Shown here piece by piece: positions 1 to 39,523 of a stretch of 39,523 bases of DNA. The stretch covers positions 1-39,523 of the forward strand of contig CAISYL010000138.1 of the NCBI GenBank assembly GCA_903889655.1, written 5' to 3'. This DNA is from an uncultured Alphaproteobacteria bacterium (GTDB taxonomy: Bacteria; Pseudomonadota; Alphaproteobacteria; Parvibaculales; Parvibaculaceae). How positions within the stretch are numbered: position 1 is the stretch's first letter; every line of letters starts with the position of its first letter. A program made the position numbers and the translations under genes. The notes under the pieces are model-generated. The model was not told the DNA's origin. It saw only the letters and a list, made by a program, of their open reading frames with translations, and made no database searches.

Positions 1-1580
1 CGGATCGCCGCCGTCGGAAGAACCATTGAATTTGTGAGCGAAACGTCCGCCGTCGCACCTGGAATGTAGTTGAACCCGTCACGCTTGATGAAGGCTTCCT
101 TGACGCCGATGTCGAGCTTCAATCTCTCGCCCATGAGGCTGATCGTATCGCCCTGCCAGAAGGTGTGGATATAGGTATTGGTCCTCTGGTCCTGCGACCG
201 CAAATAGGTGCCATCGGGCAGAACGATGGCGGGATCCTGCAGCGAATAGTCGTAGGGCTTGCCCTGCGAGTTGATCCGCTGATAGGGAATCCATTCGCGG
301 TCGTTGGAATATTCGAACCAGTAGCCGGCGACGAACTTGTTGATGCCCGCGAGGTACGAGGCTTTGAGGATCGCGCCTGGCCGGTAATGTGCATTGGTAT
401 AGCCGGAGTAGAGCCTCGCCGTTCCGATCGTGCCGTTGCCGTCGAGATCCACATTCGTGTAGTGGTTCGTGCCGACATAGAAGCTCGACTCGTTGACATT
501 GCTCGCGCCGCCACCCGTGCCCCAGCCATGATAGAAGTAGGGCGTGAAATCGACCGTCAGCGCATCGCTCACCACCACGGACGCCGTACCGGTGAACAGC
601 AGGTTCCAGTAGGGATTGCGGCGAAGCTTGTAGTAGTTCGTGTCGTTGGGCGCGTCGGTGCTGTCGTAGTTGAAGGAATTTCCCTTCGCCTGCCACTGCG
701 CCATGGTCGGATCGAGCAGGTTCGCGACCTGCTGATGATTGTACATCGTGACGAAACTCAACCGGCTGCCGCCCGCGAAATCCTTGAGCAGCTTGAAGTC
801 GATGTGGTCGCGCTCGCTGCGGCCGGGTCCGCGGTAGTTCTTTGCTTCCGCCTGCGAATAGGAGAGGAAGCCGCGTATGCCGGTGTCGCCGATGAGACCG
901 GTATCTCCACGGACGAAGCCGCGATTGGCGCCGAACGAGCCGGTCGACAGGTCGATGAAGCCGGCCGGTTTCATCGAAGGTTCGCGATAGTTGATGTCCA
1001 TGGTGCCGCCGGAGGCTTCGATATGCGGCGAGTCGAGATCGGCCGCGCCCTGAGCCAGAGACAGCTGTTGGATATTTTCCATGTCGCCCCATTCGTTCGT
1101 GAAGAACGAATAGCTGGTCGCCTCGTTGACCGGCGCGCCTTCGAAGGTGAAGCCCATCTGGCTCTGGTCGAGGCCGCGCATGGTCAGGTTGCCGTTCTTC
1201 ATACCGAAGGGGTCCTGCGTCGACAGGTTGGCGCCGGGGACCAATGTGACGAGCTGCGTGACGTTGGTGCCGGGGGTCTGCTTCTGGATGAAGTCCTGTG
1301 TTACCGTCGCATGTGTCTTGGGCGTATCTTCCTCGATCATCAGACCGCCGCCCGTGTCGGTGCGCGTGACGCCCGTCACGCTGGTGGCGGGACCTTCGCT
1401 ATCACCGGCCTTCACGTTGCCGATGTTCGTCGGCTCGGTCTTGGATTTGGTCGTCGTGGTGGTTGTGGTCGTCGTGTCGGCATCGGCCGCCAGAACAGCC
1501 TGGGTCAAAGCGACCGTGGACAGCATGGTTCCCGCTAGCAGCACCCAGGTCAGTCTTCTAGAAAACATTGAAGCCCCCAT
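1..1580 (-). CDS. TonB-dependent outer-membrane receptor (partial, C-terminus off the left edge)
   Basis: About 526 residues of a TonB-dependent receptor, which would carry a ligand across the outer membrane using TonB/ExbBD energy. A signal peptide (hydrophobic core followed by VLAADA, near residues 10-33) precedes a run of nine threonines. A plug domain follows, with LVTLVPGANLSTQDPFG, LTMRGLDQSQMGFTFEGAPV and a GGTMDINYREPS segment, and then alternating aromatic-rich beta strands that are still open at position 1. The start at 1580 is preceded by TAGGA eight bases upstream; an in-frame ATG at 1568 is an alternative. The family assignment is firm but the substrate is not readable from sequence. 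The neighbouring ureide genes, and a tonB/exbB/exbD set in the catabolic operon, suggest a purine-related ligand (inference). Confidence 0.85.
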   Translation of the reverse strand, partial: MGASMFSRRLTWVLLAGTMLSTVALTQAVLAADADTTTTTTTTTKSKTEPTNIGNVKAGDSEGPATSVTGVTRTDTGGGLMIEEDTPKTHATVTQDFIQKQTPGTNVTQLVTLVPGANLSTQDPFGMKNGNLTMRGLDQSQMGFTFEGAPVNEATSYSFFTNEWGDMENIQQLSLAQGAADLDSPHIEASGGTMDINYREPSMKPAGFIDLSTGSFGANRGFVRGDTGLIGDTGIRGFLSYSQAEAKNYRGPGRSERDHIDFKLLKDFAGGSRLSFVTMYNHQQVANLLDPTMAQWQAKGNSFNYDSTDAPNDTNYYKLRRNPYWNLLFTGTASVVVSDALTVDFTPYFYHGWGTGGGASNVNESSFYVGTNHYTNVDLDGNGTIGTARLYSGYTNAHYRPGAILKASYLAGINKFVAGYWFEYSNDREWIPYQRINSQGKPYDYSLQDPAIVLPDGTYLRSQDQRTNTYIHTFWQGDTISLMGERLKLDIGVKEAFIKRDGFNYIPGATADVSLTNSMVLPTAAI

Positions 1581-2580
1581 TTCAGGATTCCTACACAAAA
1601 CTCCAGAGAAGCGCTCGATTGACGACCTTCGAATTCAAGGCTCTATCTTTCTGGCCGACGTCGACAGTCGAATGCAGATGCGGCGGTCATCCCCTGCGAA
1701 TTCATCTGGAGATGAGAACCGAGAGCTTCCGGCACCGATCCGGATTTCTCTGTAATCGCGCCCTCTCGTCTCCAGCAACCGCAACATAAACTGCATATTT
1801 TCTGTCTATACCTTCCGCACATACTTGCGCTTTTCATGTGTTCCTAAATTAGCAAAGAGCATGCCAAGGTCATGAGCGCCGTTGCCCATGTGCCAGGGCG
1901 CAAGACACTCCGTCCGCAATCCGGATGAGCATGCTGGAAAAATAAGTGATCAGCCGTTCCGGAATGGCGGCGAACACCTTGGCGCCCCATTGGGGACCGA
2001 CATACCTAGACGCAAAAAGTTCTTATTTTCCGGGCTCTTTTCTTCCATCTCCACCGTGCCGCCTCGTATGCACGGGATAGCGGGAAATGCAATTCCCTCT
2101 GAAATGGCGGCGGAACGCGACAATGACATTCCTGCCACAGCGCAGCGGATAAATTTCCGAACGGGGATTCCCGGCGCCGCGAAACGCGGTCCGCGCCGAT
2201 CCGCTTGCGATGAATACTCGGATGCTTTGATTTGACCTCTGCTTGATAGCAATTTGCTCATTCAGCCTTTGGCGCTGCCCCGTACATTGGCAAACTCGGC
2301 GTCGCCGGAGAGGGCAGAGCCGCGGTGCCGCCCCCTGAATTTTGTGTAACATTCTGTTTTTGCTGTGAAAAATCCGAGACGAGCCCGCATCGGGTCGGAG
2401 AAGCGCATGCACATACAATAATCATTTACTTACTTAAGGGACGACACGCGCAAAACTCCGCCCACGCGAATACATCGATGGCAGTTCTATAAATCCCAAT
2501 ACTGTCGTTTGGAGAAGACGGCTTTGCGGCGCGGGCACAACAGCACCCTCGCTCATCATCGGTCCATGCAGCGCCTTGTT
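1581..2580. other. 1-kb gene-free region upstream of the TonB-dependent receptor
   Basis: No convincing gene is seen. Short open frames on both strands (for example 1882-2235 plus and 2023-2418 minus) have Arg/Pro-rich, family-less translations and no good ribosome-binding sites. The stretch is less GC-rich than its neighbours. It holds a TTTACTTACTT element at 2425-2435 and a weak AACTGCATA element at 1789-1797, both resembling the operator-like sites elsewhere in the window. It must contain the receptor's leader and promoter, because the receptor is the only gene transcribed out of it; a long 5' leader is possible. Confidence 0.5.
2411..2435. promoter_or_regulatory. Operator-like element, degenerate copy
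   Basis: CATTTACTTACTT at 2423-2435 is identical over 13 bases to the right part of the site at 11002-11026, and 18 of 25 bases match over the whole element. The left half-site is poor, so this may be a half-operator. It lies about 830 bases upstream of the receptor start and about 145 bases beyond the 3' end of the amidohydrolase operon. Function is inferred from similarity only. Confidence 0.4.
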
Positions 2581-3573
2581 TCAGGCGAGCAGATATCTCG
2601 CGAGCATTCCGTGAATGCCCTTCTCGCCATTGACGGTTTGCGTCACATGGAAATCGGCGGCAAGCGAACAGAGTTGATAGGCCTGCTCACGAGAAAACGA
2701 CGTTCGGGCGCAGATGAAGGAGATCATCTCCCGAAGCGCCTGCTTCATCGCAAGATCGAGGTCCTCGTTCAGCCCCATGCTGATAAAATGCGTCGGCGTC
2801 TCCGCGCGCGGAAAACGCAGGAGCGGATCGGAAAGACCGCCGCCCTTATGAAGGATGAGCCTGAAGGTTCCGTTCAGCGCCGTCTCCAGCGCGTTGACGC
2901 AGACTTCGCCATCGCCCTGCACGCCATGGCCGTCGCCGACCGCAAAATTTGCGCCTTGTTCCCAGACCGGAAAGAAGAGCGTGCTGCCGGCAACGAGTTC
3001 CTTGTTGTCGAGATTGCCGCCATGCTCACGCGGCTCGCGCGATGAGAGACGGCCATAGATACGCGGCGGAGCGACACCAATGGTTCCGAAGAAGGGTCTG
3101 AGGGCGAGTTCCGGTCCCCAGGGCAATGTGCATGTGCGTCGCACGCGATCGATTGGAATATGCGACATGAACCGCACGGGAAAATCTTCCGGAAGCGTGC
3201 CCGCAAGCGGACGGATGCCGCAATATCCCCAGTCCTGGCCGAATGCGATGTCTTCGATGCGGACCTCGAGCATGTCGCCGGGCTCGGCACCTTCGACGGC
3301 TACGGGGCCTGTCAGGATATGCGGCCCCATGCGCGGCAGATCTGCCGCATGAATGGCGGCGAGAGCCGGGGAAACGGCAAAGCCCGATCCTGCGGCAGGC
3401 ATGACCTCGATACCACCCGAGAGGCATTCAACTTCGATCCGGTCGCCTGACGCGATGGTCACGACGGGCGGAAACGTCGCATCGAACATACCGAAGCGAA
3501 CCGTTTCCGGCGTTGCCCGAAGCGTGTGGGTCTTCACGGACGTTTCGTCGGAAATTTGAATATCTGCCTTCAT
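2581..3573 (-). CDS. Acetamidase/formamidase-family amidohydrolase
   Basis: 330 residues, normal length for the FmdA/AmdA family of metal-dependent amidases that release ammonia from small amides. Diagnostic segments are GAEPGDMLEVRIEDI, the GGNLDNKEL motif and GDGHGVQGDGEV, which carry the conserved acidic and histidine ligands, followed by the usual C-terminal helical region. It is the last gene of the 6732-2581 operon and starts one base after the hpxZ stop, so it is probably translationally coupled. Formamide or acetamide are family substrates. In this context oxamate or another ureide-derived amide is a reasonable alternative, because no HpxW oxamate hydrolase is present. Family call strong, substrate unknown. 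Confidence 0.8.
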   Translation of the reverse strand: MKADIQISDETSVKTHTLRATPETVRFGMFDATFPPVVTIASGDRIEVECLSGGIEVMPAAGSGFAVSPALAAIHAADLPRMGPHILTGPVAVEGAEPGDMLEVRIEDIAFGQDWGYCGIRPLAGTLPEDFPVRFMSHIPIDRVRRTCTLPWGPELALRPFFGTIGVAPPRIYGRLSSREPREHGGNLDNKELVAGSTLFFPVWEQGANFAVGDGHGVQGDGEVCVNALETALNGTFRLILHKGGGLSDPLLRFPRAETPTHFISMGLNEDLDLAMKQALREMISFICARTSFSREQAYQLCSLAADFHVTQTVNGEKGIHGMLARYLLA

Positions 3574-3574
3574 T

Positions 3575-3958
3575 TCAGGACATATCCGCCATCAGTGACA
3601 CATGAGCCGCCGCAATTTTCCAGCCTTCGGCAGTCCTGATCCAGGTCTGGCTCTGACGTCCAATACGCGTTGCGCCCTCGCGCCGGAATTCCAGATTGGC
3701 GGTCGCGAAATCGGTGCCATGAGTAGTAATCACGCGACGCAGAACGCTGCGCTTCGGCGAGCCGCCGGCTCGCACCGTGCGAAAGGAACTGATTTCGTCG
3801 AAACCGTAGAGATTTTCTCCGACGCCGTAACGCAGCGCATGCGGCGAATGCCAGAAAAGCGCGTCAAGCGTCTCTACATCATTCGCCATCAGCGCGGCTT
3901 CATAGCGGTCGCAAACCGCGATCACCTCCGCCAATGTCGTCGGATCGTCGACGATCAT
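3575..3958 (-). CDS. hpxZ: HpxZ/AtzH-like NTF2-fold protein (oxalurate catabolism)
   Basis: 127 residues of the SnoaL/NTF2-like DUF3225 type. This family includes AtzH (1,3-dicarboxyurea hydrolase) and HpxZ of Klebsiella oxalurate catabolism. Recognisable segments are the N-terminal helix followed by ALFWHSPHALRYGVGENLYG and FDEISSFRTVRAG, and the C-terminal strand region QTWIRTAEGWKIAAAHVSLM. Its ATG overlaps the hpxY stop (ATGA), and the X-Y-Z gene order matches both hpxXYZ and the atzG-E-H set. PucG, which produces oxalurate, is encoded in the same window, so the oxalurate reading is preferred over cyanurate/biuret metabolism. Confidence 0.75.
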   Translation of the reverse strand: MIVDDPTTLAEVIAVCDRYEAALMANDVETLDALFWHSPHALRYGVGENLYGFDEISSFRTVRAGGSPKRSVLRRVITTHGTDFATANLEFRREGATRIGRQSQTWIRTAEGWKIAAAHVSLMADMS

Positions 3959-5358
3959 GCCGCGTCCTTCCGGCCGCGATAGGCGGCGATCACGCCCGTT
4001 TCCTCAAGACGCGCCGCGACCCGGATCGCGAGCCCTTCTTCCCAGGGGCGCGCGACAATCTGCACGCCGAGCGGCAGCGAATCCGGACGGCTGACAGGCG
4101 CCGCCACGATCGGCAGACCGATCAGGCTCAGGGGCTGTGTGTAGAGCCCGATATTCGCGCGGACGGAAACCTCGCGGCCGTTGAGCTTCATCGTCTTCTG
4201 TCCGATCGGCGGCGCGGGAAACGGAGTTGCCGGCGCGATCAGAATGTCGACGGTCTTGAAAACCTCCGCGACGTAATCGCGGAACCACCTGCGGAAGCGT
4301 TGCGCATGCTGCAGGAAGGCAGCCGGCATCAGCGCACCGGCGATCAGACGGTCGCGCGTTCCAGGATCGAAATCGGCGGCGCGGGCCCGAAGGTTGGCAA
4401 GGTGGAAGGCGCCGGCTTCGGCCGCCGTGATGCAATAGGCGGCCGCGCGCGCCCGTTCAGCTTCGGGAAGTTCGATCGAGACGGCACCGCCGAGCGCTTC
4501 CGCAACTAGGTCCACCGCTTCCAGCGCATCCGTCTGCGCGCCCTCGCGGAACCAGCCGCCGAGCACGCCGATCCGCAAACCATCGCAGGATTGCTCGACT
4601 TGCGGCACCGTCAAATCGCGTGCCCGATCGACACAGAACGGATCCGTCGGATCGCCGCCCTGAAGTGCGTCGTAGATTTCGGCAAGGTCGTGGGCCGTGC
4701 CCGCAAAGGCCCCGACATGGTCCAGACTGCTGACGAAAGGGAAAGCGCCCTTGCGGGAAAGGCGGCCGAATGTCGGCTTCAGGCCGAAGACACCGCAAAA
4801 CGATGCGGGCACGCGGATGGAACCGTTGGTATCCGAACCGAGCGCAAGCGGCACCATGCCCGCCGCGACGGCCGCAGCGGAGCCGCCGGACGACCCGCCC
4901 GAAACTTTGGTCACGTCGTGCGGATTGCGCGTCGGGCCGTAATGCGCGTTCTCGGTCGTGAAGCCGTAAGCGTATTCATCCATATTGGTCGCGCCCACCA
5001 GCACGGCACCGGCCTGCCTCGCGCGCCGCACCGCTGTCGCGTCGGCAATCGCCGGTGGCGACTGTCGCGCGATCTTCGACCCGGCGAGCGTGACGACGCC
5101 GGCCACATCGAAGAGATTTTTCACCGCGAAAGGAACGCCGGCCAGAGGACCGACAGCCTCGCCGCGCGCGATCTTCCTGTCGATCTCGCGGGCATCCGCG
5201 ATTGCGCTCTCCGCCGTTACCGTCGTGAAGCAATTGAGCGGACCATCCATGGCGGCGATGCGCCGCAAGGTCTGTTCCGTCACCGTTTCGGCTGAAATCG
5301 AGCCAGAGCGAATGGCTGCCGCCAACGATACTGCGTCCGTCATGTTCTTCATTTTCAT
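3955..5358 (-). CDS. hpxY: AtzE/HpxY amidase-signature hydrolase (oxalurate hydrolysis)
   Basis: 467 residues of the amidase-signature family. The catalytic Ser-cisSer-Lys triad is readable as K80 ([11 protein letters not shown]), S156 ([11 protein letters not shown]) and S180 ([13 protein letters not shown]), with the normal 24-residue serine spacing. The DTNGS variant and the 460-470 length suit AtzE (1-carboxybiuret hydrolase) and HpxY better than GatA. It overlaps the small subunit gene hpxX upstream and hpxZ downstream by ATGA, as expected for the obligate AtzG-AtzE complex. Predicted role: hydrolysis of oxalurate made by PucG. The exact product and the choice between oxalurate and carboxybiuret are inferred from context. 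Confidence 0.8.
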
Positions 5359-5537
5359 GGCTTGAAGGCGGTGATCGCTTCGAGATTGCCGGGCAGCGGA
5401 AACTGCATGACTTTCGATGCGTGTTCATACAAGACCGACAGGTTCTCCATGACCCCGCCCATGTATTGCGGTGGCACGGCCATGTCGAGAAGTTCGGACA
5501 CCGTATCGGCCCACATTCTGAGTTCTTCGTCTGTCAT
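5355..5537 (-). CDS. hpxX: AtzG/HpxX-like small subunit (DUF4089)
   Basis: A 60-residue protein with the AtzG layout: an N-terminal helix, VPPQYMGGVMENLSVLYEHA, and a C-terminal [17 protein letters not shown] tail equivalent to the FPLP...P..VF.P ending of AtzG. In the AtzG-AtzE heterotetramer this small protein completes the amidase active-site architecture. The start ATG overlaps the upstream hydrolase stop (ATGA) and its stop overlaps the hpxY start (ATGA), so all three should be made stoichiometrically. It is short and easily missed, but family and position agree. Confidence 0.78.
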   Translation of the reverse strand: MTDEELRMWADTVSELLDMAVPPQYMGGVMENLSVLYEHASKVMQFPLPGNLEAITAFKP

Positions 5538-6313
5538 GCTCGCTCCGTCATCGGCCTGGAAAGAGCGGCGCGGATCTCGTCGGCACTCGATACAAAACCA
5601 AAACACTGACGCACGTTGTATAGCGTCGCGTCCACGCAATAGGCCGGCGATGTCGACGCGCTGCAATCTTCGAGCAGCACGCAGTCGTAGCCGAGAAAGT
5701 TTGCGTCCTGCAGCGTGCACATCACGCATTGGTCGACGTTGACGCCGGCGAAGAGCAGCGTCGTCACGCCGAGGTTGCGCAGGATGCTGTCGAGCGGCGT
5801 GTCCCAGAAGCCGGACATGCGATATTTGTCGACATGAATGTCGCCGGCAGGCGGCGCAAGCTCGTCCACGATCGCCGCCGCCCAGCTTCCCCGTTCGAGA
5901 ACCTTCGCGCCGCTTTTCGGCAGGGGATCGCCGAGGCCCACGCCGTCGCCCGTCGGATCGTACACATGGATCAGGGACGGGCTGAGATTGAGACGATCAG
6001 GCCGATTACCCCAATTGACCCATATCACCGGAACCGAGAGGGCGCGGAGCAGCGGCAGAAGACCGGAGAGCGGCCCGATCGGTGTGCGCGCCGGCGAGAC
6101 GTCGACCCCGATATGAGCGAGCCAGCCCTCCGGATGGCAGAAATCGTTTTGCATGTCGACGACGACCACCGCGGTCCGCGCAAGGTCGATGCGAATATCT
6201 TTCGGCGTCGCCGCGAGCGCGACGGGAAGCGGCTTCTCCGACGCTCGCACGAGGTCGGCCGTCGCTGCATCGACACGCCATTGATTTCGGGAAGAACTGC
6301 CCAGCGGATTCAT
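5534..6313 (-). CDS. Isochorismatase-family cysteine hydrolase (RutB/biuret-hydrolase-like)
   Basis: 259 residues. The cysteine-hydrolase triad is D53 (VVVDMQNDF), K163 (VDKYRMSGF) and C196 (AGVNVDQCVMCTL). The segments LERGSWAAAIVDEL, SGFWDTPLDSILRNLG and the FGFVSS end closely follow RutB (ureidoacrylate amidohydrolase) and biuret hydrolase. An N-terminal extension of about 40 residues precedes the core. It sits between the cupin and hpxX, with ATGA overlaps on both sides. It probably hydrolyses a ureido or carbamoyl compound, or oxamate, in the terminal ureide pathway. The family is certain; the substrate is inferred from operon context. Confidence 0.8.
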   Translation of the reverse strand: MNPLGSSSRNQWRVDAATADLVRASEKPLPVALAATPKDIRIDLARTAVVVVDMQNDFCHPEGWLAHIGVDVSPARTPIGPLSGLLPLLRALSVPVIWVNWGNRPDRLNLSPSLIHVYDPTGDGVGLGDPLPKSGAKVLERGSWAAAIVDELAPPAGDIHVDKYRMSGFWDTPLDSILRNLGVTTLLFAGVNVDQCVMCTLQDANFLGYDCVLLEDCSASTSPAYCVDATLYNVRQCFGFVSSADEIRAALSRPMTERA

Positions 6314-6732
6314 GCGGCCCCCAACACTTTACGGTCTTCGTCATCGAGCTCGACCGGCACACCCGCTCTGATGAGCTCGGCAAACCCTTCGTTCGGGCAC
6401 ATCATGGTCAAGGTGTAGAGCTTGCCCTTTCCGGTGTTCTCGACGACATGTTCGGAACCCGGGCGGACCAGCAGCGCGTCGCCCTTGCGCAGCGTCGTCG
6501 CGACGCCGTTACAGATCGCCACGCCCTCGCCGGCCAGTACGTAGAAAAATTCGTGCGCAAATTCATGCGTGTTCGGCGGTGTGCGCCCCCCGACCGAAAA
6601 GATTTCGACGACGACGACCTGCTCGCAACCGCTCTCCTCCTTGTCGAAGAGCAGCGCGAAATAATTCGTGTCGTCGGGAGCTATCCGATAAGCGCGCGAC
6701 GTCGATACGCTCGCTTTTGCAACTGCCTGCAT
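6310..6732 (-). CDS. Single-domain cupin protein
   Basis: 140 residues with one cupin barrel. Motif 1 reads THEFAHEFFYVLAGEG, with H56, H60 and E61 as candidate metal ligands. Motif 2 reads GDALLVRPGSEHVVENTG, with H95. The start at 6732 has GGAAGGA about nine bases upstream; the open frame extends further to 6864 but without cupin similarity. It is the first gene of the ureide amidohydrolase operon and its stop overlaps the next start. Ureidoglycine aminohydrolase is also a cupin, but it is a bicupin about twice this length, so that role is not assigned. A small-molecule sensor or an auxiliary enzyme is possible. Confidence 0.7.
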   Translation of the reverse strand: MQAVAKASVSTSRAYRIAPDDTNYFALLFDKEESGCEQVVVVEIFSVGGRTPPNTHEFAHEFFYVLAGEGVAICNGVATTLRKGDALLVRPGSEHVVENTGKGKLYTLTMMCPNEGFAELIRAGVPVELDDEDRKVLGAA

Positions 6733-7091
6733 TCGACCATTTCCTTCCGGGCGGTCCGCGCAAGGCAGCGAAATATCATCGGCGCTCGCGTCCATTCGAA
6801 TTGGCGTCGTCATTCGAACACCGGGCATTGAGGCCGCCACGGAAATGCAACTAGCAAGCGGCATGCCACCTCCGCGACGGACCGCGCGGCGGCATCAGCG
6901 CTCGCATGGATGCATCGCAACGTATAGACACTCAGTCCCCTGATATGGCATGCCCTTATGAACGCGAAGCGTGGTTCGGGTGCGCGATCGGAAATCGACC
7001 GCTCCCTTCCGTTCCCCGGCAAGCCGGCAAAGTTTTCGAACCGATCGCCGGCTGGCCTGACGTCTTGGCGCGCAGGGGTGGAGCTTTTAGG
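6733..7091. other. Divergent intergenic region between the cupin operon and tetR
   Basis: No gene is supported here; the in-frame extensions of both flanking genes into this stretch lack family similarity. It should hold the divergent promoters of the 6732-2581 operon and the regulator. No copy of the TTAAGTA-N6-TACTTAA element was found in it. Confidence 0.45.
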
Positions 7092-7805
7092 ATGGCTGCA
7101 CCGAAAGAGAGGGCATCTCACGCGATGAAGCACGGATTGAAGAAAGCTGTCGAATTGGGCGTCAAGATCCAGACGGTCAGACAGCGCAACCCCGAGGAAA
7201 CGCGCGAGGCCATTCTCGCGGCCGGGCTCGACGAGTTCTCCGCGCTCGGCCTCGACGGCACCAGAATAGAGCGCATCGCCAAACGCGCGAACATCAATGT
7301 ACGGATGATTTATCACTATTTTGGCAGTAAAAACGGGCTTTATTTCGCCGTCCTCGAACGCGAATTCCTGAATCTCCGCAAGCGGGAGCAGGAACTCGAC
7401 ATCCAGGATCACGATCCGCGCGAGGCGATCATGGAGCTTGCCGACTTCACCTTCGACTACTTCAACCAGCAGCCGCATGTCGTTCGCCTGTTCGCCCTCG
7501 AGAACCTGCGCAACGCCGCCAACCTGCAGCAGTCCCAATCCGTTCCTGCGGCGAGTTCCTCGCTGATCGAGACCATCGGCAAGCTGCTCAAGCGCGGCGA
7601 GAAGATGGGCCAGTTCCGCCGCGGTAGCGACCCGGTCCAGCTTTATGTGAGCATCGTCGCGCTTTCCTGCTTCCATGTTTCGAACGGGCCGACTCTGTCG
7701 ACGATTTTTGGAAAATCTCTCGCCGGCGCGAACTGGATCAAGGAACGGCGCAATCACATGCGCGAAATGGTGCTGGCTTATCTCGCCGTTCCGCCGAAGA
7801 AATAA
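7092..7805 (+). CDS. TetR/AcrR-family transcriptional regulator
   Basis: About 237 residues from the ATG at 7092, which has GGAG eight bases upstream; an in-frame ATG at 7125 is also possible. The N-terminal helix-turn-helix is clear (TREAILAAGLDEFSALGLDGTRIERIAKRANINVRMIYHYFGSKNGLYFAVL; in parts, ANINVRMIYHYFGSKNGLY is the recognition region). A helical ligand-binding domain follows (EAIMELADFTFDYFNQQPH, then LIETIGKLLKRGEKMGQFR). It is transcribed away from the cupin/hpx operon and is the only regulator inside the catabolic region, so it is the leading candidate for sensing a purine or ureide intermediate and for binding the shared palindromes. That link is inference. Confidence 0.85.
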   Translation: MAAPKERASHAMKHGLKKAVELGVKIQTVRQRNPEETREAILAAGLDEFSALGLDGTRIERIAKRANINVRMIYHYFGSKNGLYFAVLEREFLNLRKREQELDIQDHDPREAIMELADFTFDYFNQQPHVVRLFALENLRNAANLQQSQSVPAASSSLIETIGKLLKRGEKMGQFRRGSDPVQLYVSIVALSCFHVSNGPTLSTIFGKSLAGANWIKERRNHMREMVLAYLAVPPKK

Positions 7806-7866
7806 CGAAACGAAGCGCCGAACTGAACAAAAACTGAGCAAAAACTGCCACGGCGCGTAGCAAGCC

Positions 7867-7881
7867 ACCGGCGCCCGGTTT
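7867..7881 (+). terminator. Possible weak terminator after tetR
   Basis: ACCGG-CGC-CCGGT forms a perfect five-base-pair hairpin followed by TT, about 60 bases after the tetR stop. The stem is short and the T tract minimal, so this is only a candidate. Confidence 0.3.
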
Positions 7882-7957
7882 GAAATCCGTCCCGGAAAAT
7901 CACCACAAGCACTTGATATTGTTAGATAAATCGGCAATTTTCCGAACTCTGGTTTGC

Positions 7958-7982
7958 CTATTAAGTATGCAGTTACTTAATT
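7958..7982. promoter_or_regulatory. Perfect palindromic operator-like site
   Basis: TTAAGTATGCAGTTACTTAA at 7961-7980 is a perfect 7-6-7 inverted repeat (TTAAGTA-N6-TACTTAA). Including flanks, 22 of 25 bases are identical to the site at 11002-11026 in the tauD/Rieske divergent promoter. The size and symmetry suit a TetR-family dimer. Its location is odd: it lies between two converging gene ends (tetR and the last tauD), where no known gene starts. Confidence 0.6.
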
Positions 7983-8023
7983 AAAAGGCAGTAGGCGGAT
8001 TTCAAAGCGTGGCAGGCGTTCGA

Positions 8024-8863
8024 TCAAGCCGCGTCGGCGACGGGTCTGATCCAGGTGCGATATACAAGCCGGTCGAACCTGCTGTCGTCATAAAGCGTCG
8101 CACAGTGCAACGTGCAGACGTCATTCCAGATCAGCACGTCGCCCGCCTGCCATTTATGGCGATAGACGAATTGATCCTGTGTCGCATAGGCGACGAGGTC
8201 GGCCATGAACTCGCGGCCCTCTTCGTCCGACATGCCGACGATGCCGCGCGTCGAGCCGAGCGTCAGGTAGAAACTTTTTTGTCCGTCGCGACCGGTGAGC
8301 ACGATCGGGTGTTCGACGACGGGCATGCCGGCCCGCTCCTCTTCGGACAAGATCGTCGGCCGATAGGGCTGGTTCTCGATCAGATAGGCCAGGCTGTGGA
8401 CGGCCTTGATCTGCTCGAGCTCGCGCTGCTTTGCTTCGGGCAGGGAATTGAAAGCGGCGCGCGCATCGGCAAGAAGCGTATCGCCCCCCTCGTCCGGGAC
8501 TTCGATGCCGTAGAGCACCGTCGTCAGACCCGGCCGGTCCATCGTCGTTCCATCGGTATGCCAGCGCATGCCGGCGCGGTGCACGCCCATCGGTTTGCCG
8601 GCAACGGCCTTGTTCGTCAGCACCGAAATGCCGGGAAATTCAGGATGCGGCCCATTGCGCAATTGCGGCTCGACTGCGCCGAAGCGCTCGGAGAACGCCA
8701 TCATGGCGGCGGCGGTCAGATTCTGGTTGCGCAGCAGCACGACGTTGTAGTGGTCGTAGATATCCTCGATCGCGCGCAGTTCGTCTTCCGTCGCTCGCGC
8801 GATATCGAGATCCAGAACTTCGACACCGAAAGTCTCGGTCAAGGGTCGCGTCGTCAGCATCAT
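8024..8863 (-). CDS. TauD/TfdA-family Fe(II)/2-oxoglutarate dioxygenase (copy 1)
   Basis: 279 residues. The iron triad is H102, D104 (RWHTDGT) and H253 (CTLHCATLYDD), and the 2-oxoglutarate arginine is in the RLVYRTWI strand. The family couples 2-oxoglutarate decarboxylation to hydroxylation or dealkylation of a small substrate. A strong AAGGAGG lies just upstream; ATG codons at 8863 and 8860 are both usable, the second having better spacing. It is the last of three tandem paralogs on the minus strand. TauD-fold enzymes include fungal xanthine dioxygenase XanA, which makes a purine substrate reasonable next to urate genes, but sulfonates, phenoxyacids or other substrates cannot be excluded. 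Confidence 0.85.
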   Translation of the reverse strand: MMLTTRPLTETFGVEVLDLDIARATEDELRAIEDIYDHYNVVLLRNQNLTAAAMMAFSERFGAVEPQLRNGPHPEFPGISVLTNKAVAGKPMGVHRAGMRWHTDGTTMDRPGLTTVLYGIEVPDEGGDTLLADARAAFNSLPEAKQRELEQIKAVHSLAYLIENQPYRPTILSEEERAGMPVVEHPIVLTGRDGQKSFYLTLGSTRGIVGMSDEEGREFMADLVAYATQDQFVYRHKWQAGDVLIWNDVCTLHCATLYDDSRFDRLVYRTWIRPVADAA

Positions 8864-8915
8864 AGTCCTCCTTCCATGTTCATGCGGAAACGAGAAGCAA
8901 GCATTGCCTTCAAAT

Positions 8916-9824
8916 TCAGAAAGGTCGGTCGCCCTTCACCCAGAGGCGGTACATCACGCGCGTATATTTCTTGTCGTCGTAGAATGTCGCGCGGTGCACG
9001 GTGCAGCGGTCGTCCCACATCAGAATGTCTCCGACCTGCCACTTGTGCCGGTATATGAAGCGATCCTGCGTGACGAAGTCGGCGAGCTTCTTGATCAGCG
9101 CGCGACCTTCCTCGTCCGGCATGCCGAGCACGCGCTGCATCGCGCCGGTGCTGAGAAAAAGCGCCTTGCGTCCATCGACCGGATGCTTGCGGATGAGCGG
9201 ATGAACGACGTCCGGCGTATCGAGCTTTTCCTGCTCGGTGAGCTGACGACGCCCATATTCGCGCGTCTCCGTGAAGTATCGATAGCTGTGAAGAACCTGG
9301 AGCCCATCGATCTTCGTCTTCGTTTCCATCGGCAGTGCATTGAACGCACCGACGGCGTCGGCGATGAGCGTGTCGCCTTCCTCCGGCGGCACCTCGATGC
9401 CGTAGAGCAGCGTCGTCATGGCCGGACGTTCGAGATAGGTCGCATCCGTATGCCAGGTCACGCCGTCGAAATGCGCTCCAATGGGCTTTCCATCAACGAC
9501 CTTGTTGGAGAGGATATAGATCTCCGGGTGATCCGGTACCGTGAACTGCTTCAGGATATTGCTCTCGAGTTCCCCGAACGAAGCCGTGAAGGCACTGAGT
9601 TCGTCCGGCGTGAGGTGCTGGTTGCGGATCAGCATCACGCCATTGCGATGGAAGGTATCGATAATCGCCTTGAGGGTCTCTTCATCCGCAGAGGCGAGAT
9701 CTACATTCATGATCTCGACGCCGAAGCCCGGCTTCAATTCGCGCGTATCGAGCGTGACCGTCGCCTGCCCGTTCAATTCCACAACTCCATTTTTATCCAG
9801 GTTCTGCATCGCCTCACCGTTCAC
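8916..9824 (-). CDS. TauD/TfdA-family Fe(II)/2-oxoglutarate dioxygenase (copy 2)
   Basis: Up to 302 residues, with iron ligands H125 and D127 (TWHTDATYLERP) and H277 (CTVHRATFYDD), and an RVMYRLW strand supplying the 2-oxoglutarate arginine. Numbering is from a GTG at 9824, three bases after the upstream tauD stop. An ATG at 9809 would remove five residues and may be the real start; neither has an ideal ribosome-binding site. It shares SNKVVDGKPIGAHFDG and YGIEVP segments with its two neighbours, so the three arose by duplication and then diverged. The N-terminus is some 25 residues longer than in the other copies. Substrate unknown; same cautions as copy 1. Confidence 0.83.
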   Translation of the reverse strand: MNGEAMQNLDKNGVVELNGQATVTLDTRELKPGFGVEIMNVDLASADEETLKAIIDTFHRNGVMLIRNQHLTPDELSAFTASFGELESNILKQFTVPDHPEIYILSNKVVDGKPIGAHFDGVTWHTDATYLERPAMTTLLYGIEVPPEEGDTLIADAVGAFNALPMETKTKIDGLQVLHSYRYFTETREYGRRQLTEQEKLDTPDVVHPLIRKHPVDGRKALFLSTGAMQRVLGMPDEEGRALIKKLADFVTQDRFIYRHKWQVGDILMWDDRCTVHRATFYDDKKYTRVMYRLWVKGDRPF

Positions 9825-9827
9825 TCT

Positions 9828-10667
9828 TCAATCGATCCACACGCGATAGACAAGTCGCTCATATTTCATGTCGTCATAGAGGCTTGCGCAGTGAAGCGTG
9901 CAGAGGTTGTTCCAGGCGACCAGATCGCCTGCCTTCCATTTATGGGCATAGACAAACTCCGGTTGCGTCGCGAAGTCGGCGAGCCGGCGAACGATCTCGC
10001 GTCCCTCCTCCGGCTCATATCCGACGACTTCCTGGGCCGTCCCGAGACTGAGATAGAGAGACTTCTTCCCGTCATGCGGCCGCGTCAGCACGAGCGGATG
10101 CACGGCTTCCGGCGTCTTCGCCTTCTGCTCCGGCGTCACCGCGGCCCGTCCGTATTCGCGGTTCTCCATCAGATAAGTAAAGCTGTGCAGAACCTCGAGC
10201 TCTCCGTATTTGCGCTTGTCTTCCTCGTCGAGCGCCTCATAGGCGCCGCAGGTATCGGCAAAGCGCGTATCGCCACCTTCCAGGGGCGTCTCCAGCGCGT
10301 AGAGCAATGTTGTGATCAGCGGTCGCTGCAGATAGGAGCCGTCGGTATGCCAGCCGATACCGTCGCGATGAATGCCGATCGGCTTTCCGTTCACGACCTT
10401 GTTGGAAAGCACATAGATGGTCGGGTAGCCCGGCAAGGTATATTCGTCCCGCGTATGAGGAACGAGCGGGCCGAAACAGGATGAGAAACGCAGAAGCGTA
10501 TCCGGCGACAAATTCTGATTGCGAATGAGAAGAACGCTGTTGCGCCGATAGATGTCGGCGATTTCGCCGAAGGTTTCATCGGACGCTTCATTGAGATCGA
10601 CGTCGAGAATCTCCACGCCGAAATCGTCCTTCAGAAATCTCGTACGCAACGCGCCCGCCATCGGCAT
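9828..10667 (-). CDS. TauD/TfdA-family Fe(II)/2-oxoglutarate dioxygenase (copy 3, first in operon)
   Basis: 279 residues with H107 and D109 (GWHTDGSYLQRP) and H259 (CTLHCASLYDD), and the arginine strand RLVYRVW. The conserved SNKVVNGKPIGIHRDG stretch is shared with the other two copies and precedes the first iron-ligand motif. It is the promoter-proximal member of the three-gene operon. The 675-base region upstream contains a strong palindrome and is shared with the divergent Rieske gene, so the two oxygenase types are probably co-induced. The catalytic residues look intact, so this should be active; its substrate is not identifiable from sequence alone. Confidence 0.85.
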   Translation of the reverse strand: MPMAGALRTRFLKDDFGVEILDVDLNEASDETFGEIADIYRRNSVLLIRNQNLSPDTLLRFSSCFGPLVPHTRDEYTLPGYPTIYVLSNKVVNGKPIGIHRDGIGWHTDGSYLQRPLITTLLYALETPLEGGDTRFADTCGAYEALDEEDKRKYGELEVLHSFTYLMENREYGRAAVTPEQKAKTPEAVHPLVLTRPHDGKKSLYLSLGTAQEVVGYEPEEGREIVRRLADFATQPEFVYAHKWKAGDLVAWNNLCTLHCASLYDDMKYERLVYRVWID

Positions 10668-11342
10668 CTGTCCAGGCCCTTACACATCTTCCGCTTCGCT
10701 CGGTGCAGCCGGCTTCTGCCGGCCCGCACCGTTCGCGATCTTCAATCGCAATTTGTATGCCATGCCTCGGAATGCAGCCTTGTCCGCGCATTCGCGTCGG
10801 ATCGCGTGCCGCGCAATGGGCAAAGAGCCCCTCGAAATGCATGGAATGACGCGAAGATGATCAGCCTGTGGGCAATGCGTGCTGGTTAGACGTGCAAATC
10901 GGCGCTTTGCGAAAATCCGACACCACCCCCAAATAACTGCATATCGTTGATTTATAAGGGATTTTCCGTCATCCGTTGCGGCCAGAAAGCCCTTCGCCTG
11001 ACTATTAAGTAGGCATTTACTTACTTGCGCGAACCGGCTTCCTCTCCAGACCACCCGGGTCAATGACGGCGTGCCTTGTTTGTTTGGGCGAATAACCGCC
11101 CCCTCGCCCGCAAAATGAAAGCAGCGTCGCCGAATCCACCACCAGAACATGCCGGCAGGGCCTTTGGCGGCTGGCCCTTCATTTGCAAAGAGCGGGTGCG
11201 TAACGGCGATGTGAAAGCGCGCCGCCTGATCCGCCTCCTCGCCGGACATCAGGAGCGATCCGGCCCGGATCGCTTTACGCCTTTTTCAAATCCGTGGACC
11301 TCCGGTCCGCCGTCGCAACCATGTTCGGGAGTCTCCGCTGCC
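10668..11342. other. Divergent promoter region between tauD and Rieske operons
   Basis: 675 bases without a convincing gene. A 189-residue minus-strand frame here has no recognisable family and a basic, Trp/Arg-rich composition, and is taken as chance. The AT-rich centre (about 10925-11025) holds the strong palindrome at 11002-11026 and a weak AACTGCATAT element at 10935-10944. It must drive the three tauD genes leftwards and the Rieske, binding-protein and reductase genes rightwards. Confidence 0.5.
11002..11026. promoter_or_regulatory. Palindromic operator-like site in the tauD/Rieske divergent promoter
   Basis: TTAAGTA (11005-11011), a six-base spacer GGCATT, then TACTTAC (11018-11024): the same 7-6-7 geometry as the perfect palindrome at 7961-7980, with one mismatch. 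The location between divergent oxygenase operons is what is expected of a TetR-type operator controlling both. Confidence 0.62.
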
Positions 11343-12377
11343 ATGCTCGCAACAAAACAGCCAGCTCTGCGTCACTTCTGGTACCCGGTCATGCCGGTCT
11401 CGATGCTCGATGACGGCCAGAAGCCATTCAGGCTCCTCGGCGAGAATATCGTGTTGTGGAAGCAGTCCGATGGCACGCTCGCCTGCCTCAAGGATCGCTG
11501 CTGCCATCGTACGGCCAAGCTGTCGCTTGGCTTCATCGAGAACGACAATGTCGTCTGCGGCTATCACGGTTGGACGTTCGACGGCAAAGGCAAATGCGTC
11601 CGTATCCCGCAAGGCGGCAACATGGAGAACTCGACGCTGTCGGTACCGAGCTATCATGTCGCGGAGAAATACGGCTATGTCTGGGTCGCGCTGGACGAAC
11701 CGCTGACCGGCATTCCCGATCTGCCCGAGGCTTCGGATGCCTCGTTCCGCAAGATCGATCAATTTTACGAACCCTGGAAGATCGGCGCGCTGCGGCTGAT
11801 GGAAAACTCCTTCGACGCGGCGCATGTCGCCTATGTCCATCGCAATACCTTCGGCAGCACCGACCGGCCGGAGATCAGCAAGAAGTCGGTGATCGAAATG
11901 CAGCCTTTCGGCTTCAGCTACACGACGGAAGCGCAAGTCGAAGTTCGCGGCACGGTCGCGCACAAGGCCGTGCAGACGAACGGCACCCAGACGACACGCT
12001 ACAATGAATCCGTCTGGTACATGCCTTTCATGCGCCGCACGGCGATCCGCTACCCCCACGGCCTCGTCCATGTGCTGATCACGGCCTCAACGCCGGTCGA
12101 CGACGAGAACACGATGGTCGTGCAGTGGGTCTATCGCAACGACACTGAGGAACAGGTCAGCACCGAGGACGTGATCGCCTTCGATCGCGCGGTGACGCTC
12201 GAGGACAAGCTCATTCTCGAAAGCTGTGAGCCGGATGTGCCCCTGGCGGTCGTCGACGGCGAGGAAATGCATATGGCGTCCGACAGGCCGGGCCTGACCA
12301 TGCGTCGCATGCTGACCGAGCTTCTCGACAAGTTCGGCGAGAAGGAACAACGCTTTACCAATATTGCCGCCGACTGA
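11343..12377 (+). CDS. Rieske non-heme iron oxygenase, oxygenase component (copy 1)
   Basis: 344 residues. The Rieske [2Fe-2S] centre is C-C-H, then sixteen residues, then C-G-Y-H (DRCCHRTAKL ... VVCGYHGWT). The mononuclear iron site is DAAHVAYVH inside MENSFDAAHVAYVHRNTFG. The N-terminus TKQPALRHFWYPVMP is typical of single-component terminal oxygenases that O- or N-demethylate (VanA, dicamba monooxygenase, NdmA/NdmB types). The start at 11343 is chosen because family similarity begins there; GGGAG lies about 13 bases upstream. It heads a unit with a transport binding protein and an aldo/keto reductase. No ferredoxin or reductase gene is nearby, so electrons must come from elsewhere. An N-demethylating role on methylated purines is a hypothesis. 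Confidence 0.85.
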   Translation: MLATKQPALRHFWYPVMPVSMLDDGQKPFRLLGENIVLWKQSDGTLACLKDRCCHRTAKLSLGFIENDNVVCGYHGWTFDGKGKCVRIPQGGNMENSTLSVPSYHVAEKYGYVWVALDEPLTGIPDLPEASDASFRKIDQFYEPWKIGALRLMENSFDAAHVAYVHRNTFGSTDRPEISKKSVIEMQPFGFSYTTEAQVEVRGTVAHKAVQTNGTQTTRYNESVWYMPFMRRTAIRYPHGLVHVLITASTPVDDENTMVVQWVYRNDTEEQVSTEDVIAFDRAVTLEDKLILESCEPDVPLAVVDGEEMHMASDRPGLTMRRMLTELLDKFGEKEQRFTNIAAD

Positions 12378-12462
12378 CCGCAGCGCGATCGCCGGAATAT
12401 GGGCCGGCATCCGGCCGGCTCATATATATCCCCGCCTTGTACTTCTTTGAGGGAATGAATTG

Positions 12463-13455
12463 ATGTTGCGAATTCTCGCGGTCCTGGCTCTCACGGCTTT
12501 CGGTTCGGCACTCGCGGCCGGAGGCGCCCAAGCGGAAGACAATGTCACCGTTGCGACAGGCTGGCTTCCCCAGGCCGATTTCGGCGGCTTCTTTCAGGCC
12601 CAGCAGGACGGCATCTACAAGAAGCACGGGCTCAACGTCACGATCAATGCAAACGCGACGCAAATGAGCACGATCCAGCTTCTCGCCGCGGGTGCCGCCG
12701 ATTTCGTTCGCCTGCCGAGTTCTTCCGTCGCGCTCAACATGGTCAAGCAGGATCTGCCCTATGTCGTGATTGCCGCCTTCTATCAGAAGGACCCGCAAGT
12801 GATCATGACGCATGAGGAAATGGGCTACAAAGATCTAAGCGAGCTCAAGGGCAAGCCCATTATGATCGCCCAGGAGGCCCGGACGAATTTCTGGAAGTTT
12901 CTACAGGTCAAATACGGCTTCACCGCGGATCAGGTGCGTCCCTATTCCTTCAGCGGCGCGCCGTTTCTTGCCGATCCGAAGGCCATCCAGCAAGGCTACC
13001 TGACCAACGACGTCCTCCGGATGAAGGAGCGGGGCTATAAGGTCAAGTACTTCCTGCTCGCCGATTACGGCTATTCCGGTTACGCGACGCTCATCGCCAC
13101 GTCGAAGAAAATGGTTCAGGAACATCCCGATGTGGTCCAGCGCTTTATCAATGCGAGCATCGAGGGCTGGTACGCCTATCTCTATGGCGACCGCACGGCC
13201 GTCAACGCAATGATCGCGGCGAAAAATCCGAACTTCCCCGTGGCGCATTCCGAAGGCGCGGTCGCCGTCATCAAGGAAGACAAGCTGATCGAAGGCGGCG
13301 ACGCGCAGACACTCGGCATCGGCGCGATGACCGACGCACGGTGGAAGAACGTCTTCGACATGTATGCGGAAGCCGGCGTCTATCCGAAGGATATGGATTA
13401 CCGCGCCGCCTATACGACCCAGTTCGTCGACAAGGGATACGGCCTGCGCAAATAG
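12463..13455 (+). CDS. ABC transporter substrate-binding protein, NMT1/ThiY-like
   Basis: 330 residues with a signal peptide ending GGAQA before EDNVTVATGWLPQADFGGFF. The NMT1/SsuA-type fold binds small heterocycles or sulfonates in the periplasm. Features include GIYKKHGLNVTI, the LLAAGAADF loop, ELKGKPIMI and the C-terminal DMYAEAGVYPKDMDY. The start is the ATG at 12463 with GAGGG nine bases upstream; a TTG three bases earlier is less likely. Its permease and ATPase are not adjacent, but the matching pair lies at 20419-22181 in the urate operon, so it probably feeds that transporter. Family members bind HMP, formyl-aminopyrimidine or riboflavin precursors, which fits a purine or ureide ligand. 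Confidence 0.83.
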   Translation: MLRILAVLALTAFGSALAAGGAQAEDNVTVATGWLPQADFGGFFQAQQDGIYKKHGLNVTINANATQMSTIQLLAAGAADFVRLPSSSVALNMVKQDLPYVVIAAFYQKDPQVIMTHEEMGYKDLSELKGKPIMIAQEARTNFWKFLQVKYGFTADQVRPYSFSGAPFLADPKAIQQGYLTNDVLRMKERGYKVKYFLLADYGYSGYATLIATSKKMVQEHPDVVQRFINASIEGWYAYLYGDRTAVNAMIAAKNPNFPVAHSEGAVAVIKEDKLIEGGDAQTLGIGAMTDARWKNVFDMYAEAGVYPKDMDYRAAYTTQFVDKGYGLRK

Positions 13456-13483
13456 GCGAATCCATTGTCCGCGACGCATTCTT

Positions 13484-13500
13484 CGCGCCCGCGTGGCGCG
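13484..13500 (+). other. Intercistronic hairpin
   Basis: CGCGCC and GGCGCG form a six-base-pair stem around a five-base loop in the 86-base gap between the binding-protein gene and the aldo/keto reductase. There is no T tract, so it is more likely an mRNA-stabilising or processing element, raising binding-protein expression over downstream genes, than a terminator. Confidence 0.3.
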
Positions 13501-13541
13501 GTGCATCCATTGTCTTTTTTCAATCAGATGAGTGAGTAACG

Positions 13542-14564
13542 ATGAGCAACAACACATCGCTTCCAACGATTCCGTTCGGCCGCACCGGCATGAACATCAC
13601 GCGTGTCGGCTTCGGTTCATGGGCCGTCGGCGGCGACTGGGCCGTAGGCTGGGGCCATCAGGAGGACGACGCCTCCATCGCGACCATCCGGCGCGCGGTT
13701 GCCGCCGGCATCAACTGGATCGACACGGCGCCCGTCTATGGCGTCGGCCATTCCGAGGAAATCGTCGCGGCCGCGTTGCGACCGATCCCTAAATCCGAGC
13801 GTCCTTATGTCTTCACGAAATGCGGCAACGTCGTCGACCCGGCCAAGCCGAAAGACTTCCCCAGCCGCATCGGCGCACCGGCGAGCATTCGTGGCGAGGT
13901 TGAAGATTCTCTCCGCCGCCTCGAGGTCGAACAGATCGATCTCTACCAGATGCATTGGCCCGCGCAGGACGGAACGCCGCTCGAGGAATATTGGCAGACG
14001 CTTCTCGACCTGAAGAAGGAAGGCAAGGTGCGCGCCGTGGGTCTCTCGAACCACGATGCGGCTCAGATGGAAGCGGCTGAAGCGCTCGGCCATGTCGAAA
14101 CGCTCCAACCTCCCTTCTCGGCCATCAAGCGTCAGGTCGCCGCGGCCGAGCTTCCCTGGTGCGTCGCGCATCAGACCGGCGTCATCGTCTACAGTCCCAT
14201 GCAGGCCGGTCTCCTGACAGGCGCCTTCGACGCGAGCCGCGTCGCGAACCTGCCGTCGAACGACTGGCGTTCGCGCAATGTCGAGTTCACCGGTGATGCG
14301 CTGCGGCGCAATCTGCAGATCGTCGAGGCAATGAAGCCAGTCGCCGAGAGACACGGCACGACGCTCGCCTCGGTTGCCGTTGCCTGGACGCTCGCCTGGC
14401 CCGGCGTGTCGGGCGCCATTGTCGGCGCGCGCAAGCCTGAACAGGTCGATGGCTGGCTCGATGCGGCAACGCTGACATTGACCGACACGGACATGGCGGA
14501 AATCGGTGCAGCAATCGAGAGCAGCGAGGCCGGCGTCGGGCCGGCACGTCCCATCGCGGCGTAA
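13542..14564 (+). CDS. Aldo/keto reductase
   Basis: 340 residues of the AKR superfamily, NAD(P)H-dependent (beta/alpha)8 oxidoreductases. The catalytic tetrad is D61, Y66, K93 and H138 (INWIDTAPVYGVGHSEE, VFTKCGN, LYQMHWP). The cofactor-binding region includes VGLSNHDAAQ, VIVYSPMQAGLLTG and the C-terminal GAIVGARKPEQVDGWLDAA. It is the third gene of the Rieske/binding-protein unit and converges on puuE with a 25-base gap. It may reduce an aldehyde released by oxidative dealkylation or handle another carbonyl intermediate; the substrate cannot be told from sequence. Confidence 0.88.
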   Translation: MSNNTSLPTIPFGRTGMNITRVGFGSWAVGGDWAVGWGHQEDDASIATIRRAVAAGINWIDTAPVYGVGHSEEIVAAALRPIPKSERPYVFTKCGNVVDPAKPKDFPSRIGAPASIRGEVEDSLRRLEVEQIDLYQMHWPAQDGTPLEEYWQTLLDLKKEGKVRAVGLSNHDAAQMEAAEALGHVETLQPPFSAIKRQVAAAELPWCVAHQTGVIVYSPMQAGLLTGAFDASRVANLPSNDWRSRNVEFTGDALRRNLQIVEAMKPVAERHGTTLASVAVAWTLAWPGVSGAIVGARKPEQVDGWLDAATLTLTDTDMAEIGAAIESSEAGVGPARPIAA

Positions 14565-14589
14565 AGTCCGCCGATAGTGCTGGCGACGA

Positions 14590-15498
14590 TCAACCCTGGA
14601 CGGGGTGCGTCGCCAGCCAATGTCGCGCGACGTCGAGACGCGTCGCGATCCAGACGTGCTTATGCCCCAGAATATAGTCGAGAAACTTCGCCAGAGCGGC
14701 CGCCCTTGCCGGGCGGCCGACGATGCGGCAATGCAGGCCGACCGACATCATCCGGGGCGCATCTTCGGCATAGAGCTGGTCGAAACCGTCCTTCAGATAG
14801 GCAAGGAACTGATCGCCCGAGTTGAAGCCCTGCGGACTGGTGAAGCGCATGTCGTTGACATCCAGCGTATAGGGCACGATCAGTTGAGGTCGCCCCCATG
14901 TCCTATCGTAATAGGGAAGATCGTCGGCATATGAATCCGCGTCATAGGTAAAACCGCCCTCTTCGGCGACCAGTCGCGCCGTGTTCGGGCTGGTGCGGCC
15001 AGTGTACCAGCCGAAGGGGCGCTCTCCGGTCAGGCGGCGATGAATGTCGATCGCACGCGCCATATGTTCCCGCTCGACCTCTTCGGACACGAATTGATAA
15101 TTGATCCAGCGATAGCCATGCGAGGCGATTTCCCAGCCTGCTTCGAGCATCGCCTCGACCGCAGCCGGATTGCGTTCCATGGCCATAGCGACACCGAAAA
15201 CCGTCAGCGGGATGCCACGTTCGACAAAAAGACGGCGGATGCGCCAGAAGCCCGCGCGGCTTCCGTAATCGTAGAGGCTCTCCATGCTGACATGACGCAT
15301 GCCGGGGACGGGCTGCGCCGCGACGATCTCGGAAAGGAAGGATTCGGAAGCCTCGTCGCCGTGAAGAACGGAATTTTCGGCCCCCTCCTCGTAGTTGAGC
15401 ACGAACTGAACCGCCACGCGGGCGCCACCGGGCCATTGCGCATCCGGCGGCGTCATACCGTAGCCTATAAGGTCGCGGGGATAGGCCGGTGTATTCAT
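14590..15498 (-). CDS. puuE: Allantoinase, polysaccharide-deacetylase type (PuuE)
   Basis: 302 residues. The N-terminus YPRDLIGYGMTPPDAQWPGGARVAVQF (read as RDLIGYGMTPPDAQWPG, then ARVAVQFVLNYEEGAE) is the hallmark of PuuE. This metal-independent allantoinase of the carbohydrate-esterase-4 fold hydrolyses allantoin to allantoate. Further conserved parts are SLYDYGSRAGFWRIRR, GWEIASHGYRWINY and GWYTGRTSPNTARLV. The start at 15498 has GGAG seven bases upstream. It is the last gene of the long urate operon, 16 bases after pucG, and supplies the substrate of AllC encoded two genes upstream. Confidence 0.9.
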   Translation of the reverse strand: MNTPAYPRDLIGYGMTPPDAQWPGGARVAVQFVLNYEEGAENSVLHGDEASESFLSEIVAAQPVPGMRHVSMESLYDYGSRAGFWRIRRLFVERGIPLTVFGVAMAMERNPAAVEAMLEAGWEIASHGYRWINYQFVSEEVEREHMARAIDIHRRLTGERPFGWYTGRTSPNTARLVAEEGGFTYDADSYADDLPYYDRTWGRPQLIVPYTLDVNDMRFTSPQGFNSGDQFLAYLKDGFDQLYAEDAPRMMSVGLHCRIVGRPARAAALAKFLDYILGHKHVWIATRLDVARHWLATHPVQG

Positions 15499-15514
15499 CA
15501 AAAGCTCCGACGGA

Positions 15515-16756
15515 TCACGGATGTCTATCGTAAATGGCAAGTGCCGCAGCGACTGCCGCACCCGAAGGCAGCGCGAACCCCTCGCTCTTGAGCACCGCTT
15601 CGAGCGCACCCAACACGACGAGGACATTGTGCTTGCGGGCGTTGTGCCCCATCGCACCAATGCGCCAGATGCGGCCCTTCAACGGCCCGAAGGATGAGCC
15701 GATCTCGATTTCGAAGTCATTGCGCAGGCGCGTCCGTACGCGCTCTCCATCGATCCCTGCGGGAATTTCGATACCTGTCACATTCGCCATGCGATGCATG
15801 GGATCGCCGAAAAGCGTAAGCCCCATCGCCTCCAGTCCCGCCTGCATGGCGCGGCTGGCCATCTTGTGCCGATCGAAACAGCGAACAGACCCCTCCTGCA
15901 GAAAAAGACGCGCGCATTCCCGCGCCGCATAGAGCATCGATGTCGCCTCGGTGTGATGGTTGAGCCGGTCCTCCGACCAGTAATCCATCAGCATTGCGAG
16001 ATCGAAATAGTTCGATCCGATGCGTGGCCTCGATCCTGGCGCAACATCCGTCACCGCAAGCCCTCGTTCAACATGACGACGGGAGCGCATACAGTCTGCG
16101 GCACGATCGGATATCGTGATCGGCGCGCTGCCGGGAGGGCCGCCAAGACATTTCTGCAGCCCGGCGCTCACGACGTCGAGCTCCCAGGTATCCACCTCGA
16201 CCGGCATGCCGCCGAGTGTCGCCGTGGCATCGACATAGGAGAGGGCGCCGTAACGGCTGCATATTTCGCCGAGACCATCGAGCGGCTGAACCATGGTTGT
16301 CGAAGTATCTCCGTGAACGCAGGCGACGAGTTTCGGCCGCTCGCGTTCGACCGCCGCCTCGATTTCATCCATATCGAAGACGCGTCCCCATTCCGCTTCG
16401 ATCGTCACGACTCTCGCGCCACAGCGCTCAGCGATTTCGGTCAGCAAAAGTCCGAAGCGTCCAAAAGACGGGATCAGCACCGTCTCACCCGGCTCGATCA
16501 GCGAGACGAGTGCCGCTTCGATGCCGGCCCGCGCCGTTCCGTCGATCAGGAAGGTCCACCGATTTTCCGTCTCGAACACCGCACGGTAGAGCGCCATCAC
16601 CTCGTTCATGTAGCGTGTGAATTCAGGGTCGAATTGCCCGAGCAGGGGTGCCGACATTGCGCGCAGTACACGCGGATAAGCGTTGCTCGGCCCCGGCCCC
16701 ATCAACAGGCGCTGCGGCGGATCGAGTTCGTCGAAGATCCGCAAATCCTCACGCAT
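15515..16756 (-). CDS. pucG: (S)-ureidoglycine-glyoxylate aminotransferase (PucG-like)
   Basis: 413 residues of the class-V PLP aminotransferases related to serine-pyruvate/alanine-glyoxylate transaminase. Typical segments are LLMGPGPSNAYPRVLRAM, LLGQFDPEFTRYMNEV, the PLP-contact D176 (SYVDATATLGG) and Schiff-base lysine K202 (SAGLQKCLGGPPG). Placed between allC and puuE, it fits PucG, which moves the amino group of ureidoglycine to glyoxylate, giving oxalurate and glycine. Its ATG overlaps the allC stop by eight bases. The oxalurate product links this operon to hpxXYZ at the left of the window. A general alanine-glyoxylate transaminase is the alternative, less likely in this context. Confidence 0.83.
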   Translation of the reverse strand: MREDLRIFDELDPPQRLLMGPGPSNAYPRVLRAMSAPLLGQFDPEFTRYMNEVMALYRAVFETENRWTFLIDGTARAGIEAALVSLIEPGETVLIPSFGRFGLLLTEIAERCGARVVTIEAEWGRVFDMDEIEAAVERERPKLVACVHGDTSTTMVQPLDGLGEICSRYGALSYVDATATLGGMPVEVDTWELDVVSAGLQKCLGGPPGSAPITISDRAADCMRSRRHVERGLAVTDVAPGSRPRIGSNYFDLAMLMDYWSEDRLNHHTEATSMLYAARECARLFLQEGSVRCFDRHKMASRAMQAGLEAMGLTLFGDPMHRMANVTGIEIPAGIDGERVRTRLRNDFEIEIGSSFGPLKGRIWRIGAMGHNARKHNVLVVLGALEAVLKSEGFALPSGAAVAAALAIYDRHP

Positions 16757-18014
16757 GCGCGTGCCGCTGTGCGAGACGGTCCATGAAGCCGAGCAGAACC
16801 TGCGCGGCCCAGTCTACGTCGGCAGCCTCCACCGCCTCACGCGGGTTATGACTGACACCGCCCGCGCAACGGATGAAGAGCATCGCAACAGGCGCAAGCT
16901 TCGCCACGCTCATGGCATCGTGGCCTGCACCGCTCGAAAGCCTGAAGGACGGCATACCCAGATCCTCGATGGCTGCGGCAAGTATCTCGGAGAGATCCGG
17001 ATCGCATTTGCAAGCCGGCAGATCCTGATGCACGGCAAGTTCGATCGAGACATGTCGCGTTCGCGCGATTTCTTCGAGCGAAGCGTGGAATGAAGCCGCG
17101 GCGCCATCCCGCTCCGGCACATCCGGTGCGCGAAGGTCGACGGAAAAATGCGCTTCGCCCGGGATGACGTTGGTGGATGCCGGCAGAACCTCGATCTTTC
17201 CGACGGTCGCCACGAGCCCACGCGAACCTGCCGAGGCGATATCCTCGAGCGCGAGAATGGCTTCCGCCGCGGCGACGAGTGCATCGCGCCTCATCTCCAT
17301 CGGGGTCGTCCCGGCGTGACCGGCGGCGCCCTTGACACTAACATTCATGCGAAGCTGGGACGCTATTTCGGTGACAATGCCGACCGGCAGGCCTTCCGCT
17401 TCGAGCACCGGCCCTTGCTCTATATGCGCTTCGATATAGCCGAGGACTTCGCCGGGCATTCTCGCGGCGCGGGAAATCTTCGCGGCATCGAGCCCAAAAT
17501 TCGAGAAGGCTTCCGCCAGCGATATACCGTCGCTGTCGATATAGTTCCCAACAGGAACTTCGAACCCGCCTGCCATGGCGCGGCTGCCGATCATCGATGT
17601 CGGAAAACGCGATCCTTCCTCGTCTCCGAATGCGACGACTTCGACGGCGAAGGGAAACCGCCTGTCCACCGCCGCGAGCACCTCGACACAGCCAAGCCCA
17701 AGCATGATTCCGAGAGCGCCGTCATATCGGCCCGCGCGCTGAACGGAATCGATATGCGAGCCGATGATCAATGCCGGCGCGCCCGGCTCTGACGCTTCAT
17801 AGCGGCCGATGAAATTTCCGGCTTCGTCAAGTCTCACGGACATGCCCGCCGCACGCATCCATTGCGCCAGCGTTTCGAGAGCGGCAGCGTGCGCGCGGGT
17901 CAGGAACCTTCGCGTGAGGTGTTCGGCCGTCTCGCTATAAGGAGGCTTGCCAAAGAAGTCGCAGCGACCCACCGCCACGCTGCCGACACTCGATTTTTCC
18001 GCCACATAGTTCAT
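16749..18014 (-). CDS. allC: Allantoate amidohydrolase (M20 family)
   Basis: 421 residues of the dinuclear-metal M20 amidohydrolases. Metal ligands are readable: H in IIGSHIDSV (near 87), D in GRYDGALG (98), E in FGDEEGSRF (132/133), H in EAHIEQGP (197) and H in GGVSHNPRE (389). The dimerisation lid includes KGAAGHAGTTPM, whose histidine is conserved in allantoate and N-carbamoyl amino-acid hydrolases. It cleaves allantoate to ureidoglycine with release of CO2 and ammonia. The start used is ATG at 18014; an in-frame TTG at 18023 overlapping the uraH stop is possible. Between uraH and pucG, allantoate is the best substrate; N-carbamoyl amino acids or ureidoglycolate are alternatives. Confidence 0.85.
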   Translation of the reverse strand: MNYVAEKSSVGSVAVGRCDFFGKPPYSETAEHLTRRFLTRAHAAALETLAQWMRAAGMSVRLDEAGNFIGRYEASEPGAPALIIGSHIDSVQRAGRYDGALGIMLGLGCVEVLAAVDRRFPFAVEVVAFGDEEGSRFPTSMIGSRAMAGGFEVPVGNYIDSDGISLAEAFSNFGLDAAKISRAARMPGEVLGYIEAHIEQGPVLEAEGLPVGIVTEIASQLRMNVSVKGAAGHAGTTPMEMRRDALVAAAEAILALEDIASAGSRGLVATVGKIEVLPASTNVIPGEAHFSVDLRAPDVPERDGAAASFHASLEEIARTRHVSIELAVHQDLPACKCDPDLSEILAAAIEDLGMPSFRLSSGAGHDAMSVAKLAPVAMLFIRCAGGVSHNPREAVEAADVDWAAQVLLGFMDRLAQRHAHA

Positions 18015-18019
18015 CGCAC

Positions 18020-18367
18020 TCAACTGCCCAGATATGTCGTGTAACCGAACGGGCTCATGATCAACGGAACATGATAGGCCCGGCTCGGATCGCCGACTGA
18101 AAAGCGCACTGGGACATCCTCGAAAAATGGCTCCGTGCCGGATTGCGGGGGGGTACCGCGGCGATACTCGCCCACAAAGAAGACAATCTCGTATTGACCG
18201 GCCGTGAAGTCCGCGCCTTCGAGCAGAAGCGCCCGGCCATCGTCACCGAGCGCCACCATTCGGGATGCCGTAACCTCGGGCGCCAGCCTCCGCACGGAAA
18301 TGCGCAAGCCACCCGCACCGACGCCTCGAACCGTGTCGAGAACATGCGTCGTCAGTTTGCCGGCCAT
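18020..18367 (-). CDS. uraH: 5-hydroxyisourate hydrolase (transthyretin-like), atypical C-terminus
   Basis: 115 residues of the HIUase/transthyretin-like family, which hydrolyses 5-hydroxyisourate to OHCU. The usual catalytic positions are present: H8 (LTTHVLD), R45 (DDGRALL) and H99 (RAYHVPLIMSPFGY). The nearly invariant C-terminal YRGS tetrapeptide reads YLGS here (codon CTG), replacing the arginine. The start at 18367 begins the family similarity and overlaps the upstream monooxygenase gene by 16 bases. It lies directly between the candidate urate hydroxylase and allC, with uraD one gene further upstream, so the pathway role is well supported. The tetrapeptide change may alter activity or substrate choice. 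Confidence 0.87.
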   Translation of the reverse strand: MAGKLTTHVLDTVRGVGAGGLRISVRRLAPEVTASRMVALGDDGRALLLEGADFTAGQYEIVFFVGEYRRGTPPQSGTEPFFEDVPVRFSVGDPSRAYHVPLIMSPFGYTTYLGS

Positions 18368-19809
18368 GTTCCGACGAACTCCTCTGTACGATAGGCCAGA
18401 AAATCGCCGAGAATTTCCACCCGGTCGTCGAGGAAAAGCTGACGCGTGATGCCCGCAACAAGTCGGGGCACCGCGAATTTCATGCCCGATAGCGAGGAGG
18501 CCGAGAGGCCGAGACTGGCCAGCGCCGAATAATTGAAAGCAAAGAGGCCGTGGAGCCTTTCCGCGGCTTCCGGTCCGCGCGGCAGGAACTCGAAATTGGG
18601 ACCGAGATAGGGATGCTCGTCGACCAGCGGATGGGATTTTCCAATCGGGCGATAGCGATCCTTCCAGCGGGCGATGTCGTCGACCAATGGCCGCAGTTCC
18701 GGTCGAAGCGCGGCGTCGGTCAGAAGCCCAGTGCTGATTACGAGAAAGGAAAAATCGTAGCTGCCCCTGGCGGTCATGACGCGCACACCGTCGTCCAGCG
18801 CCATTACCTCTTCCCACGGCTCTGCTGCATGAAGCCGGAAACCGGGATAGGCGGATGCCCGATTGTAGGTGTCGTTCGTCGGCGGCTGGCTGTGATCGAG
18901 AAAGAAGCCGACGCCGCGATATCTTTCCTCATCGTTCATGTCCGCGAAATGGCGCATGAAGCCCGCATTTTCCATGAAGCGGATCGGATTGATGCGTGGC
19001 AGTTCGGTCTTGCGAAAAAACACATGCGCCTCGCGCACACCGGAGCGCAGCGCATATTGGGCGTTGTCGAAGGCGGAGGCTCCGGCGCCGAGGATGCCGA
19101 TCGATTTTCCCTTCAGCGCATCGTAATCGATCGCCTGCGAGGTGTGCCCATAAAGATGGTCTGGCAGGGCCTTCGCGACAAATTCCGGCACATGCCATTC
19201 GCCGCCGCCCTGAATGCCGGTCGCAAGCACGACCTTGCGCGCGAGGATAACGCCCTGTTCGGGCGCGGCGGCGCCCGAGACGGCAAGCCTGAACACGCCT
19301 TCATTCGCCGGCTCGACCAGATCGAGATGCACCTCGTTGCGAACCGGCAGCTCCAGCACGGCGCGGAGCCAGCGGAGATAGCTCATCCAGTCTTCCTTGA
19401 GAATCTTATCGAGCGCGCCCCATGCGTCGAGCCCATGCTGTGCTTCCCACCAGGCACGGAAGGTCAATGATGGAATGCCGAGATCAGGCCCGACGAGATG
19501 CTTCGGCGTGCGCAGCGTCACCATCCGCGCGTAGGTTGCCCACGGCCCCTCGAAACCTTCGCGATTCTCGTCGATCACGAGGATGTTCGAGACCTTCTCC
19601 CGAATGAGACCGAAGGCGACCGCGAGGCCGCCCTGCCCGCCGCCGACGATCACGACATCCCAGACATGCAAGCCGGAGGGATGCGCTCTCGATCGCACCC
19701 AGGATTGCGTCGGATAATCGAGGCAGTCGAGATCGTGCCTTACCCGGGCGGCGAGCTCCGCCAGTCCGCATCCGACTCTTCCAGGCTCGTCACGCAACGA
19801 CAATGTCAT
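18352..19809 (-). CDS. Flavoprotein monooxygenase, candidate urate hydroxylase
   Basis: 485 residues with two Rossmann motifs: GGGQGG at 56-61 for FAD, and GILGAGASAFD near 238-248 for NAD(P)H. This is the layout of class-B flavoprotein monooxygenases. A 50-residue N-terminal segment precedes the FAD motif. The gene lies inside the urate chain, overlapping uraD (ATGA) and uraH (16 bases). No classical uricase (UOX) or HpxO is visible, so this protein is the natural candidate for oxidising urate to 5-hydroxyisourate. From memory, a non-HpxO flavoprotein urate hydroxylase (HpyO) is known in Xanthomonas, and this may be its homolog; an alignment is needed. An N- or C-hydroxylase of a substituted purine is the main alternative. 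Confidence 0.72.
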   Translation of the reverse strand: MTLSLRDEPGRVGCGLAELAARVRHDLDCLDYPTQSWVRSRAHPSGLHVWDVVIVGGGQGGLAVAFGLIREKVSNILVIDENREGFEGPWATYARMVTLRTPKHLVGPDLGIPSLTFRAWWEAQHGLDAWGALDKILKEDWMSYLRWLRAVLELPVRNEVHLDLVEPANEGVFRLAVSGAAAPEQGVILARKVVLATGIQGGGEWHVPEFVAKALPDHLYGHTSQAIDYDALKGKSIGILGAGASAFDNAQYALRSGVREAHVFFRKTELPRINPIRFMENAGFMRHFADMNDEERYRGVGFFLDHSQPPTNDTYNRASAYPGFRLHAAEPWEEVMALDDGVRVMTARGSYDFSFLVISTGLLTDAALRPELRPLVDDIARWKDRYRPIGKSHPLVDEHPYLGPNFEFLPRGPEAAERLHGLFAFNYSALASLGLSASSLSGMKFAVPRLVAGITRQLFLDDRVEILGDFLAYRTEEFVGTWPAN

Positions 19810-20372
19810 CCGGCAACGCCCGCCCCTTTTATGTTCATGTCGAGGAGGCGGTATCGCGCGATCTCGATAATCTCGGCGATCGCGATCCGCCTTTCTTCCT
19901 CGCCATGACCGCCGAGGCGACGACCGAAAGCTTCGAGAATGGATTTCTTGTCGTTCCGCCGCGCGCAGATGACAAAGGGGAAACCGAATTTGCGCCTATA
20001 GGCCTGATTGAGGGTGTGGAAGCGCATGCCCTCCTCGCGCGTGAGATGCATCAGGCCGGCGCCGCCCTGCTCCCTGCGCGAATTCGGAGTGAGCGCATGG
20101 ACAACCATCATTTTGCCGGCGAGATCCGGATGAGCGCGGATCAATTCGATCTGAGCCGCAGCGCCGGCCTCCTCGATAATCGCGGCGCAGGCATCGATCA
20201 GTGCGCCAGCATCGGCGAATGGGCGCCGGTCGGCTGCCTTCCTCGCAATCCATGGCGAATGCTCGAAGAGATGGCCCAACTTCTCGACGAAGACGTCGCG
20301 ACTCCATTTGTTCACCTCGTCAAGCGTCGGCGCGGAAATCGCCGCGGATGATGCAGCCAGACCGATGGTCAT
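19806..20372 (-). CDS. uraD: OHCU decarboxylase
   Basis: 188 residues with the OHCU decarboxylase signature set: FVEKLGHLFEHSPWIA, RPFADAGAL, the catalytic histidine H81 in LIRAHPDLAGK, NSRREQGGAGL, and LNQAYRRKFGFPFVICARR. The enzyme turns 2-oxo-4-hydroxy-4-carboxy-5-ureidoimidazoline into (S)-allantoin and keeps the pathway stereospecific. A GGAGGGAG ribosome-binding site precedes the ATG. It lies 46 bases after the ABC permease and overlaps the monooxygenase gene by ATGA, inside the minus-strand urate operon. Confidence 0.92.
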   Translation of the reverse strand: MTIGLAASSAAISAPTLDEVNKWSRDVFVEKLGHLFEHSPWIARKAADRRPFADAGALIDACAAIIEEAGAAAQIELIRAHPDLAGKMMVVHALTPNSRREQGGAGLMHLTREEGMRFHTLNQAYRRKFGFPFVICARRNDKKSILEAFGRRLGGHGEEERRIAIAEIIEIARYRLLDMNIKGAGVAG

Positions 20373-20418
20373 CGTCTCCCTCCACGCTTGCAGGCCTTGA
20401 ATATTGTTATCTCGTCGT

Positions 20419-21273
20419 TCAGCGCTCGGTCCGGATCGCGCTCTCGTGCCACGTGCGGAGTAGCAGGTGCTGAAGTGCCGTCAGCGCCGCAAAATTGAAG
20501 ACTCCGAGGCCGGAGAGCAGAAAGAGCGCAGCAAACATGCGCGGCGTATCGAGATCGTTCGCGGCCTCGACGATGCGCCAGGCGAGACCTGTGGCGCTGC
20601 CGGAGCCGGCAACGAATTCCGCAACGACGGAACCGATCAGCGCAAGACCGCCGGAAATCTTCATGCCACCGAGGATGTAGGGCAACGAACTCGGCAATTC
20701 GAGTTCGACGAGGCGCTGCCACGATGTCGCCCGGTTGAGAAGAAAAAGATCGCGCAGATTGTGGTCGACACTTCTGAGGCCGAGCGTCGTATTCGACAGG
20801 ATCGGGAAGAAGGCGACGACGGTGGCGAGAATGAGCAAGGCACGGTCGACATGATCGAGCCCGACCCAGATGAGCAAAAGGGGTGCGATCGCGATCATCG
20901 GCGTGACCTGCAAAATCACGGCAAGCGGGAAGACAGCCATTTCCAGAATGCGAAAGCGGGCGAAAATGACGGACATCCCGATGCCGCTCAGCACGGCCAG
21001 CAGGAAGGCCTCGATCATGACTGAGAAAGTGATCGCGAGCGATCGCAGCAAAACGGGCCAGTTCTGTGCCAGCGCCTCCCCGATGACCGAGGGTGCCGGC
21101 AGAATGACTTTCGAGACGCCAAGCTCGCGAACGGCGATCTCCCAGACGACGACCAGAAAAAGGACGAAGGTGATCGGCACCACGGCATGAAGCCAGCGGC
21201 CGGCGGTTTCGGATCGCATGAAGTGCAGCGGCAGAAGCCGGAGACGACGGGGCTCGGTTGCGATCACGGACAT
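20419..21273 (-). CDS. ABC transporter permease, TauC/SsuC/ThiX type
   Basis: 284 residues, with about six hydrophobic helices beginning at HAVVPITFVLFLVVVWEIAV. The cytoplasmic EAA loop reads ELPSSLPYILGGMKISGGLA and contacts the ATPase. This is the inner-membrane channel of a nitrate/taurine/pyrimidine-type importer. The start ATG at 21273 shares bases with the ATPase stop (TGATG), so the two are translationally coupled. The matching binding protein is the NMT1-like protein at 12463-13455. Located directly upstream of uraD, it probably imports a urate- or ureide-related compound. Confidence 0.88.
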   Translation of the reverse strand: MSVIATEPRRLRLLPLHFMRSETAGRWLHAVVPITFVLFLVVVWEIAVRELGVSKVILPAPSVIGEALAQNWPVLLRSLAITFSVMIEAFLLAVLSGIGMSVIFARFRILEMAVFPLAVILQVTPMIAIAPLLLIWVGLDHVDRALLILATVVAFFPILSNTTLGLRSVDHNLRDLFLLNRATSWQRLVELELPSSLPYILGGMKISGGLALIGSVVAEFVAGSGSATGLAWRIVEAANDLDTPRMFAALFLLSGLGVFNFAALTALQHLLLRTWHESAIRTER

Positions 21274-22181
21274 CAATGTTCTCCATCGCCGGCGGCGCTG
21301 GCGCTGTGAAGTGCAGCCGAGACCCGCGTACAATATTCGCCATAGTCAGAGGACGTCCGGAATGCTTCGTTGCGCGGATAGGCGGCGTCTATCTCGATAT
21401 CGTCGCTCAGCCGGCCCGGACGGCCGGTCATGACGACGATGCGCGACGAGAGATAAACGGACTCATAGATGCTGTGGGTGACGAAGACGACGGTCCAGCC
21501 CTGCTGCTCCCAGAGGTGGAGAAGATCGTTGTTGAGTTTCGTCCTCGTGATTTCGTCGAGCGCGGCGAAGGGTTCGTCCATCAGCAGGATTTTAGGCCGC
21601 TTGACCAGCGCACGCGCAATCGAGACGCGCATTTTCATGCCGCCGGAAAGCTGGCGCGGATAGGCCGCCGCGAAACGAGCCAAGCCGGTCATCTCCAGCG
21701 CTTCCGTGACCCGGTCGTGAGCATCCTTGCGCTTTACACCGCCGAGCTTCAACGGCAGGTAGACATTGTCGAACACGGTGCGCCAGGGCATCAGCGTCGG
21801 CTCCTGAAAGACGAAGCCGAGGTCGGGCATCGGATGGCCCTTGGCGTCATAGGTCGACGTGGGCCAGTCGATTTCGCCCGCGCTCGCGGTGCCCAATCCG
21901 GCAATCAGCCTGAGCAGCGTGGACTTTCCGCATCCCGACGGACCAACGAGGCTGACGAATTCGCCCGCATTGATGTCGAGATCGATCTTCTCGAGCGCGT
22001 TGGTGCCGTTCCGGTAGGTCTTCGTGACGCCGTCGATGCGGATGATCGGCCGCTTCGATGTCGCTACGGCATCGCTTTCCATTACCGGAACTGTCTTCGC
22101 GGGAAAGCTCTGCGCCGTCGGCATGACGATCGAGGTTTTGAAATTCTCAACCAGGTTCACGACGTTGCCTTCCCTCGCCAT
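21273..22181 (-). CDS. ABC transporter ATP-binding protein, TauB/SsuB type
   Basis: 302 residues. Walker A is GPSGCGKST, the Q-loop region contains FVFQEPTLMPW, the signature is LSGGM, Walker B with its adjacent glutamate is ILLMDEPFAALDE, and the switch histidine lies in FVTHSIYES. A 40-residue tail precedes the first strand, so the true start may be one of the ATG codons at 22124 or 22082 rather than 22181; none has a strong ribosome-binding site. It forms the motor of the importer with the permease that follows. Confidence 0.88.
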   Translation of the reverse strand: MAREGNVVNLVENFKTSIVMPTAQSFPAKTVPVMESDAVATSKRPIIRIDGVTKTYRNGTNALEKIDLDINAGEFVSLVGPSGCGKSTLLRLIAGLGTASAGEIDWPTSTYDAKGHPMPDLGFVFQEPTLMPWRTVFDNVYLPLKLGGVKRKDAHDRVTEALEMTGLARFAAAYPRQLSGGMKMRVSIARALVKRPKILLMDEPFAALDEITRTKLNNDLLHLWEQQGWTVVFVTHSIYESVYLSSRIVVMTGRPGRLSDDIEIDAAYPRNEAFRTSSDYGEYCTRVSAALHSASAAGDGEH

Positions 22182-22259
22182 CGATCAGCCACTCGTTCTC
22201 ACTCACGCTCACGTCGCATGGCGGAAGCCACCGGCCATCCGCCATCGACGCCAACTCGT

Positions 22260-22919
22260 TCAGGCAGCGCGCGACGCCGCTTCCTTCCGCTTGCCGTTGC
22301 CCGAGGTTCCCTCGCCGGCATAGGCCGTCGTTTCGAGCAGAAAGCTCTTGAAGGCGTCGGTGATGATCTCGGAAAGGCGGTGCAGAACGTTATGGCCGAT
22401 CAGGCCGAACAGCGCCGTACCGATACCCATGGCGGTGGCAAAGAGCGCGGTACCGATGCCGCGGCTGACGGCGCCCGGATCCGAGATGCCGCCGGCCGAA
22501 AGCGCCGTGAACGTATCCATGATGCCGAGAATGGTGCCGAGCAGGCCGAGCAGCGGCGCCGCCGTCACGATCGTGTCGAGAATCCACAGGCGGACGTTCA
22601 CCCGGCTGTCGACGCGCAGATAGAGCGCCGCACTCAGATCCTCGAGCCGCTCATAGGACATGTCGGACTGGCGCTGCATTTCGACATATTCGACCATCGC
22701 CTGGCTCAGAACATCGCTCCGGCGCTTGATCTTCGGCATGGGGTGGCTGCGGTCGGCGCTCATCACGACCTTGTGGATCGCGTTTCCGATGCTGCGGCTC
22801 ACCATGTTGAGATAGGCGTAATATGCGAGCCGCTCGATGATCACGAAGGTGAGCACGACGATCGACGCATAGAGCAGATCGATCGAAGCGGTGTGGAGAA
22901 GGTCGGTATTGAACATCAT
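22260..22919 (-). CDS. exbB: ExbB/TolQ/MotA-type proton-channel protein
   Basis: 219 residues with three membrane segments: near 13-30 (DLLYASIVVLTFVIIERL), then the pair WILDTIVTAAPLLGLLGTILGIMDTF and GIGTALFATAMGIGTALFGL. The TAAPLLGLLGTILG and TALFATAMGIGTAL blocks are the ExbB/TolQ signature. Together with ExbD it uses the proton gradient to energise TonB. The ATG pair at 22919/22916 is chosen because similarity begins there. It follows tonB by 55 bases and precedes the ABC ATPase, an unusual position for the gene. Confidence 0.87.
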   Translation of the reverse strand: MMFNTDLLHTASIDLLYASIVVLTFVIIERLAYYAYLNMVSRSIGNAIHKVVMSADRSHPMPKIKRRSDVLSQAMVEYVEMQRQSDMSYERLEDLSAALYLRVDSRVNVRLWILDTIVTAAPLLGLLGTILGIMDTFTALSAGGISDPGAVSRGIGTALFATAMGIGTALFGLIGHNVLHRLSEIITDAFKSFLLETTAYAGEGTSGNGKRKEAASRAA

Positions 22920-22974
22920 GCTGCACCAATACTGTTGGAAGAAACCGGATCCGGGTGTTGAATCTTCACGTGGC

Positions 22975-23643
22975 TCAACCCGGCGAGACAAATTCGATCG
23001 TAACGAGGAAGACGTGCGCCGCTTGTCCCGGCCAGGCATTCGCCGGGATGGGCGGTGGATTGCCGTTGGTCACTGTCGAGATCGCCTGCTGGTCGAGGAT
23101 AGGCGAGCCCGCACTGCTGATGACGGACACATCCGAGATGGCGCCGCTGCGGTTCATCGTGAACTGGATCTTCGCCGATCCCTGCATCTTCTGGAGGCGC
23201 GCCTTGCGGTCCTTCGGATATTTGGTGATCGATTTGAAGTAGCTGTGCAGCACACCGATGAATTGCGGTTCGATCGATGACACGACGGGCCTCGCCTGAA
23301 CAGGTGCAGGCGGCTGCTTGACGGGCACCGGCTGCTGAACCTGCTGCACCACGGGCTTTGGCGGCGTGGGGGGCTTCGGCTTCTGCTTCTTGGGTTTGGG
23401 CGGCAGCAACGGCACGGTCGGCGCCGTGGTCACCGGCGGGGGTGGCGCTTCCTGGACAGGCGCCGGCGGCGTTGGCTCCGGCGGCGGCGCCATCAGCGTT
23501 ACCGCGACTTCTTCCACGGGGGGCGTCGGAGGCGGCGGCGGGGGAAGCGGCTGCTGATGGGCCATTCCCCAAACCGCAGCGACCGTCACCAGGAAGGCAA
23601 AGGTATTTGTGGTCCGTTCGGTGGTGCGACTGCTGGCCTGCAT
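22975..23643 (-). CDS. tonB: TonB protein
   Basis: 222 residues with TonB architecture: a short basic N-terminus, one membrane anchor (TFAFLVTVAAVWGMA), and a long proline-rich spacer with Pro-Glu and Pro-Lys stretches (PPPPPPTPPVEE, LPPKPKKQKPKPPTPPKP). The C-terminal domain has YPKDRKARLQKMQGSAKIQF, SGAISDVSVISSAGSPILD and a VTIEF strand. It spans the periplasm and delivers energy to outer-membrane receptors. It starts two bases after the exbD stop. Having its own copy inside the catabolic operon suggests it is dedicated to the receptor at the left edge. Confidence 0.9.
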   Translation of the reverse strand: MQASSRTTERTTNTFAFLVTVAAVWGMAHQQPLPPPPPPTPPVEEVAVTLMAPPPEPTPPAPVQEAPPPPVTTAPTVPLLPPKPKKQKPKPPTPPKPVVQQVQQPVPVKQPPAPVQARPVVSSIEPQFIGVLHSYFKSITKYPKDRKARLQKMQGSAKIQFTMNRSGAISDVSVISSAGSPILDQQAISTVTNGNPPPIPANAWPGQAAHVFLVTIEFVSPG

Positions 23644-23645
23644 GG

Positions 23646-24050
23646 CTATTTTGCCTTTGCCACAATGGATGCGGCCGGAACACCCGCCCGCTTCAAGGCA
23701 TCGAGAACATCCACGAGATTCTGCAATTCGGAAGCGCCGTCGCCGGCGATGATGACGATCGGCTTGACCTGCGTTGCGAGCAATTTCAACTGATCGGTCA
23801 GCTGATCGATGGTGACGGCATTGCCGTCGAGGTAGGTGTGGCCGTCCTTATCGATAGTCAGCGTGACCTTCTTCTGATCGACGAGCCTTTCGGTTTCCGA
23901 CGATTGCGGCAACGCCACCTTGAGGCCCAGAGCCGGGAGCACGTTCATGCTGATGAGCACGAAGAACACCAGCAGAAACATCATGACGTCGATCATCGGA
24001 ATGATTTCGATGCGCGCGCGGCGCTCGCGACGTTCAGGCCAATCTCTCAT
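23646..24050 (-). CDS. exbD: ExbD/TolR-type protein
   Basis: 134 residues: a cytoplasmic basic N-terminus (ERRERRARIEIIP), then one membrane helix with the essential aspartate (MIDVMMFLLVFFVLISM), then a periplasmic domain with KVALPQSSETERL, VTLTIDKDGHTYLDG and the C-terminal KRAGVPAASIVAKAK. A near-perfect AAGGAGG precedes the ATG at 24050. It is the first of the exbD-tonB-exbB trio, 54 bases after the Rieske gene, and forms the proton-driven motor with ExbB. Confidence 0.9.
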   Translation of the reverse strand: MRDWPERRERRARIEIIPMIDVMMFLLVFFVLISMNVLPALGLKVALPQSSETERLVDQKKVTLTIDKDGHTYLDGNAVTIDQLTDQLKLLATQVKPIVIIAGDGASELQNLVDVLDALKRAGVPAASIVAKAK

Positions 24051-24104
24051 CTCGCCTCCTTGTGTCCATCGGACAACACAACAATTCCGAGCCGGCAAGC
24101 ATCT

Positions 24105-25205
24105 CTAAAGAACTTCCTCGAAGCCTGGCTCCGCCAGACGTTCCGACGAGACCTCCTTCGTCGTCGCAAGGCCCGCTCGCGCGGGCGCCTTCGAATAATC
24201 GCGCGTGATTTCTTCCTCGCCGTTCTGACGAAGGAGGTCCAGCAGGCGCCGACGCATGATGAGGCCCGGCCTGTCGGACGGCATATGCGCCTCGATCTTG
24301 CGCTGAACGTCCAGAATGGCGTCGCAGTCGGTCGCTTCGAGAACCTCGCGATCCTCCTCGACAATCGCCGCATCCCATTCGATCAGCTTCTGCGCGGGGC
24401 AATCGGCTTCCGTGTCGTTGCGGAAGAGAAGCTGGATCAACTGGATTCGGTCATCGTCGATCGGCGTCGCGACATTGATGATGATGTGCCGGACGCCGCT
24501 CGGATATTCCATGTCCATGCGCCGGCCAAAGGGCATGTACCAGTGATTGTGCATCGTGCGCGTGGTAAGCGGCTCCGTGCAGCCCGTCACCTGATGGGCG
24601 CTCGGTGGATTGAGAATCTCGGCTACCGTGAAGCCCTTGAAGCCGTAGTCGGTCTCCTCGATTTCGTATTTGGCGGGCTTCGGCTGCGCCATGTTGCCGA
24701 AGGTCCTCTTGTGCACGAAGGAGAAGTGCGCGTTGTCGAACGAGTTCTCCATCAGGCGCAGCGGCGCCGTGCGCCACGATTCGTAGAACTGAAAGATGCG
24801 GCGGAAGCCAGGGTCGCGGTCTTCCGGAATATCGAAGATAGGCGCCAGCGGTTCTTCGAGAGCGACCCAGGCGTAGCCATAACGCGCCGCGCAGCGATAG
24901 GCCTCGACGTTGAGGCGCGGCACCGCGCCGTCGGTCTGTGGCACGCGTACGAGCGCGCCGGCGGAGTCGTAGGTCCAGCCATGATAGGGGCAGACGATCT
25001 GCCCCTTCTCGCACCAGCCCTTCGATAGTTTCGCCGTGCGATGACGGCAGCGGTCTTCAAGCGCGACCGGCTGCCCTTCCGCGTCGAGAAAAAGCACGAG
25101 ATTCTCGCCCATCAAACGGAAAGGCTTCGGCCCATCGCTCAGCGCATCCAGCCGAACCGTCGGATACCAGAAGCGGCGAAACGTCTTCTGCTGCGTCGTC
25201 AGCAT
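24105..25205 (-). CDS. Rieske non-heme iron oxygenase, oxygenase component (copy 2)
   Basis: 366 residues, paralogous to the protein at 11343: both begin ML-T-Q-FR/LR-FWYP and share RHRTAKLS, MENSFD and a late SDRPGL-MRR motif. The Rieske cluster is C-R-H, then sixteen residues, then C-P-Y-H. The mononuclear iron site is DNAHFSFVH. The start at 25205 has GGAGGG six bases upstream. It is the first gene of the long urate operon, so its product is expected to act at the entry of the pathway, for instance removing a substituent to expose urate or xanthine (inference). About 40 extra C-terminal residues distinguish it from copy 1. No reductase partner is encoded in the window. Confidence 0.86.
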   Translation of the reverse strand: MLTTQQKTFRRFWYPTVRLDALSDGPKPFRLMGENLVLFLDAEGQPVALEDRCRHRTAKLSKGWCEKGQIVCPYHGWTYDSAGALVRVPQTDGAVPRLNVEAYRCAARYGYAWVALEEPLAPIFDIPEDRDPGFRRIFQFYESWRTAPLRLMENSFDNAHFSFVHKRTFGNMAQPKPAKYEIEETDYGFKGFTVAEILNPPSAHQVTGCTEPLTTRTMHNHWYMPFGRRMDMEYPSGVRHIIINVATPIDDDRIQLIQLLFRNDTEADCPAQKLIEWDAAIVEEDREVLEATDCDAILDVQRKIEAHMPSDRPGLIMRRRLLDLLRQNGEEEITRDYSKAPARAGLATTKEVSSERLAEPGFEEVL

Positions 25206-25756
25206 TCTTCGCCCTCCGTCTCGCATGCCGACGAGATTCCGACGCGTTTCGCTTCGCCGGAGAGCGCGGCAATGGCGCACTCACTCAAAATCATCGTGGC
25301 GATGGCGATACGCGGTTCGATCATCGGGGCGGCCTCACTCGTGAACATGACGGGAATTTTGCAATCCCCGTGCCACCCAAAAACCGCAGAATCGCGTAGG
25401 GACTGCCCGCCGAATACGCAGAAGGCGCCATCAGAAGACCGCCGATGCCGGTAAATTGAAGCCGGTTCCGGGGCTTTATGGAGTAAATGATTACTGAATA
25501 AGCATGCCTCCGCAGGGGCATTGTGGCGGTCTGCTGCGAAAAACCCCATGAATCCAAGCGCTTAACTTCGGCACGAAACGGCGACGCTGAACAATCTTGT
25601 TCGAAAATTGTGCGCCCTGCGCGTCCATGCGGCACAATTGCTCCGCAGACAATCGACACGATGCGCCTCTTGCACAGGCTTTTCGGGCTGGTGCCGCCGT
25701 CGACCGCTCCTATCTATGGAGCATCAAACCCATCGAAGAACCCGCCGGAGCCCTCC
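25206..25756. other. Divergent regulatory region between the urate operon and the LLM oxidoreductase
   Basis: 551 bases without a supported gene. It contains the palindromic element at 25479-25498 in a locally AT-rich patch and should carry the promoter of the operon running from 25205 to 14590. In-frame extensions of both flanking genes into it have no family similarity. Confidence 0.5.
25479..25498. promoter_or_regulatory. Operator-like palindrome upstream of the urate operon
   Basis: TGGAGTA, spacer AATGAT, TACTGAA: the same 7-6-7 spacing and AGTA-N6-TACT core as the sites at 7961 and 11005. It lies about 275 bases upstream of the second Rieske gene, which starts the urate operon. Half-sites match the perfect version at 5 and 6 of 7 positions. 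Confidence 0.5.
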
Positions 25757-26773
25757 ATGACCATGCTTTCCATCCTTGATCTCGTGCGCGTCACGGAGAC
25801 GACCGATGCACGCGGCGCCCTCGACAATGCCCGCGATCTCGCCGCGCATGCGGAGAACTGGGGCTACAGACGTTTCTGGGTGGCCGAGCATCACAACATG
25901 GCGGGCATCGCGAGCGCGGCGACATCGCTGGTCGTCGCGCATATCGCGGCAGGCACACGCAGCATCCGGGTCGGCGCCGGCGGGATCATGCTTCCCAATC
26001 ACGCGCCGATCGTCATCGCCGAACAGTTCGGTACGCTTGCGCGGCTCCATCCCGGCCGTATTGATCTCGGCCTCGGCCGAGCGCCCGGCACCGATCAGGT
26101 GACGGTACGCGCGCTGCGCCGGACGCTTTCCGGCACAGACAGTTTTCCGCAGGACGTGCTCGAGCTGCAGGCGTATTTCCGTCCCGTCCAGCCCAACCAG
26201 AGCGTACAGGCCGTGCCCGCGGCCGGGACCGAAGTGCCGCTCTGGATTCTCGGATCGAGCACCTACGGCGCGCAGCTCGCCGCCGAACTCGGCCTGCCCT
26301 ACGCCTTCGCCTCGCATTTCGCGCCGGAGCTTCTGCTACCCGCGCTCAACATCTATCGCAGCCGCTTCAAACCATCGGCCCAGCTCGACAGGCCGCATGC
26401 GATGGTGGGCGTGAACATCATTGCCGCGGATACCGACGCGCAGGCGCGGCGTCTGGCGACGACCCAACAGATGTCCTTCGCCAATCTCTTCCGCGGCGCC
26501 CGCAGGCTGAGCCAGCCGCCGATCGACGATATCGAGACCTACTGGTCGCCGATGGAGAAGGCGCAGGCCATGCGGATGCTGGAGCGCTCGATTGTCGGCT
26601 CGCCGGAAACAGTCCGGGCCGGGATCGATGCGCTTGTGGGCGAAACGAAGGCGGACGAATTGATGATCGTCTCCGACATCTACGATCACGAGGAACGTCT
26701 GCGTTCCTTCGAACTGATCGCATCCATCGGCGAGGAGTTGCCCCGCGCCTCAGCCGGGACGGCCGTCGCCTGA
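25757..26773 (+). CDS. LLM-class flavin-dependent oxidoreductase (bacterial luciferase-like)
   Basis: 338 residues of the luciferase-like monooxygenase superfamily, the YhbW/MsnO8-like subgroup with the early [11 protein letters not shown] segment. Family segments include [48 protein letters not shown] (in parts [17 protein letters not shown]) and [10 protein letters not shown]. It binds reduced FMN supplied by a separate reductase. The start at 25757 has CGGAG upstream. It diverges from the urate operon and may share its promoter region; whether it belongs to the pathway is unknown. It is followed by tRNA-Phe on the other strand. Confidence 0.87.
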
Positions 26774-26835
26774 TCGAGCGCGTGGAACGTCATCGCGCGT
26801 GGCGAACCGTCCGGAGGCTATGGGAGAAAGGGGAG

Positions 26836-26911
26836 TGGTGCCCAGGGGCGGAATCGAACCACCGACACTGCGATTTTCAGTCGCATGCTCTACCAACTGA
26901 GCTACCTGGGC
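26836..26911 (-). tRNA. tRNA-Phe (GAA)
   Basis: 76 bases including an encoded CCA (26836-26838). The acceptor stem GCCCAGG pairs exactly with CCTGGGC, the D arm contains AGCTCAGTTGGTAGAGC, the anticodon loop reads ACTGAAAATC with anticodon GAA, and the T arm contains GGTTCGATTCC. All stems close, so this should be functional. Its 3' end points towards the catabolic region. Confidence 0.97.
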
Positions 26912-27062
26912 CGCGCGTCCCGCCCGGATGTCCCCGGCGGCAAGGCTCGCGGTTTATAGGAGATTGATTCCGGCCTGTCCAGACCCGGCCCGTCGCTTTG
27001 AAGCAAAGACCAAAAGCCAGCGGAACCAAGGTCTTAACGAACCAGCCGGGACGGATCGCGGC

Positions 27063-27695
27063 TCAGCGGCTCGCAGCGAGCAGCAGGTCGAGGAGGCCCC
27101 GCTCGACCTCTTCGCGCGGCCGCTCGAAATTCGAAATCACCCAGCGCATGGCGACATGCACGATCGCACCGACAAGGCCTGCGGCGACGATCTCGGCGCG
27201 ACCTTCTACGACGCTTTCACGCGGCAGAAGCGGGCGTGCATCGGTTTGCAGGTGTTCGGTGAAAAGAGCCATTGCGTCGCGATAGACGTGTTCGAGCTCG
27301 GGCCCGAGGCTCAGCACCTCGATCAGCAGCACACGCGCGAAGAGCGGATCGCGTTCAAGCTCGCCGAAATAAGCGTCGAGCAGCGCGCGGGCCTTGGCCT
27401 CCGCCGTATCCTGTGCGGCCGCCAGGGCCGGGACGAGCGCCGCGCCGACCCGCTCGACACAGTGACTGTAGACGGCGATGAACAGGTCGTTCTTGTTGGT
27501 GAAGGATTCGTAGAAATAGCGCTCGGTGAGCCCCGCCTCACCACAGACATGCCGGACCGTCGTCGCCCCATAGCCCTGGCTGCCGAATGCCTTCAGGCCC
27601 GCCGCGACGAGCCGCGTACGGCGCGCCGCCTGTCGTTCCACGGGGCTCTCACCCCGGTAGCGCCGGCGCGGCTTGATGTCTGGTTCGTCCAACAT
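27063..27695 (-). CDS. TetR/AcrR-family transcriptional regulator
   Basis: 210 residues. The DNA-binding domain runs from RRTRLVAAGLKAFGSQGYGA to VCGEAGLTERYFYESFTNKNDLF, a classical TetR helix-turn-helix. The C-terminal half is helical (AKARALLDAYFGELERDP, FARVLLIEVLSLGPELEHVYRDAM). The ATG at 27695 is preferred over a TTG at 27743. It lies alone between tRNA-Phe and a chemoreceptor transcribed in the opposite direction, so its target may be itself or an unlinked gene. Nothing ties it to the purine island except proximity. Confidence 0.85.
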   Translation of the reverse strand: MLDEPDIKPRRRYRGESPVERQAARRTRLVAAGLKAFGSQGYGATTVRHVCGEAGLTERYFYESFTNKNDLFIAVYSHCVERVGAALVPALAAAQDTAEAKARALLDAYFGELERDPLFARVLLIEVLSLGPELEHVYRDAMALFTEHLQTDARPLLPRESVVEGRAEIVAAGLVGAIVHVAMRWVISNFERPREEVERGLLDLLLAASR

Positions 27696-28061
27696 CGGCT
27701 TATCTTGGTATGGCGAGTCGTCAGATACAACCTGACAAATCAACAGTGTTTGGCGACCGAAACACCGCCAGCGACCTCTTGTCCCACCTCCGCCCTCCGT
27801 CAGGCGTCGCAGATCCGGATTCCATGCATTGGCCGGGACAAAAAGCCGGCGACACGGCCATTTTCCGAGGCAATCAATATTAAAATCCGGATATCAGTCT
27901 AATACTTATATATCGACCGACACACTAGGTAAAACCAAAATTTCATACCGATCATTTCGAACTATACTTGTACTCATTTCACGAATTTAACCCGAATTTA
28001 AACGGGGAGATTTCAGGCTGCGGATGAATACATCGCCAATCTGCAAGACGAGGCTGGACAA
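27696..28061. other. Intergenic region between tetR and the chemoreceptor
   Basis: 366 bases with no gene. The stretch 27875-28010 is markedly AT-rich for this genome and likely holds the divergent promoters. CGAATTTAA occurs twice, at 27982-27990 and 27993-28001, an 11-base period just upstream of the chemoreceptor start, which could be a paired regulator site or chance. Confidence 0.4.
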
Positions 28062-30158
28062 ATGCCGACCTGGAAACTGCCGACCTGGAGTCGCCTCCCC
28101 CTGGCGTGGAAACTCCTTCTGCCAATCATGACCGCCCTGGTCATCGGTCTCGGCTCTTCCGCGTGGCTTACGTCCAACCGGGCTGGCGCAACGACGACCG
28201 ATCTGTCATTCAAGCTCGGCCAGGAAACGGCCGGCCATGCGGTGGCCGACGTCCGTGCCCGCCTCGACAAGACATTCACGATCACGCGAACGGTTGCGCT
28301 GGTCGGTCAAGAAGCCCAGTCGCTCGGCATGCAACGGGCCAATATCATCGGCCTGCTGACACGTCTTGCGGCCGCCAATCCGGACATCGCCGGCCTTAGG
28401 CTCGAGTTTCTGACGAATGCTTACGACAGTGCGGATGCCGCTCATGTCGGAGAGCAGGGCGCAGCACCCAACGGTCGTCTCGCCGCCTACGTGACAATCG
28501 TGGATGGCAAGGCTCAAGTGGCCGCTTCCTCGGAGACCGATCCGATGAAACTCGATGTCTTTGCCCAGACCGCTCAACGCGGCAGGGACACGGTCGTCGG
28601 CCCTTACCGGGCAAAACTCGGCGGCAGAGAGAGCTGGATCGTCGCCCTCGCGTCGCCCATCCGTTCGGCCGACAAGATCATCGGCGTGGCCGTCGCCGAA
28701 ATCGACCTCAGTACGCTCAACGCGGTGTTCAACAAGCTCTCGCCTTTCGAGACAGGTTCGGTTTCTCTTATTTCCAACGATGGCCGCTGGATCACTTACA
28801 AGAACCAAGCTCATGTCGGACATCCCATCGTCGACACCTGGGCCAGGCTCTCAAATGCGTTGAATGCCATCGCGCAAGGCAAAGCCGCCGGCGATCTCGA
28901 CTACTCGATCTCGCTCAAGACCGATGTGCAGCGCTTCTACGTTCCCGTCGCGGTCGGCACCACGGGTACCTATTGGTCGGCGCTCGTCAACCTGCCGATG
29001 GACAAGATTGCGGCGCCAACGAAGTCGATCACGCACATGACGCTGATGATCTCTGCGTTCCTCATCGTCATTCTCGGGCTCGTCATCGTGGCGCTCGTCT
29101 CCTCGCTGGCCGCCAGGCCAATCCGCGTCCTGACTAGCACGGTCGAATGCCTCGCCGCCGGCGATACGTCGCAATCCGTGACCGGTACGAATCGGGGCGA
29201 CGAACTCGGCACGATGGCGAAAGCTGTCGAGTTCTTCCGCCGCAAGCTCATCGAGATCGACGAGCTTCAGGCCCAGCGCAAGCACGCCGAACATGAAGCC
29301 GAACAGGCACGCCGGAAAGGCATGCTCGAAATGGTCGACCGCTTCGAGCAGGGCGTACAGGGCGTCGTCCAGTCCGTTTCCGCCTCTGCCGTCGAACTCG
29401 AAGCCAATGCGCGCTCCATGACATCGGTCGCCGAGGAGGTCAACAAGCAGGCGGTCGCCGTCGCCACGGCAACGCAGGAAGCCTCCAGCAACGTCACGAC
29501 AGTCGCATCCGCGTCGGAGGAGCTTTCCGCTTCGATCGCCGAGATCAACCGTCAGGTCACCGAGAGTTCGCAAGCTTCGGCCACGGCCGTTTCGGAAGTG
29601 ACGCAGACGAGCCTCACAGTCGAACAGGTCGCGGCGGCAGCCAACGAGATCGGGGATGTGGTTCGGCTCATCAACGATATCGCCGGACAGACAAACCTCT
29701 TGGCGCTCAATGCAACCATCGAAGCAGCCCGCGCGGGCGAAGCCGGCAAGGGCTTTGCGGTGGTCGCCTCGGAAGTGAAGACCCTGGCGAGCCAGACGGC
29801 GAAGGCGACGGAGGAAATCTCGGCGAAGATTTCGCATATCCAGACGACGACGGCCGAAGCCGTCGGCGCGATGGACCGTGTGAGCTCCATCATCGGCCGG
29901 GTCAACGAAATCGCGGCCACGATCGCCGTCGCCGTGCAGGAGCAATCGGCGGCAACGGGCGAAATCTCGGGCAACGCGCAGCATGCCGCGGCGGGCACCG
30001 ACGAGGTGAGCCGCAACATTGGCGAGGTGAGCCGAGCGGCGAACGACGCCGGCAATGCGGCTTCGGAGGTTCTGCTCGCATCGGGTGAACTCGCACAGCA
30101 GGCGGAACTGCTGCGCCGCGAGGTTGATACGTTCATTGCCGGCGTTCGCGCCGGCTGA
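28062..30158 (+). CDS. Methyl-accepting chemotaxis protein
   Basis: 698 residues. A membrane helix near 14-36 is followed by a periplasmic Cache-like sensor of about 280 residues, then a second helix ([21 protein letters not shown]), a HAMP linker ([18 protein letters not shown] ... [14 protein letters not shown]) and a cytoplasmic signalling domain. The kinase-contact tip is readable as [20 protein letters not shown] followed by [18 protein letters not shown]. The receptor controls CheA in response to an unknown periplasmic ligand. The C-terminus has no NWETF-type CheR/CheB tether. It stands alone, with no che genes in the window. Confidence 0.93.
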
Positions 30159-30197
30159 TCCGGCCGACGCCCGCGCGAATTTGCTCATGAAAGCGAT

Positions 30198-30211
30198 CCG
30201 GCGAAAGCCGG
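30198..30211. terminator. Possible bidirectional terminator hairpin
   Basis: CCGGC-GAAA-GCCGG is a perfect five-base-pair stem with a stable GAAA tetraloop in the 66-base gap where the chemoreceptor and flavoprotein genes converge. There is no strong T tract in either direction. Confidence 0.4.
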
Positions 30212-30224
30212 CCGCATTCGACGG

Positions 30225-31709
30225 CTAGCTCGCTTGTTTCAGCACCCGGGCTTTCGGATTGGAAAACTCCATCACCCCATCTTCGACCCGACCGAATTTC
30301 AGGCTGACGATGTCGAGCGCGTAGTTCTGATAGAGCTTCCAGGGCGCCTTCGATCCCTGCTTCGGGAACTTGTCGATCGAACGCTGGACATAGCCGGACG
30401 AGAAATCGATCCAGGGCTCCGGCGTGACGGAGGGATCGGTCTGGCGCGGCGTGCATTGGCGCGTGCCGGTCTCGTCCATATGGTTGAGCAAGCGGCAGAC
30501 ATATTCGCACGTCAGGTCGCATTTCAACGTCCACGACGCGTTCGTATAGCCGAAGGACGACGCAAGGTTGGGCACGTCGCTATACATCATGCCCTTGTAG
30601 TTCATCGTCTTCGACAGGTCGGCATGCTTGCCGTCGATGGTGATGTCGAGATCGCTCAGCACCTGAAGGTTGAGGCCTGTAGCCGTCACCACCACATCGG
30701 CTTCGAGTTCAGCGCCGGACTGGAGATTGATACCCTTTTCGGTGAAGGTCTCGATGCGGTCCGTCACGACGGAGGCGCGTTTCGCCTTGATCGCCTCGAA
30801 GAGGTCGCCATTGGGCACGAGACAAAGCCGTTGATCCCAGGGGTTGTAGCTCGGCGTGAAATGCTTATCGATGTCGTAGTCCGGCCCGAGTTGTTCCCTG
30901 ACCTGCTTCAGAATCCACGCCTTCACGTTTTGCGGACTGCGCTTGCAGAGGCGATAGAAATACATGCCGAAAAGCACGTTCTTCCAGCGCGTGATGCCGT
31001 AGGCGAGCTTCGCCGGCAGATAACGACGCAACCAGTTCGCCAGGCCGTCTTCCGCCGGTCGCGAAACGATATAGGTCGGCGAGCGCTGCAGCATGGTGAC
31101 ATGCGCGGCCGTCTTCGCCATTTCGGGGACCAGCGTCACCGCCGTTGCGCCGCTGCCGATGACGACGACTTTTTTGCCGGCATAATCGATATCTGGCGTC
31201 CATTTCTGTGGATGAACGATGCGTCCGCGGAATTTATCCGTACCCTGAAAGTCAGGCGTATAGCCTTCGGCGTAGTTGTAGTAGCCACTGCACATGAAGA
31301 GGAAATTGCAGGTGAAGCGGACGAGTTCCTTTTCCGGGCCGCGCTCGACCTCGACCGTCCATTGCGCATCCTGCGTCGACCAGGATGCGCGTTTGACGAA
31401 GTGGCCGAAGCGTATTTTCCGGTCAATGCCGTACTCTTCCGCCGTCTCGCGCAGGTAATTGAGAATCGACGAACCGTCGGCTATCGCCTGCGCTTGCGTC
31501 CAGGGCCGGAAGGAATAGCCGAGCGTATACATATCCGAATCCGAGCGGATGCCGGGATAACGGAAGAGATCCCAGGTGCCGCCCAGCCGTTCGCGGCCTT
31601 CGAGGATCGCATAGCTCTTGGTCGGGCAATTCGTCTGCAGATGATAGCCGGCGCCGATGCCGGAAATACCAGCGCCGACGATCAGCACGTCGAAATGTTC
31701 GGTCGTCAT
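30225..31709 (-). CDS. Flavin-containing (Baeyer-Villiger-type) monooxygenase
   Basis: 494 residues of the class-B flavoprotein monooxygenases. The FAD motif GAGISG is at 12-17, the NADPH motif GSGATAVT in the middle, and between them the fingerprint FRGRIVHPQKW at 160-170 (F-x-G-x3-H-x3-W). It inserts oxygen into ketones or oxidises heteroatoms. The closest remembered types are EthA and AlmA-like enzymes, which also carry the YPGIRSDSDMYTLGYSF block. The ATG at 31709 has GGAG about 11 bases upstream; an ATG at 31730 lacks a ribosome-binding site. It diverges from a MarR-like gene that may regulate it. Note it is a different branch from the flavoprotein at 18352. Confidence 0.88.
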   Translation of the reverse strand: MTTEHFDVLIVGAGISGIGAGYHLQTNCPTKSYAILEGRERLGGTWDLFRYPGIRSDSDMYTLGYSFRPWTQAQAIADGSSILNYLRETAEEYGIDRKIRFGHFVKRASWSTQDAQWTVEVERGPEKELVRFTCNFLFMCSGYYNYAEGYTPDFQGTDKFRGRIVHPQKWTPDIDYAGKKVVVIGSGATAVTLVPEMAKTAAHVTMLQRSPTYIVSRPAEDGLANWLRRYLPAKLAYGITRWKNVLFGMYFYRLCKRSPQNVKAWILKQVREQLGPDYDIDKHFTPSYNPWDQRLCLVPNGDLFEAIKAKRASVVTDRIETFTEKGINLQSGAELEADVVVTATGLNLQVLSDLDITIDGKHADLSKTMNYKGMMYSDVPNLASSFGYTNASWTLKCDLTCEYVCRLLNHMDETGTRQCTPRQTDPSVTPEPWIDFSSGYVQRSIDKFPKQGSKAPWKLYQNYALDIVSLKFGRVEDGVMEFSNPKARVLKQAS

Positions 31710-32086
31710 AACGCTGTCTACTCCGGTCATACGGGGTGGCCGTTGAAGTGTTGCATTGATTTAGGCTCTATCCCGGCCCGTTTCCATTTCAAATTTCGTC
31801 GGGTATGCCACGCGTTTTGTACAGCCAATCCTTTTTGTCTGACGGTCTTCGCTTTGAAATGGGCCTCTTCATTCGAAATCCGAAGCCGATCGAAACCCGC
31901 GTGATTGGTCTTATTACGCTGACACACGCATTACGCGATGTCGCGAGTCGAATATCCCGTTATAGTTGTGTTAACGATTATATGTGTCACTATGGTTGTA
32001 GGAAAACGGTGATTCGTGGCCACAAAGGCCTCGATGCCCGCTTCTTCCCCAAGGGAGACCGTCGGAACTCAACCGGAGATTGCAGG
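31710..32086. other. Divergent intergenic region, monooxygenase / MarR-like regulator
   Basis: 377 bases with no supported gene. An AT-rich segment around 31955-32005 (containing GTTAACGATTATATG) probably holds promoter elements for one or both flanking genes. No clear palindrome was identified. Confidence 0.4.
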
Positions 32087-32578
32087 ATGTCCGTCCAAGC
32101 TCTAGCCACCGAACAATCAAGCTGGGGTGCTCGCCAAAGCACCGCCCACCCGCTGTCCAAAGCCGCACCGGCCGCCATGGTCTCCTCGCCGCCAGCAGCG
32201 GAAGAGCCGGCCCTGACCCGCCATCGCGCGCGCATGCTGCTCGACCTCTACAATGCCCGCATGAAATTCTTCCCGACCGGGCTCTTCGCCGATCCGGCCT
32301 GGGACATGCTTCTCGACCTCACCCATGCAAGGCTGGCCGGCAAGCGCGTTTCGGTTTCGAGCCTTTGCATCGCCGCGCATGTACCCGCGACGACAGCGCT
32401 CCGCCGTATTGGCGATCTCGTCACCAGCGGCCTTGCGACGCGCATAAAGGACGAGAATGACGGCCGCCGTGTCTTCGTCGAACTGACCGACGACGGCTTC
32501 GCGCGCATGGGGCTCTATCTTGAAAGCGTGCTCAAATCCATGAGCGCCGACACCAGCCTCGTGCTGAAGAAGGCCTGA
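32087..32578 (+). CDS. MarR-like winged-helix transcriptional regulator
   Basis: 163 residues. A disordered Ala/Ser/Pro-rich N-terminus of about 45 residues precedes a helix (RARMLLDLYNARMKFFP) and a winged-helix core: VSVSSLCIAAHVPATTALRRIGDLVTSGLATRIKDENDGRRVFVELTDDGF, in which TTALRRIGDLVTSGL is the recognition helix region and DENDGRRVFVELT the wing. The ATG at 32087 has GGAG eight bases upstream. It diverges from the Baeyer-Villiger-type monooxygenase and precedes two short-chain dehydrogenases, any of which could be its target. Confidence 0.75.
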   Translation: MSVQALATEQSSWGARQSTAHPLSKAAPAAMVSSPPAAEEPALTRHRARMLLDLYNARMKFFPTGLFADPAWDMLLDLTHARLAGKRVSVSSLCIAAHVPATTALRRIGDLVTSGLATRIKDENDGRRVFVELTDDGFARMGLYLESVLKSMSADTSLVLKKA

Positions 32579-32588
32579 CTGCCGAACG

Positions 32589-32620
32589 GGAGCCTCTTTC
32601 CGGAGGCGCCTAGTTCATTT
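32589..32620 (+). terminator. Likely terminator after the MarR-like gene
   Basis: GCCTC (32592-32596) pairs with GAGGC (32603-32607), extended by two further G-C pairs across one mismatch, with a six-base loop and a T-rich tail (TAGTTCATTT). It lies just after the regulator stop and before the next gene. Confidence 0.4.
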
Positions 32621-32703
32621 GGTCCTTGAGGGGGATCGCGCCTGTCCAGACATTGCCAGCCCATGGCAGCGGCACGACAAAGCTGCCGCAAAGGGAGGCG
32701 GGC

Positions 32704-33678
32704 ATGGTCTGGAGCGAGACGGCGCTTGAAGAGTTGGGCGGCCGACGCGCCCTCATCACGGGTGGAGCCAGCGGCCTCGGCTACGAGACGGCAGCAGTGC
32801 TGGCGCGGCGCGGCGCGCGTGTCCTCATCGCCGACCGCAATATCGAAGGCGGCGTGGAAGCCCTGCGCCGCCTGCGCGCCGCGAACCCGGGCGCGGATAT
32901 TTCCTTCAAGGCGCTCGATCTCGCCGATCTGGCACAAATTCGCGCCTTCGCCGCCGATCTGGTCGAGGCCGGACAACCTCTCGACATTCTCGTCAACAAT
33001 GCCGGCATCACACCGCCACTCGCGCGCCGGACGACGGCCGACGGCTTCGAACTCAAGTTCGGCATCAACTATCTCGGTCATTTCGCGTTGACCGGCCTGC
33101 TGCTGCCGCTTCTCCTGCATGCGAAAAGGCCACGCGTCGTCACTGTGTCGAGCATCGCGCACCGTCAGGGACACATTCACTTCGACGACCTGCAGCTCGA
33201 GCGGCACTATGATCCGCAACGCGCCTATAACCAGACGAAGCTCGCCTGCCTCCTCTTCGCCCTCGAATTGCAGCGGCGCTGCGATGCGGCGCATCTGAAT
33301 CTGATGAGCATCGCCGCCCATCCCGGCGTGGCGCGGACGTCCCTGCCCGCAAGCCGCAAGGGACAAAAGCGCCAGCGCTTCACCGACTATCTGGTCGACA
33401 TCATCCTGCCCCTGACGATGACGCTTCTTGGCCAGTCCGCCGAACGAGGCGCGCGACCGATCATCCATGCGGCGGCCGCGGCAGGCGTTGTTGGCGGCGG
33501 CTTTTACGGCCCCGATGGCTTCGGTGAGATGAAGGGCGATCCGGCGCCGGCCAAAGCTTCCGCCGAGGCAAAGGATCCGGCGGTCGGCAGCCGGCTCTGG
33601 GCGGCCTCGGTTGCCCTCACCGGCGTCGACTATGGCGAGCTGGATCAGGCCCGCCTTGCCGATGCGGCACCTCGCTAG
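32704..33678 (+). CDS. Short-chain dehydrogenase/reductase (copy 1)
   Basis: 324 residues of the classical/extended SDR type resembling retinol dehydrogenase and WW-domain oxidoreductase proteins. The cofactor motif is TGGASGLG, followed by the DLADL acidic site, LVNNAGI, the catalytic serine in VTVSSIAHR, and the catalytic Y-x3-K pair in YNQTKLACLLFALEL. An N-terminal TALEELGGRRALITGG leads straight into the fold. GGGAGG precedes the ATG. It is paralogous to the SDR at 34093. Its end overlaps the end of the convergent GNAT gene by four bases. Confidence 0.88.
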   Translation: MVWSETALEELGGRRALITGGASGLGYETAAVLARRGARVLIADRNIEGGVEALRRLRAANPGADISFKALDLADLAQIRAFAADLVEAGQPLDILVNNAGITPPLARRTTADGFELKFGINYLGHFALTGLLLPLLLHAKRPRVVTVSSIAHRQGHIHFDDLQLERHYDPQRAYNQTKLACLLFALELQRRCDAAHLNLMSIAAHPGVARTSLPASRKGQKRQRFTDYLVDIILPLTMTLLGQSAERGARPIIHAAAAAGVVGGGFYGPDGFGEMKGDPAPAKASAEAKDPAVGSRLWAASVALTGVDYGELDQARLADAAPR

Positions 33679-33953
33679 CCGGCGACCAGATCGTTATATT
33701 CCGGATGCTTCTTGAGGAAGGCGGCGACGAAGGGGCACTGCGGCACCATCTTGATGCCTTCGGCGCGGATCATGTCGAGGGCGCTCTTAATGATTTGTGT
33801 GCCGACGCCCCTGCCACCGATCTCCTTCGGCACGATCGTATGGATCAGGACGATGGGATCGGGCTTTCGTTCGTAATCGATATGAGCCGTGACCCCGTCG
33901 ACCACGAGCTCAAAGCGATTGCGGGCGCGGTTGTCGGTGACTTCGCCTGACAT
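33675..33953 (-). CDS. Small GNAT-family N-acetyltransferase (YjdJ-type)
   Basis: 92 residues, the compact Gcn5-related fold (PF14542-like). It shows the strand pair FELVVDGVTAHIDYER, then VLIHTIVPKEIGGRGVGTQI, where GGRGVG is the acetyl-CoA pyrophosphate loop, and the C-terminal CPFVAAFLKKHPEY motif typical of this subgroup. GGAGAG precedes the ATG. The cellular substrate of these mini-GNATs is generally unknown. It sits between the two SDR genes on the opposite strand. Confidence 0.85.
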   Translation of the reverse strand: MSGEVTDNRARNRFELVVDGVTAHIDYERKPDPIVLIHTIVPKEIGGRGVGTQIIKSALDMIRAEGIKMVPQCPFVAAFLKKHPEYNDLVAG

Positions 33954-34092
33954 CGATCTCTCCTTCTGTATTTCCCCCAAGCTAATGCGTCGGGCGCCCA
34001 TATCAAGCGGGGAACAGGCCCTTTGTCCAAATGGACGATCCTTCTCGCTCCGGGAGCGGCGAAGCTTCGCCGGCGCTGAACAAGGGGACCAC

Positions 34093-35016
34093 ATGGCACG
34101 CTGGACACCGGCAGACATTCCCGATCTTTCCGGGCGTCTCGCGCTCGTAACGGGCGGCAACAGGGGGCTCGGCCTCGAAACGGCGGCCATGCTGGCGGCC
34201 AGAGGTGCCGATGTCGTCATTGCCTGCCGCAACGCCTCCGCCGCGGACGAGGCACTTGCCAAGCTCAGGGCGCGTGCGCCGGCGGCGAAAACCGAGGCCA
34301 TGGATCTCGACCTGACGCGGCTCTCCTCGGTGCGGGCCTTCGTGCAAGACTTCACCCGCCGCCACGACCGCCTCGACATCCTCGTCAACAATGCCGGCGT
34401 CTTCGGCATCAATCAGGGTCTGACGGAAGACGGCTTCGAGCTCCATTACGGCACCAATCATTTCGGCCATTTCGCCCTGACGCTTGGCCTCATGGAGCTT
34501 CTCGCCAGGGCGCCTGCCCCGCGCATCGTCGCCGTCACCAGCATGATGGCGCGGCAGGGCAAGATCGATTTCGACGATCTCGACCGGCGCAAGGGCAAAT
34601 ACAGCAAGTGGCAGGCCTATTCGGATTCGAAGCTCGCCAACGTCCTCTTTGCGCAGGAACTTCAGCGGCGCATGGAGCGAGCGGGGATTCCGGGGACGGC
34701 CGTACTGGCCCATCCGGGCTATGCGGCGACCAACAGTCCCTTCGGAGGAAGTTCCATGACGCCGACGCCGGCGGAGGTCGTACTGCTCGTCATCGGCAGC
34801 GCCTTCTCGCAAAGCCCGGCTATGGGCGCGCAACCGACGCTGATGGCCGCCACCCTGCCCGGTGCCAGTCCCGGCACACTGTTCGGTCCGGGCCGGATGG
34901 GCGGCATGCGCGGCAGTCCCGTGGCGGATGGCCAGCGTATCCCGGCCGACGCCGAGACCGCAGCCAGACTCTGGGCCGTTTCGGAACAACTGACGGGTGT
35001 GCGTTTTCCGGCGTGA
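34093..35016 (+). CDS. Short-chain dehydrogenase/reductase (copy 2)
   Basis: 307 residues with TGGNRGLGLETA, the DLDLTRLSSV acidic region, LVNNAGVFG, the serine in VTSMMARQGKIDFDDL and the Y-S-D-S-K active site (AYSDSKLANVLFAQEL). It is paralogous to copy 1 at 32704, with the same IDFDDL-type segment after the serine and the same C-terminal RLWAVSEQLTGV ending. AAGGGGA lies upstream of the ATG. It probably reduces a retinal-like, steroid or long-chain carbonyl substrate; this is family knowledge only. It converges on the STAS gene with a six-base gap. Confidence 0.88.
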   Translation: MARWTPADIPDLSGRLALVTGGNRGLGLETAAMLAARGADVVIACRNASAADEALAKLRARAPAAKTEAMDLDLTRLSSVRAFVQDFTRRHDRLDILVNNAGVFGINQGLTEDGFELHYGTNHFGHFALTLGLMELLARAPAPRIVAVTSMMARQGKIDFDDLDRRKGKYSKWQAYSDSKLANVLFAQELQRRMERAGIPGTAVLAHPGYAATNSPFGGSSMTPTPAEVVLLVIGSAFSQSPAMGAQPTLMAATLPGASPGTLFGPGRMGGMRGSPVADGQRIPADAETAARLWAVSEQLTGVRFPA

Positions 35017-35022
35017 ACCGGA

Positions 35023-35355
35023 TCAGAGGGCCGCGCGGGCCGCGTCTTCGCTGTCGAAGAAACTGAAAAGCTCCGGCAGCCCGCTCGTTTCCAGTGCCTG
35101 CATGACATCCTTCGAGGCAGGCGCGATGACGCCGAGCTTTACCTGGCGCTGCTTCAGCGTCTTGCCGGCGGTCACCAGCAACCTGATACCGAGCGACGAC
35201 AGGAAATCGACGTCCTTCAGGTCGAGAAGTGCAACGGCGCCCGGCGTCTTGATCGCGCCCACTTCGGCGTAGAAGCGTGTCTCGATCTCGCCGACCTTCG
35301 TCGTGTCGAGCCGGCCGGAAAGCTTGATGGGCTTGAAAACGGTGGCGTCGGTCAT
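35023..35355 (-). CDS. STAS-domain protein (anti-sigma-factor antagonist type)
   Basis: 110 residues forming one STAS domain: an N-terminal beta pair (FKPIKLSGRLD), VALLDLKDVDFLSSLGIRLL with the usual phosphorylatable serine in the DFLSSLG turn, and LGVIAPASKDVMQALETSGLPEL. STAS proteins of this type bind and sequester an anti-sigma kinase when unphosphorylated. It lies 83 bases beyond the Na/Pi-family gene, in the same direction as the RsbW-type kinase and second STAS gene, suggesting that one kinase has two antagonists. Confidence 0.82.
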   Translation of the reverse strand: MTDATVFKPIKLSGRLDTTKVGEIETRFYAEVGAIKTPGAVALLDLKDVDFLSSLGIRLLVTAGKTLKQRQVKLGVIAPASKDVMQALETSGLPELFSFFDSEDAARAAL

Positions 35356-35438
35356 TTGGGCTGTCCGGTGAAGGGGCTGGGTGCGTGACGCAAGTTATGT
35401 CCGCACTGTAACGAATTCATGACAACCTGACAGCAAGA

Positions 35439-37046
35439 TCATTCCTGCTGTGTCGCCGTCTCGACCAGCGTCGTATAGCGCTGCAGCAGCCAGAGGGTCC
35501 GCTCGAACAGCGTCGTCGAAGCATAGAGCGTATCGTGTTCGGCCGGGCCTATATCCTCCACATCCATCACCTGCCGGCGTACGCGCTCCATCTGCGTCGA
35601 GCGATCGGAGGTGAAATCTCGCAGCAACGCGAGATCGTCGCGATCCCTGTTCTGGAAGGCATCGTTCGCGATCGAGAGAATGGTGTGCATGCTCTCACCG
35701 AGCGCGAAGAGAAGGCGACCGAACTTGCTTTCCGCTGCAATCGTTCCGGCCGCCTTGATGGTGCGTACATAATCCGCCACGGCGAGAATGAGGCTCAGCA
35801 GGATTTCGTTCCGCTTCTGCATCTCGACGACATCGAGCAGCACGTCGCGCGCGCTGTTGTTGTCGAGGATGTTGGTCAGGAATTCGCCGCATTGGCGCGC
35901 GACCGAGGCCGCGCTCTGCGAAAGAAGATCGGGCCCCAGTTTCGAAACGCCATCGAGGCGCACCGCATCGACGATGTCGGGCAGGAATTCGAACAGACGC
36001 GCCTGTTCGCGCTCGACGAGATCGAGTGCGGCACGGGGCTCATCGAGCGCTTCGGCATATATATAGCGCGGCTTCGACAGGGCCTCTTCGACGGTCGGCG
36101 GCGACAGGCGCCTGATCGCATGCATGATGCGGTCGCGGAACATCGTCGTAAGGACGGCGGAGACAATCTGCAGCAGAAGGTAGACGAGCGCCACGGCTGT
36201 CGCATGGTTCGCCGTCAGCATGAAGACGAACGCCTTGATGCCGGGAAGGTGGAGCGATAGCTCGACCGCAAAAATCGGCAGGATGACGACGACGCCAACG
36301 AGTTTCACCGCGACCTGCATCCAGGCGATCTGGCGTCCGATGCCGCGCAGGTTGGTCGAGAGAAGCGCAATGCTGATACCGGAACCGAGGCTCGCACCGA
36401 CGACGACGACGATCGTCTGGTCGATGGTCAGCAGCCCGACATTGGCCATAGTGACCGCGATGATCGAAACCGTGGCCGAACTTTGCGCAACGATCGTCAG
36501 CACGACACCGATCAGGAAGGCGAGCACATAGGACGAGGCGGCGAAGCTCAGGAATTCGCGCACCGACGCCATCGTCTTCAACGGCATGGCGCCGCTCTTG
36601 ATGAGTTCGAGGCCGAGAAAGAGGAGGCCGAGGCCGAGCACCGCGCCCAACAGATGACGAAAGCGAGGCGCCTTGTCGATGTCGAAGTAATAGGCGATGC
36701 CGGTCGCGCCGAGAAGAAACAAGACGGCGAGCTTCACATCGACCGCCGAAAGCAGCACCAGCGCCGAGGTGCCGACATTCGCCCAGATGACCATCGGCAC
36801 GACGCGCTCGACCTCGACGAGGCCGGCTGTCACCATGCCGATCGAAATGAAGGTGATCGCATTGCTGCTCTGCGTCAGCGCGCCCGACAGGATGCCGACC
36901 AGCGCCGAGACAGTCGTATTGCGGGTCGCGGCTTCGATCAGCCGGCGAAACCAGCTTCCGGTCAACTGCTTCAGATTGTTGCCGATCAGCTTGACGCCGA
37001 CGAAGAAGAGACCGAGTCCCCCGAATATGTCGACGAACATCTCCAT
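35439..37046 (-). CDS. Na+/phosphate cotransporter family protein with PhoU-like tail
   Basis: 535 residues. The N-terminal half has paired Na/Pi-cotransporter repeats with their QSS motifs (SGALTQSSNAITF and TIVAQSSATVSII) in a strongly hydrophobic membrane domain. The C-terminal 190 residues are helical and charged, like PhoU (LVEREQARLFEFLPDIVDAV, VEMQKRNEILLSLILAV). Such proteins move phosphate with sodium or regulate phosphate-linked signalling; the substrate is not proven. It is the terminal member of the partner-switching group, which may make its activity or expression signal-dependent. Confidence 0.86.
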   Translation of the reverse strand: MEMFVDIFGGLGLFFVGVKLIGNNLKQLTGSWFRRLIEAATRNTTVSALVGILSGALTQSSNAITFISIGMVTAGLVEVERVVPMVIWANVGTSALVLLSAVDVKLAVLFLLGATGIAYYFDIDKAPRFRHLLGAVLGLGLLFLGLELIKSGAMPLKTMASVREFLSFAASSYVLAFLIGVVLTIVAQSSATVSIIAVTMANVGLLTIDQTIVVVVGASLGSGISIALLSTNLRGIGRQIAWMQVAVKLVGVVVILPIFAVELSLHLPGIKAFVFMLTANHATAVALVYLLLQIVSAVLTTMFRDRIMHAIRRLSPPTVEEALSKPRYIYAEALDEPRAALDLVEREQARLFEFLPDIVDAVRLDGVSKLGPDLLSQSAASVARQCGEFLTNILDNNSARDVLLDVVEMQKRNEILLSLILAVADYVRTIKAAGTIAAESKFGRLLFALGESMHTILSIANDAFQNRDRDDLALLRDFTSDRSTQMERVRRQVMDVEDIGPAEHDTLYASTTLFERTLWLLQRYTTLVETATQQE

Positions 37047-37091
37047 GGTTCGCTCTACTCTCTCGAATACTAACTTGAACTACCGATCGCT

Positions 37092-37781
37092 TTATTTGCG
37101 GATGGCGCGCATGGCCATGAACACGGCAAGGAAGAGAAAGGCAAAGCCGATCGCCAGCGAAATCCAGAGCGTCCGCTGCACGCTGCGAGAAACTTCGGCA
37201 ATACGCTGATGCAGAAGATTCCGCCGGTCGTCGGCGAAAGCCTGAGCCTGGGCCACGACCTTATCAAAGGCCTCGTTGAGGGGACGGTCTTTCCCGCGCA
37301 CATACTGGTCGACGGCGCGTATGGAAAGCGGGTCCTCCGCCCTGAAGAGTTTCAGCGCCTCGTCGTAGGCGGCATCAAGATCGTCGTGATGCGTCTGCAA
37401 AGCGGCGAGGTCTGCGGTCGGAAAATCGAGTTCCTTCGCCGCCGTCTCGAGATCGTCGAGACGCTTATGCACTTCCGCACGGCGAGTGAGGAAAGCGGAA
37501 TGATAGGCTGCATAGTCCTCGGCCTTGTAGCCGCGGAGGAGCGTGTTCTTCCATTCCTGGATCTGCGTCTTGAAGGTCACCTGTGCGATGCGGGCATCGT
37601 CCGCCAAGGTGGTCAGCCGATCGAGTTCCGTCTGGGTCGCGCTCACGGCCGAATCGAGACGATACATGCCATAAACCGCAATCATGACAATTGCGATCAA
37701 TACGATCCCGACGGTCGCCGAGAGTGCGAGAACCTGCCGTCTCGTGTCGGCAAGCGACATGCCGCCCGTGTCTTCGCTCAT
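37092..37781 (-). CDS. Membrane protein with periplasmic four-helix-bundle-like sensor domain
   Basis: 229 residues: a membrane helix (LALSATVGIVLIAIVMIAVYGMYRL), about 165 residues of amphipathic helices resembling the four-helix-bundle input domains of chemoreceptors (LDRLTTLADDARIAQVTFKTQIQEWKN in part), and a C-terminal helix (LWISLAIGFAFLFLAVFMAM) ending after only a few residues. There is no HAMP, kinase, phosphatase or methylation domain, so it must signal through a partner. The ATG at 37781 is preferred; a GTG at 37823 is possible. Between the STAS gene and the Na/Pi gene, it is a candidate upstream sensor of the partner switch (inference). Confidence 0.7.
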   Translation of the reverse strand: MSEDTGGMSLADTRRQVLALSATVGIVLIAIVMIAVYGMYRLDSAVSATQTELDRLTTLADDARIAQVTFKTQIQEWKNTLLRGYKAEDYAAYHSAFLTRRAEVHKRLDDLETAAKELDFPTADLAALQTHHDDLDAAYDEALKLFRAEDPLSIRAVDQYVRGKDRPLNEAFDKVVAQAQAFADDRRNLLHQRIAEVSRSVQRTLWISLAIGFAFLFLAVFMAMRAIRK

Positions 37782-37827
37782 CGTCGACGCCCCCACGCCC
37801 GGTTTGCCGCCGGCAGGCGGCACGACA

Positions 37828-38169
37828 TCAGCCGTTCAACGACGAAATCGCCTGCTCGACGCTGTCATGCATTCCGAAGATCGACGCAAAGCCGCTGACG
37901 TCGAAGACTTCCTTCACATTGCTGGTGACGCCGCTCAGCGTCAGCGCGCCGCCGGCCGCCTTCACGCGCTTGGCTGTCGTCAACACAACGCGGAGGCCCG
38001 CTGACGAAATGTAATCGACCTCTGAGAAATCGATGACGACCTTCTTCGCGCCCGCATCGACGAGCACGTTGGCCTGCTCCTCGAAGGATTTCGCCGTGCT
38101 GCTGTCGATCCGCTTTTTCGGCCGCAGGATCAGCGCGTCGCCCCGGACTTCATGGGTCAATTCGATCAT
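37828..38169 (-). CDS. Anti-sigma-factor antagonist (STAS domain, RsbV/SpoIIAA-like)
   Basis: 113 residues, one complete STAS domain with the canonical phosphoserine turn DYISSAGLRVVL (S56), the preceding KKVVIDFSEV strand and GALTLSGVTSNVKEVFDVSGF. In partner switching, this protein, when dephosphorylated, captures the RsbW-type kinase. It lies 22 bases downstream of the kinase gene on the minus strand, so the two are almost certainly partners. It is a closer match to SpoIIAA/RsbV than the STAS protein at 35023. Confidence 0.88.
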   Translation of the reverse strand: MIELTHEVRGDALILRPKKRIDSSTAKSFEEQANVLVDAGAKKVVIDFSEVDYISSAGLRVVLTTAKRVKAAGGALTLSGVTSNVKEVFDVSGFASIFGMHDSVEQAISSLNG

Positions 38170-38191
38170 AGCTTTTTGTCCCCCTCGGCCT

Positions 38192-38617
38192 TCAGTCGGC
38201 CGCGTTCAGATTCATATGTAACTGCAGACGGTTCAACTCTCCGTCGCGACGATAGTCAAGGCGGTCCATATAGGTCCGCACGAGCTTGATGCCCAGCCCG
38301 CCGATTCTTCGCTCGTCCAGCCCCTCGCCAAGTTCCGGTAACTCGGCCTCGACAGGATTGAAGGGCTTGCCATTATCGACCAGCTCGGCTTCGAGACCGC
38401 CGTTTCGGAGTTCCACCGTCAATTCGATCCGGTTCTCAGCATGGCCTTCGAAGGCGTAGGACACAATATTGGTGATGAGTTCGTCGAGCGCGAGATTAAG
38501 CTGAAATATCTTCTTGGGCGGCAGGTTATGCGCCTCGCCAAACGCCTCCACCGCGTCAAGTACCCGGGCGACCTCCGCGATGTCGTTGCGGAGTGCCATT
38601 TCGATCTTGTCCGACAA
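38192..38617 (-). CDS. RsbW-type anti-sigma serine kinase (HATPase)
   Basis: About 141 residues with a GHKL ATPase fold: N box LALDELITNIVSYAF, G1 box VDNGKPFNP and G2 box RRIGGLGIKLVRTYMD. It would bind a sigma factor or other target and phosphorylate the STAS partner. The first ATG (38599) would remove part of the first beta strand. A TTG at 38617 with GGAG about eight bases upstream restores it and is chosen; a further TTG at 38638 is possible. No PP2C phosphatase or sigma factor gene lies within the window. Confidence 0.82.
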   Translation of the reverse strand: MSDKIEMALRNDIAEVARVLDAVEAFGEAHNLPPKKIFQLNLALDELITNIVSYAFEGHAENRIELTVELRNGGLEAELVDNGKPFNPVEAELPELGEGLDERRIGGLGIKLVRTYMDRLDYRRDGELNRLQLHMNLNAAD

Positions 38618-38896
38618 GGGGATTGCTCCGCTGCACAACAGGTCGGGGCACGCGACTGGTCTCGCTGGCCGCCGGGGGACCGATGTCTCATAACAGCTTG
38701 ACCGCCTTCGTCAAGCTGGGACCCGGCATGCGGCAGGCTCGTCCTGCACCGCGACAAGCACATGACATTACTGCATTTTGCGGGTTTGACGGCGCGGTCC
38801 CCGTGCGAGCTTCGCCGCCCGAGTTCGACGTTGACAGCCCTCCGAGGCCTCGTAATATCCGGCTTTATGCAACCGTAGCGCGGGGATGGGATTTAA

Positions 38897-39523
38897 ATGC
38901 TGACGGTACCTGAGGAATTCCTGCTTCTGACCGTCAAGGATGACGATGGCGGTTTCGTCGACATCCCGCGCGAGGCGGTAAGCGCCGGCTTCATCGGTGC
39001 GGCGATCATGGAGCTCGCGCTTCAGAACCGCATCGACAGCGATCTCGACCGCATCTGGATCGTCGACAAGACGCCGACGGGCGAGGCTTGCGTCGATCTC
39101 GTGCTGCAACAGATTTCGGGGCCGAATTTCGATCTCGAGGCCGCGAAGCTGATCGACCAGCTTGTGGTCTACGGTACCCAGGTCCGCGAACTCGCGCTGG
39201 ACCGTCTCTGCGAACGGAAAATCCTCGCAAAGGCAGAAGGACGCGTCCTGTGGTTTCTCAAGGCGCGCCGCTATCCTGTCATGGACGGCAAGGAAATCCG
39301 CGAGGTGAAGCTGCGCCTCATGGAAGTCCTGCTGCGCGACGAACTTCCCGATCCGCGCGACGTCTGCCTCATGTCGCTGGCCGAAACCTGCGGCATCATC
39401 CGCCAGATCGTACCCGCCTCCGAGCTGAAGCGAGCAAGCGAACGGCTCGCGACGCTGGCAAAGATGGATCTCATCGGCCAGAACGTGACGCGCTACATCA
39501 CCATCTTCCAGGAAGCCGTGGCC
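38897..39523 (+). CDS. GPP34/GOLPH3-like family protein (partial, C-terminus off the right edge)
   Basis: 209 codons are visible, open to the window end. The N-terminus LTVPEEFLLLTVKDDDGGFVDIP, the GFIGAAIMELALQNRI helix and the later VKLRLMEVLLRDELPDPRDVCLMSLAETCGI region fit the GPP34 family, bacterial relatives of the phosphoinositide-binding Golgi protein GOLPH3/Vps74. In bacteria the role is largely unknown; membrane-lipid binding is plausible from the family. It diverges from the RsbW-type kinase gene with about 280 bases between them, in which no further gene is seen. Confidence 0.7.
   Translation, partial: MLTVPEEFLLLTVKDDDGGFVDIPREAVSAGFIGAAIMELALQNRIDSDLDRIWIVDKTPTGEACVDLVLQQISGPNFDLEAAKLIDQLVVYGTQVRELALDRLCERKILAKAEGRVLWFLKARRYPVMDGKEIREVKLRLMEVLLRDELPDPRDVCLMSLAETCGIIRQIVPASELKRASERLATLAKMDLIGQNVTRYITIFQEAVA

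Follow-up and report, generated by a model that had tools for sequence, protein, structure and literature searches.

The HpyO-type cluster of Lysobacterales combines allC, pucG, puuE, uraD, a flavoprotein gene and uraH. In Klebsiella, the hpx genes provide a route from urate to oxalurate, with HpxO at the urate step, together with a Rieske oxygenase and an AtzE/AtzG-type pair. TonB motors encoded alongside a receptor, in the order exbD, tonB, receptor, exbB, are found in Methylosinus sp. C49 and Chimaeribacter arupi. A study of the xanthine riboswitch, or NMT1 motif, ties NMT1-type transporters and Rieske and 2-oxoglutarate dioxygenases to xanthine and urate (PMC7373994).

The window, as we term the whole 39,523 nt stretch of Parvibaculaceae DNA analysed here, contains all six pathway genes of the Lysobacterales cluster in a different order; by contrast, the six Lysobacterales loci read lack matches to the Rieske oxygenase, the TonB set and the NMT1-type ABC importer, and three of these six stretches contain XDH. 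With Klebsiella the window shares the predicted conversion of urate to oxalurate as well as a Rieske oxygenase and an AtzE/AtzG-type pair, but it differs in having a probable HpyO-type urate step rather than HpxO, a Rieske oxygenase outside the HpxD clade, and the TonB set. ExbD and ExbB are 62% and 54% identical, respectively, to those of the Methylosinus set and 42% and 35% identical to those of the Chimaeribacter set, and the receptor family is also shared, but the receptor gene of the window is detached and its motor lies inside a catabolic operon. Resemblance to the riboswitch-associated gene set extends to NMT1 binding proteins, a tauA-type ABC transporter, and Rieske and 2-oxoglutarate dioxygenases (PMC7373994), although the riboswitch itself was found neither in the window nor in eight related loci, and control by it was rejected. 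We regard the locus as a variant of an already known urate operon, one that includes a TonB motor; among the matches listed from the open-licence literature, as represented by titles and the starts of abstracts, none coupled such a motor to urate catabolism.

The run of twelve minus-strand genes at 14590-25205 reported in the earlier note is confirmed, with every gene intact. It begins with Rieske oxygenase A (VanA_C type, 24105-25205), exbD (23646-24050), tonB (22975-23643) and exbB (22260-22919), followed by the ATPase (21273-22181) and permease (20419-21273) of an ABC importer, uraD (OHCU decarboxylase, 19806-20372), the flavoprotein gene (18352-19809), uraH (5-hydroxyisourate hydrolase with the C-terminus YLGS, 18020-18367), allC (allantoate amidohydrolase, 16749-18023), pucG (ureidoglycine-glyoxylate aminotransferase, 15515-16756) and puuE (allantoinase, 14590-15498). 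The frames of tonB and the permease differ from the longest ORFs at their positions, and allC may start at TTG 18023 or ATG 18014. Pfam cut-offs were passed for Rieske and VanA_C, ExbD, TonB_C, MotA_ExbB, ABC_tran and BPD_transp_1 and, among the enzymes, for OHCU decarboxylase, FAD/NAD(P)-binding flavoprotein, HIUase/transthyretin, M20 peptidase (AllC), class-V aminotransferase and polysaccharide deacetylase (PuuE). The urate-to-oxalurate gene set is thus complete by family assignment, as had been proposed, with its activities predicted: AllC (NF006775), PuuE (TIGR03212) and UraD (TIGR03164) exceed their NCBIfam cut-offs, UraH narrowly misses its own (85.0 bits against 87.45), and PucG is named from the closest solved structure, the ureidoglycine-glyoxylate aminotransferase 3nnk (E 6e-160). 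Beyond oxalurate, the pathway probably continues with an adjacent pair of minus-strand genes at 3955-5537, encoding an AtzG-like small subunit (5355-5537, PF13318 over cut-off) and an AtzE-family amidohydrolase (3955-5358, NF006631 over cut-off), the latter a candidate oxalurate amidohydrolase.

Solved structures gave no match to the flavoprotein at E 0.001. It shares 58% identity with a Lysobacterales protein that also lies beside uraD/uraH, which makes an HpyO-type urate hydroxylase its most likely identity; this kinship was judged against the Lysobacterales cluster protein rather than the named X. campestris protein. Homology and neighbourhood together make urate oxidation its probable role. 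Adjacency to uraD and/or uraH, the definition of the comparison loci, was found in the window and 22 further loci, including one on Priestia plasmid p5, with L156 and L162 showing uraH only. Four genomes of the same genus have a close copy (64-67%), and all four keep the order uraD-flavoprotein-uraH, as do all six Lysobacterales loci read. As 26 of 32 class stretches have homologs away from uraD/uraH, membership of the family is in itself no proof that urate is the substrate. These 26 were left out of the counts, as were L155 (the same record as L047), L009 (a 5-kb contig with only the flavoprotein and allC), L012, L013, L050, L051, the second copy in G014, G032, G009, three weaker places and 329 of 335 plasmid records. 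The stretches read were of unequal length, from about 7 to 47 kb, such that absence denotes absence within the stretch.

Apart from the junction between exbB and the ATPase gene, the intergenic gaps of the run measure -16 to 55 bp. A sigma-54 (-24/-12) promoter motif, TGGCACGGGGATTGCA, on the minus strand at 25360-25375, begins 170 nt upstream of the Rieske A start and is the only exact match to TGGCACG-N4-TTGCW in the window, where 0.01 would be expected. The same motif heads the urate operons of the same-genus genomes G012 and G016 (exact) and G014 and G030 (one and two mismatches, respectively); with up to two mismatches it was found at 5/5 same-genus operon heads, this one included and the starts in G014 and G030 being estimates, compared with 142 of 4000 random 450-bp stretches. 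The exact site at the head of the run, together with its counterparts in relatives, therefore supports a single transcript, in agreement with the earlier note.

The explanation that fits best, to which we give an even chance, is a nitrogen-controlled purine scavenging locus combining TonB uptake, a Rieske step and the HpyO-type urate route. Sigma-54 RNA polymerase would transcribe the run from the Rieske gene to puuE as one unit, as motif and layout suggest. TonB-ExbB-ExbD would power a receptor, most likely the product of 3-1568, which may carry a purine or purine-like compound across the outer membrane. An NMT1/ThiY-type periplasmic binding protein encoded on the plus strand (12460-13455), the probable partner of the ABC importer, would then pass the compound inwards, where the Rieske oxygenase might convert it to urate or a urate-level compound. 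On the basis of their families, HpyO, UraH and UraD are predicted to yield allantoin; PuuE, AllC and PucG to take allantoin to oxalurate; and AtzG/AtzE probably to split oxalurate. If this is correct, bacteria spend membrane energy on collecting purine nitrogen, purines join the nutrient classes we know to be served by TonB-dependent receptors, and the receptor, binding protein and Rieske oxygenase form a ready gene set for finding the compound. The HpyO-like genes beside uraD/uraH in further Alphaproteobacteria and on one Gram-positive plasmid likewise offer material with which urate hydroxylation could be tested directly.

Uptake of a purine by way of TonB is a plausible proposal. The minus-strand gene at 3-1568 encodes the N-terminal 522 aa of a TonB-dependent receptor truncated by the contig edge, with a Plug domain and 35% identity to the receptor of the Methylosinus set; its family is found inside motor-related sets. 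It lies in a different gene run, 13 kb beyond the operon end and 21 kb from the motor, and its sigma-54-like site has one mismatch, a class of site found three times against 1.34 expected, which is not beyond chance. In G012 and G016, a different receptor and a homolog of the binding protein are encoded divergently from the urate operon. The link to TonB-dependent uptake drawn previously gains support from both arrangements, whereas nothing in these data supports the bulky, alkaloid or cytokinin-like ligand suggested with it. The G012/G016 receptor was rejected as the cognate of this genome, where its relatives reach only 25-38% and no close copy is present, as was the C289 receptor, which matches the Methylosinus receptor less well than does that of the window. 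A more specific version, which we consider less likely than not, is a dedicated TonB system for a nucleoside, alkylated or otherwise decorated purine, with its own motor, receptor, binding protein and ABC importer, in which the Rieske oxygenase would trim the compound to urate and the whole would be nitrogen-controlled.

A somewhat doubtful alternative makes the Rieske oxygenase a molybdenum-free xanthine hydroxylase, similar to HpxD in function, that replaces xanthine dehydrogenase for ordinary xanthine or hypoxanthine taken up without TonB; its Rieske component is compatible with the preferred reading. HpxD is 31% identical to the Rieske oxygenase, XDH adjoins uraD in G014 and G030 while the best that the present genome offers is a relative at 28%, and hpxDE are reported to act in hypoxanthine and xanthine oxidation (PMC7373994). 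Yet G014 and G030 have a Rieske homolog in addition to XDH, encoded in another gene cluster, and no hpxE-like reductase was present among the window proteins scanned. Furthermore, Rieske A and Rieske B (plus strand, 11343-12377) form their own clade in a midpoint-rooted tree of 12 proteins with long branches flagged, apart from the two HpxD rows and the two rows of the caffeine degrader Paraburkholderia caffeinilytica, NdmA and NdmB themselves being absent. Plain HpxD membership and kinship with the caffeine-degrader Rieske proteins, one of which shows 30% identity, were rejected accordingly. Among solved structures, the nearest relatives of Rieske A are SxtDIOX/SxtT and NdmA/NdmB, which favours the scavenging reading. 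Vitamin B2 catabolism was also discarded as a model for this step, as the Rieske dioxygenase described there has two subunits and works with a ferredoxin and a reductase. The ATPase is taurine/nitrate/sulfonate-like but falls below every NCBIfam cut-off shown.

A rather unlikely alternative is that the TonB-ExbBD set came to lie between the promoter and the urate genes as a passenger and serves unrelated receptors, for iron chelates or vitamins. Weighing against purine scavenging, the genome has 15 receptor-barrel matches besides the receptor of the window, and seven TonB_C matches, this TonB included. Coupling of motor and pathway, as claimed earlier, stands for this operon but is not seen to recur: the motor adjoins the pathway in 0/22 other loci, making the linkage a single case and going part of the way towards what the note named as a refutation. 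Across 39 related genomes, ExbB has no full-length relative above about 30%, and only 2/385 class genomes have it at E 1e-20, a scarcity that makes recent acquisition likely; in Sphingomonas and Novosphingobium, relatives of the window receptor are encoded next to pnuC, which suggests a vitamin-type ligand in those genera. Against a passenger role, the same locus contains a receptor of the motor-associated family, and gaps of 54, 2 and 55 bp keep the set within the operon. The 55-bp gap between tonB and exbB contains no receptor gene, unlike the related sets, which speaks against the scavenging reading. Some receptor also lies within the stretch at 6/21 other urate loci scanned (the Gram-positive locus omitted, and L049 contributing a fragment at the stretch end), using a home-made profile at 1e-8 that missed the truncated receptor of the window, assigned by Plug domain and similarity. 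In NCBIfam, the best scores of ExbB and ExbD are to TolQ/TolR, with all ExbB/ExbD and TolQ/TolR models below cut-off. In G390, homologs of the motor form an exbD-tonB-receptor run that reaches the contig edge; motor and flavoprotein homologs occur together in G000 and G390, a sample too small to weigh.

Division into a Rieske-TonB transcript and an ABC-urate transcript with its own promoter is improbable, for although the exbB/ATPase gap is the widest of the run (78 bp if the ATPase starts at ATG 22181, otherwise more), consensus scans gave no sigma-70-type site there and no terminator-like site in any of the eleven intergenic gaps, and no sigma-54 site with fewer than three mismatches precedes exbB, the ATPase gene or uraD, whereas relatives carry one at the operon head. 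The terminator-like scan returned 18 sites against 9.5 expected, including a weak 5-pair site in the leader at 25292-25304. Upstream of the promoter motif, at 25606-25639, is an inverted repeat, AATTGTGC-N18-GCACAATT, which may be an activator site.

The twelve minus-strand genes at 14590-25205, which an earlier note had interpreted as one operon, form a real unit, in that all are intact, lie on a single strand and match Pfam families. The first six correspond to Rieske with VanA_C, ExbD, TonB_C, MotA_ExbB, ABC ATPase and BPD permease domains, and the last six to OHCU decarboxylase, FAD/NAD(P) flavoprotein, HIUase, M20 peptidase (AllC), class-V aminotransferase and polysaccharide deacetylase (PuuE). 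Intergenic gaps range from -16 to 55 bp, save for 78 bp between exbB and the ATPase gene when the latter is taken to start at the ATG at 22181. UraD, AllC and PuuE exceed their NCBIfam cut-offs and UraH falls slightly below, while the solved structure nearest to PucG is the ureidoglycine-glyoxylate aminotransferase 3nnk; the top NCBIfam scores of ExbB and ExbD are to TolQ/TolR, all below the cut-offs. The proposed route from urate to oxalurate is correct at the level of protein families. UraH (18020-18367, minus strand) ends in YLGS; in all 22 homologs read elsewhere the final residues are YRGS or YRGG. The difference may reflect either an altered substrate or a one-base error.

A PDB search at E 0.001 returned no relative of the flavoprotein. 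Homologs 64-67% identical are found between uraD and uraH in four genomes of the same genus (G012, G014, G016 and G030), and others, at 52-62%, occupy this position in a Rhodospirillales MAG, Novosphingobium PP1Y, Sphingobium V4 and Niveispirillum. Among 200 Lysobacterales genomes, six encode the protein at 56-59% identity (58% for one pair compared over the full length), always in the order pucG-puuE-uraD-flavoprotein-uraH with allC, such that six pathway genes are common to these clusters and the window although their order differs. In Xanthomonas species the urate oxidase is described as HpyO, an enzyme dependent on FAD and NAD(P)H (PMC4562309). Based on this description, and on the recurrence of the homologs alongside uraD and uraH, including in Lysobacterales, we read the window gene as a putative hpyO. 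Copies without uraD or uraH are present in G014 (43%, in addition to its first copy) and in another comparison genome, G032 (41%); at E 1e-60, homologs occur in 28 of 385 genomes of the class, and 26 of the 32 fetched class stretches with a homolog have neither uraD nor uraH, so the wider family has other roles. A plasmid of the Gram-positive Priestia filamentosa (L048, 13075-15425) carries a 56% identical hpyO-like gene downstream of uraD-uraH, with an adjoining nucleobase symporter, an apparent transfer across phyla.

The single exact match to the sigma-54 consensus in the window lies at 25360-25375, upstream of the Rieske gene at the operon's head, with 0.01 expected. Upstream of uraD, the motif is exact in G012 and G016 and has one mismatch in G014 and two in G030, the gene starts being estimated in the latter pair; of 4000 random 450 bp stretches, drawn from loci that include true sites, 142 had two or fewer mismatches and five an exact match. 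As the motif heads the operon in these four genomes, and rarely appears so at random, the urate operon of the genus seems to be driven by sigma-54. Ahead of the presumed first gene of seven clusters outside the genus, there are three to five mismatches. In the window genome the Rieske, TonB and ABC genes sit between the motif and uraD, and no further sigma-54 site precedes uraD; on this, the best available argument, the predicted transcription of the whole run as one unit is well supported. The leader contains one weak terminator-like stem (25292-25304).

Of the exbD-tonB-exbB genes (22260-24050), exbB has few close relatives. No full-length ExbB relative above approximately 30% was found among 39 genomes of the family, with short pieces reaching 49%, and at E 1e-20 only two of 385 class genomes, the window genome and G390, have the protein. 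The best plasmid relative is in Methylosinus sp. C49 (ExbB 54%, ExbD 62%), and Chimaeribacter arupi encodes an ExbB relative at 35%. In both, the order is exbD, a gene in the tonB position, a TonB-dependent receptor and exbB, although the Methylosinus protein in the tonB position has no Pfam match and no significant similarity to the window TonB; G390 has exbD, tonB and a receptor as far as the contig edge, and exbB pieces begin two other contigs. Because these homologs form receptor-containing sets, whereas the window has no receptor between tonB and exbB, the window genes look like such a set minus its receptor.

Using the Methylosinus receptor as a query identified a frame at 9-1559 on the minus strand of the window, which is the whole of contig C138 from a 4.36 Mb genome in 294 contigs. 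With open ends this receptor spans 3-1568 (522 aa, Plug domain at 45 bits); it was absent from the first ORF lists and barrel search because the frame runs off the contig. It resembles the receptors of the Methylosinus (35%, 5e-96), G390 (29%, 6e-59) and Chimaeribacter (30%, 4e-56) sets, and among the stretches with the genome's other receptors only contig C289 matches it (29% over 204 aa, 1e-20).

The proposed coupling of the operon to TonB-dependent uptake is strengthened by a receptor of fitting family in the same locus, but the motor does not travel with the pathway: none of the 22 other loci that combine the flavoprotein with uraD, uraH or both shows ExbB, ExbD or TonB at E 1e-3. Receptors are present in six of 21 loci scanned, a count in which the 98% identical G012 and G016 represent one event, and which is only suggestive as Sphingomonads and Xanthomonads have many receptors. 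Downstream of the receptor in G012 and G016 is a binding protein 45-46% identical to that of the window (12460-13455, plus strand), and G012 has ATPase (64%) and permease (47%) homologs around 3 kb past puuE. Coupling to TonB-dependent uptake is plausible, as a claim about a single genome, and the ligand is a guess. In Sphingomonas parapaucimobilis and Novosphingobium capsulatum, receptor relatives adjoin pnuC, and a nucleotidase gene comes directly after the Methylosinus set; these neighbours hint at nucleoside-like ligands but prove nothing. Kozakia has other relatives among unrelated genes. At three loci (L240, L241 and L245) relatives lie beside a phosphotransferase-like gene and pnuC, which suggests uptake of the nicotinamide riboside type, and on a Gluconobacter oxydans H24 plasmid (L243, 6755-11604) a receptor of the same family as that of the window is one LysR gene from a 37% flavoprotein homolog.

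The Rieske protein at the operon's head (24105-25205, minus strand) is 47% identical to that at 11343-12377 (plus strand), and the motifs for the Rieske cluster and for the mononuclear iron are intact by eye. An HpxD or caffeine-degrader type is disfavoured by a tree, albeit one flagged for long branches among its outer rows, in which the window, G014, G030 and G334 proteins form one clade with a Variovorax protein, apart from two HpxD and two Paraburkholderia caffeinilytica proteins. The nearest solved structures are SxtDIOX, SxtT, NdmA and NdmB, which act on purine-like rings; a purine-ring compound is the natural guess for the substrate. Within the family, close relatives (48-49%) were found only in G014 and G030, in a two-strand cluster that in G014 comprises an ABC importer, Rieske protein, isochorismatase (69% to window 5534-6313), flavodoxin-like protein, cytosine deaminase, binding protein, FAD oxidase, creatininase and cupin; on the contig of G030 there are a permease, Rieske protein, isochorismatase (67%) and binding protein. 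G334 encodes three Rieske proteins, accompanied by similar partners and by a ureidoglycolate lyase. XDH adjoins uraD in G014 and G030; its best relative in the window genome reaches only 28%. The loci L122, L124, L166 and L205 carry an unassigned N-heterocycle module of Rieske, NMT1-type ABC, isochorismatase, cytosine deaminase, FAD oxidase, creatininase and cupin genes.

Separated from the window receptor by a 1 kb gap, a run at 2581-6864 lies upstream of it in the same orientation and comprises cupin, isochorismatase-like (RutB/BiuH-like, below cut-offs), AtzG, AtzE and formamidase-like genes. AtzE scores 711 bits against a cut-off of 461, and AtzG overlaps its start; together they are likely to be the oxalurate enzyme, and AtzE homologs occur close to the urate genes of G012, G016, Novosphingobium, Sphingobium and three of the Lysobacterales loci. 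Three tandem TauD-type 2-oxoglutarate dioxygenases (8024-10667, minus strand) could possibly hydroxylate purines, as does fungal XanA. A chemoreceptor gene at 28062-30158 (plus strand) has counterparts approximately 1.0-1.2 kb from uraH in two Niveispirillum loci (L047 and L154), possibly reflecting purine chemotaxis or a mere common signalling domain.
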